From Diphasiastrum complanatum (Eukaryota; Streptophyta; Lycopodiopsida; Lycopodiales; Lycopodiaceae), in assembly GCA_029204225.1 (NCBI GenBank), contig CM055100.1:21513784-21577783 (forward strand): a DNA stretch of 64,000 nucleotides, written 5' to 3'. This document shows positions 1 through 64,000 of this stretch, piece after piece; position 1 is the first letter of the stretch, and every line of letters starts with the position of its first letter. A program made the position numbers and the translations under genes. The notes beneath the pieces are model-generated. The model searched no databases. It was not told where the DNA came from and was given only the letters and a program-made list of their open reading frames with translations.

Positions 1-1520
1 AAAACAAGAAATCCTATTCTAATTTCACAACTACATTAAGGAAGGAAAGCAAGATTCATGAAAGCTTCACTCAAGACCCACTAGTCTCCATATCAGGTCC
101 TCAACCATGGCTTGTACCTATAACAAGATGCCCTAAAGTCCAAGCATATCCAACTGTCCAATAAGTCGTGAAAGCGAAATCCCCATCAATTCCCTATGCT
201 CCAAGCACATGAGTCTACCAAGGACTCAATATATGAATGTACACAAACCTCCACATAGGTTATATCTGAGTAGCTCACCTTATCTCCACGCGATACTGAT
301 GATAATTTTGCCCTTCCTACATCCATGTAGGGCTCAACTTTCATGCTTGACCATTGCCAACTCTGATTGACCAGTACATAGGCCTCCCACCAAGGAGCCT
401 ATCTCCCCACACATGATGCACTAGTTGAAGATCATCATCCCATACATCAAATGACATATCATACCTGAGCAACTATAGCATCTCCTTGCGTGCCACCCCA
501 ATGGACTATCATCCACATACTATGCTCACCTGATGTCTTTGATCTGGTCACCATCCTACTAGACAAGCTGAACTCCAAAGCATCACTTGCTCCACTTGGT
601 TCCTAGCATCTGCTCGCTCTCCCTGGCTAAGTGCCACCCAATACCATGCCATCGCAAGCCTATCCGTACGTCCTTGCTCATGGGATCCCGAGACCACTGT
701 ATCCCTGATTGTTACTGAGTTATATGGCTTTGAGTGACTTCCTCTAGACTTATTCTTGATCTCACCACTTGAAAATCTACACCATGGAAATTCCAAACCC
801 TATGCCAAGCCTAGACTCTGCAAATACAACCAATGAATGAAAGCTATAGATACTTATCCACGCCCGTGATGGTAGATGCCTCCCCATCAATGCCAATGCA
901 AATGACTGGCCCCCCGCTATAATTGCCATCATGTACTCCCCAAATGAGCACAACATGAAGTCCTCGCCATCAGTGGTCCCCTCTAATAGATTGCCTAGCA
1001 AAACACTCACCATAGTGTTTTGCCCCTCCGATCACACCTTGTGCGATCTCCATCAGCTCTCCAACCTAGAGCTAGATTCAAAGCTTCATGCTTTGCCCAT
1101 TTGTGTTTGCAGCTTTCTAATTCCATCATGGATCCCACCTGTAAGTCATGTCAATCAAATGACTCAAGTCCATGCTCATAATCAATCTCCTCTAATACAA
1201 CATGGTTGTCCACATCTATCTACAGCCCGCAGCACCCTACCATTGCACCTTGCCTCAAGATTTAACAGTTCAAAAAACCGCTTTCAAGTGAGAGAGAATC
1301 AAGGTTTTTACCCTGAAAACCCTAGCCTACAAATAGAGAGATATATCATGGGCTCTACTTAGTATTTTCTGAGCTTCAACTTGCAGATTTTGCTCCACAG
1401 ACGTCGCCCTACTCTCTGCCTTTCCAATGCAATTTATGACCTGGAAATTGGTGCAGTATTGACGTCAAACAACTTGATTTTCTAAGAAATCTGTCAATCA
1501 CCCCTTGAAACTATAAATAT
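1..1520. other. no recognisable gene
   Basis: Open frames here are short, on both strands, and match no family I recognise. The stretch lies next to copia debris and is probably degraded repeat DNA, but nothing in it proves that. Confidence 0.5.
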
Positions 1521-2130
1521 CTAAAATTTTCTCATTTTTTCCACCCAATTGATCCCTGTAAAATTGTATGGCTCTCCATCACTGCTCTTTGCGTTCTCAT
1601 GCAAGCCCCGTTGCGCCCTCCTTGGAACTCTCATATTTTGAGGATGATCCTCAAGATCTTCCTCTCTTTGATGCTCCTCCTCAATGCTACTAAGATCACA
1701 CTTTGACAAGATATCCACTTGAGTGATCTCCTCCTTTGCCAAGTTCACATTCTCAAAAGCAATATTAGATTCCAATTTAAACAATCTTCCATGTTTAATT
1801 TCCTTTGTAATGCAAACATTCTTGAAAATGGAGCAACACCATGCTGAAAGTGGACATCCAAACCACATTCCAAAAGTTGACCAACACTTAGCATATTCTT
1901 GGTGATTGATGGTACATAAAGAACATTTTCTAGATCCATACTTTTTGAGGATTCTAGACACAAAGAAATGGTACCAACACCATTTATCCTACACTCTTCA
2001 TCACTTGCGATAAAAAAAACTTTTTAGCATCATTGAATCAATGTAAAGCTGAGAAAAAGTCCTTTTACAAGTCATGTGGGAGCTTGCCCCACTATCAATC
2101 ACTGAGTGTCTCTTAAATTGTCATTGCTTG
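1521..2130 (-). pseudogene. Ty1/copia protease and GAG-pre-integrase fragment
   Basis: Reading the minus strand, a retropepsin-type motif IDSGASSHMTC lies near 2066-2105. Downstream, in a shifted frame, comes LENVLYVPSITKNMLSVGQL near 1860-1935, the usual segment between the copia protease and integrase. Gag, integrase core, RT and RNase H are not visible here. At least one frameshift separates the two motifs, so this is a dead fragment. The second open frame at 1521-1961 overlaps it and is not an independent gene. Confidence 0.75.
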
Positions 2131-2460
2131 TCGTAATATACCAAAAAAGAATTGCTAGATATGTGTAGTATTTATGTCATGTCCCCAAGGAGATCGCAAT
2201 TAAAAGTTGTTAAATTGGTAATGTCCTAACTTACTTCGAACAAAAATGGAGGCGGATGTTAATCTGGTTGTCAACAGACATTTATAAGTAATCAGTATTA
2301 CTTGTATTTGTGGAGTGTGTTGATAAATGAATTCCAAACAACAATCTTTCTCTATCGAACCGAATGAAAAGCATTCTACATGTAAATTGATATCAGAGTA
2401 ACTCGAATGAATTACACTCTGGCTGATTAAGTTGTCAGCAGGGATCTGCGTTATGTTCGA

Positions 2461-3320
2461 TGTAGACACGTATGAACAGACAAAAAGTTAATCTTATTCT
2501 TGAACTAATGTGTTCTAGACAAAAGTCCTCAACAACTAAAGTCCAGTCATGGTTAAAGAACTCAGTAGTTCACGAATATGTTAGAAACAATCATCTTCAT
2601 TACTAACACAAATACAAATCAATAACTCAGTTCCTCAGGCAGTGACTAGCATTTCACAAACATACATACTTCTCTTATCAGCAACTGTGAAATATTGCAC
2701 CAAGGGATATTTCACTCAAATGTCGAACACAATATTCACACAGCCAGGTAAATTAGTTTAAAGACAGTTTGTTAATTCAACTTTATGGAAACACAACAAA
2801 TGACTGTAATAAAATATCGTACTATTTGACTAAAGAATGATTTAAGTAATGTGTACAAGATTGCTAGTAGACCCGAAATCACTCACACTCAACAGTGCGG
2901 AGAGAACAGAAATTAGAAAATATAACCTTTGTTGCTCTATTCACTTCTCCAATCTCAAAATACAATTACTCTCTTTCTTTCTCGGTGGTGTGAGAATGAA
3001 GAGTGTTTGCATTTATAGCCTACGGAGCACACCACTTGAAATTTCTGGTGCATCGCTCCATTTACAAATTCTAGTTAATGTATAAGTTACAAGTAAATTG
3101 TACAATTGATGGTTTAGTGTGACCTTACGAATCTCGTCACTTTGTATTCCAAGCGTCGTTTCATTCAGGAGGTCTTATCCTTAAATAAAAGACAGGGCCT
3201 TAGCAATTACATCCGAAAAATGATATAGGCCTCTTCATAATATATAGTTGTCCAGCGCATGGCATCATTTCCAAGTATATATTGCCATTTTTGAGTAAAT
3301 AAATAAATATGTGGTATCAC
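2461..3320 (-). repeat. probable solo LTR (gypsy-like end), minus strand
   Basis: On the minus strand a polypurine run GAGGAGGGGGATA (3321-3334) is followed directly by TGTGATACCACA, a normal LTR start. An 860-bp block with a TATAAATG box near 3018 follows, ending in TACA at 2461. The purine-rich tract and TGTGATACCAC start resemble plant Ty3/gypsy 3' ends. No primer binding site or partner LTR is visible beyond 2461 and the flanking 5-mers do not match, so the inner boundary is a guess. Confidence 0.45.
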
Positions 3321-3590
3321 ATATCCCCCTCCTCAAATGTGAAATGTCCTCGTGAACAGAAAGTTCTCGTTTCGAGAATTATTCATTCCTTAGAAAGAAT
3401 AGTTTTGTGTTGAGGATCTTCGTTAGATCACATGTAGAGATACTTTTTCATTAGTTGAGTTGATGACCTTCACTTCATATTTCAGAATCAAATACTGATT
3501 CAAAATATATTTCAGCGACATAGAATAAGCATCATCTCATATAAAACTCAGCATCACATAATTTGCAATGCGATATAAAAGAAAAAGACT

Positions 3591-4680
3591 TCATGTATTA
3601 AGCTCTTCATGTAACTGCTGTGCCATCTCCAAATTGCTTTGGCACTCGAGCATCAATACATCTTCTCTTGCTCTGGTATATCTCCCGATAGGTAAGTTGC
3701 CATAGGGCGACAATCTTACAGGGAGTAGAGAACCATCAAAAAGTTCTTGAACTAATGGGAAATCTTCTTCAGAATTTTTCCTAAGTGAAATCTGTTTGAA
3801 TAAAGTAGAGGAGAATTGGATAAATTTACACTTTACAAATAAGTTTTGAACAAAAAATATCTCTATTTACAAATAGATCTCTATTCAATCAATTTTTCTA
3901 TATATTCTTTATCAAGATTAGGAACTGATAAGGGAACAACTTCTTCTATAATCTCGCCTTCCTCTATTTCAGGAAGGGCCTCTATGCCTTTTAAGGCAAG
4001 AGGACTCTCTGTTATAATATCACCTTCCTCTGTATTAGGAAAGACTTCTAATCCTTTTTGATCATATATAATAAAATCTGCATCCTGAGCAACCTGAAAG
4101 GCTGTTAAGGCAGGAGCACCTTGCTTTTGAGGGCCCTCGATCTCAGGTGGAACGTTTACACCGTTCTGAGCATAGGTTCTGATAAACTCTTGCCGAAATC
4201 TATATACATCGTCAACAGTATATGGCTCAAGAGTGAACTGTCACTACAACACACGAGAATCAACAAATTACAAACAATGATATTAAAGAAGTATGAATAA
4301 GAATGAAAGGAACTACAAATGAACAGAATATTACCTTTTCAATATCTACATCCACTTGTAAATTATACCACTCAAAAAAAGGCTTTGTATTGTATAGGAC
4401 AAACCATGCACAACTAAAAATGTCCTTTTGTTGTACACACTGCATATATTGAATGAAAATTAGCAACATTATGACAACAAATTTATTTGTGCTATGATGA
4501 TAGATTTGAACTAAAAAAAGAATACATGCATATCAGAGATAAATTGAATATACCTTGAGAGATCTAATGGTTATCTCTCCAATTGAGGTTGCCGTTCCTG
4601 AACGACATCATGAAGTAGAGAATCAAATTCTCTCTGTGTATTTGCAGCTGAGTTTAATTTTACACATAGAAAATTTGATA
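3591..4680 (-). pseudogene. unrecognised multi-exon gene or relic
   Basis: Several coding-like blocks follow one another on the minus strand. Block A (about 4554-4660) includes EFDSLLHDVVQERQPQLER, then a stop. Exon B (4335-4439, 35 codons, CVQQKDIFSCAWFVLY at its start) is joined by a 97-bp GT-AG intron (4238-4334) in phase 0 to exon C (3881-4237), which contains TVDDVYRFRQEFIRTYAQNG and an acidic C-terminus ending EKLIE stop. A further block D (3591-3791, RLSPYGNLPIGRYTRARED, ending HEELNT stop) starts after an acceptor-like CAAACAG. The A-B intron would be 4440-4553. I do not recognise the protein. Codon-like composition, the acidic tail and matching splice phases support real coding ancestry; the stop in block A and the unresolved C-D junction suggest decay or a different exon model. 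It lies downstream of the histone-like gene on the same strand and could be part of the same unit. Confidence 0.5.
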
Positions 4681-5008
4681 CTCCCTCCTTATTTATCTTT
4701 ATAGAAATAATGTTCAGGCTCCAATGCCGACTGCAACAACCCAAATAGAAATATCGATAAATCCATACTTATTAAAGCAATCCTTACTTATTAAAGCAAT
4801 GCCGCATGCAACAATCCAGATTAAAGCGACAAAAACAAAAGAGCAATCCTTATTTATTTTCATATGGAATCAAATAAAATTTAGCCATAGGACTGCATTC
4901 GATAAAATATATAGCCTTCTCAAAATCGGCTTCTTTTGCCTTTATCGCTCCTATGAAAAATGGACTAACAACAAAAACTATGCCATGGGAATCGGAAATA
5001 ATACTATT
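4681..5008. other. no recognisable gene
   Basis: This AT-rich 330-bp gap lies between the histone H3-like gene and the downstream minus-strand exon blocks. I see no motif, repeat or convincing exon in it. Confidence 0.4.
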
Positions 5009-5977
5009 CTACGAAAATGATCCTCTGGCTTCTACTATTATATTTGAATTTTTTGATGTTTTATCTTTCAGCTCGACACAAAATTTGGGACCTAATCTAA
5101 AGCTTTTACGTGAATCTAGAAGAAAAGAATCAAAATAATTGTCAAGAAGATCAATTTATTAGCTAGGTAGGCCTCGAATTGGTTATAATGGTCAGAATCA
5201 AAATAAACTTGGGCAAGATCGTATGGAATTCTAACAAAAGTTTATGTACAGGAGCAGAAAGAGAAGTAGATACAATATTTACATATTTCTCTGTTATTCT
5301 GTCGAGCTCCTCTTGGGTAATCAACACTTTTGGTGAAGAAACCTGCTGAGGAGCTAGACGAATAACAGGAGGAAGAAGGAGTGATGATTCTCTATCTGAA
5401 TCAGATTCTCCAACATCTGACTCAAAGTTCAGGACCATCTGGGGTCTCTTGGCAGGAATAACTCTAGGAGGAAGGGAAGCAGGTGGCCTTCGAGATCCAG
5501 TTTTTTTTGGGGACAGGCTGCTTCCTTTTCCTCCTAGAGGTAGTCGACAAGTTGGTTTTATCCAAAGGCAAGTTTCTGGAGATGCTGGCGTGATTAACAT
5601 GCAGACCAGAAAAACGGTCCCGAAGTCTTCTGAGAATGACGAAATCTTTTGGCATGATGGTGACACGCTTACCATGCACTGCCAAAAGACAAGTATTCTC
5701 AAAAAAATGGGACAAAAAATGCTCTACAACACCTTGTAAGGCCTGCATGGCTGTCACGACAAAACGAACATTTAGGGCCAAGTGACAGAGTGACATTCCT
5801 GATAGATCGGCTGAAAGGAACTCTAGGGATCAACAGTTCAATTGATCTCTGGAGTTTTCTATTCTCCCCCAGCCAGACTTGCTTCCTGCCATGTCTATTG
5901 CAAGTACCAGGGGAAACACTAACATGGGATGACTGTACAATGGTTATGGCATGGGCAGTGGATTTGGTCTTGGCCAT
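5009..5977 (-). pseudogene. divergent histone H3-like protein with long C-terminal extension
   Basis: The start ATG at 5977 gives MAKTKSTA, the counterpart of the H3 tail MARTKQTA. It is followed by a short non-canonical tail and an alpha-N/alpha-1 block RSIELLIPRVPFSRSIRNVT (H3: [20 protein letters not shown]). After one extra base near 5786-5800 the frame shifts, and VTAMQALQGVVEHFLSHFFE and VHGKRVTIMPKDF..LRRLR complete alpha-2, loop 2 and alpha-3. Allowing for that base, the spacing equals canonical H3. LLIP and PFSR recall plant CENH3, but MPKD is canonical. Unlike any H3 I know, coding continues about 200 residues: a basic part (RRKRKQPVPKK), a T8 frameshift at 5501-5508, an acidic serine-rich part (ESDVGESDSDRESS), then a tail with ITQEELDRITEKYVN and YFDSDHYNQFEAYL, ending at 5009. 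Three to four frameshifts break it. It may be a pseudogene, or intact in life with assembly errors. The H3 origin is clear; the function is unknown. Confidence 0.85.
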
Positions 5978-6056
5978 CATTCTCAAAAAACAAAAATTAA
6001 AAAAAAAAAGGTTTGAACAAAAGCACAGGGAATGAAAACAAAAATTTGCGATCAGA

Positions 6057-6238
6057 GGGCACTTGAGATTGATACCAGAACTGAATATTAGTTTTCAGCG
6101 CAAGATATACACAGAATATTTTCAAAAAGGGGATGTGCGCTCGAAAGCGATATTGGAATAATAGCGGTATTGGTCTCGCGCACTGTGAGAAGGTAGACGA
6201 TTAAGCGGTGAGAGGGCGCACTTGAGAACGATATTGGG
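6057..6238 (+). repeat. degenerate GCGCACTTGAGA-CGATATTGG motif copies
   Basis: Three copies of a motif near GCGCACTTGAGANCGATATT lie at 6057-6076, 6135-6156 and 6214-6238, spaced about 78 bp apart. A fragment, GCGGTATTGGTCTCGCGCAC, sits at 6163-6183. They stand upstream of the minus-strand histone-like gene. The opposite orientation of the same motif appears at 6606-6834. Confidence 0.6.
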
Positions 6239-6302
6239 AGCGAAAACCAAAAATTATGCAAAAAAAAATGAAATTTTTGAGGACACATATACGAAATTTT
6301 TG

Positions 6303-6563
6303 CACGTGTCAAAAAATGGCTGATGACATGTGTCGTCATCTAATTGGTCCACGTGGAATGTCCGTACTGACAATGATGACTCAATTATGAGGCCACGTGG
6401 GTTGGGACACATGCACGGATCCTTTTTCAACACGTGTCATTCTCGCACATGACAGATGTCAAATCAATCATTGTCTGTACGGCGGATTCTTTCTAACCAA
6501 TCATATGTCGACACGTGTTCTTTTGTAACTCCTCCACACGTGCGAATTTTTTTTATAAATAGG
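6303..6563 (+). promoter_or_regulatory. G-box cluster and TATA box
   Basis: CACGTG hexamers occur at 6303, 6350, 6394, 6431, 6512 and 6537, with a seventh at 6729. Several have ABRE/G-box flanks (CCACGTGG, ACACGTGTC). A good plant TATA box, TATAAATAG, follows at 6554-6562, about 300 bp before the plus-strand ATG at 6861. In plants such boxes bind bZIP and bHLH factors and often confer light or abscisic-acid responses; that response here is inference. The cluster lies between two divergent genes and could serve both, but the TATA orientation favours the plus-strand gene. Confidence 0.7.
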
Positions 6564-6605
6564 TCATTTTTATTTCGGATTTTCACGCAAATTTTTGATT
6601 TCTTG

Positions 6606-6834
6606 GCCGGATATCGATTTCAAGTGCGTCATTTGTACTGATTACCCTCCGTTGACTTACTTGCATCTGGAACCGATACTGGCTCGTCCGGTATCGCATT
6701 CAAGCACGCCATTTTTTTTTTCTTTGTTCACGTGTTTGGATCCAATACCCTAATTTCTAATATCTCTTTTGAGCGCACATTGCCTTGAGGTTCTTGTCTG
6801 ACCTACAGTTTGCACCTGAGAGCGATATTTGGAA
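6606..6834 (-). repeat. inverted copies of the GATATCG-TTCAAG-GCGC motif
   Basis: Copies at 6606-6630 (GGATATCGATTTCAAGTGCG), 6688-6710 (CCGGTATCGCATTCAAGCAC), 6738-6780 (split) and 6818-6834 are reverse-complement relatives of those at 6057-6238. The two groups therefore face each other across the promoter region. The same consensus recurs in the leader of retrotransposon L1 at 15671-15910. Confidence 0.55.
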
Positions 6835-6860
6835 TTTTACTTCTGTAGTTTTTGTTTAAA

Positions 6861-8221
6861 ATGTCTAATTTTGATTCTAGTTTTTTTTTTTTTTTCATGA
6901 TTTTGGTATTAGTGATAATTTGGAGTATTTCAAATCTCTTTTTTCTTCTTTTCTTTTTATTCTTTCTTCTATTACTGAGGGTCTTGGTGTGGAGGCATTT
7001 TTTGAGATATATCTCAGATTTAAGTCTCTGCTCAATACTCCGTTATTCAGATCTCAGAATAAAGACATGATTCATTATCAAGACCTGGTGGCACTCGACA
7101 AGCATAACTATAAAGCTAACATTGACAGAATGTTCACCAAGTTACATAATGATTTCAAGTCAGTAGATGAGTGCCCAATTCACAATAAAAAATCTAGCTT
7201 TGTTAATTTTCAGTCTGCATTTGTTTTTTTTCTTTTGTTAAATATTTTTGATGATTCGGAAGCTGGCCCTTCCACTTATGAAGCTTTTTCTTCCAGTGGT
7301 ACAAAGTCTGAAAAGTCAAAGATTGTAGATATAGATACTTTTTTTATTAATACGAATGTTAATTTAGATGATTGTTCAGATTTTGATCCTGCTCGAAATA
7401 GGACATCATTTATAGGACCTAGAACACCCACTACCCTTTCTTCTTCTGATAAATCTTTGATCACTTTGCCTACTTATAATATAGATAATAACTCTTTTTT
7501 TGACAATATCAGATATATCAAATCTTTTTTATTTCACTGAAGCTGAGACTCTTTGCATTTTGAGTAAAGAGCTTGATGAATTTTCAGATATAATTGATTT
7601 TGATGCTGATCATCTTCTCCGTAGTGTTGACGATGTACATAATGATAAGTTTTATTCAGAGAAAGATTGCTTGAAAATGGCTATGAAGGAAATGCGCAAC
7701 AAAGACAAAGCCGAATGTGTAAGTTTTTGTATTTTATCATGTACTAGTAGATTCGTTATGTCAAATTATATACTGGAGCTTACTTTATTTTTTTTCATTT
7801 CAGAAAACATTTTTCCTTGATGATTTTGCAATTCGTCGAGGAGGGCAGAGATCTTCTGCTGGAGAATTTTCAAGAGATCATGCATTGGGACACTATTTGA
7901 AGTTCTTCAAAAATAATGAGATAGGTGTTGTCCATTCAAAGTTTCATCAATTATGATTATGGAAATCAGCATTTTCTTGGAGGACATAATTTTAATAAAG
8001 TGCATAAAATAATTTTTGTAAAGAAAACCATTGTGGTTAAAATTTTAGGATATGGACCAGTGAATTCCATGCTCAGATCATTTCATTTTGCATTGTATGC
8101 TGCTTACGTTGATCTGAGTAAGCATGAAAACTATGAGCTGTTGGATCCATACGAAAGAAGGAAATTGTTGCATGATTCTAAGTTGCAACTTTCATTAGAG
8201 AAAGTATCGGAAGCAAAGTAG
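6861..8221 (+). CDS. unrecognised intron-containing gene, divergent to the H3-like gene
   Basis: The first ATG after the TATA box (6861) opens MSNFDSS, runs through a 14-base T run, and continues in a shifted frame (NLEYFKSLF, LVALDKHNYKANIDRMF, DDSEAGPSTYEAF). A second frame change sits at another T run near 7495. Exon 1 then reads FYFTEAETLCILSKELDEF and ends at 7718; an 85-bp intron (7719-7803, GTAAGT to TTTCAG) joins in phase 0 to KTFFLDDFAIRRGGQRSSAG. After one more frame change near 7925 comes NYDYGNQHFLGGHNFNKVHK and the end DPYERRKLLHDSKLQLSLEK..., stopping at 8221. About 420 residues in all, with a serine/acid-rich middle, no signal peptide, and no family I can name. The changes at homopolymers could be assembly errors or decay. 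The promoter and clean splice sites argue for a once functional gene. Confidence 0.55.
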
Positions 8222-8394
8222 ATACTATTGAATTGTACTTTGTAAATATTTTCATTTAATATACAAAATTTTATTGTGTATCTATTGCCTATTGGCTTGT
8301 ATAAATTTGCATGCTTTTTGAAATTTTTTATAATCCATCGATTTTGTATTATGACGAATTTGGATTTTTCTGTAAAACCATTGGAAAAGTTGCA

Positions 8395-8911
8395 GTATAG
8401 AGTCCTGCCATGTTGTGTACTTTTATGAAATGCCACTCTTGCTTGCCAATGAGATTTTTTCATTCCTTGCGATGACCATATGCTAAGACTTTCACTAGTT
8501 CTTGCAAAGAATGTCGAATGATATTGTAATATGTGCTGCATGTCATAAAAACATAATCTAAATCAGTACCAAAAATATCTAATTTAATTGCACATATTTG
8601 TCTATAGTAGTGTAACATCAAAATGTTACCATATAATGTGTTATATAATCAACACCCCATGCACTTTGAACTGCATCCACATATTCACTGGTTGTTTTCT
8701 GTATCATTTGTACATCATTATTTAAAATTTTATCTTTTCTCAAGTATTTCACCATGTTGTCTAATTTTTTCCAAACTACTTTGTCTATACGAGTAGAATC
8801 TTCTTCTTCAAAATCTTGAGTTGCTGCAATAATTTCTTTCCAAACCGTGTATTGAACCTTGGATTGTTTGCCAGAATAATTTGAGTTTGATGTGACTAAA
8901 TTAAGGTGCAT
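8395..8911 (-). pseudogene. unrecognised protein relic, possibly transposase-like
   Basis: Two minus-strand pieces fit one protein. The upstream piece (8618-8911) has KVQYTVWKEIIAATQDFEEE and YVDAVQSAWGVDYITHYM. After a break the downstream piece (8395-8541) has HILQYHSTFF and SLSIWSSQGMKKSHWQARVA followed by KSTQHG. The latter reminds me of a segment seen in large eukaryotic transposase-like proteins, but I cannot name the family and the call is weak. It is convergent with the plus-strand gene ending at 8221. Confidence 0.35.
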
Positions 8912-10544
8912 TCATTTACATGGAAAGTAGTGCGGTCAGATGGATAAAGAAGTTAGAAAATGATATTATAACTACTTTATAGTTATTTTTCTCTACCCTA
9001 CATGGCATTTCTTATAGGGCCCTCTTTGGGCCCATATTTTTTCTAATTGGCAAAGCAAGATGGTACATCAAATAATGGAAGAGAAGAAAAAATAAATGTG
9101 CTGAAATACATACAACCTGAAAATCGCCCCTCTTTGCCATTTATTGGGAGCCACAAAGACTCGTCCTTGTCTCTTGAAGATCTCCTTGGAACCATGTGTT
9201 GAGAAGACTCCTCCTCAACCCTTGGCAAATCTCCATCATGCACTTGGATTTTTGGTAGATATAAGGATTCAACCATCATCCTCTAGATTGAGGTGAAATT
9301 TTTCTTATTCCTTACATGCAAAGAAATATTGACAAAGCATATGGATCTAAAGATCCCCAAAAACTACTGCAATCTTCATATCAAGCACCATTGATAAGAG
9401 CGATCTCCAGTTGAAGTCTTCAAATAAAAAGTCACATAAAATGAGATCTTCCAAATGAACACAATAAAAGAATTGATAAGAAGTAGACCTCCTTGGCAAT
9501 AACTCTCCATGTGCTTTTTCCAAAGCACCTTGTTCATGAGCCTTAGCATCTTGGAACATACGTTGAGGTAGATCACTTGCCTTATCCTCCTTGAGATGAT
9601 CCAAGCTCCTCTTGGCCACACTTCCACACGGATTAACATCAATCTTGAGAAGATTACCACATTGTAGGGAGTCTACAACATGTGATGATTAGCCCTCCGC
9701 CTGTCAAAAGGGTTAGAACACTTGGATAGGCTCCTAGCTATGCTTAGTTGCTAGTTTAGATGCTTATCTAACTCTATCTTAACACTACCCTAACTTAACT
9801 CTACCTTCACTAACTCTAAACACATACATTCATCATGATTGAGAGTGAAAAGAGGAGAGAAGAGAGTTAGAAGGAGGTTAGCTCATGTGCTCATCCTAGC
9901 ATGCTAATGGATAAACTTTAACTATTGCAAAGCAAGAATTAGCAAATGGAAAACAAAATGCAAAACACAATGAAGAGCATGAGCAAGCAAAGATAGAACA
10001 TAAGGATGCTTGAGCTCTCAAAATAATAGAGTCTCCTCCTTTCAAATAAGCATGAAAATTGGTTACAAATGTTTTTTTTTTTAATTTTTGGGGTGGCCCT
10101 TGCCCCCTGCTTCCTATTGGCTACTTGCAAGAAGGTGGGATTGAAATCCACACCCTTCATAAGAAGCATTATCTAATCTATGGTGTAGGAGGAAACTTCA
10201 CCTACCACCATTTGACCTTTGACTAATTACCAAAACTTAGGAACTTAAGTTTAACTTAGACTTTGGCCTTCTAATATTATTTTTAATTACATGGCCCAAA
10301 GTCTCGTTTATTCCAAAATATTATTTACGCACGCAGGATGCCACGACCCTCGCAACTTATTTCTTTTTTTTTTGGCTAATTTATTTATTTACATGGGAAT
10401 ACCCCCAACAGGGCCTCCGACCCGAAGTAGTGTCGGTCCCTCGGCACTATGGTGCTTAGTAGAGCCCTCCGTTTGGCACGTCGTTGTTGGATCAGGTGTG
10501 AATAATTTTAGATCATTAAGATCCAAAATACCCCTTTAAACTTT
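8912..10544. other. degenerate sequence, no clear gene
   Basis: Minus-strand open frames at 9043-9279 and 9347-9660 overlap each other and match nothing I recognise. Their position, just beyond a minus-strand copia fragment, suggests retrotransposon debris. No LTR pair or conserved motif was seen. Confidence 0.4.
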
Positions 10545-10610
10545 GGTTAGAAAGACAAGCAATCACCAACCTTGCCAATGTAGAAAAATCAACATCTAGC
10601 TTTCTTGTCC
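10545..10610 (-). repeat. fragment related to the N2-type LTR
   Basis: The segment with CCTTGCCAATGTAGAAAAAT and CAACATCTA matches the start of the N2 LTR (33506-33562: CCTGCCAATGTAGAAAAATC, CAGCATCTACA). It adjoins a minus-strand copia coding fragment, so it may be the end of the element that supplied it. Confidence 0.4.
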
Positions 10611-11100
10611 TTAGTTAACTCCACCAATCTCCATGTTCCATTCTAGAGCTTGGTACTGAAGATCCATTGCTTGGATCCACTCCTCTTCTTTCCTTGCTTC
10701 ATGTACACTTGTAGGTTCATCAAAAGAGGTTAGGAAAACAACATAATTTCTAGAAACTACTTGCTTACCCTCTGCATCATATGTGAGTCGTGAAGACATT
10801 TGTCTTTCCCTTGATGTTCTCCTTTGATTTTGACTTGATGAAGGTCCATTATCATCACCATCTAAAGTAGGATCCTTTACATCAACATCAAGAATGTTAG
10901 ATCCATCCACATCACCATCAAGAGTATGGAAGATACTTTTGGAATGTTTCCCTCATAAAAAATGACATCTCTACCAACAATCACCTTGTTAGTATTAGGA
11001 ATGTAAACCTTGTAGGCTTTACTCACCTCACTATATCCAACAAATATACCTTTCCTTGAAGATGGATCCTCCTCGGTCCTATCATCAGAGTATATTGACA
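10611..11100 (-). pseudogene. Ty1/copia integrase C-terminus to RT junction fragment
   Basis: Minus-strand reading gives KGIFVGYSEVSKAYKVYIPN and VIVGRDVIFYE, the classical copia integrase C-terminal segment. A linker with SSQNQRRTSRERQM and VHEARKEEEWIQAMDLQYQA follows, the start of the RT domain, and then a stop at 10611. A frameshift separates the two parts near 10900. No RT catalytic core remains. The fragment abuts the Gnk2 fragment at about 11085-11100. Confidence 0.75.
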
Positions 11101-11414
11101 TCTGCAATAAGCGAATCAACTGAGCTGATGGTAGTAGTTCCATAACTGACAAGGCATTCATCGTATATGATTTTTGCACCAATGGCATTTGGGCAGAGAA
11201 CACTAGTTTGGTTAACTGCACGTTGGATGCACCGAGAACAATCAGCCTCAGATAAAGTTGTTAAGAAGCATTGACTGTAGCCATAGACTTTGTCGGAATT
11301 AGTTCCTTGTGCATGCACTTTGAACAATCTTGAAGAAGTCGGAGTATTGATTAATAGGTCGCTGAGAATAATGTTCATTTTGCTGAAAGATACTGTTCTT
11401 TTAAAAATTGGCAC
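11085..11414 (-). pseudogene. Gnk2 (DUF26) domain fragment
   Basis: The minus-strand frame contains LSDLLINTPTSSRLFKV, DKVYGYSQC, DCSRCIQRAVNQTSVLCPN and GAKIIYDECLVSYG. This is the cysteine pattern C-x8-C-x2-C with the ending of the plant Gnk2/DUF26 fold (ginkbilobin-type secreted proteins and cysteine-rich receptor kinases). One domain, about 100 residues, is present. No signal peptide lies upstream in frame, and the 3' end runs into copia sequence after VSYG, so the gene is truncated on both sides. Secretion and possible mannose binding are family knowledge only. Confidence 0.8.
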
Positions 11415-13793
11415 TAATGTGGCATATTTTAAGAGTTTATTTTAACTTTCAATCAATTTCATAAAAATCTTGTGGGTTTTTATAAGGGTGGGTTTGAAAC
11501 TTTTTGATCAGCATTGACGACTGATGGAGAATCCTAGTGACCAAAAAGACTTACCAAGCCATAAGCGGCATCAGTACAAATACTCTGGTGTGATCCTCGG
11601 TGATAACCGACCGCTTCAGACTTGCTAGTCCACTTTTAAGAAATACAAGCGAGCTTCCAATTATCATGGAAACTTGGTTTTCGTTTCACATCCCTAATAC
11701 ATTATAAAAAATTGTTTTTCTGGATTATTCGCCATGAAAGCTTTGCTCTGCTGGCGCTAAAACTATATATTGAAACCTCTTTATAGCAACAGTACTGTCA
11801 TAATTTAGCGATTAGTTTGTCTCCGTTGCAGGCTTTTCATTCATTCATGCAGATTAACTTGAATTGTCTGATCGTTGTGTCCCGTTGACTTGGCTCAGCG
11901 TTGTGGGCAGAGGGGTATGTAAGGTTCTAGAAGAGAAGAAATCATTTAGAATATGCTGAAAACTACTACAAAGAATGACCAGCTGCCATAAGGTAAGAGC
12001 CTCCAGATCCTATGAGACTGGCTGGATATAGAACATTGAAAACGACCCGATGTCTGCTTCAGCAACAGACTGATCTCGTTGCCAGCCCTCCTGCTTTTGT
12101 AAAGAGTCTGTGAATAACGAAGCCAGAATTATAACTGTAGTTTTGCCCTCACATATGATAATCTTGATCATTGACACGAGATTTGCTGTCCAGAATAAAA
12201 TAAAATCAGTAATAGAAGTAATCAGTAAATCAATAGCAATGGTAGTGAGGATTGAGCAGTAAATCAATATTTTAATGCATATATTGATTACTATTCATAT
12301 AAAAAATGATGAGGTGTAATTTTGTGGAGCCAAAGAGCTAAAATGTGTATGTGTAACGGCTGGTCTTGGTAAAAACAAAATTTATGAATAGAATCGTAGG
12401 TAATATTCCAGCTTTCAATTCTCAGTACATGTCAAAATCATGGCAAGCATAGTTCTCAATCTGGTTATGCTCTGCAGATGGAGGAGCCAAGTTTTGAAGA
12501 TGATGTTAGTTTCAAAGTGGAATTTATAGTGGACTACGTTATCCAATTCGTAGCTATGACACTCACAAAGTAGTTTGATCACAAAGAGAAACGGAAGACA
12601 ATTCTAGCAAGGAGAATATCCATTATGAAAACCAAATGACGACTAACCTGCAAGTGCTTTTTCTGTTCCAAGAGGAGGGAAAGGCATAAGCCAAACGCCA
12701 GTTATGGCTCAATCTCTGCACATTATGTAACTGCCCAGTCGTGAATTAAACGAGAGTAGAGAACCATAAAATGTCTCTAGACTTTCTTTGAAAGAGGTTA
12801 CAGTGGAGGAAGAGCAGATTTCATGCAGATGAAGTTCGTCTGGTAATATAGTTGCAGACGGATATCGTCTCCACTAAATCTGCTCTTTCTCAACTGCGAC
12901 CTTGCCAAGGTGGTGTCCTTTATGTTTCTACTGCCCTCTTAGTGTTCTCTATATGAACCTTGATCGTGACTTTTGAAAGAGATACATTAGCTTTCAGAAT
13001 TGGTATCCAGCTTTCATAGTTCTACGAAAGTGCTGAATAATCCTCGTTATCATCTCTTCAGCTTTTCAGACCTTAGGCTGAATAAATAATCATTTTCACC
13101 AAAATCTGGATTATCAGCACTCTTGCCATACAATCACAGCCTACATTTAGTCCTAATACTCCTAAGGTATTAATGATGAAGAACAGAAACATCACTTGAG
13201 CAGTAGAATCATATATCAGCTTCTTCTTGGTTCTCGCATCTGCCGAGCCATGTACATAAATTCCCATTTAAGTAATTTCGTTTTTCATTCACCATCTCAT
13301 CGAACGAAGCATAAGCTTCGTGATGCTTTGCTGAGGCATATGACTACATACTGCACATGATTAGGTCAAAAGAGTGGCTGTTGCCCTATTGTAGCATGAA
13401 GGACCGACTAGAATCAAGAGCTATGTTCACACATACAGATCATTTTAGACACTACATTCTTTCACCAATATATACATGTAAGTGGCTATGGTTTTAAATA
13501 GGATTGCTTCCGATTTGGATCATTTAGACGGAATAAGAAGATCATAATAACAGGGACATGTTGCATAGGTTTAGTGCCACTGTTGGCCGGCGGTCTTTGA
13601 AGGTGACAGATTGAAATCATTGAAATGGTATCTGTCGGCTGTTTTCAGTACCGGCAAACAAGCTTCAACTCTACTGTCTCACATTCTACACTACTTTCCC
13701 GGAAACAAAGTACAAATCGCTGAATGTTTCTTTCCACCTCCCTTGAATTTTATACGATGCTTGCTACCTATCAAGGAGCTGTAGAAGTATGTT
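11415..13793. other. no recognisable gene
   Basis: Frames at 12010-12267 and 13073-13267 (minus) have no recognisable motif. I see no LTR pair or tandem repeat. This is unique-looking DNA flanking the outer edge of the palindrome. Confidence 0.4.
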
Positions 13794-14027
13794 GTGGACA
13801 TTGGAATGCTAACACCTGATGTGTATCACAATATAGTCCAGCTCCCAAATCCCGAAGATGCTGCAGCGCAAGGGAAACTGTTGAAAATGCCAAACAGTGA
13901 GCACGCCTTTGCTGGTGCAAGCTTTGTTTATAATTTGACCACGGGGTCGTCCTACCTACGTGAAATGCATGCGCAAGTACGGAAGTTGATCTATCTGTGC
14001 TGGCTTTGGATAGAACTTGATCAATGA
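13794..14027 (+). CDS. hypothetical small ORF at palindrome edge
   Basis: A 77-codon frame contains DVYHNIVQLPNPEDAAAQGK and ASFVYNLTTGSSYLREMHAQ. I do not recognise it. Its 3' half lies in a block that is identical in the right arm (55963-56186), but there the frame is broken further out by a 24-bp insertion and substitutions. It may be an exon of a host gene or chance. Confidence 0.25.
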   Translation: MDIGMLTPDVYHNIVQLPNPEDAAAQGKLLKMPNSEHAFAGASFVYNLTTGSSYLREMHAQVRKLIYLCWLWIELDQ

Positions 14028-14859
14028 CGATGAAGCTTCAAACTTCTTAAGTTCTCACTAAGCAAAACACCGACAGCATCGGCAGGGCTTATCCAGAATC
14101 TGCTAAAATCACGTGGGCACCGATTAGCTTTTGTATTCTTTGTAAACTATCACTTTTGTCACTGCAAATTACATATCAACCAAAATACAACCCAAAAACT
14201 CACCCTTTGACCATTTTGTTTTTTCTCTTGTATTGATGGTAAGAGCTCAGAATTAAGTACATGCATTTGTTTTTCATCTTTTGCAATCTTTAGAGAAGCT
14301 TCATGTGCAAAAGGGGTTTGTAAGAAATGCCATGTAAGAGATGTAAGGACATTGGAATATCAAAACATATATTTGATAAATGCAAAAGGATGTACATTAA
14401 TAGCTAATGAGTGTTTGCATATGAGATTGACATGAAATTACTTTTGGTGGATGGAAAAGAGACTGTATTTTGTAGATTAATTATCACTACAATACTCTAA
14501 CAGATTCTCTGTGTCATCGACAAGATGGTCTATTGGGTATTGTGAAAGGTTAAAAATGTAGGATAACACATTTTCAATGAAAAGAAGTGTTGTTTAGAGA
14601 ATATGGTCAACCATATATCTTTATCATGATTGTTGAAAAGTTTGGACCTATTTGATAAAAGGTAACAAGAAATACACAAAAGGGAGTGACATGCAAGTAT
14701 ATTCGTCATCTTTCCTCAAAAAAAGATTACATAAAGAAAAAATTCAGGTGTTGAATTAAGTTTTTGAATTAGGTTTCTCTTGCCAATTTATCAATGGTAT
14801 TTCTTATGAATAGTAAACATAGATCAACCTAAGACATGTAGGAGACATTATTTCAATAA

Positions 14860-15123
14860 TGTTAGAAATCAATGATAAACTTCATTGTTAGACTTCTTAG
14901 TTACTGTTTACGATGTACTTTATTACTAGCTATAACTAGCCGTTGGCTAGTCTAGTAGTCTACTCCTAGGTTCTCCCTCTCTATCAGGGTTCAGGGTTTA
15001 TATGTACATTTTGCATTCAGTATGTTGTAGTGTGATAGAGTGATATTGCATGTTCTTCTTCCGTCTCCCTACTTGGTGATTGTTTATGGTGAATGCTTGA
15101 TGTTGCATTTCTGATTGTTGACA
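14860..15123 (+). repeat. 5' LTR of L1
   Basis: This repeat matches 24771-25034 with about ten substitutions, begins TG and ends CA. Confidence 0.95.
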
Positions 15124-15139
15124 TGGTATTAGAGCTACG
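15124..15139 (+). other. primer binding site of L1
   Basis: TGGTATTAGAGCTACG directly follows the 5' LTR and resembles the usual plant copia site TGGTATCAGAGC, complementary to the 3' end of initiator tRNA-Met, with one mismatch. Confidence 0.85.
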
Positions 15140-15670
15140 ATAGTCATGCGTGCCTGATCAGTGGATACAGCTTGTCACAGGCTCCGCAACGAAGTGAGAA
15201 AGTCCTTCACAGGAGGTGAAAGCTTGGAGAGACAAAAGCAGCTGGAAGAAATTCTTCTTGATGTATTTTGTAGGTTTTGGAGCTCACAGTTATTAGTGGG
15301 GAACGAAGACACAGTCCCGAAGGCATCGGAAAGGCCAGGGCACCATCAGACAGATTAAAAATCTGTTGAGTGGGAAAAGTTTTACAATATTTCTTTTATT
15401 CTTTGTGAAAAGTATCGTTTGTCAGAGAGTTGTGCCAAGAAATCTCTCATTTGTTTGTTTGGGGTATTGCAAATCACACCTGACAGTGTCTAGTACTGCC
15501 ATTTAGAGCTTTGAGACTTCATACCTTTCACATTAATGATATTTGTTTGTTTGAACGATCACTCGTTTCGAAATCTAAGCAAAGAGTAGGCGGCGTAACT
15601 GCCGTGCCGAAGTAGGGAATCTGGAATATTCCCTCTGAAAGCTCTTATATTCTCTCTTTTTTAATCATAC

Positions 15671-15910
15671 CAATATCGGATCCAAGCGCGCTAGCTGAAG
15701 AGAAACCCGAGCAGCCGTACATCTGCGCTCTAGCTAGTCCGATATCGCAAGTTCGTAGTGATATAGGATCCAAGCGCACGAGCTAAAGAGAATTCTTAGC
15801 AGTTGTACATCCCCGCTCCACTCCGATATAGCATGCTCCAATATCGGATCCACGCACACAAGTTAAAGAGGATCTTGAGCAGCTGTACTTTCGTGCTCCA
15901 TTCCGATATC
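15671..15910 (+). repeat. three tandem palindromic units in L1 leader
   Basis: Units at 15671-15748, 15760-15830 and 15839-15910 each open with a form of CAATATCGGATCCAAGCGC and close with TCCGATAT, so each can fold on itself. The period is 81-87 bp. They lie between primer site and gag. Similar repeats in LTR elements can be enhancers or RNA structures; that role is inference here. Confidence 0.75.
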
Positions 15911-15982
15911 AGGTGTATAACCAGAAAAATATACAGTTTTGTGGTGTGATAAATCACTTGTTCTGGACTCATCTGTTCAATA

Positions 15983-17122
15983 ATGGCAACTCTAAGCGAG
16001 AGTGTCCTCAATGAGTCAAGCAAATTGGAAAGAGCCGGCAACTATGCAGTTTGAAAATTCAAACTGAAAAACATTTTGATGAAAAAGGAGCTATGGGAGA
16101 TCGTGACAGGTGAAGAGACAAGGCCAGTGATTGAAGAAGATCCGTGGACATTTGACAGGAGAAAACGGAAAACACAAAATGTCATCAACTTATCAGTTAG
16201 AGATACAATTATTCCCTACATTTCGGATTCAGAAGGACCAAAAGAAGCATGGGATACGTTGAAGGCATTGTTTGAGACCACAAACACATCTCGAGTGTTA
16301 TTCCTGAAGATGAAGCTGCACACATTGCGGATGGATGATGGTGCAGCTGTTGTTGATCACCTACTGAAGATCAAAGAGATTCGAGACCAATTAGCAGCAG
16401 TTAGAGAGCAAGTACAGGATCGTGAGATCGTGCAATTGACATTGAATAGTTTGAGTGAGTCACATCAGATGTTTGTGACAAGTATAGCCACACGAAAAAA
16501 TCTTCCAACCTATAAAGAGTTAGGTGGATTGCTTTTGCAGAAAGAACAATGTCAAGAGAACTTGAGTCATCGCAACAGGGGATTTGATCAAGCTCTTGCA
16601 GTCAGGGGACTTGGTGGTAGATTTGGTCGTGGAAGACACCAATCAAGAGGTGGAAACTCAAATTGTAGATCATTCCAACAATTTCAAGAACAATCCAATG
16701 ATGGCCCAAATTGAGGCAATTGGAATCAAGGCCGAGGTCAAGGACACGGCTATTCCAGGCAAAATAAACCTGGAAATTGTAGGTATTGCAACAAACTTGG
16801 CAACAAGGAGCGTGGATGCTTCAAGAAATAGAAGGAGATGGAACAAAGAAAAGACAAAGGGCAAGTGGAAAATTATGCTGATCAACATCAATTTGATGAT
16901 TATTATTATGAAAACAATTATACTGATCAAAATCAATACGATGATGATCAATATGAAGATGATACATGTGAGAGCTCAACATTGCTCATTACAACATTAA
17001 TGACAAGTGATGAAACCAAGAATACCTGGTACATTGATAGTCATGCATCCAAGCACATGACTTTAAGGAAAGAGTGGTTTTCAGAACTCAAGGAAACTCC
17101 CAATGGTGATGAAGTTGGATAA
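15983..17122 (+). pseudogene. L1 Gag and protease region (broken)
   Basis: ATG at 15983 (MATLSESVLNESSKLER) runs into a stop where Trp is expected (NYAV-stop-KFK). The frame then resumes as the UBN2-type Gag (KALFETTNTSRVLFLKMKLH, LLQKEQCQENL) to 16714. A degenerate zinc knuckle CRYCNKLGNKERGCFKK follows in another frame, then the protease motif WYIDSHASKHMT near 17028-17063. The expected catalytic Asp-Ser-Gly reads Asp-Ser-His. Nonsense, frameshift and active-site damage make it inactive. Confidence 0.85.
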
Positions 17123-17548
17123 GCCGATGGCAAATTGCTATCTGTTAAAGGAGTTGGAGTGGTTCCAGTGAAGTTAGTCAGCGGGAAGATAAAATGGATA
17201 AGCAATGTGCAATATGTACCTAGCTTGGCTAACAATCTACTATTTGTTGGGACGATGGTTGATCAACAACTCAAGGTTGAGTTTGACAGTGACAAATGTC
17301 TTGTCAAAGACATCAATAATCACTACAAAGTGATTGCTATAGGAGCTAGAGTCAATGAGAATCGAGTCTACAAATTGAATGTGAGATCTTTTGCTCAAGC
17401 TATGGTAAGCACGGTTGATGGTCGAAGTGATTTTTGGCATCAACAATTCGGTCATATTAGTGCCCAAAGTTTACAGATTCTCAAAAGAGGTAATCTAGTT
17501 ATAGGATTGCCTGATATTTATTTTGAAGGAAAAATTTGTGAAGGTTGT
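17123..17548 (+). pseudogene. L1 GAG-pre-integrase region, truncated
   Basis: The frame reads ISNVQYVPSLANNLLFVG and then FWHQQFGHISAQSLQILKRG to KICEGCC, the His2-Cys2 zinc domain that precedes the copia integrase. The sequence stops there because element N1 is inserted. The integrase core never resumes on the other side. Confidence 0.85.
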
Positions 17549-18241
17549 TGTGAAAAAGTGGATCTTGAATGGATCCAAACTCCCAAAATATTTGGCTAAG
17601 ATCTTTGCACAACAAGCTACAAAAGCTAGAAATGGCAAAGTATCCTAATGCTACCTTTGATATACATGAACTTGACAAAGCATCCTAATGCTACCTTTGA
17701 TACACATGAACTTGACAAAGCATTCAAGAGACAAAAGAAACTAATAAAAGGTACTGATAGCAACCAAAAACAATAGCATACCAGCCCTACAACAGTAGCC
17801 TACCACTTTTGGAAACCTCTTAAGATCATACACATATGCTTGAAGACAATACACAAAGCAATGCTCTCAATGGAGAAAAAAACTGTGACAATGATCTATT
17901 GATCTATCTCAACAATACAATAAGTTTATCCAACATGTTCTCCACAAATCTCAGCCTAATATAGGTGAAAGAGATGACTCTCTCTCCTCTCTCTAGAACT
18001 TAGGACCCAAATTTAGGGCACCAGTAACCTAAAATAGCCAATTTTGGCGTATATGTCCAAATAACATGATTCTGGTGTCATTTCGAAGGTCTTGAAGTTT
18101 GAAAATTCTTCAACATGAAATCTATACTAAAATAAAAGTATCTAGGCTTATTTCACACGTGTGAAATGTTAGGTCCAAAACTATGTACAAAAATTGCCAA
18201 TTTAGGCCTCAAACTAGCTAGGAATGTTGACAATTTTCACA
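17549..18241 (-). repeat. 3' LTR of N1
   Basis: 693 bp, TG at 17549 and CA at 18241 on the plus strand. It contains a tandem duplication of CATCCTAATGCTACC-type sequence near 17640-17720 absent from the other LTR. Confidence 0.9.
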
Positions 18242-18254
18242 CTCCCTCTTCAAC

Positions 18255-20719
18255 TTAATTTGCTAGCTTTACAACTCTACTTTGCTCCAAGCTAAGAATG
18301 ATCTCCATCATGATAATAGATCTCTTCTCAAGTGTTCTAATATGTACAATATGAATTACAACATAATTGATATAGATAATAGTGTCCATATAGGATGCTT
18401 CACTATTTTTTATATCAATTTTACATAGAATGGTGAACATGATACATGTAAAAGAACATAGAATCATAATGAAAGGATTCCTCCATGTATCCACCTTTGA
18501 ATTCTCTGTAAAACAGCAACAAACAAGTTGTAAGTGAAAGTAACCAACAAGTGTTTGCATGCCTCCTCCACATTCCACTATGCCCATAGTGAATGAACCT
18601 CCATCACTCCAATCCATGAAAGCCCTTGAGTGAATGAATGCCGAAATGATGTGTTCTCTGTTCCATTTGAATGACCAAAACTTGATCTTGAAATACTTGA
18701 AGTATCTCCACAAGATTTGCATACAACCCTTGATCCTACATTGTCAACAATTTGCCAATTTGCCAACACTAGGATGCTAGATCTTGAACTTTTTTCAAAA
18801 GTAAACATATTGACCACTTCAATATCTTTCAAGATTTGAATGAATGTCCTTGACCATAAAAACCAGCAATGATAACTAATCCATCTCCAAGATCCAAAGG
18901 ATGCAAAACTATGGAACTAGTTTTATTGAATTTTGACAATTCCAACACATTGACATGACAATGTTCATACATGAGATTAAACAAGTCAGGTAGAGTAAAA
19001 GGACACTTCCTTGTTGCTTCAAGAACCTTACTTGAACCTTCAAAAACCTGTAAAAACAGATCCAGAATGCTTTGCCCATGTAGCTCCACTTTGATGCTTT
19101 TGACTAGCTTCCAATTGCTACTTGCCTCTTGGTGTTGATGAAGCAATTCAAGATCAACATCTTGATCTTCCAGTAAAACATCAAGAAATTTGCATTTATA
19201 AACATCTTCAGATCTGAACCTCTGAAGATACTCCCTCTCAAACACATAATTAACATTCCACAAGGTATCATCATTGCTTGATTTCAACCTTTCACTATAG
19301 TTAGTGAAAACAATGTCACCATCATAAACCAAAAGATGGATTTCTACAATTCTATCCAACATGAAGTAGAGTAGATGAAGTTGAGTATCAAACCTAATCA
19401 AACCAGCCCATTTGAGTTCAAACCAAACCTCAATGATCTCACCAATGAAATCTTCCTTGCCTTGAAGAAAATGCCACTTGAGTTGCTCCATGTAGTCTTC
19501 TTCATCCAATCTTTTGACATCTTGATCATGCATGAAAACTCCACCACAATCATAGCAACCTTTGAGTTGATGAAGAGATATAAGATTCATGCCTTGGATC
19601 TTCCCAAGAGTCACTCTTCCTTTGCCCTTTCCTTCACAAGACTCCCTCTTAATGATCACATCACAAAAGTTAGCAATCTTCCTCTTGATAGTTGCATCAT
19701 AACAAATGGAAGGATCTCAAAAATTAGAAGCCATGAAAAGAATACATAGTTCCTTCAACATAGGAATGATTGAAGTACTTTTTCTTGTCAAACCTGGACT
19801 TCTAATCAATGATATAGGTAATGATAATGAACCCTCACTATCATTCACAAAAGCATCATTCAAAGTACATCCTACTTTAACACTTCACATTCATCTCTCC
19901 CTTTTGACTTGAGATCTTCCTCACCAAGTCTCACGATAGAACCTTTTGATCTACTTTCTTTATGAATACATGTGACACCACTTGTTTCACAAATGACTTT
20001 CTTGGCCTCATCACATAAAGATACAAAAGAAACTTTTTCTTCAATCATGCTCAAAGCACCATCTCTTTCCAAATGAGTAAATAAGTCATTAGCAACAACC
20101 ATTTCCAAAGAAGAGTTTTCATCACCTCCATTGATGAAGTTAGCTCTCTTCTTACCTTTTTCATTTTTGCACTTGCCATGTAGTTCCATTGAAGATCCAC
20201 CAAGACATGGAAATCTATGAGTAGAAGAGTTAAAATATGATATTAATTTAGCACCACATGACTCCATTTGACTAGTAGGTAGCACTAGTCCATCTTCAAG
20301 ATCCAATGGATCCAAAACATTGATCATAGATTCACCAAAAGCTGCCAAGTTAGCACAACAATAACTATCTCCAAGAAGCTCATTAGATCTCAACCTAGAT
20401 CTAGCATAAGGAGGCCCTTTAGACTTTGAATAAGATCTACCAATCTTATTGATGCTAGGAATTGACTTTTGAAAGTTGAGAGAACCACCAGCATCCATTT
20501 CATTCCTCTTGTTAGACATAACAAATGCATCAAGCTTGTAAAGTCTACCTTGTCTATTGCCCCTAGCAATCAAGACATCTCCCTTAGTAATGAAGCAAAC
20601 ATCCCAACAAACTTTGTCTTGTACCCTTTCTTTAACATGTGACCAACACTTAGCAAAGTCCTTGAAAGTGAAGGAATGTAAAGAACACCATCAAGCCTTG
20701 CATTCCTATTGGTAGAAAT
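18255..20719 (-). pseudogene. N1 non-pol coding region homologous to the N2 C-terminal region
   Basis: Minus-strand frames at 19872-20573, 18829-19659 and 18255-18832 line up in order with the N2 protein after its protease. Shared segments include ARGNRQGRLYKLDAFVM, FERE.LQRFRSEDV, and near the end KIDIKNSEAS and RTLEKRSI..MEIIL. Stops and frameshifts interrupt it (for example FMASNF-stop near 19727). No integrase DDE, RT YVDD or RNase H motif is present. A module with DLEDGLV...MESCGAKL occurs here and again in the C-terminal part of N2. Confidence 0.8.
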
Positions 20720-21796
20720 TCAAATAGGAATTGAGCCAATACCTTTGATCATACACTCACCACCATTTGGCATGTGAGGCACTTTTTTGGTTCCAACATA
20801 AGAGATCAAAGAAGTAAATAACTCCTTGTGACTAGTCATGTGTGAACTAGATCCACTATCTATCCACCATGAATCCTTGTCACTTCTACTTGACATTAGA
20901 CTTGAAGAACACATCATGAGAGAATCACAAGAATCTAGATCCTCATTAGAAGTACAAAAGTTGTTTTGCTTGCTACCTTCATTACTTTGCTTCTTATGAC
21001 ATTCATTTGCAAAATGACCTTTTATCCCACAATAAAAGCACTTGAACTTTGACTTATCTTTCTTTCTAAAAGAAGTAGAAGAGGAGGAGGAACAATGATC
21101 ATCATGATCCAAGTTACCACCTTTGGACCATTTCTGTTTGCCTTTACCTTTGCCTTTGACTTTTCCTTTTGTGAAAAAAGCCTCTTCACCTCCACCTTGC
21201 AAGGATGCACCATCAAGCTTTGATTGCAACCTATGTTCTTTAGCCAATAAGATTTCTTGAAAGTCAACCACACTTGGCAAGACTCTTTGAATGGCAAAAC
21301 TTTGCACAAGGTTAGAATGTTCATCTAGCAAACCATTCAACATAACTTGGACTATTTCACCATCTTTTATGCTTTCATCAATGCATGCTATATCATCACT
21401 TAAGGACTTAACCCTCAAGACCAATGCATGAGCACTTTCTCCCTCTCTTTGTCTACTAGAAAATATTTGCCTCCTTATGGTCAATACCCTAGATGTGGAC
21501 TTTGATTCAAAGAGCTTCTTCAAGGCATTCCATGCCTCACTTGCACTTTGACTTTTACCAACTTCCTTGAGAAGTTCATTGGTAACATTCATTTTAATAA
21601 TATGACGAGCCCTTTTAGCCTTCTTATCAAACCTTTGTTGCTCTTGAACTGTGGGTGGTCTCTCTTTAGCTCCTGCAACTATGTCCATGAGTTCATTCAA
21701 CTCAAGTAAGGACTCCATCCTCACTTTCCAAGTAGAGTAGTTTGATGAACTCAACCTATCATTAGTTTCTAACAAGATTCCACCATTGGAAGCCAT
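20720..21796 (-). CDS. N1 Gag-protease
   Basis: A 358-codon open frame from ATG 21796. Gag opens NDRLSSSNYSTWKVRMESLL (UBN2/DUF4219 type) and includes LKKLFESKSTSRVLTIRRQI. A lysine-rich KGKGKGKQKWSKGG linker precedes one CCHC knuckle, CFYCGIKGHFANEC. The retropepsin motif reads WWIDSGSSSHMTSHKELF, so the catalytic DSG is kept. The frame stops at 20720 just before the pre-integrase-like part; beyond it the homology to N2 continues in other frames. The product would form particles and mature them, using enzymes supplied by a full element. Confidence 0.85.
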   Translation of the reverse strand: MASNGGILLETNDRLSSSNYSTWKVRMESLLELNELMDIVAGAKERPPTVQEQQRFDKKAKRARHIIKMNVTNELLKEVGKSQSASEAWNALKKLFESKSTSRVLTIRRQIFSSRQREGESAHALVLRVKSLSDDIACIDESIKDGEIVQVMLNGLLDEHSNLVQSFAIQRVLPSVVDFQEILLAKEHRLQSKLDGASLQGGGEEAFFTKGKVKGKGKGKQKWSKGGNLDHDDHCSSSSSTSFRKKDKSKFKCFYCGIKGHFANECHKKQSNEGSKQNNFCTSNEDLDSCDSLMMCSSSLMSSRSDKDSWWIDSGSSSHMTSHKELFTSLISYVGTKKVPHMPNGGECMIKGIGSIPI

Positions 21797-22930
21797 GAAT
21801 ATAATGATTCTTCAACTTTTAGGCTCTATCCTAATGCAGCCTAGCACTCACTTTCCTCTCAACAAATGATGGATAAGGAGATCTCAGAAGATCTAGGACT
21901 CTAAAACACTTCTATCTTGAACTTGGCTGGTTTCCAAGCATAGAAAGGAAGATTGAAACACATGCAATACTTTGAACACACTAAGAATGGACTACAAACT
22001 CAAACCAACCTGAACACACTCTTGCTTAAGCTCTAAAACGTTCCAGCCAGTGACCAAATAAAGTTATGATGTGAAGAGTTACTTGCATTCTTAGAAAATA
22101 CACAAGACTAGGCTGCCAAGAATACCTATAATTGAACAAACTTGATCAACATATGATCAACACACTAAAATATTGATTCAACCTGTAAAACCACATGTAA
22201 ATCACACTTGTAAAAGTTTATAAACTCCAGCAAATGATAAATACAAGCTTTAGAGGTGAATGAAAGAGCACACTCAGTGAATCACAAGACTAGCTTCACT
22301 AGCTTGTCAAATCTTGGTGTTTAGATGTAGATCTAATATCACTTCACATGAGAATGTTCCTCAACCTGTTAAGAACCTGAAAACACATTTGCATAATGGT
22401 TAAAACCTTCCAGCAAATGCTCCAATCAAATTACATAAGGAGAGTTACTTACATGCTCAACAAAGTACACTAAAATTTATTCAAAAGATTGTTGACAATC
22501 TGTTCACCCAAAAGGGGATCTTTCATCCAAGTGGGAGCTTTGCTCAGCCTTTTGGAGAAATACAAAATCACTCAAAGAGTATTTGTCATCCACTTAAGGA
22601 GAAGGTTCATCCACTTAAGGAGAGTGTTCATCCACAAAGGAGAGTGTTCATCCACAGAAGTGAAGATTGTCAACAATACATTGTTAGTTTTGAATATGCA
22701 CAAGCCTCACAATCAACAAATGATTAGGTGTTATGATCTGATCCAAATAGCTTCTTCTCAGCCTCTGATCTTCAATAGACCTAAAATATGCTTTTGATCC
22801 ACAAGTTCAACTCACAAAACAAAGGTTAGTAAGATTTGATCAACAGTGCAATGCATAATCATGCTAGAACTTGATCAAACATCCAAATATCACCATAAAT
22901 GGAAACCTTAATAAAAATAACAGCCAACTA

Positions 22931-22942
22931 GCTCTGATACCA
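22931..22942 (-). other. primer binding site of N1
   Basis: The minus strand reads TGGTATCAGAGC immediately beside the right LTR, a perfect plant copia initiator tRNA-Met site. It fixes the orientation of N1. Confidence 0.9.
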
Positions 22943-23510
22943 TGTGAAAAAAGTGGATCTTGAATGGATCCAAACTCCCAAAATACTTGGCTAAGATCTT
23001 TGCACAACAAGCTACAAAAGCTAGAAATGGCAAAGCATCCTAATGCTACTTTTGATACACATGAAGTTGACAAAGCATTCAAGAGACAAAAGAAACTAAT
23101 AAAAGGTATTGATGGAAGCCAAAAACAACAGCATACCAGCCCTACAACAGCAGCCTACCACTTTTGTAAACCTCTTAAGATCATACACAAAAGCTTGAAG
23201 ACAATACACAAAGTAATGCTCTCAATGGAGGAAGAAACTATGACAATGATCTATTGATCTCTCTCAACAATACAATAAGTTTCTCCAACCTATTCTCCAT
23301 GAATTTCAGCCTAATATCGGTGAGAGATATGACTCTCTCTCCTCTCTCTAGAACTTAGGACCCAAATTTAAGACACCAGTAGCCTAAAATAGCCAATTCT
23401 GGCCTATATGTCCAAATAACATGATTTTGGTGTCATTTCAAAGGTCTTGAAGTTTGAGACTTCTTCAACATGAAACCTATACTAAAATAAAAGTATCTAG
23501 GCTTATTTCA
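22943..23510 (-). repeat. 5' LTR of N1, truncated
   Basis: 568 bp match the left LTR up to GGCTTATTTCA, then the sequence switches to L1 RT coding DNA. The last 86 bp are gone. Confidence 0.9.
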
Positions 23511-24770
23511 TCATTGCTATTTTTGCTTTCTATGGTTGGAAGATCCAGCAAATGGATGTTAAATCTGCTTTTCTTAATGGAGTGTTGGATGAAGAGGTGT
23601 ACTTAGTACAATCTCAAGGATTTATTGAACCAGGGAGAGAGCACCTTGTTTGTAAGTTCAACAAAGCTATTTATGGATTGAAGCAAGCACCACGGGCGTG
23701 GTACTCTTGCATTGATGAACACTTTAAGCAAAGGGGAATGGTAAAGATTGATGTTGATCCTAATCTTTACATTCTAAGGCAAGATTCAGATATAGTGTTC
23801 ATTGTGCTGTACGTGGATGATTTGATTATTACAAGAAGTAATGAGAGCTTAATTGTGAAATCAAATCAGATCTTTCCAATGCTTTTGACATGAGCAATCT
23901 AGGATTGATGCACTATTGTCTTGGCATTGAATTATGGCAAAAAGAAAATATGGTCTTTCTTACACAAAGCAAATATGCACGAGATTTGTTTTATAAGTTC
24001 AATATGCAGGATTGTAAGCCTTTGAGTACACCTATGGATGTCAACACGAAGCTTACTGCATATGATGAATCTGAGAAAGTGGATGCTTATTTGTATAGAC
24101 AGCTGGTTGGTAGTTTGATTTATTTGACACACACACAACCTAATATTTCTTATGTTGTTGGTGTTGTTAGTCAATTTATGCAAGATCCTAGTCAAACACA
24201 CTGGAAGTCTGCTAAATGTATTCTCAGATACATTCGAGGGACATTGAATTTTGGTTTCAAGTATGATCAGCCTGAAGTGCCAATATTGATAGGATATACG
24301 GATGTTGATTGGGCAGGTAATATTGATCACAAAAGATCTACCAGTGGTCATACATTCAGTTATGGTACAGCTACAGTTTCATGGAACAACAAAAAGCAAC
24401 CTACAGTAGCCTTATCCTCGACAAAAGCTGAATATCGAGCACTCAGCAATGCTGCACAAGAAGCGGTATGGTTACGAAGATTGCTTTGGATTTAGGTCAA
24501 CCACAGGTGGATGCAACTACTATATCTTGCGACAATCAAAGCTGCATTCACCTTGCCAAAAATCCAGTTTTACATGCTCAAACCAAGCACATCGAAATAC
24601 ATTATCATTTTGTTCGAGAGAGAATTCTTGATGGAGCCATTGATCTTGTTTTCTGTAATTTTGAAGATCAAGTGGCAGATATTTTTACTAAGTCATTAAG
24701 TAGATGTAAATTTGAAGAATTTTGTACTCTACTAGGAATAGAAGAATGTAATTTTATCATTGAGGGAGAG
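23511..24770 (+). pseudogene. L1 reverse transcriptase and RNase H (5' truncated)
   Basis: RT resumes mid-domain with IQQMDVKSAFLNGVLDEEVY, AIYGLKQAPRAWY and catalytic LYVDDLIITR (near 23808-23840). A frameshift near 23880 precedes MSNLGLMHYCLGIEL. RNase H follows: GYTDVDWAGN, KRSTSGHTF, VALSSTKAEYRAL; after a second shift near 24490, DNQSCIHLAKNP and HVRER-type HFVRERILDGAI to the stop at 24774. The integrase and N-terminal RT are missing. The conserved catalytic residues suggest that loss of function came from truncation first. Confidence 0.85.
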
Positions 24771-25034
24771 TGTTAGAAATCAATGATAAACTTCATTGTT
24801 ACACTTCTTAGATACTGTTTACGATGTACTTTATTACTAGTTGTAACTAGCCGTTGGCTAGTCTAGTAGTCTACTCCTAGATTCTCTCTCTCTATCAGGG
24901 TTCAGGGTTTATATGTACATTTTACATTCAGTATGTTGTAGTGTGATAGAGTGATATTGCGTGTGCTTCTTCCGTCTCCCTACTTGGTGATTGTTTATGG
25001 TGAATGCTTGATGTTGCATTTCTGATTGTTGACA
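24771..25034 (+). repeat. 3' LTR of L1
   Basis: 264 bp partner of 14860-15123, preceded by purine tract GAGGGAGAG and followed by target duplication AATAA. Confidence 0.95.
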
Positions 25035-25318
25035 AATAAGTTGCATCACAACATTTTAGAACATTTGTGACCTTAATACCAAGGCTTCTCTGAAGCAAAA
25101 ATAAAAAAGAATAAGTCATTTTACAATGGTATATCCAACGATAGATCCCTCGATAATAGACCCTCCAAATTTGCATCGAGCCTCAAGGAATATCAGAAGA
25201 TTTTCACACAGTTAACAAATATTAATTTTCGAGGGTTATTCCGAGGTCCCCCAAGATATCCAATGGGGCCCGATGTATCTAAGATATTTGATCCCTGTTA
25301 ACAAAGAGCAATTTTTAA

Positions 25319-25966
25319 TGTTGGAAATAGTGAACTCAGCACCCAAGTCACCGAATAGTCGGACTCCCTACCAAAAATTAGTTTAAGTGCCGAATAAGAT
25401 TATCGGGCATGGCTGAACTATTGGTACCATAGCTCATCAGACAAGCCGAACCATTGGGCTCCTGACGTTAGGCATGAAGCTATCAAGTTGTCACGCCCAA
25501 CAACTAAAAAACACCGTTACTAGAGGGGCAGTTAATTAAAGATTTAGCAGAAAACTCTCTTATAATGATTGGTTAATCCTTCTTGTAATTTCACAATGTG
25601 GGACATAATATAGGATAGAATCCAACAACAACATAGAGAGATATACAGATATTTGTAGATCCGCAAAATAGCAGAGAATACAATTTTAAGAGGAGCGTAC
25701 GAGCGAGACACTGCTGACTCACTTTGCAAACAAAATACAAATGCAAATATGCTCTATGATCTTCCAACTTTGATTGTTGAGCTACGTGTCTGATTGACTG
25801 ATTAATATATTGTTCTGTGATTTGTAGTCAAGTATCTAGGTCCTACAAATTCAATGTACAATGTAGCGCATTTTTGCCAAGTATAGACTCACACGCAACT
25901 AAGCATCAAACACTTTGGCTAGCAAAGCAAATACAAGCAAAACAGAAACAGAAGAAAAATTCTACA
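25319..25966 (+). repeat. 5' LTR of L5
   Basis: 648 bp, TG to CA, followed by TGGTATCTCTAG (25967-25978), a weak match to the tRNA-Met primer site. Same family as 39753-40431 and the pieces at 40432-40886, 50765-51226, 51227-51910, 51929-52400 and 59513-59738. Confidence 0.85.
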
Positions 25967-25988
25967 TGGTATCTCTAGATAACACAAT

Positions 25989-27030
25989 ATGGCTACTACG
26001 ATTCAAATGCAATCAATCTTGATGGCGCAAACTATCAAGCCTGGAAGTTCAAAATCAAAACACTCTTGAAGGATGAAGGCAGATGGTCAATGACCAAACT
26101 CATAGAAGAACAGCCTCCACAAGGAGACCCAAGGAGAGCTGAATGGATCAGAAAGGATGAGCGCGCAATGGCAATCATCGTTTCATCCATAAATGAAGAC
26201 ATACTCATGCAAATTGAAGATTGTGAGAATAGCCATGAAGCATGGGAAAGACTAAAACAGAAGTACGAAGTGAGGACTGTAGCTTTGGTGATGCACCTAC
26301 ACAATCAGTTGAAAGGTATGTGATGGGATGACAACTAGTTGGATTAGCATGTCAAGAAGATCAGAATGATCTTCGCTCAACTTGCTGCATTTGGACAGGA
26401 GCACCAGGTCCCAACACCACAGTAGCTGATGTACTTCATAAAAACTCTACCTACGTCCTATCGGCCATCGAGAATGCTCATTCTGAACTTACTAGAAATG
26501 ACCTTTGAGCGATGAGAGACTGATGAGAGACAAAGGACAAAGAAGCAGTGACCAGAAGAAGACCCTTTTCACAAGGGAAAGAAGAAATACAAAAACAAGC
26601 TCAAATTCCACAAGGCTCAATCAAATCCATCGACAAGAGGAAACAACAACAACAAATTGAAGATACTTCTACCTGTGATCATTGTAACAAACCGAGACAC
26701 TCAGCCGACAGATGTTGGTTCAACCCGACAATTCCTTGCATGCACTGCAAGAAGAAAGGTCATTCAGCATATGAATGCCGATACAACCCAAAGCAAAAGA
26801 ACAATGGAGAAAAAGCAAATGTTGCAGAGTCATCAAAGGATGCAGATAAGAGTGACAATGCATTCACAATCATTGATGAAGCATCAACAAGCTACACTAA
26901 GCACGACTATGACATAGTCATCGACTCAGGAGCTAGGTTGCATATAACTTGCAACAAAAAACATCTTGATCAATTTCAAGACACTCGACAATGCAAGAGC
27001 GGTGATACTTGGAGATGGGAGCAAACATGA
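25989..27030 (+). pseudogene. L5 Gag, zinc knuckles and protease
   Basis: ATG 25989 is followed after a one-base shift by YQAWKFKIKTLLKDEGRWSM and HEAWERLKQKYEV (Gag). A damaged stretch at 26320-26550 follows. The frame at 26548-27030 carries two knuckles, CDHCNKPRHSADRCW and CMHCKKKGHSAYECR, and the protease motif IVIDSGARLHITCNKK with intact DSG. Several stops and shifts make it inactive. Confidence 0.8.
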
Positions 27031-28664
27031 TAAGGAAGGCATCAGAACTTTACATCTACGTACATTGTCCGGATATGCATAACTGTAAGGAGCACTTTAC
27101 GTACCAACGCTCAAAAGAAACTTGCTCTATGTATTGAGAATCACCGATCTTGGTGCAAGAGTCCTGTCTGAAGGGAACATATGCCGAATAATCGAGCAAA
27201 AATCAAGCAAGCTACTGACTCTCAAATGAAGACAGGGAAATCTTTACCAAGCAAAGATCATCAGCAGACATGATAGCATATTAAATGCATCAGAAAATGA
27301 AGATCATCTCTAGCATAGATGAATGTATCATCCATGTGTGAGAAGTTTGTATGACATGAGCATAAAAGAGGTCGTCATAGGTCTGAAAATAACAAGACCT
27401 GACACCAGCTTCTGTGAAGCCTGTTAGAGAGGCAAACAACATCACAGTCCAGTTGTGCACGAAGGGAGAAGAGCCAAGGAGATTCTTGACCGCATTCACT
27501 CAGATGTGTGTGGACAGATGAAAGCCGACTCACTCTCAGGATCATAGTACTTCGTCACCTTCATTGATGATTGTAGCTGGATGACAACAATATACTACAT
27601 AAAGAGAAAATTAAAAGTGTTTGATGCCTTCAAGAAGTTCGTGGCATTCGCAAAGAGACACCTCCAAGAAAGTGCAGACTATCAGGTTTGACAATGGAGG
27701 CGAATACAAAAGTAAGGAATTCTCAAACTTCTGCCAAGAACGAGGAATCAAGCATCAATTCACACCTGCTTAAAATGCATTCACAATCATTGATGACGCA
27801 TCAACAAGCTACACTGAGAACGCCTATGACATAGTCATCGACTCAGGAGCTACGTTGCATATAACCTACAACAGAAATATCTTGATCAATTTCAAGACAC
27901 TTGACAATGCAAGAGTGGTGATACTAGGAGATGGGAGCAAACATGATAAGGAAGGCATCAGAACTTTACATGTACGTACATTGTTCGGATATGCATAACT
28001 GCAAGGAGTACTTTACGTACCAAAGCTCAAAAGAGACTTGCTCTATGTATTGAGAATCACCGATCTTGGTGCAGGAGTCATGTTTGAAGGGAACATATGC
28101 CGAATAATCGAGCAAAAATCAAGCAAGCTGCTGACTGTCAGATGAAGATAGAGAAATCTTTACCAAGCAAAGATCATTAGCAGACATGATAGCATAAATG
28201 CATTAGAAAATGAAGGTCATCTCTGGCATAGATGAATGTATCATCTAAGTGTGAGAAGTTTGTATGACATGAGCAGAAAAGAGATTGTCATAGGTCTGAA
28301 AATAACAAGACCTGACACCGGCTTATGTGAAGCCTATCGGAAAGGCAGACAACATCAGAGTCCACTTGTGCATGAAGGAAGAAGAGCCAAAGATATTCTT
28401 GAGCTCATTCACTCACTCTCAAGATCGCAGTACTTCATCACCTTCATTGATGATTGTAGCTGGATGACAACAATATACTACATAAAGAAAAAATTAAAAG
28501 TGTTTGATGCCTTCAAGAAGTTCGTGGCATTCATAGAGAGACACACCTCCAAGAAAGTGCAGACTATCAGGTCTGACAATGGAGGTGAATACAAAAGTAA
28601 GGAGTTCTCAAACTTCTGCCAAGAACAAGGAATCAAGCATCAATTCACACCTGCTTATAAACCA
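26859..28664 (+). repeat. tandem duplication of L5 protease-integrase segment
   Basis: About 910 bp from TGCATTCACAATCATTGATG (26859) recur at 27776 onward with the same gene content (protease DSGA, pre-integrase, integrase start). The copies differ at scattered sites and small deletions. Confidence 0.8.
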
Positions 28665-29260
28665 TAGTATTTGGTGAAGCAAAAAGAAGAAACAAGATTC
28701 TTGTCGAAGGAGCCATATGCATGGCTCAGTTGCCAAGTCAATTCTGGACCGAAGCAATTGCTGAACTATTCACCTGCAGAACAGATCCACAACAACAACC
28801 TTGGAAGACAAAACGACATATGAAATTTGGACAAGTTGAAAGCCCGATCTATCGTATGTACGTGTGTTCGGATGTGCAACATACATGCACATACCAAAAG
28901 AAAAAAAGAGTAAGCTCGACGAAAAGTCTAAGCTAACAATCATGGTTGGATATTCGAACAGATCACAAATGTACCGACTCTACGATCCAACCTCAAAGAA
29001 GGTGGTGTTGAGAAGAGATGTGACGTTGGATGAATCGATCTTTTTTGGAACTAAGAAAGGTAAGGGTCATGAAATCTTCACATTGTTGCCATTTCAAAAG
29101 GAGATCGAGGACATACATGGACACAGAATATGTCGAGCCATAGACTCTAGAGCAGAAAGATGAAGACCAACCAGATGAAGAAGAAAATGAAGACAAAACA
29201 AACCAACAGCGAAAGTCGGACCAAGAAGGTCAACAAGAATGAAAAGACAGCCTAAATGAC
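27031..29260 (+). pseudogene. L5 integrase remnants (two partial copies)
   Basis: Copy 1 is broken by stops. Copy 2 (28236-28667) reads YHLSVRSLYDMSRKEIVIGL, FITFIDDCSWMTTIYYIKKK and RSDNGGEYKSKEF, so two acidic DDE-region motifs remain, but the first catalytic segment is cut: ELIHS runs into LSRSQYF with about ten residues missing relative to copy 1. The C-terminal piece at 28864-29163 has GYSNRSQMYRLYDPTSKKVV. Nothing of RT follows. Confidence 0.8.
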
Positions 29261-29286
29261 AACCTTTAGTGGAGTGAATACACGGT

Positions 29287-30407
29287 TGTTGAATACTGTA
29301 GCTTCACTGAAGTGTTGAATTTACTCCTCCTACTCTCCTAAATCCCAGTTTTCATCTGCCTCCATTCATGGTGCATATTTTTTCTAGCGTTGTCACGCAG
29401 TCTGTATTTTTACTCTCAAATTTGCACAAACGAAGAAAAGGCGAATGAATTGCGACATTGTGTTCTTACACAGGTCATGGTGACAGGCGAAAAGGGGACA
29501 CTACCTTACTGAATGTCAAAGGTGCCCTAACAGATAAGGCACCCTGTAAATCTTATCCTAAGGCCATTCGTAAGAGTGACGCACTTTTGCGTCATCACCA
29601 ACGTTCACTTCAGTACTGACTGATGTCGCACCCTTTTCACCTTTACCCCATGCAGTTGTGCTAACAGATTGGACAACGGATGTAGCCACCCACGATCTCG
29701 TACAAACATCAAATCCACTCTGTACTTTCGCATCTGCACACCTGTAATATTATGTATATATATATTGGATATCATCTGCGTATTCGATGATGATGATGAT
29801 CAGATGATCAAGTGAGTTAAGAAGAGACTAAGAGAAGGAGATTTTTATTCCTCATTACAAACAGAAATATGCTTTGTAGGGCACGCGGTTTCGTCTGCTA
29901 TTGTATTGTGCTTTGTCGCATTATTAACTTGTATACATGATATACTTAATCTGATATAACTCTTTGTTCTGCATTCAGATATCTGTGTTAATATTGCTAT
30001 GCTTGTTCTTCATTTTGTCTGACCTTTCTAGCTGCTCTTTCTGGTAATAGACAATCAATTTTTAGTCTTGTCTTTCGAAAACAATTCGTGACTAATTATC
30101 AGTCGAGCACAGTCTAGCTCTTCGCGAATCATTCGTGAGAGATAATTTGTCTTGCAATTCACGACAAATTATTCATCTAGAACTTCATCCATTTAAATAT
30201 TTGGCTACGTAATCTAGAATGACTGTGATTTCTATCACTAAAGTTCTGTTCATTCTGATAGGCATAGTCATGCTTAGGGAGAGAGTCATTTGACTCATTT
30301 CGCTGCGCACGAACATTTTATGTTTGAGTTCACTTCTCGTTCGCTTCTTGTTTGAGTTCGTTTCTAGTTCGTGTTCGTCTCTTATTCTTTTTCCCTCTCT
30401 CCCAACA
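29287..30407 (+). repeat. probable 5' LTR of copia element L6
   Basis: The right edge is firm: CCCAACA ends at 30407 directly before a perfect primer site. A TATATATATATTGG box lies near 29754-29767. The left edge is uncertain because no partner LTR exists; TGTTGAATAC at 29287 is one candidate, just after the last L5 coding homology. Confidence 0.55.
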
Positions 30408-30419
30408 TGGTATCAGAGC
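30408..30419 (+). other. primer binding site of L6
   Basis: TGGTATCAGAGC, perfect plant copia initiator tRNA-Met site. Confidence 0.9.
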
Positions 30420-30564
30420 AATCTTTATAGCTCAATTAGCTCCCATAGTACAAGACTCTACTAGCCGATAGAGTAATTGTTTTTTTGTTCTGTATTTTTC
30501 AGTGTCAGATTTTCATTCTTAAGTCACTGATAGTTTCTCCTGTCACTTAGACTAATTCTTCCAC

Positions 30565-31348
30565 ATGGATTCCCAAGGGAAAGCCAGTCCTCATGGACAA
30601 CCAATTACCATCTGTGGAAATTAAAGATGAAGACTGTACTAATGGCAAAAGAATTGTACGACGTTGTTACAGGTGCAAAAGGGAAACCCGAAGTGGACGA
30701 CGCGACAATCGCCAGATGGAAGCTGAAGGATGGAAAAGCTTTCGTGCTGATCATCCTCAACATTACGAATACACAGATCGGCCATGTATCCGAGGCTCAG
30801 ACATCGAAAAAAGTCTGGGATATCTTGAGCATGCTATTCAAAGTGCGAAATATAGCTTCCAAGCTACATCTCAGGAAGAAATTCTACTCCCTCAATATGA
30901 CGAATGGTGATTCTTTGCAGAATCACATTAATCAATTCAAATGGCCGCTGTCGGATTTGTCATAGGCGATCAAGACGCAGTGATGCAACTGCTTACAAGC
31001 TTGCCAAGTTCTTACGACAGCTAGGTGATGACCATCATGACTCATCCAAAGTTGACTCTTTCGAGAGTCATCACTATGTTGTTGCAGGAAGACACGTGAA
31101 GGAACGAAGCCTCAAGTTCCTCAGCTGATTCTCACGCCTTGTACACCAACAAGGGCACGACAAAGCAGAAGAAGAAGAAAGGCCCGAAGCTATCAAAACC
31201 AGACCAAAAACCAGCTCAACACAAGGAACAATCGCATTCGCAGACAAAGAAGAAGCTGTTCTGCAGACACTGCAAATGAAACAACCACAAAATTCAAGAC
31301 TCCCAAATATTTCAAGCGAAGAACAACAGCAAAGGGTAGTCGAATCAA
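30565..31348 (+). pseudogene. L6 Gag and zinc-knuckle remnant
   Basis: ATG 30565 (MDSQGKAS) shifts frame to KMKTVLMAKELYDVVTGAKG, LSMLFKVRNIASKLHLRKKF and NGDSLQNHINQF, a UBN2-type Gag closely related to that of L7. Further frames near 31250-31340 show a damaged knuckle, LFCRHCK-stop-NNHKIQD. Stops and shifts make it inactive. Confidence 0.75.
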
Positions 31349-33458
31349 GTGGCAAATGCAGCTGCAGAAGCTCCACAGCCCATTCAAGAAGCGGATCATG
31401 ATGCCTTCATGACCAACCATCAAGGAGCATCTGGCGACAGTTCATGGTTCCTGGATTCTGGAGCCACTCAGCACATGACTAGTTTGATTGGCTGTTTCGA
31501 GTCCTATACACCTTACAGTACCCAAAAATTCGTTCACCTTGGCGACAGTAGCACACAAGCTATTAAAGGTGAAGGAACTGTAAGATTATGCTTTGCAAAT
31601 GTTCAATCTAAGATACTCTCCAAAGTTCTGTATGTACCTAAGTTATCCACGAATCTGCTCTCTATAAGCAAAATCACAGATCTAGGACACAGAGTAGAAT
31701 TCGAATGTGATCAATGTAAAGTAGATGATAGGACAGGCAAGATCCTAGCACTCGGAAAGAGGCATGGATACTTGTATAAATTAAGTCATGGCTTTTCTGC
31801 CTCTAGTCAGGCTCTCAGTACTTCAATTCAATCAAATAAAGGTTTACTTTGGCATTATAGACTTGGTCATTTAAATTATGCTGTTGTACAACGAATGTGT
31901 AGACAATCTATTGTTCTTGGTCTCGACAATCCTCTCAAAACAGTCGAGCTACCTGTCTGTCAAGACTGTCTAGTTGGAAAAAGACTAGGAAGCCATTTAA
32001 GTCAAGCCATCAGCATGTTGCTAGAGGATTGCTAGATGTTGTACATTCAGATATTTGTGGCCCGATGAAAAATCCTTCGCTAAAGGAAGCCAAGTATTTT
32101 ATAACCTTTATTGATGAATTCTCGAGAAGAACGATGGTGTACTTCATAAAGAAGAAATCAGAAGCCTTCAACTGCTTCAGAATCTTCAAGGAGCGTGCAG
32201 AAAGGGAGACTGGAAGGACGCTCAAGGCCCTAAGGTCAGATAACGGTGGAGAATATATCTCTGTCGAGTTCAAGGAGTACTGCCAAAGCCAAGGCATTGA
32301 GCAGCAATTCATCACTCCTTTTAGTCCTCAGTCTAATGGCTTAGATGAGAGGAAGAACCGAACTTTGGTCAAATCTGCTAAGTGTATGCTAGCACATGCA
32401 TCGTTGCCCAAGAGGTTCTGGGCTGAAGCTGTCTCCACTGCAGCTTACATCTAGAACAGATGTTCGACCAAAGCCCTCTCAGACAAGACACCCCACAAGG
32501 TGTGGATAGGCTCCAAGCCTTCTTTGGAGAACCTAAGAGTGTTTGGGTGCATTGCCTACGCGCAGATCCCAAAGGACACAAGGAAGAAATTGGACCTCCA
32601 AGGACTAAAGACCATCCTGATTGGATATACTTTGTCTGATAACACCTACAAGTTGTACGATCCAGATACCCAGCAAATCTTGTATAACTGGGATACAATC
32701 TTTGTCGGAAATCAGTTCGTCGACCTCAAAGGCAAGGATAATGCTCAAGAAAAACCTTCATCACCTGCCACTGACACGACAATCCGAGCTTCTGGCTCAA
32801 GAACGTCTATCGTCGACCCACTTCGAGATAGCGAAGATGTTGCTGCTACCCAGCAACATATCCCAGGAGCGGTTCATCAGTCAAATCCTCCCAGAAGATC
32901 AAGCCGAGTGCGCACACAACCCACAAGGTATACTCCTGAGTTTGCCTATCTTTTAATGCGACGACAGTCGAAGAGACACTTAGCCAACAAGACTTTGATC
33001 TCTGGAGAGAAGCTATGGACAAAGAGTATTCCTCTCTGATCAAGAATCAGACATGGTCATTAGTTGAAGCTCCTATTGGTTGCAATATCATTGATTGCAA
33101 ATGGATCTTTAAGATCAAATATAACGCCAACGGAGCGATTGATCGAAGGAAAGCTAGAATGGTAGCACGAGGATTCACCCAAATCCCAAATGTCGACTAC
33201 AGTGATACTTTTAGTCCAGTCATCAAACATTCGTCGATTCGAATGCTCTTGTCTTATGCTGCTGCTGTCGACCTCGAAGTACATCAACTCGATGTACAAA
33301 TAGCCTATTTGAATGGAGTTATTCAAGAAGATATTTACATGATCCAGCCCGAAGGATACGTTCTGGAAGGCATGAAGTATCATGTCTGTAAACTCCATAA
33401 AGCACTGTACAGCTTGAAACAGTCTGCCAGAGCTTGGTTTCAGAGGATCAACACATTC
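31349..33458 (+). pseudogene. L6 protease, integrase and N-terminal RT
   Basis: Protease: SSWFLDSGATQHMTSL. Pre-integrase: LLWHYRLGHLNYAVVQRM to CQDCLVGKR. Integrase core (32029-32454) shows VVHSDICGPM, FITFIDEFSRRTM and LRSDNGGEYISVEF, then a stop at 32454. The C-terminal part (LIGYTLSDNTYKLYDPDTQQ) and RT start (33015: KEYSSLIKNQTWSLVEAP, RMVARGFTQIPNVDYSDTFS, LKQSARAWFQRINT) follow in shifting frames. The RT frame is interrupted at 33459 by N2 and resumes at 38956 in the same frame once N2 and one target copy are removed. Confidence 0.85.
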
Positions 33459-34112
33459 TGTGAAGGATTTCAGATCATTCAAGATCCAATCCAAGTCCCA
33501 AATCTTTGGTTACAATAAGGAGCAAACCAACAATCCTGCCAATGTAGAAAAATCAGCATCTACATACAAAATGAGATGCAAACTCTAAGAGATATTGATC
33601 AAACATGAACCAAAACATAAAATATGTTTGTTGTTCGTACAATTACAATACCCTACTGTATTTCACACGTGTGGAACCGAAAATAGCAATAAATGATCAT
33701 TCTACACACAAGATTGCAAGATAACACCAAGATAGTGCACCAATGAGTAGTAGAACCCAAAGAGAACCATGTATAATGATGAAATGAGAGAGAGAAGAGA
33801 GAAGATGTGTCTCTCCAATAGTTACATCCTTTTATAGAGTTTCCAAACCCTATTTGGCCACTTGGCTTTCCCTCCAAAATGTAAACCCTACTATTTTTGG
33901 GTCTAGATTCAATGTACCCAAAGTTCAAATTTGAATCTCTCTCAAACTCGACTACCAACTTTCCCACACTTTCCAAAAGTGTTTATTGAATGTAGTTTAA
34001 ACTAATATAACTTCAAAAAGTTTATCTCTAAGTCTAAAATGAGTTTTGGCCTCTTATTAACAATTTACCAAAATGTGACTAAACTAGACTAAACTAGTTG
34101 AAATCTCTCACA
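33459..34112 (-). repeat. 3' LTR of N2
   Basis: 654 bp, nearly identical to 38297-38950. The ORF stop codon lies inside its first bases. Confidence 0.95.
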
Positions 34113-37100
34113 CTCCCTCTTCAACTAGTTTTGGCATAGTTTTGACAATAGAACTTTGATCCAACTTTAGAATGATCTCCATCCTAAGTATAGATCTTCT
34201 TTCTAAGGTTCTAAAGTATCTTTCATAATTGATATAGAGAATAGTGTCCAAATTGGATGCTTCACTATTTCTTACATCAATTTTACACATCAAGATATAA
34301 CTAGAACATGAAGAACCAAATAGAATGTAAATGAAATGATTCCTCCATGTTTCAAACTTTGAACTCTCTGGAAAATTACAGCAACCAAACAATAAATGTG
34401 AGTGATGACCATTTGCTTGCTTGTCTCCTCCAACTTTGTCCTTTCTTGATATGTCTTCACCATAAAACTCCATGAATGTGCCTCCATCTCCATCTTGCCA
34501 CAAGACACCATCAAACCTTGGAAATCCATGAGTAGGTGAGTATATACATGATGCAAATCTAGCACCACATGACTCCATAAACCAAGTAATTTGCACTAGT
34601 CCATCTTCAAGATCTACTTGACACAAGAAAATGACCATGAATTCACCAAAAATTGACAATCCCCAAGTATTGGCACCAAGTAGCTCAACACTTGAGAACT
34701 TAGCCATGGATGAGTGACATAATGAACCTCCAATAACTTCATTTCCATCAGCAAAACCAGCCAAGAATGCTAGTACAACTCCAACAATAAGATATTGCAA
34801 GACAATGTAGCTAGTTTGTCCATATCTTGACAATTTGCACACATCCACATGAAATAGCTCAAACATGAGATAGAACAAGTAAAGTAAACTTGAACAACAC
34901 TTCCTTGCTGCTCCTTTGACCTTACTTGAGTCTTCAATAAGCTGCAAAAATAGATCCATAACATCTTTGCCAAATAACCTTCCTTTGATACTCTTGACTA
35001 GCTCCAAATTGCCACCTTTCCTTTTGTGTTGTTGAAGCCCTTTAAGACCAACCTCTTGATCTTCCTCTTGATCATCAAAGTCATTAAACAAACTTTTTTT
35101 TCCAGATCCATTACTTGATTTTCTAGTATGAAAAACATGAGAACCAATATCCACTTGCATAGCTTCATCTACACAAGAAAATTCTTCAAAACATGTGAAT
35201 AAAGCAAAGTGAGTCGCTTCCATGTGCTTACCTTTCTCTTGATCATCAAAGATATCAAAGATATGAATATCTTCAGACCTGAACCTCTGGAAATACTCCC
35301 TCTCAAACATATGATCTAGATTCAACAAGATCTCATCAATGCTTGATCTCGATCTCCCACAAAGGTTAGTGAAAACAATGTCACCAATGTCACCATCATA
35401 AATCAAAAGATAGATTCCAAATTTTCCATCCAACATGAAGTAGAGTAGGTGAAGATGAGTATCAAACCTAATAAATCCAGCCCTCTTGAGTCCATAACAA
35501 ACCTCAATAAGCTCACCAATGAGATCTCCCTTGCCTTGAAGAAATTGCCTCTCGATTTGTTCCATGTAGTCTTCTCCAACCAACTTTTTGCCATCTTGAT
35601 CATGAGTGATCAATTCATAATCATAGAATCCTTTGAGTTGATGAAGAGATGTGAGATCCATGCCTTGGATCTTCCCAAGAACCAATCTTTCATTGCTCTT
35701 TCCTTCATAAGACTCCCTCTTAATGATTGCATCATAAGAAGTAGAAACCTCAAAAACATTAGAAGCCATGAAAAAAATGATTAGTACATTCAACATAAGA
35801 ATGATTGAAGTACTCTCTTTTTTCAAACAAGAACTTCTACTCAATGTTTTAGGTAATGACTCACATGATAATGATTCCTCCTCACTATCATTCAAAATGA
35901 CATCATTCAAAGTACATCCTACTTTGAACTCTTCACATACTTCTCTTCTTCTTGACTTGTGACTATCTCCCTCACCAAGTCTCTTGATAGAACCATTTGA
36001 TCTACTCTCTTTATGAAGACATGTGACTCCACTTGCTGGAAAAATGACTTTCTTGGACTCATAACAAAAGAATGTAGAAGAACCACCTCCTTCATGCATG
36101 CACCTAGCAACATCCTTTTCCATATGATCAAAGAAATCATTAGCAACAATCTTTTCCAAGGAAGAACCTTCACCTCCATTGATGAAGTTAGCTCTTTCCT
36201 TATCTTTTGCATGCTTGCACTTGCCATGAAGAACCATTGAAACACCATCATTATCCTCAAGACTAGCCAAGTTAGCACAAAGATGAACATCTCCAAGAAG
36301 CATATTAGATCTTGACCTAGATCTAGCATAAGGAAGCTTGTTAGACTTTGCATAAGATCCAACAATCTTATTGATGCTAAAAGATAACTTTGGAAAGTTG
36401 AGACCAATCTCCTTTTCCATTCCATCCTTTTTGTTAGCCATAACAAAAGCATCAAGCTTTAAAAGTCTACCTTGTCTATTGCCCCTAGCAACCAAGATTT
36501 CTTCCTTTGTAATGAAACAAGCATCACCACCAAACTTTACCATGTATCCTTTCTTTATCATTTGACCAACACTTAGCAAATTCTTTGAAAGTGAAGGAAT
36601 GTAAAGAACACCATCAAGTCTTGCTTTCCTATTAGTAGAGAGACAAATAGGAATTGAACCAATACCTTCAATCACACACTCACCACCATTGGCCATGTGA
36701 ATTGCTTTCTTGGCTCCATCATAAGTGACCAAAGAAGTAAAGAACTCCTTGTGACTAGTCATGTGTGAGCTAGCTCCACTATCAATCCACCATGAATCTT
36801 TGTCACCTTCACTTGATATTGGACTTGATGAACACATCAAAAGAGAATCACCACCACCTAGACCCTCATCATTAGTAGTAAAGTTGATTTGCTTGCTACC
36901 TTCATCTCTTTGCTTCTTCAAACATTCATTTGCAAAATGCCCTTTGATTCCACAATAAAAGCATTTCAACTTAGACTTATCTTTCTTTTTTCCAAAAGAA
37001 GAAGTCTCACCTTGATCTTGCCCTTTAGACCACTTGCCTTTGCCTTTGCCCTTGAACTTGCCTTTGATGAACATAGCATCCTCTTCATAATGAGATGTCG

Positions 37101-37695
37101 ATGTAGATCCACCTCCTCTTGATTGAAGCCTATACTCCTCATTCACCAAGATCTCTTGCAAATCCACAATACTTGGCAAAGTCTTTTGAATAGCAAAACT
37201 TTGAACAAGATTAGCATGATCATCCAACAAGCCATTAAGTATAACTTGAACAAGCTCTACCTCCTTAATGCTTTCATCAATACATGCTAACTCATCATTG
37301 AATGCCTTAACCCTCAAAACAAAAGCATGAGTACTCTCTTCCCTCTTTTGCAAACTTTGAAAGATTTGCCTCCTAAGAGTAAGCACTCTTGATGTAGACT
37401 TGGATTCATAAAGCTTTTTCAAAATTTCCCAAGCCTCCAAAGATGATGTGCACTTACCAACTTCCTTGAGAAGTTCATTGGTAACATTCATCTTAATCAT
37501 GTGTAGAGCTTTCTTTGCTCTCTTGTCATACCTCACTTGATCTTGAGGTGCTTGAGGTCTCTCCTCCACACCTGCAACAATCTCCATCAACTCATTCATC
37601 TCCAATAAGGACTCCATCCTCACCTTCCAAGTAGAATAGTTGATTGAGGTAAGCCTATCATTGCTCTCCAACATAAATCCACCACTTGTAGCCAT
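34108..37695 (-). CDS. N2 Gag-protease fused to about 770 residues of unknown protein
   Basis: ATG 37695. Residues 1-230: UBN2-type Gag (NDRLTSINYSTWKVRMESLL; KGKFKGKGKGKWSKG linker). About 243-258: CCHC CFYCGIKGHFANEC. About 300-312: protease WWIDSGASSHMT with intact DSG. About 365-420: VLYIPSLSKNLLSVGQMIKK and ARGNRQGRLLKLDAFVM, normally the spacer before integrase. After this no integrase, RT or RNase H follows. Instead come about 770 unrecognised residues with two hydrophobic, possibly membrane-spanning stretches (about 623-645, SIILMLNVLIIFFMASNVF; about 962-982, IVLQYLIVGVVLAFLAGFA), an Asp/Glu-rich DDQEEDQEV part, and a DLEDGLV...MESCGAR module that recurs in N1. The end KLVEEGV is encoded by the purine tract, with the stop in the LTR. 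The same tail in N1 shows it is family-specific. Envelope-like or accessory roles are speculation. Confidence 0.9.
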   Translation of the reverse strand: MATSGGFMLESNDRLTSINYSTWKVRMESLLEMNELMEIVAGVEERPQAPQDQVRYDKRAKKALHMIKMNVTNELLKEVGKCTSSLEAWEILKKLYESKSTSRVLTLRRQIFQSLQKREESTHAFVLRVKAFNDELACIDESIKEVELVQVILNGLLDDHANLVQSFAIQKTLPSIVDLQEILVNEEYRLQSRGGGSTSTSHYEEDAMFIKGKFKGKGKGKWSKGQDQGETSSFGKKKDKSKLKCFYCGIKGHFANECLKKQRDEGSKQINFTTNDEGLGGGDSLLMCSSSPISSEGDKDSWWIDSGASSHMTSHKEFFTSLVTYDGAKKAIHMANGGECVIEGIGSIPICLSTNRKARLDGVLYIPSLSKNLLSVGQMIKKGYMVKFGGDACFITKEEILVARGNRQGRLLKLDAFVMANKKDGMEKEIGLNFPKLSFSINKIVGSYAKSNKLPYARSRSRSNMLLGDVHLCANLASLEDNDGVSMVLHGKCKHAKDKERANFINGGEGSSLEKIVANDFFDHMEKDVARCMHEGGGSSTFFCYESKKVIFPASGVTCLHKESRSNGSIKRLGEGDSHKSRRREVCEEFKVGCTLNDVILNDSEEESLSCESLPKTLSRSSCLKKESTSIILMLNVLIIFFMASNVFEVSTSYDAIIKRESYEGKSNERLVLGKIQGMDLTSLHQLKGFYDYELITHDQDGKKLVGEDYMEQIERQFLQGKGDLIGELIEVCYGLKRAGFIRFDTHLHLLYFMLDGKFGIYLLIYDGDIGDIVFTNLCGRSRSSIDEILLNLDHMFEREYFQRFRSEDIHIFDIFDDQEKGKHMEATHFALFTCFEEFSCVDEAMQVDIGSHVFHTRKSSNGSGKKSLFNDFDDQEEDQEVGLKGLQQHKRKGGNLELVKSIKGRLFGKDVMDLFLQLIEDSSKVKGAARKCCSSLLYLFYLMFELFHVDVCKLSRYGQTSYIVLQYLIVGVVLAFLAGFADGNEVIGGSLCHSSMAKFSSVELLGANTWGLSIFGEFMVIFLCQVDLEDGLVQITWFMESCGARFASCIYSPTHGFPRFDGVLWQDGDGGTFMEFYGEDISRKDKVGGDKQANGHHSHLLFGCCNFPESSKFETWRNHFIYILFGSSCSSYILMCKIDVRNSEASNLDTILYINYERYFRTLERRSILRMEIILKLDQSSIVKTMPKLVEEGV

Positions 37696-38284
37696 GTTGA
37701 AGTGACCTGATCTTCTCTTTCAACCTGTTCCAATGCACAAAGCACTCTCTTGAATGTCAAAAAATGAACTCAAGAAGAAATCACAAAGATATGGAACCTC
37801 TCAAATCTCTTCTAGCACTTCTAACTAGAAAATCAACACATAGAATAGTGAAATCTTGATCAACCTATGATCTATCCTCAATCTAATGATTCTTGCCACT
37901 TCCTAAGATTGAAACACACTCAAATAAAGTTCAGTAACCTCACAAACTAGAGATCCAATCAAAATTAGGGTTTTGACAAAATCACAAAAAATTGAATATC
38001 TCAAATTCTACATGCAATTTCTAGAAACTTGGTATATCTTCTTGTAGACTCCAATGAGACCTTCCTAATGCACCAAAAATCATCTAATTCCAGTAAGCCA
38101 AGTGTTAAATCGGAATTGATCAAGTATATAACCCTATATTGAGTTTTGACCTACAAAAGATCAATTCTACACATGCAAAAATGCTGATTTTTGAGTAGAG
38201 ATCAATCTAGCATGCTCTAGCATTGGTAACTCCTCAAACTTCTTGCTAAAGATGGCTGATCCTTTCATAACCTGAAACACAAGA

Positions 38285-38296
38285 GCTCTGATACCA
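38285..38296 (-). other. primer binding site of N2
   Basis: The minus strand reads TGGTATCAGAGC next to the right LTR, fixing the orientation. Confidence 0.95.
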
Positions 38297-38950
38297 TGTG
38301 AAGGATTTCAGATCATTCAAGATCCAATCCAAGTCCCAAATCTTTGGTTACAATAAGGAGCAAACCAACAATCCTGCCAATGTAGAAAAATCAGCATCTA
38401 CATACAAAATGAGATGCAAACTCTAAGAGATATTGATCAAACATGAACCAAAACATAAAATATGTTTGCTGTTCGTACAATTACAATACCCTACTGTATT
38501 TCACACGTGTGGAACCGAAAATAGCAATAAATGATCATTCTACACACAAGATTGCAAGATAACACCAAGATAGTGCACCAATGAGTAGTAGAACCCAAAG
38601 AGAACCATGTATAATGATGAAATGAGAGAGAGAAGAGAGAAGATGTGTCTCTCCAATAGTTACATCCTTTTATAGAGTTTCCAAACCCTATTTGGCCACT
38701 TGGCTTTCCCTCCAAAATGTAAACCCTACTATTTTTGGGTCTAGATTCAATGTACCCAAAGTTCAAATTTGAATCTCTCTCAAACTCGACTACCAACTTT
38801 CCCACACTTTCCAAAAGTGTTTATTGAATGTAGTTTAAACTAATATAACTTCAAAAAGTTTATCTCTAAGTCTAAAATGAGTTTTGGCCTCTTATTAACA
38901 ATTTACCAAAATGTGACTAAACTAGACTAAACTAGTTGAAATCTCTCACA
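38297..38950 (-). repeat. 5' LTR of N2
   Basis: 654 bp, TG to CA on the plus strand, followed by target duplication CATTC. Confidence 0.95.
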
Positions 38951-38955
38951 CATTC

Positions 38956-39560
38956 CTCATTGAACAAGGATTTAAATCAAGCATTGCTGATTGCAACGTT
39001 TATTCAAAGTCAGTGCAACAATCCTTAATTATCATCACCTTGTATGTTGATGATACGTTGCTCTTCAGCAACAATGCCAATATGGTCAAGGATTCAAAAC
39101 AGATGTTCTCAGAATTCGACATGACTGATTTGGGCGAAGCTCACTTCTGTCTTGGAATTCAAATCCACAGAGACAGAGCAAATCGACTGATTTACATCAC
39201 TCAACAAAGGCATTTTCATAATGTTCTTAACAGATACAATTTGATGAGTTGTAAATTAGCTCACTCACCAATGATCCAGGCCTGCATTTGTCAAAGGACC
39301 AATGTCCCCAGACAAAGCAGGAAGAGGAGCGGATGAGAGAATACTCGTATCGATCGATACTCGGATCTCTCATGTACGCAATGGTCTGTACAAGGCCAGA
39401 TATCTCTTTTGCTGTCAGCTCACTCAGCCAATATATGGATAATCTTGTAATTACCCATTGGAAGGCTCTTATTCAAGTCATGAGATATATTCGAGCTACC
39501 ATGGACCAGTGAATCTACTATGGAGATGTCAGCAACAACAATCTTCCATTCGAAGACCAA
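38956..39560 (+). pseudogene. L6 RT C-terminus and RNase H start
   Basis: RT resumes directly after the N2 target duplication: FLIEQGFKSSIADCNVY, then the catalytic TLYVDDTLLFSNNANM, DLGEAHFCLGIQIHRDRANR. A frameshift near 39290 precedes SYRSILGSLMYAMVCTRPDI and YIRATMDQ-stop. RNase H catalytic motifs are missing; after about 39560 the sequence no longer looks like copia and soon reaches the L5 3' LTR. Confidence 0.85.
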
Positions 39561-39752
39561 ACACATACCTCCGAAGTACCATCATATTTGAAACTTGATA
39601 TCGAAAGGGGAGATCAGTGTGGAATATATGAAATCAGAAGACATGACTACAGACCTACCGATCAAGCCGCTGGACAAACTATTGTCAATAAAGCATAAGA
39701 AATCAATGGGCATTGGATAAATGAAAAGAAGGTTGCATCGTTCACAAGGGAG

Positions 39753-40431
39753 TGTTGAAAATGGTGAATTTGGCAACCATTCCCTATCATTCTCCAAATC
39801 ACCGAATAGTCGGATCCCCTACCAAAAAGTTTAAGTCTCCAATAAGATTATCGGGCATGGCCAAACTATCAGTACCATAGATCATCGGCAAGCCAAACCA
39901 TCGGTCTCATGGCGTCGGGCGTGAAGCTATCAAGCTGTCATGCCCTACAACTAAAAAGAAATATTACTAGACAGGTAGTTAACTAGAGATTTCGTGAAAA
40001 ACTCTCTTGCAATGATTGGTTAATGCTTCTTGTAATCTCACAACATGGGACATAACTATAGGATAGAATCCAAAACATCATAGAGAGATATATACAGATA
40101 GAGATATTTGTAGATCTGCATAGCAGAGAATAAATTGTAAGAGGAACGTCAAGCCGCCAACGAGCGAGACACTGCCGACTCACTTTGCAAACAAAATACA
40201 AATGCAAATACACTCTCTGATCTTCCAACTGGGATTGTTGAGTTACATGTCTAATTGATTGATTGATATATTGTTATGTGAACTGTAGTCGAGTATCTAG
40301 GTCCTACAAACTCAATGTACAGTGTAGTGCATTTCTGCCAAGTATAGGCACACACGTAGCTGAGAACCAAGAAAATGCTTCGGCTAGCAAAGAAAATACA
40401 AGCAAAACATAAACAAAAGAAAAATTCTACA
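39753..40431 (+). repeat. 3' LTR of L5, left arm
   Basis: 679 bp from TGTTGAAAATGG to TTCTACA. Its reverse complement is 51227-51910 in the right arm, including the preceding CACAAGGGAG. Confidence 0.85.
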
Positions 40432-40886
40432 TTCTTCTGTTTCTGTTTTGCTTGTAATTGCTTTGCTAGACTAAGCATTTGGTGCTCAGTTGCATGTGCG
40501 CCTATACTTGGTGAAAATATGCTACATTGTACATTGAGTTTGCAAGACCTAGATACTCGACTATAGATCACAGAACAATATATCAATCAATCAATCAGAC
40601 ACGTAACTCAACAATCGGAGTTGGAAGATCATAGAGTGTATTTGCATTTGTATTTTGTTTGCAGAGTGAGTTGGCAGTGTCTCGCTCGTTGGCGGACGCT
40701 CCTTTTACAATTGTATTCTCTACTATGTTGTAGATCTACAAATATCTCTATTTGTATATCTCTCTATGTTGCTTTTGGATTCTATCCTATACTTATGTCT
40801 CACGTTGTGAGATTACAAGAAGGATTAATCAATGGTTACAAGAGAGTGTTTCGCAAAATCTCTAGTTAACTGCCTCTCTAGTAACG
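40432..40886 (-). repeat. inverted partial L5 LTR, abutting the forward LTR
   Basis: Starting TTCTTCTGTTTCTG, this reads as the reverse complement of the LTR end, lacking the terminal bases, to CTAGTAACG. The two LTRs meet tail to tail and form a short-spacer palindrome at 40432. The right arm shows the mirrored arrangement at 50765-51910. Confidence 0.8.
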
Positions 40887-41076
40887 AGTTTAGACATCAG
40901 GCGAGCAAGTAAATTGTGAGTTTTGCAAGTTTTTCTGCTGTAGATTATGGTAATAATGACAATCTCATTAAATTTAGGCCAATTTCACATCAAGATATTA
41001 CAGATGCCATTAGATACAAAAAGAGGGCAATTGAAGTAGATCAGTCAACCCCCAAACCACAATATGTGAATACAAG

Positions 41077-41077
41077 A

Positions 41078-41133
<56 letters not shown>
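41077..41133 (+). repeat. GA microsatellite
   Basis: GAGAGATAGAG followed by a long pure GA run. The counterpart in the right arm is a shorter CT run at 50544-50569. Confidence 0.95.
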
Positions 41134-41136
<3 letters not shown>

Positions 41137-41429
41137 TATGCATACATGTAAGTTGTGACATGATACATGAATACAATCTACAGTTTCGATCATAAAATCT
41201 GTAAGACAAAATTGAGAAACTTAGAAAATAACATTAGAAGGTTAAATTTCAGAAACCTAATACTTTGAAACATGAAACTCAGGCAACTGAAACTTGAAAG
41301 CTAGTCACAAGCCACTAATTTCTTATTTGTTGTTGTTTTGTCTTTTCTCTCTTCCTCTTCCTCTTTTTGAGATAATGGCAAAACATCATTTTTATATTGA
41401 AAAAATTGATCTCAATACCTTTTGTTATT

Positions 41430-42245
41430 AGTTGATGGCTTGATGGCAGCTAGCAACTCATTCAATTTTTCCTCTGTTATTATTTCAAGGTCTTGGGTTC
41501 CCAGCGAGTGCCATGCAATCAAATCCTTTGCCATTTCGTGACAGACTTTTCCTGGCAATTTCATATTTTGCAGTACATATTTTCCTCCAACAAGGTTCTC
41601 TACATTTTTGACATGGCCAATACCATACTTATGCTCGTGAGTACCAACATGAATTGCCAACTAGGTGTACATAATGTCAGAAGGAATATATCTTTGCTGA
41701 CATGCCATCACACAATGTGGAAAAGAATCACAATACTTGCACTTGAAAGTGCCACAATTGGTAGATGATGTACATTAGAACATTGTTTATTTAAACGACT
41801 TGTAAAACGGGTTTGATTTCTTTCACCAAATGCCGGAGGACAGTTGCAGCTACCATTAGCACATACAAGACCCCCTCCACGACTTGAAACACGAACCACA
41901 TCTGCAAACTCCCGAATACTGGTTGTAAAATAACGTACCCAATTATGACAATCAACTGACCTCTGCATTCCATCCATTGCAAACAATTGAGAAGGCGGAA
42001 GCTGAAAAGACAAATTGCCATTATAAATTTTTGGAATTGCTTGCACCACAAGTGGAATTCCACACATGTCAAACAATCTTCTTAGTTTGCTTGACAGGGG
42101 AAGAGTTTCAACGAGCTCTGAAATTCTCCATTCTTGTATATGTCCTGCAGCATTAGACGTGGCATCATTTCACCTCAACCACACTATCCTCATCATCCGT
42201 TGTAAGATCAGTGCAGTCCACAACATGATACATTTTAGCAGCAGT
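41430..42245 (-). pseudogene. cysteine-rich unknown protein, left-arm copy
   Basis: Minus-strand reading starts near 42245 with MSTAAKMYHVVDCTDL. A 5-bp deletion relative to the other copy shifts the frame, then come LSSKLRRLFDMCGIPLVVQ, NLSFQLPPSQLFAMDG, GGGLVCANGSCNCPPAFGER and TRFTSRLNKQC. In a second frame lies a cysteine cluster, CGTFKCKYCDSFPHCEMAC, then back-shifted AIHVGTHEHKYGIGHVKNVE and ITEEKLNELLAAIKPS. The paired cysteines and HVGTHEH look like a zinc-binding, possibly transposase-related module; I cannot name the family. Both arms carry broken copies. Confidence 0.45.
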
Positions 42246-43744
42246 ACTCATACTCCCCACCAAGTATTTGCTTCAACAATCAATCAATGCGATATGATTT
42301 TGCAACTACAATGTGGAAGATTCCCTTGAAGGCAAACGCCCAATACAATAATAACAAATCCCCTGTGATATATCGCTTATTGGAATCGCTAGTGCATCAG
42401 AGACCAAGACTAATGACGGACTCAATGGAAGACTTCTGTCGATCCCTTTCAATTGGGAGTGCTAAGAGAGTGGTGTTTCAACGAGCCACAATCAGCCTGG
42501 ACACAACAACATAGCAAAACATCACATCACTCTCATAAAGATTAAAATAAACTAAAAATTTCAAAGATAACTAAAAAGTTAAAAAACTCTTTCCGTAAGG
42601 CTATTATATGAAAGGCATACATAATAAAGTTATTTAGTTCTAAAAAAACTAAAAATTAAATTTCGCACACTTTATTTCATTTACGAAGTTAGAGCCGTTA
42701 GCTTTTATTTAAGGCATGTTAGTAAAAGGCTGGCACACGGGTGCATTTCACGGCATTTTCATTAAAAGACTGCCAGTTCATTATGTTCTAGGCCCGTGAG
42801 TACTATGTTCTAGGCTAGTGAATACAATTTTGCACACTGTGTGTTAGGTTGTTTTAGGGTTATACTAAAAATCACAATCTCTGTGTTTCAAACCATTATC
42901 ATTTGATCTTTGCAATAGAGAGTTTGCAGGAAAGGTGAAGAAGCGAATGCGACACAGTGGAGAGTTGAATGCGATACAAGGGCTTTCGAACAACAATCAT
43001 GACGATTTACAAATATCTTGGTAAGCACTTTTGGCAAGAAATCTCCGATATTAACCTTTTCGATCTGCAGAAAAATAAAATCAGCAATTTCTTCCGAATT
43101 GTTTTTGCCGTGACTACGGCCTATGACTTTTGGATCTTCTGGCATTGCGTTCTTCACCATATCGTACATGGTGTTCACAATGGTCAGCTGACAAAGATAA
43201 AACCAAATTTTGGTTTTTTGTATTTATTCTCGCACGACACTTTGATTGGCACAGCTCGCGCTACTTCAATTGAGAAACAAAGAAGAGTGTGAGTTGAGAC
43301 AAGGGCCAGTTGACTATTAACATTTGTAAGACATGATTAGCCAACACATGAACATGATTAGCCAACACATGATTAGTCGAGGCTTCAATAGTCTACGATC
43401 GGCCCTAGCTGAAAAATAATGTCTACCTTCTTAAGTATGTTATCTATAGTGTTATGAGGGGTTTATGAGCGATTGTTTCTCCATTACAGCGATTTATGGG
43501 CTTCTAATAATTGCGCAGCAATGCCCACTCATACACTCATACACTTGTAGACAACAAATTACTATTTGCAAAGAAGCTTCGCAACAACCTACAAGCTCAA
43601 TTCTGTCTATACGGACTTCAACAATAGGTTAGAATCAGCTTGAAGTAGAACTAGAAGATGAAAGAATCAAATTTGCATTGCCCTAGCTAGCTAGGACCAA
43701 CGCTTGTCCTAGCCTGAGTTAAAACAAAGAAAACAATTTGCAAC

Positions 43745-43768
43745 CTACTGATCGTTGGCGATCAGTAG
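43745..43768. repeat. GATCG hairpin copy 1
   Basis: CTACTGATCG-TTGG-CGATCAGTAG: 10-bp perfect arms around a 4-base centre. Confidence 0.8.
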
Positions 43769-44341
43769 ATTATCCGCATGCTAATTTGTTGTCCATCAAC
43801 TGAGATGCTTTCTTAAAGTCCTCTCTTCTTTAATTTCATTGTATGTTTTTTGCAACAAAAAACCAGGTAGCAGATCTATTGCAAGCATGGGATTTCTCTT
43901 TTTCACTTATCATCCATCGCGCCTGCAAGGTCTGGTAGATTATCATAGCCACATGTTTCCAATTCTTGTGCAGCCAATAGAAACCAAACAAATAGCCACC
44001 AACGTAGTGGAAATGTGGCAGGTACAAAAAATTAAATCTACGCTGGCAAGGGACTGGCCACTACATCGACAGTACTATTCCAAATCTTGCCCACGGCTGG
44101 TTGCAAGATCTTCTTCTAGCACCAAAATGATCTACATGGGGTTTCAAACTATGATGCAGATCTCGCACAGGTTGATAAATCGTCTTAGATAATGGATCGA
44201 TGTCTTTCTCCAAGGCTATTTCATGAATCAACATTTGACATTCAACACAAGTATTTGCTCTAGCTTGAGGGCAAGATAAAAAGCTAGGGCAAGATAAATT
44301 TGTATAGGACAACAGATCAATCAAGGCGACAAGTCATCAGA

Positions 44342-44381
44342 CTTGCAGCCTGCTAATCGTCGGCGATCAGTAGGTTGCAAG
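44342..44381. repeat. GATCG hairpin copy 2
   Basis: Imperfect 40-bp palindrome, outer arms CTTGCA and TGCAAG, core CTAATCGTCGGCGATCAG. Confidence 0.8.
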
Positions 44382-44611
44382 CCTATCAATGGTGTATGTG
44401 CCTCCTATTTGATATCCTTACATCTTCAGAGAAAATCCAACGCACTAGACAATGATCATTCAGGCAACATTGTAAAACACGGACAACATATGAGTACCAC
44501 TAATCTGTTAATGAGGGCCACAAATTCTTTATTCAGAAGTAGGAAGATACACGATTGCCTCACAGTTTTTTTTTTTTTTCAAAGCAACTTGGTGTTCGAT
44601 AAAGTTGTGAG

Positions 44612-44637
44612 CTTGCTGATCGCCACCGATCAGTAAG
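44612..44637. repeat. GATCG hairpin copy 3
   Basis: CTTGCTGATCG-CCAC-CGATCAGTAAG, arms of 11 bp with one mismatch. Confidence 0.8.
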
Positions 44638-44738
44638 TCCCCATAACTTTTACACGCTATTTTCCAACTACATCGGCTGACAAATATATCCTATATAATT
44701 ATCCTACCTCTGTTATAAATGATAAGTAGTGGGATTAT

Positions 44739-44784
44739 CAGGTTTCAACCTGCTGATCGCTGGCGATCAGTAGGTTGAAACCTG
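44739..44784. repeat. GATCG hairpin copy 4, longest
   Basis: A 46-bp near-perfect palindrome: outer arm CAGGTTTCAACCTGCTGATC, core GCTGGC, returning to AGGTTGAAACCTG. It sits about 60 bp from the inner edge of the right arm. Confidence 0.85.
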
Positions 44785-44911
44785 TTGATCCCAATACCCG
44801 GGCCTCCTCCTCCTCTCCTCGCGTTCAGAATCTTCTTCGCTAGCACTAGCGATTTTGAAAAAGCGATATATCACAGGGGATTTGTTTTTGTTGTATTGGG
44901 GGTTTGCCTTC

Positions 44912-45159
44912 TGTGGATAAAAAGTTAGTTGTCGTTTAGCACTAGCACTACTCACGTTTCTTGGCATACACTAGTAGTTGTTTAAGCTCTTGAAATGTAC
45001 CCAGCCCTTTTTAATATATGAAAGAGAAATGCGTGGGGTGTAGCAACCCTGTTGCTTTTGCGATCAGAATTCTTCTTGCGTTGTGTTTGTCGTGTGCCAG
45101 TACTGACTCTGTGCGATAGGTGTTGCTGCGTTTCTTTATTGCTGATTGACAGGTTATCA
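44912..45159 (+). repeat. 5' LTR of L4
   Basis: 248 bp, partner of 49076-49317; few substitutions plus a 6-bp length difference. Confidence 0.95.
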
Positions 45160-45160
45160 A

Positions 45161-45174
45161 AGGTTATGGGCCCA
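45161..45174 (+). other. half-tRNA primer binding site of L4
   Basis: AGGTTATGGGCCCA follows the LTR by one base. This is complementary to the anticodon stem-loop region of initiator tRNA-Met (GGGCCCAUAACC), as in Drosophila copia, rather than to the tRNA 3' end used by the other elements here. Confidence 0.8.
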
Positions 45175-45291
45175 CTATCTACGCAAAGACACTCCATCGC
45201 TACGGTTTCTGTGCAGGGTCGAATAGACGTTTCTGTGATCAGGTTAGAGTGAGCAAATCGATTGCGTTCTGCTGCGAGGCTGCAAAGCGAG

Positions 45292-45893
45292 ATGGCGGAA
45301 GAAATTGCAAATGTGATTGAAGCAAGAATGCTGGAGAAACTTGAAGGGCCGAACTATTCTCTTTGGAAATGGAGAATGAACTGGAAGAACGATTGTCGTG
45401 GGGGATCGTTTCCGGCGAGGAGCAAGAACCTGGAGGAGACTCTGTGGGAGAGCTGGCTCAGGTGGAGGCAGTTCGGAGCTACCAAACGAGGCAGAGAAAA
45501 GCTTTTGTGGCAATCTGCTTGTCATTAGGTGAGACCCCAGCAACTCAAGTGCAGGATGCAAAAACGGCCAGGGAAGTATGGCAATTGTTGGAAACGATCT
45601 ATGATGGAAAAAGTGTCACCAACGTGCTGCTACTGAGGCGCAAGCTCGCTAACATGAAGATGCTGGTAGGCGACTCACTCACAAAGCACCTAGAGGCGAT
45701 AAAGAGCATCGCAAGAAGACTGGAAGCAGCTGGGACCCCTGTGGAAAAGACACATCTTATTTTTTACGATCTTGGGCAGTTTGCCAAGCTCATACGATCC
45801 TCTGATAATGACAATAGGGAGAACTCGAGTGCAAGACTTGGACTTGGGAGAGATCTTACAATGGCTGTTGCAAGAGGAAGAAAGAAGGAATGA
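45292..45893 (+). pseudogene. L4 Gag
   Basis: ATG 45292 (MAEEIANVIEARMLEKLEGP NYSLWKWRM) changes frame near 45370. The second frame (to 45893) carries AREVWQLLETIYDGKSVTNV and LLRRKLANMKMLVGDSLTKH, the UBN2-type Gag. One frameshift and a stop at 45893 separate it from the protease part. About 200 codons, near the usual size for a copia Gag core. Confidence 0.8.
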
Positions 45894-45924
45894 AAGCCCT
45901 TAAGTTAATGAGATTACTCTCAAG

Positions 45925-46970
45925 ATGCAGAAACAATACCTCAATGGAAATAATGACAGGCGGGAGCAGACACCGAATCAGACTGACCACAAGACAAACG
46001 AGAATGCTGAAAGAATGATAGAACACAGGAGATCTGATGGGGGAAACAGATTTGAGAAGCGAAAGAACACCATTTGCTACTATTGCAACATCCCCGGACA
46101 CATTGCCAGAGACTGTCGTAAGAGGGCAGCAGATTTAAAGAAAAAAGGGTCTGTAAGCCAAGCGAATATAGCAGAATCAGAAGAGGTGGAAGAATCAATA
46201 GCGATGATGGCAAGAGTGAAGGTACATTCCATCAAAATGCCAATAATAAGCAGGGGTGATAGTCCAGCTATCCAAGTTGCAAACCAGGAACCTTCAGTAG
46301 CGGAAATTTTTGATTGGGATGAGTCATGGTACTTGGACTCTAGGGCATCAGCCCATATGACAGCTGACAGAGTCGTATTCATTACCTTCAAGGAAGTACA
46401 CCCAGAAAAAGAGATCGTTGTTGGGAACAAAACAGTATTGAGAGCACCAGGCAAGGGAAATGTGTGCATCATACTCTCAGAAGGAAAGAAAGGCATACTG
46501 CATGATGTGCTACATGCTCCAGGAATTGCAAAGAATCTCATTTCAGTTAGTAAGATGACTGAAATGGGAATCAATGTAAATTTCTCAGGAAGGAGATGCG
46601 AGATATGGAAAGGCAATGAGCTGCTAACAACTGGATTAAAACTGGAGGTCTATACAAGCTCAGAGGAACAGTCACAAGACTACATAATGCATTACCAGCA
46701 GTGGCAGACACAAGGAAAGATAGCCTCTGGCGTAAGCGGCGTGGACATCTAGGAGCAGAAGCACTTGAGACGATGTGGAAAGAAGACTTGGTAATGGGCC
46801 TAGATTACAACGGGACTGGGAGCATGTACACTTGTGGAGGATGCGCCATTGGACGGCAACGTCGTGAACCTTTCAAAAGAAGAACAGGCATTCGGAGCAG
46901 CAAATTCTTGGAGCTAGATGTATGTTGTATGATAGGAACCTTCCAAAGTCTCTATGCGCAGAAGCAGTAG
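45925..46970 (+). pseudogene. L4 zinc knuckle, protease and pre-integrase
   Basis: One knuckle, CYYCNIPGHIARDCRKR, is followed by WYLDSRASAHMTADR near 46326-46370. The expected catalytic Asp-Ser-Gly has Arg for Gly, so the protease is likely dead. Then VLHAPGIAKNLISVSKMTEM and, after a frame change near 46690, the zinc domain RGHLGAEALETMWKEDL and CGGCAIGRQRREPFKRR. The integrase catalytic core is deleted: SSKFLELDV joins directly to the segment that follows the core. Confidence 0.85.
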
Positions 46971-49059
46971 ATGCTGCTGCATACATCTTGAACCGTACAC
47001 CAAACAGAGCCATTGGAAACAAAATACCTGATGCCATATGGAATGGAAGGAAACCTACAATAGCTCATATGATGATTTGTGGTTGCAGAGCATATGCTCA
47101 TATACCTGAAGAAAATCGGAAGAAGCTTGACCCCAAGGGTGTAGCCTGTATTTTTGTAGGCTATCCTGCAAATGCTCATGGTTATAAGCTGTATGACCCT
47201 AAGAAAGCTAAGATATTCTTGTCCAGAGATGTAGTGTTTGATGAAAGTGAACATGAATTACAAAACACAGCGATGGACATGAGAGTCGAGCCAGGAACCA
47301 TACTACTAGATGAACTAGAGTATGATCCAGAAATGAGCCAGGAGGAGGAATCAGAACTGCAGGAACCAGAACCAGACATTGCAGTGGATAATGAGGGAAT
47401 AGTAATAGGTCCTAGAAGATCTGAAAGAACCAAAAGAGTCCCTGAACGCTATGATGAAATGAACTTCCTCACTGTCACCAAGGGAAAAGTGAGGGAATCA
47501 AGAGATGTTCATGAAGCGCGGGAAGGAGCAGATAAAGAACTATGGGATGAAGCCATGAGGGAAGAATTGGAGTCAATTGCCAAAAATGATACATGGAAAT
47601 TGACTGACCTACCACACGGAAGGAGAGCTATAGGTTGCAGATGGGTATTTAAGGTCAAATACCAAATGGATGGAATGGTGGAAAGGTTTAAGGCAAGATT
47701 AGTAGCAAAAGGGTGTAGCCAAGTTGAAGGTGTTGACTACATTGAGACTTTTTCCCCAGTAATGAAAATGACTTCCTTCAGATTATTGTTGGCATGGGCA
47801 ACAAGATGGGACATGGAAATAGAACAAATGGATGTGAAGACGGCATTTTTGCATCGGAACTTGCAAGAAGAAGTCTACATGAAGCAGCCCCCAGGTTTTG
47901 AGACAGATGGACACCAAGTTTGCAAACTGAAGAAAGCCCTCTACAAAGCCCTCTACGGGTTGAAGCAATCCTCAAGAACTTGGTACCAAAAAATTGACAA
48001 GTTCTTTCTTGTAAATGGCTTCAGTAGATGCTATTCTGACCCAAGCTTGTACATGAAAATATCAGAATCATTGTTCTTTGTTATAGCCGTTTATGTCGAT
48101 GATTTAATTCTTGTTTGCAATGACAAAATTGCACTGAATGACTGTAAAAGGAGACTCAGTCAGGAATTTGATATGAAAGACCTAGGGGCAATCCATTATT
48201 GCTTAGGAATCCAAGTACACAGGGACAGAAATAGAGGCTTAACCTGGATTACACAAGAAAACTATGTGGAACAGCTGTTGGACACTTTTCAGATGCATGA
48301 TTGTTGTAGTGTTTCAACGCCCCTGGAAGTCAGTCTAAAGCTAAGCAAAGATATGAGTCCCACATCTGAGCAAGAGAGAGAAATGATGACCAATAAACCT
48401 CACAGAAATCTAGTAGGATCCCTGATGTACGCAATGGTGTGTACATGCCCAGACATTGCAGTTGCCGTAACAAAATTGAGCCAATTCCTAACAGATCCTG
48501 GCCAGGAACATTGGCTAGCAAGAGTCCTCAAATATCTAAAGGGAAGTTCAAGCTATGGGATCATTTTTCAAAACAACAATGAAAGCATGAATGGATTTGC
48601 TGACTCAGACTGGGGGGGCGATTCAGATGACAGGAAATGCACATGTGGTTACATTTTTATGCTAGCAGGATCAGCCATCAGTTGGAGCTGCCGGAAACAG
48701 AACTCAGTAGCTCTTTCTTCTACAGAGGCAGAATACATGGGATTATGTCATGCGAGTAAAGAGTGCCTGTGGTTAAAAAGCTTGCTGCAAGAATTTCAGA
48801 TTGAACAACAATAACCTTGTTCACTGATAATCAGGGCTGTCTGTTTCCTACTAAGAATTCTGGTTTTCACAAAAGAAGCAAGCACATAAGCATTCAATAT
48901 CATTTTGTGCGCGATGTAGTTCAGGAAGGACAACTATTTGTTCAATTCTGTCCCATAGCTAGAATGGCAGCTGATATTATGACTAAAGGGTTGTTAAAGT
49001 CACGCTTTAATTTCTTAAGAAGCATGATAGGCATAGAAACTATAGATAAATATAAATGA
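46922..49059 (+). pseudogene. L4 integrase C-terminus, RT and RNase H
   Basis: The 630-codon frame at 46922-48814 begins with the end of integrase (DRNLPKSLCAEAVDAAAYIL, CIFVGYPANAHGYKLYD). It contains a full RT: GCRWVFKVKYQMDG, MDVKTAFLHRNLQEEVYMKQ, LYGLKQSSRTWYQKID and catalytic VYVDDLILVC. A 12-bp tandem repeat makes KALYKALYGL. RNase H has GFADSDWGGDSDDRKCTCGY and SVALSSTEAEYMGL; a stop at 48814 precedes the last part (TDNQGCLFPTKNSGFHKRSK to 49059). RT may be nearly intact, but the element cannot integrate without its core. Confidence 0.85.
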
Positions 49060-49075
49060 GTAGTGAGAGAGGGTT

Positions 49076-49317
49076 TGTGGATAAAAAGTTAGTTGTCGTT
49101 TAGCACTACTCACGTTTCTTGGCATACACTAGTAGTTGTTTAAGTTCTTGAAATGTACCCAGCCCTTTTTAATATATGAAAGAGAAATGCGTGGGGTGTA
49201 GCAACCCTGTTGCTTTTGCAATCAGAATTCTTCTTGTGTTGTGTTTGTCGTGTGCCAGTACTGACTCTGTGCGATAGGTGTTGCTGCGTTTCTTTATTGC
49301 TAATCGACAGGTTATCA
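49076..49317 (+). repeat. 3' LTR of L4
   Basis: 242 bp, preceded by GTGAGAGAGGGT and followed by target duplication CCTTC. Confidence 0.95.
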
Positions 49318-49398
49318 CCTTCAAGGGAATCTTCCACATTTTAGTTGCAAAATCATATCGCATTAATTGATTGTTGAAGCAAATACTTGGTGGGGAGT

Positions 49399-50311
49399 AT
49401 GAGTTCTGCTGCTAGAATGTATCATGTTGTGGACTGCACTGATCTTACAACGGATGGTGAGGATAGTGTGGTTGAGGTTGCACGAAATGATGCCATATCT
49501 AATGATGCAGGACATATACAAGAATGGAGAATTTCAGAGCTCATTGAAACTCTTCCCCTGTCAAGCAAACTAAGAAGATTGTTTGACATGTGTGGAATTC
49601 CACTTGTGGTGCAAGAAATTCCAAAAAATTATAATGGCAATTTGTCTTTTCAGCTTCCGCCTTCTCAATTGTTTGCAATGGATGGAATGCAGAGATCAGT
49701 TGATTGTCATAATTGGGTACGTTATGCTACAACCATTAATTTGAGTTTGCAGGTGTGGTTCGTGTTTCAAGTTGTGGAGGGGGTCTTGTATGTGCTAATG
49801 GTAGCTGCAACTGTCCTCCGGCATTTGGTGAAAGAAATCAAACCCGTTTTACAAGTCGTTTAAATAAACAATGTTCTACTGTACATCATCTACCAATTGT
49901 GGCACTTTCAAGTGCAAGTATTGTGATTCTTTTCCACATTGTGAGATGGCATGTCAAGCAAAGATATATTCCTTCTGACATTAGGTACACCTAGTTGGCA
50001 ATTCATGTTGGTACTCATGAGCATAAGTATGGTATTGGCCAATCAAGCAACAATGTCAAAAATGTAGAGAACCTTGTTGGAGGAAAATATGTACTGCAAT
50101 ATATGAAATTGCCAGGAAAGTCACGAAATGGCAAAGGATCCACGTTGTAAGAGGGATTCGTGGATGACTCTTCAGTCACGGGTGGGAGTCGCGGCTGCTT
50201 GTGATGATTGCATGGCACTTACTGGGAACCCAAGACCTTGAAATAATAACAGAGGAAAAATTGAATGAGTTGCTAGCTGCCATCAAACCATCAACTACTA
50301 ACAAAAGGTAT
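49399..50311 (+). pseudogene. cysteine-rich unknown protein, right-arm copy
   Basis: ATG 49399 gives MSSAARMYHVVDCTDLTTDG and remains open through LSSKLRRLFDMCGIPLVVQ and SVDCHNWVRY. An indel near 49730-49745 shifts the frame away from GGGLVCANGSCNCPPAFGER (49774 onward, other frame). The cluster CGTFKCKYCDSFPHCEMAC follows in a third frame. A 66-bp insertion (about 50141-50206) interrupts the last segment. The N-terminus is intact here and broken in the left arm; the middle is intact in the left arm and broken here, so neither copy is functional. Confidence 0.45.
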
Positions 50312-50543
50312 TGAGATCAATTTTTTCAATATAAAAATGATGTTTTGCCATTATCTCAAAAAGAGGAAGAGGAAGAGAGAAAAGACAAAACAACAAAAAT
50401 TAGGAAATTAGTGGCTTGTGACTAGCTTTTAAGTTTCATTTGCCTGAGTTTCATGTTTTGAAGTATTGGGTTTCTGAAATTTAACCTTCTAATGTTATTT
50501 TCTAAGTTTCTCAATTTTGCCTTATAGCATGTATGCATAGTAC

Positions 50544-50569
50544 TCTCTCTCTCTCTCTCTCGCTCTCTC
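50544..50569 (+). repeat. CT microsatellite
   Basis: Short CT run with one CG interruption, mirrored by the longer GA run at 41077-41133. Confidence 0.9.
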
Positions 50570-50764
50570 TTCTTGTATTCACATATTGTGGTTTGGGGGT
50601 TGACTGATAAACTTCAATTGCCCTCTTTTTGTATCTAATTGCATGTGTAATATCTTGATGTGTATATCTAAGCATGTAAAATTGGCCTGGATTTGATGAG
50701 ATTGTCATTATCACCATAATCTATAGTAGAAAAACTCGCAACCTACTTACTCGCATGAGGTCAA

Positions 50765-51226
50765 AACTCGTTACTAGAGAGGCAGTTAACTAGAGATTTA
50801 GCGAAAAACTTTCTTGTAATGATTGGTTAATCCTTCTTGTAATCTCACAACGTGGGACATAAGTATAGGATAGAATCCAAAAACAACATAGAGAGATATA
50901 CAAATAGAGATATTTGTAGATCTGCACCATAGCAGAGAATACAATTGTAAGAGGAGCGTCAAGCCACCAATGAGCGAGAGATTGCCGACTCACTTTGCAA
51001 ACAAAATACAAATGCAAATACACTCTATAATCTTCCAACTCTGATTGTTGAGTTATGTGTCTGATTGATTGATTGATATATTGTTTATGATCTATAGTCG
51101 AGTATCTAGGTCCTGCAAACTCATTGTACAATGTAGCGTATTTTTGCCAAGTATAGGAGCACATGCAAGTGAGCACCAAACGCTTAGTCTAGCAAAGCAA
51201 TTACAAACAAAACAGAAACATAAGAA
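50765..51226 (+). repeat. partial L5 LTR, forward, right arm
   Basis: Reads from GTTACTAGAGAGGCAGTTAA to the end region GAAACATAAGAA; mirror of 40432-40886. Confidence 0.8.
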
Positions 51227-51910
51227 TGTAGAATTTTTCTGTTGTTTCTGTTTTGCTTGTATTTTCTTTGCTAGCCGAAGCATTTTCTTGGTTCTCAGCT
51301 GCGTGTGCGCCTATACTTGGCAGAAATGCGCTACACTGTACATTGAGTTTGTAGGACCTAGATATTCGACTACAGTTCACACAACAATATATCAATCAAT
51401 CAATCAGACATGTAACTCAACAATCCAAGTTGGAAGATCAGAGAGTGCATTTGCATTTGTATTTTGTTTGCAAAGTGAGTCGGCAGTGTCTCGCTCGTTG
51501 GCGGCTTGACGTTCCTCTTACAATTTATTCTCTGCTATGTTGCAGATCTACAAATATCTCTATCTGTATATATCTCTCTATGATGTTTTTGAATTCTATC
51601 TCATAGTTATGTCCCACGTTGTGAGATTACAAGAAGGATTAACCAATCATTGCAAGAGAGTTTTTCACGAAATCTCTAGTTAACTACCTCTCTAGTAATA
51701 TTGCTTTTTAGTTGTAGGGCGTGACAGCTTGATAGCTTCACGCCCGATGTCAGGAGACCGATGGTTTGGCTTGCCTGATGAGATATGGTACCGATAGTTT
51801 GGCCATGCCCGATAATCTTATTGGAGACTTAAACTTTTTGGTAGGGGGTCTGACTATTCGGTGATTTGGAGAATGACAGGGAATGGTTGCCAAATTCACC
51901 ATTTCCAACA
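51227..51910 (-). repeat. L5 LTR, inverted, right arm
   Basis: 684 bp from TGTAGAATTTTT to CATTTCCAACA on the plus strand; mirror of 39753-40431. It is followed by CTCCCTTGTG, the reversed purine tract. Confidence 0.85.
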
Positions 51911-51928
51911 CTCCCTTGTGAGCGATGC

Positions 51929-52400
51929 CTCAACAATCAGAGTTGGAAGATCAAAGAGCATATTTGCATTTGTATTTTGTTTGCAGAGTGAGTCGGTAGT
52001 GTCTCGCTCATTGACGGCCTGATGCTCCTCTTACAATCGTATTCTCTGGTATGTTGTGGATCTACATATATATGTATTTCTGTCTATGTTGTTTTTGGAT
52101 TCTATCCTAAATTATGTCCCACGTTGTGAGATTACAAGAAGGATTAACCAATCATTACAAGAGAGTTTTCCGCTAAATCTTTGGTTAACTGCCTCTCTAG
52201 TAACGTTGCTTTTTAGTTGTTGGGTGTGACAGCTTGATAGCTTCACACCCGACGTCAGGAGCCCGATGCTTCGGCTTGCATGATGAGCTATGGTACCGAT
52301 AGTTCAGCCATGCCTGATATTCGACACTTGAACTAATTTTTGGTAGGGGGTCAGATTATTCAGTGACTTGGAGAATTTGCCGAGTTTACCATTTCCAACA
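51929..52400 (-). repeat. truncated L5 5' LTR, right arm
   Basis: Matches the first 470 bp of the L5 LTR in reverse, ends CATTTCCAACA at 52400 and then continues with flanking DNA equal to 25035-25318. The internal L5 sequence between this and 51910 is reduced to about 18 bp. Confidence 0.8.
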
Positions 52401-53328
52401 TCACAAACTACTCTTTGTTAGCAGGGGTCAAATATCTTAGATACCTCGGGTCCCGTTGGATATCCTGGGGGACCTCGGAATAACCCTCTAAAATTAATAT
52501 TTCTTAATAGTGTGAAAATCTTCTGATATTCCTCGGGGCTTGATGCAAATTTAGAGGGTCTATTATCGAGGGATCTATCGTTGGATAGACCATTGTAAAA
52601 TGACTTATTACTTTTTTATTTTTGCTTCAGAGAAGCCCTGGTATTAAGGTTGCAAATGTTCATGTTGTGATGCAACTTATTGAGATAATGTCTCCTACAT
52701 GTCTTAGGTTGATCTATGTTTAATATTCATAAGAAATACCATTGATAAATTTGCAAGAGAAAAGCTAATTCAAAAACTTAATGCAACACGTGAATTTTTT
52801 TTCTTTCTGTAATCTTTTTTTGAGGAAGATGATGAATATCCTTGCATGTCACTCGCTTTTGTGTATTTCTTGTTACCTTTTATCAAATAGGTCCAAAGTT
52901 TTAAACAATCATGATAAAGATATATGGTTGACCATATTCTCTAGACAACATTTCTTTTGATTGAAAATGTATTATCCTACATTTTTAACCTTTCACAATA
53001 CCCAATAGACCATCTTGTCGATGACACAGAGAATCTGTTAGAGTATTGTAGTGATAATGAATCTACAAAATACAATCTCTTTTCCATCCACCAAAAGTAA
53101 TTTCATGTCAATCTCATATGCAAACACTCATTAGCTACTAATGTAAATCCTTTTGCATTAATCAAATATATGTTTTGATATTCCAATGTCCTTACATCTC
53201 TTACCATCAATACAAATGCATGGACTTTCATTCTGAGTTCTTACCATCAATACAAGCGAAAAAACAAAATGGTCAGAGGGTGAGTTTTTTGGTTGTATTT
53301 TAGTTGATATGTAATTTGCAGTGACAAA

Positions 53329-55962
53329 TTACATATCCATGTTCTCTTTCTTGACCTAGAAACAAGGGAAAAACTTTGTTGTGGTTTCAAATAAATCAAG
53401 TTGATTAAAATAAGCTACCAAAAGCGATAGAGGGTCAGCAAGCAGAGAAGGGTGCAACCACCCGTAGACAGAGATCATGACCCAGACTTTAGGTAGATAG
53501 AGAGACGGGCTGCAGCCAGAAGCAGAGCCAGTGCACCAGAAAGGGAGAGTAGTAGCAGTAAGCAGTCACGAGCAGAAGCAAGGGCGTTACTATCTAGCAA
53601 GAAGGAGGAGCTTGGGCAAAGAGATGAGGTATCAAAAACAAAGGGTTTTTAAAATAAGGGGGTTGCCTTTGAAGACAAAGTTGCATGTATAGAGTTTCAA
53701 AAGCTTACGGAAACTCACATCGTCTTGGAGGTGGATAGAGTAATCTGAGCAGGGTTTTCACGGATGTTCGTGCTATTGCCACACCAACTGTCAGTCTGTT
53801 CTCTGCTACACAAGCGTTCAGTTGGCCGCCGGACAAGTGATCAGTTTCTTACTACTCCAGCAATTAGTTTAGCTCACAGTGAGCGAAGCTTTGCAGTAGA
53901 GAGCGGAGGTTTGTAGAGTTTTGGTGGGTGCTTTTGTTTGGGAAAGTTCTCCATGATCTATTGCAAAAGGTTTACAACGTCGACAACTCCATCAAGGTTA
54001 ACGACATCCGTGTGAAGAAAAATAAAAAAATATAAACAAGATCTCAGTTCAGTTGGTGAGGTGGTTCATCTCAGGGTTCCCTTTGTACAGTTGTTCTCAT
54101 GGCTTCGAACATCTCCCTACTTCGTCCTCTCAGTCTCAAACGACCTGCTTCAATTGTTTCTCCCCCTCCTGACTCCCCTCCTCATTCGCGTCAGGCTGTG
54201 CTGGGTTCCTTGCTTGCCACAACACCCTCTGTTCCTCCTTCACCCACCTCTTCTCATGGCATTGTTGCCCCCTCGCTTGGTTGTGAACCTCCTTCGACCC
54301 TTGTTGCATTTCCTTCTCAACCCCCTGAATGGGTTCCTTGCCATGCTTGTGGTCGTTTCTTCTCTCCTAGAGGAGGTCTTGCCCGTCACCAGCGTTCTTG
54401 TCATGCGCTGCTTCAGTCGTCTCAAGATCGCCCTCCTCTTTCTGCACCCCATTCGCCCTTTGCTTCAGCTTGGTCTTGGATTTCTTCCCTTGATGTATTC
54501 GGAGCTTTTCACTTGGGCTTCCCTCGTCCAAGGCTCTACTTTCATATTCCCCTCGCTCTCCATCGTGAAACTCAAGTTGTTGGGCCCATGTTCTTTGGAT
54601 GGTGTGGAGACTCTTTCAGCTCGGAACCAGGCTCGGTTACCCATTTCTTGTGGAGGTGTCGGTCTTCTCTCTATGGTTTCTTCTACACCTACAGCTTTTC
54701 TTGGGAGCTGGGCTCTTGTTGCCCCTACTTTGTCTTCTCGGTTCCTTTCTGGATTTCGCCCTCTCTTGGCGGATTGCATTGCTCATGTGGATAGCGGTTC
54801 TCTGCCTTTCCAGCACCTCCTCATCGTTGCACGAGAGCTCCTCCCCCTCTATGCCCAAGCTTGTCTTCCTCCTTTTGAGCAACTCCTCACTTTCAGTTCA
54901 GATCACCTGCAAGAGACCCTCTTGGAGCACGTGCACAAGCATACCCTTTCCAGCATGCTCTCTAAGGCTCCTTCGGCGTTGCCTCGAGTTCGACTTCTTT
55001 CTTGTGCGGGTCATAGTGCTGGGGCTTGGCTGTTAGCTCGGCCTGTTATTCCTTCCTTCCGGTTGTCTTCGGCCATCTTCACAACTACTCTTTGTCTTCG
55101 CTTGGGGCTTCCTCATCCTTCAGTCTTGGGTCTCTCCAGGTGTGTTTGTGGTACCCTATTGATGATCTTGCTATCCACCTCCTCTGTTGTCCTTCTGGGA
55201 GTGAGCACACAGCTACGCATGATGTTGTCAGAGATGCAGTGGATGCTATAGCCAGAGATGGAGGATTCCATGTCCTCAGAGAGTAGTCTCACGTCCTTCC
55301 TTCTTCCACGTCCCACTCTTCCTGCATGCGTGTTGACATTGTCCTCTCTCGGGATGGGCTTCATACTTTGGCAGATGTTGTTGTTGCTGATCCCACGCGT
55401 GGTGATCTATTGCCTCGCTCTGCCTTCACACCAGGAGAAGCTGCAGGAGTGGCAGCACAAGAGAAGGAAAAAAACTACTCCGACAGGCACCCCACTGATC
55501 TTCCCTTGGCTATTGAGACTTATGGCACCTTGCATCGACGCTTTGAGGATTTTTTTCGCATGTGTTCTCATCAGGCGGCAGAGCGTCAAGGTATTCCTGA
55601 TTCTATTCTCGTGGCTGCTTTCAAACAACGTGTTTCCATTGCCCTGCAACGTGCTCAGGCCCTATCTATTCTGCAACGGGCTGCTACATCTCATCTCCCT
55701 TCATTAGCCGACTCACCACCTCTTCACTTTTCTGATCTGTTGCAGTCAGTTGGCAGACTCCCACAAACATCATCATAGTTTATGCACTGTTATTTTTAAT
55801 GCCAAGATTTGGATTAATCTTGACTTGACTGCAAGATTCGCTCTTGTTTGAGCCTACTTTTGTTTAAAATTCTCCTGTGTATATATCTTTTTCATCAATG
55901 TACCTACTACTTTTTCCTATGAATAAGTTCACAGGGTGTTTCCTTTTTTTTCTTTTTTTTTT
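53329..55962 (+). mobile_element. non-LTR retrotransposon derivative lacking RT
   Basis: A 2.6-kb insertion absent from the left arm, where GTGACAAAAGTGATAG runs uninterrupted. It ends in a T-rich tail with T7 and T11 runs. No target duplication is visible; two bases (AG) of the site appear lost. It is richer in C and T than its surroundings. Coding content is an N-terminal C2H2-type region and a C-terminal endonuclease region. Confidence 0.7.
54099..55778 (+). pseudogene. non-LTR ORF: C2H2 N-terminus and restriction-like endonuclease C-terminus
   Basis: ATG 54099 opens a Pro/Ser-rich protein with a zinc finger, PCHACGRFFSPRGGLARHQR. Near 54590 a second frame takes over with ARLPISCGGVGLLSMVSSTP, AFLGSWALVAP, the segment that follows RT in many non-LTR elements; the RT itself (YADD) is absent. 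Next CVCGTLL/PIDDLAIHLLCC (Cys-His knuckle), then in the first frame RVDIVLSRDGLHTLADVVVA with DPTRGD and QEKEKNY, and LPLAIETYGTLHRRFEDFFR. The D...D-x-K pattern fits the PD-(D/E)XK endonuclease of R2-like elements. Frames change at least twice. Stop at 55778. Confidence 0.7.
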
Positions 55963-56469
55963 TGATAGTTTACAAAGAATACAAAAGCTAATCGGTGCCC
56001 ACGTGATTTTAGCAGATTCTGGATAAGCCCTGCCGATGCTGTCGGTGTTTTGCTTAGTGAGAACTTAAGAAGTTTGAAGCTTCATCGTCATTGATCAAGT
56101 TCTATCCAAAGCCAGCACAGATAGATCAACTTCCGTACTTGCGCATGCATTTCACGTAGGTAGGACGACCCCGTGGTCAAATTATACACAAGGCTTGCAC
56201 TAGCAAAGGATTGCTCACTGCCTATATAAGCACTAGTGTTTGTTTGGCATTTTCAACAGTTTCCCTTGCGCTACAGCATCTTCGAACCCAGAAATGCACA
56301 AAGAGTTGTAGCATCGCTTCTCATTTTTTTCTTTTTTCTTTTTTCTTTATTTCTTTGTAGACGTGAAGACATTATGCAGCATGTAGGAGACATGCACCAA
56401 GGAGACACGCAACACATTATTTGTTGCTACTTATCTGCCAAGCAAAAAAAAGAATCAGTAGACCTCAGC

Positions 56470-56493
56470 CTGCTGATCGCCGGCGATCAGCAG
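56470..56493. repeat. GATCG hairpin copy 5, perfect
   Basis: A perfect 24-bp palindrome, arms CTGCTGATCGCC and its complement, 186 bp outside the right arm. It is the closest to a consensus of the family in the spacer. Confidence 0.9.
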
Positions 56494-56782
56494 ACTAAAT
56501 CCTCAATTCTGTAGTTCTATGTGATTTCGATCCCAGGTCTGTAGACTTAATTGGGTGTGGAGGGATGCACATATGTCAACTACCTCTGATCTCTCAAAAT
56601 TCTACTGCTGGACATACCTCCAGCCACGATTTGTCGCAACCTCTATCTGATTCCAAAGGTTTCAGTGTTTCTTCCATGAACGAGTCATGAAGTGGTGGCC
56701 TTTGATGGTGGTTTGAAGCAGAAAATTTCTAGGATTTTTGAGATAGCTATATTTTTTAGACATTATGTGCTCATCAAAGGAG

Positions 56783-57030
56783 CCCCTTGCCCGGCGATCA
56801 GCAAGGCACAAGCAAATTTTTTTCTCCCACAGCACTTGGAGCGATCAGCAAGGGCAAGAGCAAAGTTTTTTTGCTCACTCCAAGTCCTTGCCCTGCCTCG
56901 TGGATAAGGGGCTAAAAAAATTGCTTGTGCCTTGCTGATCGCCAAGGCAAGGGCCTCCTCTCCCGAGCACATAATGTGCAGTGTCTCAAAAAAAATTTCC
57001 TTGGGCAAGGCACGAGCAAATTTATTTTTT
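56783..57030. repeat. compound hairpin with GCGATCAGCAAGG repeats
   Basis: CCGGCGATCAGCAAGGCACAAGCAAA-type arm at 56790-56817 pairs with TTGCTTGTGCCTTGCTGATC at 56921-56940. A third GCGATCAGCAAGG copy lies at 56840, and GGGCAAGGCACGAGCAAAT at 57003-57021 repeats it again. It probably belongs to the same hairpin family. Confidence 0.7.
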
Positions 57031-57890
57031 AAGCGTGGGTTGGGCTTAGATTCATTTCTATTCGTTGATGAAGACGTAATGGATTTTTTTGTGAAGATTA
57101 TGCCCAGGGGCTTTTTAAAAAGCATAAAATGTCACTGAATTTAAAAAGAAAAATGGAAAATTTTGAAGCTCATTCCAGACGCGCCTTAGTCCGCATCAGA
57201 CTGTGCGCGTCAGGCTGCCTACGACAAAACAACAACGAAACTGAGAACTTGAAGCAAATCACATATACAACCATGAACCATGAACAAACATAGACTAAGA
57301 GAATCTTTTATTGAAAACAAGAAAGTATAAATGGGATGATGGTTATTCTGGGAGTCCTTTAGTAATACATTTCGTTGTCTTTAGTTGATGTGTTTGCATG
57401 CATTGAAATTTGTGTATGTACCTTTCAAATTATGGCATTACCTTTCTACACATTACTTTATCACCATTAGTCCTATAAATTGGTGCTCTCAAAATGTGGT
57501 TTGTGACATTGTTTGAGGAAAGCATGGTACTTACAAGGTTACAAGCTAGGAACCAATGACCAATGGAAACACCTACTATGGGCGCACTGAATGAGGGTAT
57601 TGACAATGAAAATAGTCAAATTTCCCAAGAGGTACAATCAAACTTGCATCTTGATTGTTTTAAAATCATTTTGTTCACAATTTCTGTGGGCTAAAATGTA
57701 TATAACTATCAAAGTTGTGGATGGCAAGATGTATCCCCATATGTGAATGAACAATGTATAGATTCTATTGGTGTTTCTGACTGTTGGCGGAAGTTCCAAA
57801 AAAAAGGGGGGGGTAAAAATGTTGATGAGGATATTTGAGATGTAGCAATATCTTTTCATATTGACATGCTGTCATTGATGCATCGTAGGA
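57031..57890. other. no recognisable gene
   Basis: AT-rich DNA without clear motif. A G8 run is at 57807-57814. Confidence 0.4.
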
Positions 57891-57929
57891 AGTGAGAGAC
57901 TTAGACTAAAAAAGGTCTATAAAAATGAG

Positions 57930-59082
57930 GGTTATATTGTTGAAAAAGGTGATTTTATTCTTTCTTTAGCCACATCATCTAATAAACCCATATCAGAAAA
58001 GGATTATGCTAAGACTCTTTGGGATCCTATCTGGGAGAAGGTGAGTGATGATTTTGATCAAGAACTAAAAGATGATCCACATTGGAGTGACATGATTGGT
58101 TGCATGGTAATTGGGATGACAACCATAGATTGCTGGGTTTGGAAGCAATCCATGAGTTTATGCATGACATTTGTCATCATATTCATGTGCGTGCTAGTTT
58201 TATTCATCCAACCAGAGAAGGAGAGATGCAACTTCTCTCTTCAATGAATCGAATCAACAAGTAAGTTTAAGTTATTCATCTATCTGTTATTGATGAAGTT
58301 TGGTTTATTTACATGGTGGAATTTAATTTTATTAGAAAACTAAAAATTGGACTAATGTGGTCAATATTTCTATTGATGCACAATATGAATAGAATAAATG
58401 AGGTGGGGGTCGTGAAAAGTGATCTGAAGGACCAGTTGTATAGTGTGCGCCAATCAGCCGAATGCAGCCCATCATACTTTGTTGGTAGATTCTCCGTAGA
58501 GCAACTAAGAGAGGTAGAAAAGGAGAGGGCAGTTGAGGCAAAGAAATCTGGAAGCACACACTGGTATCCCTTGACTCGCTATATGTTGGCGAGGACATTA
58601 TTTGAGGTAAGCGAAATTTCATTAATTCCATTTAATTTGTGTGTTCTTTTTCAATTGGGCATTGAACTTATAACTTCTACTTGGATGAGGTGAGGACTCG
58701 ATTTTATGCAGGCAAAGAACTTTAAAAAAAAAACCATAAAAAAGGCAGAGTCAACTGTTTATTAATAAATGGAACACAAAAATGCTCAAATTGTTGGGAA
58801 TTGTGAATCCATGCTTGGGTTTTGAGTGGTTTGAGAAGGTAACAAATATAGATCCTGCCAAGATAGGCTACACATTTGGATTAGAAAAGCTACATACTTT
58901 GCGATGTGCAGCTGTGGACAATGAAGTGAGAAATAAGTGTCTTAAGATGAGTTTGGGTTCAAAGAGAACTCAATTTGCCATGACCAAAAATGTGTCAAGG
59001 ACTATCGACTTTGGGTGGCCAAGGAAACATGGCTGCATCATTGATTGGAGCAGGCCAATTGTTCTCTCCTTGAGTGCTTGAT
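57930..59082 (+). pseudogene. unrecognised multi-exon relic
   Basis: The frame KPISEKDYAKTLWDPIWEKV, DQELKDDPHWSDMIG changes near 58105 to WDDNHRLLGLEAIHEFMHDI and EGEMQLLSSMNRINK, ending at donor GTAAGT (58261). A second exon-like block near 58400-58604 has KSDLKDQLYSVRQSAECSPS and GSTHWYPLTRYMLARTLFE before donor GTAAGC; an acceptor TATGCAG follows at 58712. The last block (58790-59079) reads IGYTFGLEKLHTLRCAAVDN to a stop. Splice sites and composition indicate a once spliced gene; frameshifts and non-joining frames indicate decay. Family unknown. Confidence 0.4.
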
Positions 59083-59512
59083 TTACGGTATGTTACTTTG
59101 TGATAATTTGATATGTATCGTGAATTAGACTAAAAAGGATGTATCGTGAAAGTAGAATGTTTCATGAAAATGTGCTGTGTTTTATTACTTGCAGAGATGT
59201 TTGATTTGCCGCCCACGACAATATCACTAGAGAGGCGACATTTATCACGTTCGACATGCTATAAAAATTGCACATTTTAAAGTACGGCTCTAAAATATAC
59301 AAGTCAAAAACACAATATCATCATCGTGAACACCAACATAAGTAGAAGAGGAAAAACGCACCACAACAAATACCAATGTATGATTCACTGTTATGAGAAA
59401 AAATTCTCTTGATGTTCCATTATTACATATCAGAATAAACAATTACCACAATCTCCAATATTCATCACAAAAAAACTCACAAAACTTGCACAAATCTACT
59501 CGCAAAATGCTA

Positions 59513-59738
59513 AATCTCTCTAGTAACGTTGCTTTTTAGTTGTTGGGCATGACAACTTGATAGCTTCACGCCCGACGTCAGGAGCTCGATGGTTCGGCTT
59601 GCCTGATGAGCTATGATACTGATAGTTCAGCCATGTCCGATAATCTTATTCGGCACTTAAACTTTTGGTAGGGGGTCCGACTATTCGATGACTTGGGGAA
59701 TGACAGGGAACGATTGTCGAGATCACCATTTCCAACAC
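59513..59738 (-). repeat. L5 LTR fragment
   Basis: From TCTCTAGTAACGTTGC to CATTTCCAACA, matching 52196-52400 and the start of the L5 LTR in reverse, followed by CTCCCTTG as at 51911. This copy lies outside the palindrome. Confidence 0.85.
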
Positions 59739-60404
59739 TCCCTTGAGGGTTATTCTAAGGACTACACAAAAGAGTGTTCTAAGGATTATTTCAAGGGCAT
59801 AGAAATCAAAAACCATTTTTAGGACAAATGAAACTAGTATACGGGCTCCATTCTATTCTAAAAAATTGGAGTTACATTTCATGCAATTAAAGAGTTATGA
59901 GAGACAACTACGATTAACAAAATATACATAAATGGTCCAAGTAAAAGATTGTATATTACTCAACATTTTATATTGTGTGTAAAATTGTAGAATAATGAAT
60001 TCATTAAAATATATTTAAAAACATCTAAAAATTTCATTACAGTTTAGAACAAGGTTGTAAAATAAAATCAACTGAAATTTAAAATTATTACAAGATCAAT
60101 ACTCACAATTTAAAACAAAGAGATGTTTAGTTAATTTTTTTACTCTAAAAATAAAATTGTATGATACATTATGTTCCTTTTTATGTTATCTCACATTAAT
60201 ATTGTTAATCTAAAAACTATCTTTCATTCGGATGATATCAACATTGTAATGTGAATACCATGATCTTTTTTCCCAGCCTTCATCCATAAGTTCAGATAAT
60301 AAACTATCTGATAAATTTTTGCATACAAACATCGTTGGGGTTTTGTGTACATTGACACTTGAAAAAAAAATCCACAAATATATTCAAGGAAATGAACTAA
60401 CTCA
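59739..60404. other. no recognisable gene
   Basis: AT-rich, no open frame of note and no repeat seen. Confidence 0.4.
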
Positions 60405-60890
60405 ATCTGACTGTTTTTGATCCCGTGCTCATTTTTAATGAATTTTTTACATCATTATATATCTTGCAACGAAATGATTCTGAAACTGTAGTATCTGGTG
60501 CAATCCATTCATCACTTTCAAAAATAGGTAATGGAATTGGCACAATGATTCATTAAAAAAGATCCCACTACCAGCTAGATCTTTTGCAGTTCTACCTCGA
60601 TATTGCAGTTGTTCAATATCAGTGTGAATAACATCTAACACACTTGCAAAAGATCCACTCGGCTCTCATTCATTTATGTTGGATGGATATGAATCTGCAA
60701 GAGAAAAATGATCAGATTGGCAAGTTTACTATTAGATATTTATGAATGACAAAAATCAAAGTATAAAAAATATCAATACTCACAGTTGCTTTTTATGTGG
60801 TCTTGACGATTGAATCCTTGCACATTTATCTCTGAATGCATATATACATGTTGGACTAGAATTTCAGAAATAAATTTTCCTCCTGATGAT
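60405..60890 (-). pseudogene. unrecognised spliced relic
   Basis: A block ending GFNRQDHIKSN at donor GTGAGT (near 60783) is followed by a roughly 95-bp intron with acceptor TTTTTCTCTTGCAG near 60687. The phases fit (N-Y-S-Y-P-S-N-I-N-E). An in-frame stop precedes SGSFASVLDVIHTDIEQLQY and GRTAKDLAGSG; after one frameshift near 60535, LPIFESDEWIAPDTTVSESF and a stop at 60405. A possible upstream piece includes ILVQHVYMHSEINVQ. No family recognised. Confidence 0.35.
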
Positions 60891-62216
60891 GTTTAGAATT
60901 CCAAAATTAATCTGGCCTTCCAATAAGATCGAAATGATAGTTTTGACCTTTTCCTTTTTTAAAATGCTCCTCTTGATGATGGATGCATCAAAACCCAAGA
61001 GTTTTTTGAATATGTTCTTGGCACCCATAATCCATTATCATCTGTCTCGTTGAATAGAAGCACATAGTCGATTGAGGAACACGGCTTCCTTGATGACGCC
61101 ATTTGTAATTTGCATGCAAAAATCTGAAACAATAAACTATGAATATGAAAATTTGCGTATATAAAAAGCCATGAATCTGAGAAAAAGTGCTGGCAGAAAT
61201 TTGAAACACTGATCTATTTGGCGCCACAAATTAACTCTGGTTAACCCTGTTAACCATGGTTTGACAATGCATATACATTAATGGTACATCGATTTTCTCA
61301 TCTCAACCATCTATCATATTCATTTTCAATATTTTTGGGTCTCTTCGGGTAGTGGTGGCTGGTTTCAATTGGTCCACATGGCAACGAAAATAAGAAAAAA
61401 AATAAAAAAGCATCTTTTTCAAAGGCCCTCGTCGGGCTCTAAGTTTCTCTAATCTCAACCATTCCACTTCATTGACTAGTTGCATGTCACTATCAACCCA
61501 AATAGTCTACTCAAACATTTGGTGTCTCAATAGTACCTTCATCACGACCAAACAAAATCTCTAACAGAATCAGATATCATCCGAAAGCAACTCCTAATAG
61601 CATGTAGTGGCTTAATCCCATTAATAAAGTATAGACTAAGCATTTTTTTAATTAGTTAGCCATGTGCATGTATTCAATAACTTATTAGTTGCTTAGTGAC
61701 TCAAATCAACTGCTCATATTCTCTCACTAATTCACTAAGTCGCTCGATTGAATATATCTTCCGAGCACAATAATTCATTCTTTCTCTCTGTTATCACAGA
61801 GAATTGATTCAGAAAGATCGCAACTTTGCTTGCATTCATACTTGTACTCTTTATGACTGAATAATTTATGTTCCAGTAATCTAAATCGTGTTGTGCTATG
61901 TTGAATGCATCTTTATTATGTTTCGATCGATTTAAGTTATGTAGATGAAATTATTTGTAGATTAAACTATTCATTTAACTGATAATATGTGTCGATCATA
62001 ATGTTCTAAGTTGCGCACTATTTTGCTTCCACAATTAAACTGTAAAATCAATCTAGTTTGTGCATGTCTACAGAATTGATTGTTTGGATCTAATGACTTT
62101 GAAGTCAGGATCAAATAGACCTTGATCACAACTTCAAATTGTTGAAGTTGGCTTCAATCTGATAACATAGATTCATGCACTGAGGATTTTGTCATTCTTA
62201 TTCTAGAATCACAACA
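60891..62216. other. mostly unassigned; right part is probably the L7 5' LTR
   Basis: Frames at 60988-61227 and 61303-61485 (minus) show no family motif. DNA ending ATCACAACA at 62216 lies directly before a primer-site-like sequence, so the last few hundred bases are likely an LTR; its start cannot be set without a partner. Confidence 0.4.
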
Positions 62217-64000
62217 TGGTATAGAGGCCGATATAGAGCTTATAGTATCAGAACTATTGGTCTGATACGGAGTAGACACTTACTATAATTGTTTCCAATT
62301 AAATAATCTACTATCTGCATACACTCATCTCAAACTTCCAATGGATTCACAATCACATTTTGCTCTAATGGTGGACAAAATCAATGGTAATTACCACCTA
62401 TAGAGATTCAAATTGGGGGTAATACTGATGACAAAGAACAATGGGAAATAGTCACAGGAACCAAACTAATTCCCAGTGTCGATGAGCAATCCACATCCAA
62501 GTAGAAGCTCATTGTATTGAGTACCTTTTACGAAGTGAGAGATGTCACTTCAAAGCTGCATCCGAGGAGAAAGTTCTTCTCACTTAGAATGTCAAAAGGT
62601 GATTTCATTCAGAATCACATTAATCAATTCATGACTCTATTAGAGCAAATGGCAGCAATAGGTTCAATGGTTGAAGATTCGGGTGCTATCATGATCTTAT
62701 TGTCTAGCTTGCCATCCTCTTATGAAAATTGGGTGATGATGATTTTTACTCACTTAGAAATAACTTTATCTAGTGTCACAATTATGATGCTATAGGAGGA
62801 AACTCGAAGGAATGGAGCATCCTCATCCTCCATCAATGACTCACAGACTGTATTCTCCAAGAAGAACATGAAGAAACAACATACGAAGAAAGCTATCAAA
62901 TAATTCAACAACAATTAGAAGCAGTCCAAGAAGCGAGGTTAGACCCAATATCAACAATTCACTCAGAATACAAAAATTTGGTTCTGCAAATACTACAAAA
63001 GGACAAACCATGAAATCCAAGACTACCGAATCTTGAAGTTCAACAACAACAAGAAGAAATAGCTAGATCAACATGCTAATGCAGCTATCAACACGAACTA
63101 GAATGTCCCGACTCTGACGACAAATATTTTGTCAATTAGTCAAATTACTGATTTAGGGAATAGGGTAGAGTTTGAGACAAATTCATGTAGGATTCTTTAT
63201 AATTTTATAAGGATTCTTGCACCCAAAAGAAGCAAAGATATTTCTATAGACTCAGTCATTGTTACTCTAGGACTGATCATTCTTTAAGTAGTTCAGTATC
63301 AATGAATAAAGAATTGATTTGGCATTACAAACATGGCCAATGTCAATAACTAACATGTCTAAGCAATCTTCAGCTCTTGATTTTGTCTACCAAATTGTTG
63401 ACCCTCATGTCTGCCAAAGTTGTGTCATATGAAAGTAGACAAGGCGGCCATTTCAATTGAATCAAGAACATATATCCAAAGATTTATTTGCATACTAATA
63501 TATGTGGCTGATGCAAACACCATCAATGCTTGGTGCAAAATTCTTTATTACATTTATTGATGATTATTCTAAAAGGATCTCTATATATTTTATGAAGCAT
63601 AAATCTAAAGCTTTCCAGATCTTTAAGAAATACAAGGAGCATGCAGGTTGCAGACAAGCAAAAGAATCAAAGCTCTCAGGAGCGACAATGGTGATAGATA
63701 CATCTCAAATGAATTCAAAGACTACAACAATTTGTTGTTTTTTATTTTCCACGATCGAATGGACTGGCCGAAAGGAAAAAACATGACCTTAGTTTTTGGC
63801 AACATGCTATATCGACTACAGCCTACATGCAGAATTGATGTATTAGTAAAAGACCTACCTGATAGAAAGACCCCTTCAAAAGTTTGGACATCATCCAAAC
63901 CTTCATTATAGCATTTAAGAGTATTTGGATGCACTGCCTATGGTCATGTCCAAAAGGACATAAGAAAGAAATTAGATGAGCAGTTTTTCAAAACTATTTT
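62217..64000 (+). mobile_element. decayed Ty1/copia element L7, runs off the window
   Basis: TGGTATAGAGGCC at 62217 is a weakened primer site. ATG 62341 (MDSQSHFALMVDKINGNY) starts a broken Gag whose best frame (62517-62795) has GDFIQNHINQFMTLLEQMAA and SLPSSYENWVMM, close to L6. A knuckle remnant CKYYKRTNHEIQD, pre-integrase NILSISQITDLGNRVEFETN, and integrase motifs FITFIDDYSKRISIYFM (63541 onward) and RSDNGDRYISNEF (63669 onward) follow in changing frames, then LRVFGCTAYGHVQKDIRKKL at the end. Many stops; inactive. Confidence 0.8.

Follow-up and report, generated by a model that had tools for sequence, protein, structure and literature searches.

The Ty1/copia element N2, which lies in a 64,000-nucleotide stretch of Diphasiastrum complanatum DNA (here called the window), is probably a semi-autonomous element with a constrained Gag-protease of its own, a decayed pol, and RT and integrase provided in trans. 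Its Gag-protease region is under purifying selection, no constraint is seen on the amino acids of the 771-codon tail that follows at either of two time depths, and yet the frame of that tail is open in many copies. The features on which the argument draws, all in window coordinates, are these:

33459..38950, minus strand: complete Ty1/copia element N2, 5,492 bp, with an LTR pair and a 5-bp duplication
33454..33458, no strand: target-site duplication CATTC, one side, read in the sequence
38951..38955, no strand: target-site duplication CATTC, other side, read in the sequence
38297..38950, minus strand: 5' LTR, 654 bp, TGTGA...TCACA, one difference from the 3' LTR
33459..34112, minus strand: 3' LTR, 654 bp
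38285..38296, minus strand: primer binding site TGGTATCAGAGC, adjoining the 5' LTR, read in the sequence
34113..34122, minus strand: polypurine tract GAAGAGGGAG, read in the sequence
34108..37695, minus strand: single open reading frame, 1195 codons, ATG to TGA
37117..37617, minus strand: Gag, Retrotran_gag_2 PF14223, residues 27-193 (Pfam)
36922..36966, minus strand: CCHC zinc knuckle, zf-CCHC, residues 244-258 (Pfam)
36544..36792, minus strand: Pol_BBD PF22936, residues 302-384 (Pfam), containing a DSGA motif
36229..36423, minus strand: weak integrase remnant at residues 425-489; 4 of 500 shuffles reach its local score of 57.5
35302..35646, minus strand: RT remnant, residues 684-798, hhalign score 45.3, P 2.3e-4
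34111..35301, minus strand: segment confined to N2 and N1 kin, residues 799-1195, no detectable relative outside them
18226..21797, minus strand: N1, older broken relative of the entire N2 frame, blastn pieces 73-78% identical

N2 has inserted into a second copia element, within its RT region, and is called young because its LTRs differ at 1 of 654 sites, in agreement with the earlier note on this DNA. The primer binding site is presumably of the initiator-tRNA type, and a 36-mer spanning it and the leader occurs at 2003 sites in the genome. There are many independent young copies, and among 30 of them (L009-L038) only L032 and L034 have a flank in common. A genome search for relatives scored the best 150 of 5401 candidates, which all stand at 91% or more, and so did not extend to deeper ones. 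The 771-codon tail is open in many copies, and none of the 99 scored Gag matches has a frame above 1204 codons. Two copies selected by Gag and considered as tail swaps, L061 and L062, were rejected as broken or chimeric; L061 led to L064, a complete copia element of the same genome with a 1322-residue Gag-Pol. L064 was itself rejected as the direct partner of N2, as its Gag is related but its LTR start and ends differ, and no autonomous partner with the LTR ends and primer binding site of N2 was found.

The earlier note had described one intact 1195-codon frame with copia Gag, knuckle and protease in its first third, and both points are borne out. The frame crosses the polypurine tract and ends just inside the 3' LTR. 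Pfam identifies a copia-type Gag and protease region (PF14223, PF00098, PF22936), with weaker matches to DUF4219 at residues 15-40 and to zf-CCHC_2; PF14223 and PF22936 recur in all nine protein hits of N2, and the DSGA within the Pol_BBD region we take to be a protease-type motif. Two hydrophobic stretches, also claimed before, are present as 19-residue windows above 1.6 starting at 626-633 and 960-970. The repeated modules fared less well, since a protein self-comparison of N2 gave no repeats and its exact DNA repeats are short (one of 16 bp, four of 12 bp), but a module at residues 1013-1062 sits in N1 between parts matching N2 residues 476 and 485, so modules have moved.

Searches of the tail were blank. 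Pfam gave no match there with the whole frame as query, and when the tail was submitted by itself and as two pieces no family reached E<=10; 0 of 3552 candidates in a protein database reached that threshold, and all eight matches in a search of solved structures fell on Gag or knuckle. Structure prediction without relatives was uninformative (mean pLDDT 30.9, with 771 of 771 residues below 50). With L064 as the reference for remnants, the claim that the tail holds no integrase or RT motif proves wrong at profile level. Against copia Pol of the same genome the hhalign score of the RT remnant (45.3) exceeds the maximum of 28.0 in 100 shuffles, and its local score against L064 was reached by none of 500; YGLKRA is retained, APRAWY is gone, and YDGD stands in place of YVDD. 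The integrase remnant is weak, its hhalign match being colinear but non-significant (P 0.18 and 0.32). Protease, integrase and RT thus follow one another as in Ty1/copia, as remnants only and with integrase weak. Both pol remnants lack catalytic capacity, and N2 has no usable pol.

About 65 plus 115 tail residues match pol, and about 590 of the 771 match nothing. Segments 490-683, 816-1003 and 1004-1195, whose scores are reached by 44, 126 and 475 of 500 shuffles, respectively, may derive from pol or from elsewhere. The tail as a whole has a coding-like codon-position bias (D 0.0287 against a shuffle maximum of 0.0068); in segment 1004-1195 the frame is open but the composition is not coding-like. 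Openness of the frame is not due to chance: Markov sequences modelled on the composition of the tail have a mean of 52 stops per frame at order 1 and 37 at order 2, and no open run in 500 simulations of each was longer than 155 and 268 codons, respectively.

Selection on the two parts of the frame differs. On internal branches of a 34-copy set, from which L034 (a duplicate of L032), L061, L062 and the tail-only copies L049-L058 were left out, the Gag-protease shows 17 nonsynonymous and 21 synonymous changes (dN/dS 0.33, p=0.001) and the tail 86 and 30 (dN/dS 1.11, p=0.68), a contrast with a Fisher p of 0.0013; a 31-copy analysis gave 0.33 and 1.28. Fixed differences between 20 young and 10 old copies number 3 in the Gag-protease (2.4/kb) and 44 in the tail (19/kb; 34 nonsynonymous, 9 synonymous and 1 through a stop). 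Lower tail values do occur, both among changes common to at least three old copies (21 nonsynonymous, 11 synonymous, dN/dS about 0.6) and in segment 561-683 (internal dN/dS 0.60, p=0.39). Terminal branches are not purely neutral, given that Gag-protease dN/dS is 0.60-0.65 there too.

The older relative N1, whose tail is 72-83% identical to that of N2, repeats this pattern at greater depth, with dN/dS of 0.40 for the Gag-protease (bootstrap 0.30-0.50) and 1.59 for the tail (1.27-2.06), or 0.40 and 1.51 in a second alignment. Differences by codon position are 68/53/129 and 130/134/109, respectively. Read in its wrong frames, +1 and +2, the tail gives 1.17 and 1.10, and an overlapping gene in another frame is thus unsupported over the whole tail; for segment 425-476 alone, frame 0 has 26 nonsynonymous to 2 synonymous changes and frame +2 has 12 to 10, too few to judge. 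Tail dS (0.17) lies far under that of the Gag-protease (0.43-0.48), which points to a younger tail ancestry through recombination or to a constraint not tied to codons, so that the tail is not simply free. Because N1 also reads YDGD, RT was dead before the two diverged.

The stop and indel counts of N1 depend on the alignment: its tail has stops at 648 and 1190 in one and at 1190 alone in the other, and its Gag-protease has two or three. Either tail count is low against the roughly 7 stops expected on the N1 lineage (345 random substitutions produce 13.9 on both lineages), and of the 12 net tail indels between N1 and N2, counted from alignment coordinates, 10 have lengths divisible by three. 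Internal branches of the 34-copy set gained no tail stop where 3.9 were expected. Four tail indels recur in the N2 family and all four preserve the frame, but they are not fully independent: those of 171 and 165 bp overlap, and a direct repeat is present at the 171-bp one. Copies other than N2 have in-frame deletions of 171, 165, 174 and 351 bp within residues 799-1195; the 171-bp segment is absent from N1 too, and the longer N2 copies may therefore have gained it by insertion. Since N2 itself was chosen for being open, evidence on the frame can come only from the N1 side and from variants within the N2 family. The ten copies L029-L038 were chosen by tail match, so their tail stops (4 of 10: L029, L030, L033 and L037) and out-of-frame tail indel (L037) say nothing on selection; the 9 terminal-branch tail stop gains against 17.9 expected share this bias and are not used, and one set of ten tails was selected for differing open-frame lengths.

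The few stops and mostly in-frame indels of the N1 tail, together with the in-frame indels within the N2 family, make selection on the frame alone a serious possibility. The tail would then be held open blind to its amino acids, with stops and frameshifts leading to nonsense-mediated decay or to less Gag, a reading that falls just short of an even chance; amino acids neutral at two depths in an open frame, a frame that closes only within the LTR, and segment 1004-1195 all favour it. It is limited by old copies, because two of them that are not nearest neighbours (L030 and L033) share a GAG-to-TAG change at codon 627 and tails are damaged in all five old copies selected by Gag. An 11-nt Gag deletion shared by L032 and L037, whose flanks differ, and the three frame changes of N1 also speak against strict frame-keeping. 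No tail stop is common to three old copies, two apparent sites of that kind not being real stop codons.

Passive decay, in which pol is dead, the frame is unselected and stops have simply not yet accumulated, is unlikely. It would account for neutral tail amino acids, the youth of the copies, the shared stop and the damaged old copies, but not readily for the near absence of stops and the in-frame indels in an N1 that diverged after RT had died, nor for an identity to L064 of 52% in the Gag-protease against 27% in the RT remnant. Less probable again is a tail made up largely of filler or of captured host sequence, attached to the Gag-protease and a scrap of pol, as the large unmatched share and the displaced module might suggest; the blank protein search and the colinear integrase and RT remnants count against it. 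That the tail forms a functional C-terminal domain of a new kind, perhaps one that evolves fast or is under diversifying selection, is very improbable: the 771 open codons in many copies, codon-position bias, mainly in-frame indels, an N1/N2 dN/dS whose bootstrap interval exceeds 1 and a Gag-plus-unknown-domain precedent in wheat RLG_Quinta (PMC11302176, in the part drawn on here) are outweighed by unconstrained amino acids at both depths, an RT remnant with its active site lost, young copies without 57 to 142 tail codons, and wrong-frame values and near-even codon positions by which the dN/dS excess may be mutational.

We thus favour an N2 that would make its own Gag and protease and would need RT and integrase from another element, since its remnants lack catalytic capacity. 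That the tail is kept stop-free whatever its amino acids, and ribosomes are thereby carried as far as the LTR, we hold about evenly balanced; were translation to end behind the protease, over 2 kb of RNA would go untranslated, which might expose genomic RNA to nonsense-mediated decay. The strongest form of the idea, in which a plant retrotransposon lineage preserves dead polymerase and rearranged modules, some 770 codons in all, for nothing but their open frame, with selection seeing stops and frameshifts rather than amino acids and the RNA escaping decay, is somewhat more doubtful than not.

What has stood of the earlier reading is a young copia-type element whose Gag, knuckle and protease region are intact, which lacks a usable pol, and in which a very long tail is open in many copies. 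The conserved novel fusion is not supported, since copia pol can be aligned with part of the tail and no constraint is seen on the tail's amino acids. The two outcomes that the earlier note had named as telling against it, a tail matching known pol and a tail neutral across copies, are largely what was seen, through the RT block and through dN/dS at both depths, 1.11 among copies and 1.5-1.6 against N1. The puzzle that is left, and that the earlier note had sensed, is the conserved openness of the frame.

By its sequence N2 is best called a semi-autonomous Ty1/copia (Gag-Pro) element. LTRs, a 5-bp target duplication, primer binding site and polypurine tract are present; the intact integrase and RT with YVDD of an autonomous copia are not, and an intact Gag-Pro frame under constraint is. 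LARDs have a long internal region without coding capacity, and N2, with its intact frame and constrained Gag-protease, was rejected as one; it was rejected as a TR-GAG for its protease region and tail downstream of Gag. TR-GAGs resemble N2 in being non-autonomous with a single frame starting with Gag, but theirs is Gag only, and their transposition is reported in Arabidopsis ddm1 (PMC8704663, as excerpted). The closest published case appears to be the Gag+DUF element RLG_Quinta, a centromeric wheat Gypsy with RLG_Cereba as partner, whose DUF1 is given no function in the portion of PMC11302176 consulted and was possibly acquired; N2, by contrast, is copia-type, retains a protease region and has decayed pol in its tail. 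RLG_Sabrina_SA and RLG_WHAM of wheat are semi-autonomous, proposed Gag suppliers that share with N2 a Gag-Pro frame without RT and integrase and very many copies, but they are Gypsy and a long in-frame tail is not described in the sections of PMC9744471 used here. The same sections present non-autonomous RLC_Angela, likewise copia with a degenerated coding region and moved by autonomous relatives, as carrying many frameshifts and stops, unlike the intact Gag-protease and stop-free tail of N2 (PMC9744471). Pol-less Athila families of Arabidopsis, linked by recombination, also have Gag frames under purifying selection but carry Gag and Env, and the excerpt of PMC2410132 describes no in-frame decayed pol.

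A candidate novel Gag fusion thus becomes a clear semi-autonomous copia case, one that would supply Gag and borrow polymerase. With many young copies and the older N1 close by in the window, it offers a testable case of a coding frame outliving what it encodes, and so has a bearing on the part that RNA surveillance plays in shaping retrotransposon genomes. Other Gag+DUF elements may hide a decayed pol.

An intact 1195-codon open reading frame (ORF) and a pair of 654-bp LTRs that differ at a single position bear out the earlier note's view of N2 as a real, young Ty1/copia element. The target duplication CATTC flanks it on either side, the primer-binding site (PBS) reads TGGTATCAGAGC and the PPT GAAGAGGGAG, and the ORF ends in a stop codon supplied by the opening bases of the 3' LTR. 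At a substitution rate of 1.3e-8 per site, stated in PMC9744471 and here taken as per year, the 1/654 LTR difference gives an age of roughly 60,000 years, to be read as an order of magnitude only. The coordinates of N2, and of N1, its older and broken relative, are as follows.

Features of N2 and N1, with the basis for each
33459-38950, minus strand: complete N2 element (LTR pair and flanking target duplication)
34108-37695, minus strand: N2 ORF, 1195 codons, intact (reading of the window sequence)
17553-23327, minus strand: N1 element (LTR-like repeats and PBS)
18226-21797, minus strand: N1 ORF region, now several ORFs (blastn)
17553-17972 and 22948-23327: N1 LTR-like repeats, 92-96% alike
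22931-22942: N1 PBS, the same as that of N2 (sequence)

N2 has inserted into a second copia element, which runs on the plus strand (30593-33458 and 38956-39336), and interrupts its RT region; this second element is now broken up among several ORFs that resemble parts of Gag, integrase and RT. N1 sits beside or within another copia RT region, and its upper repeat is apparently shorter than the lower. By tblastn, stretches of other copia elements with 28-33% identity to the Gag-protease of N2 occur at 15983-17422 (plus), 26-28 kb and 45-46.7 kb (plus). The window also holds two head-to-tail copies of ~900 bp (26857-27780 and 27774-28665, 90-94% identical) and direct repeats ~14.4 kb apart (25442-25967 and 39889-40432, 81-90%), perhaps LTRs, with an inverted copy beside the second at 40432-40886.

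Pfam recognizes Gag, a zinc knuckle and Pol_BBD in the N2 ORF, with no family matched in the tail, the ~771 residues that follow Gag-protease from residue ~425. Searched against 5.8 billion proteins, Gag-protease returned nine matches, all with copia-type Gag domains (28% identity for the best E-value), and the tail returned none among 3552 candidates. A Pol profile was built by combining eight YVDD-bearing copia Pol frames of this genome with eight of the nine Gag-protease matches; against it, hhalign aligned tail residues 684-798 to the RT block with a score of 45.3 (P 2.3e-4, probability 44.6), compared with a mean of 19.1 and a maximum of 28.0 for 100 shuffled tails and 15.6 for the reversed tail. 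A weaker colinear match, between residues 448-471 and the beginning of the integrase core, falls short of significance when taken alone (P 0.18 and 0.32).

A second reference came from L061, a chimeric copy in which a diverged Gag, 67% identical in DNA to that of N2, is fused to an N2-like 3' end and LTR (L061:1446-2758, minus). Relatives of this Gag include many 1322-codon frames (best 150 of 88,847 candidates), among them L064, a copia Gag-Pol in which Gag, pre-integrase, integrase, SH3 and RT domains are present and whose Gag-protease is 52% identical (216/413) to that of N2. Tail segment 684-815 scored against L064 above all 500 shuffles, and the score of 425-560 was reached by 4/500, with 44/500, 126/500 and 475/500 for 490-683, 816-1003 and 1004-1195. 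The tail reads YDGD in place of YVDD, as does N1, and the stretch after YGLKQA is absent. By the RT-block match, with the weaker integrase match, part of the tail is decayed pol. The earlier note had seen no integrase or RT motif there; the RT block contradicts this, the integrase match being weak. The tail is thereby placed in a known pol in part, and for ~590 residues no origin can be assigned. The tail start is also overlapped, in another frame, by a second open frame (35919-36455, minus; 178 codons) that recurs in copies L039 and L040; comparison with N1 did not clearly indicate selection on this frame.

With the tail as query, the best 58 of 22,307 candidates comprise 20 at 99-100% and 38 at 91-94% amino-acid identity; with Gag-protease, the best 99 of 164,511 comprise 54 at 100% and 45 at 96-98%, none with a frame exceeding 1204 codons. 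In 52 of those 54 the frame stays open for 1061 codons or more. A PBS-plus-leader 36-mer, allowing up to three mismatches, occurs at 2003 genome sites, counted without regard to the tail, versus 0 for the control. Flank comparison, which covered copies L009-L038, found a shared flank for L032/L034 only. An identical 11-nt deletion at Gag codon 90 is present in L032 and L034, one duplicated locus, and in L037, whose flanks differ; because the same deletion sits between different flanks, it suggests amplification in trans of a copy with a broken Gag.

Within the family, 20 young and 10 old copies are separated by 3 fixed differences in Gag-protease, whereas the tail has 44. Of these 44, which fall 16/13/15 over the codon positions, 34 are N and 9 S, and the remaining one is a single step passing through a stop, by all appearances the two-base change at codon 526. 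On the internal branches of a 34-copy tree, dN/dS was 0.33 for Gag-protease (N17 S21, p=0.001) and 1.11 for the tail (N86 S30, p=0.68), a contrast significant by Fisher's test (p=0.0013; p=0.0024 without a clustered patch at codons 518-560), and terminal branches gave 0.60 and 1.21. An initial run with 31 copies yielded 0.33 and 1.28 internally and 0.65 and 1.05 terminally; its tail segments ranged from 0.60 (561-683) to 3.04 (1004-1195), none significant. Changes common to at least three old copies (Gag-protease N12 S10, tail N21 S11) hint at mild constraint in both parts. The patch points to recombination, since 11 tail differences between N2-like and other young copies cluster in 43 codons and Gag has none.

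N1 extends the comparison, being 77.5% identical to N2 in Gag and 73-78% in tail pieces by blastn. Here Gag-protease has a dN/dS of 0.40 (0.30-0.50) and the tail one of 1.59 (1.27-2.06); a second alignment gave 0.40 and 1.51, and the two wrong tail frames 1.17 and 1.10. Counted by codon position, the tail has 130/134/109 differences and Gag-protease 68/53/129. With a dN/dS of 1.5-1.6 and near-even codon positions, the tail shows no codon-level constraint between N1 and N2; the excess over 1 may reflect diversification or mutation bias. Tail dS (0.17) is far below that of Gag-protease (0.43-0.48), which fits tail exchange between lineages or constraint not tied to codons. A ~152-bp module (N1 20197-20348, N2 34508-34659, 76% identical) lies between Gag and integrase parts in N1 and at residues 1013-1062 in N2. 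The suggestion of a conserved novel fusion is not supported by these values, which show no purifying selection on the C-terminal part: the tail consists in part of decayed pol and its amino acids are free, unlike those of a conserved novel domain.

In the frame itself, the tail indels that recur in at least two N2 copies are three deletions (171, 165 and 174 bp) and one insertion (3 bp); these and the single-copy deletions (351, 81 and 3 bp) are all multiples of three, and one young tail has a private 1-nt deletion. Relative to N2, the net tail indels of N1 (+126, +3, -3, -1, -12, +36, +3, -9, -171, -32, +12, -3) are multiples of three in 10/12 cases, a hand count from coordinates that groups indels within 12 codons and adds three differences between aligned pieces. 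The aligned N1 tail holds one stop, which lies six codons short of the end. Random placement of 345 substitutions would give 13.9 stops over both lineages and hence ~7 on the N1 side, to which the count is restricted, N2 having been chosen for being open. Internal N2 branches show 0 stop gains against 3.9 expected. Coding-like composition is clear in segments 425-560 and 684-815; 1004-1195 and 561-683 are open but lack it. Against strict frame-keeping stand a TAG stop that L030 and L033 both carry at codon 627, the 11-nt deletion in the Gag of L032 and L037, and the frame changes of N1 around codons 391 and 591 and in the interval 981-1088; those of N1 may have arisen by decay after insertion. 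The five old copies selected by Gag are all tail-damaged (deletions of 11 nt and 1 nt, an insertion of 2 nt and two chimeras).

Most likely, N2 would supply Gag and protease and borrow RT and integrase, as do the semi-autonomous Gag-Pro elements of wheat (PMC9744471); the mechanism is likened also to those of RLG_Quinta, a Gag+DUF element (PMC11302176), and the pol-less Athila families (PMC2410132). The open tail may be retained to escape RNA decay; titles and abstract openings in the open-access literature on non-autonomous LTR retrotransposons and nonsense-mediated decay make no mention of this, and print may hold more. For this family, the interest for follow-up lies in a frame that has stayed open across N1 and N2.
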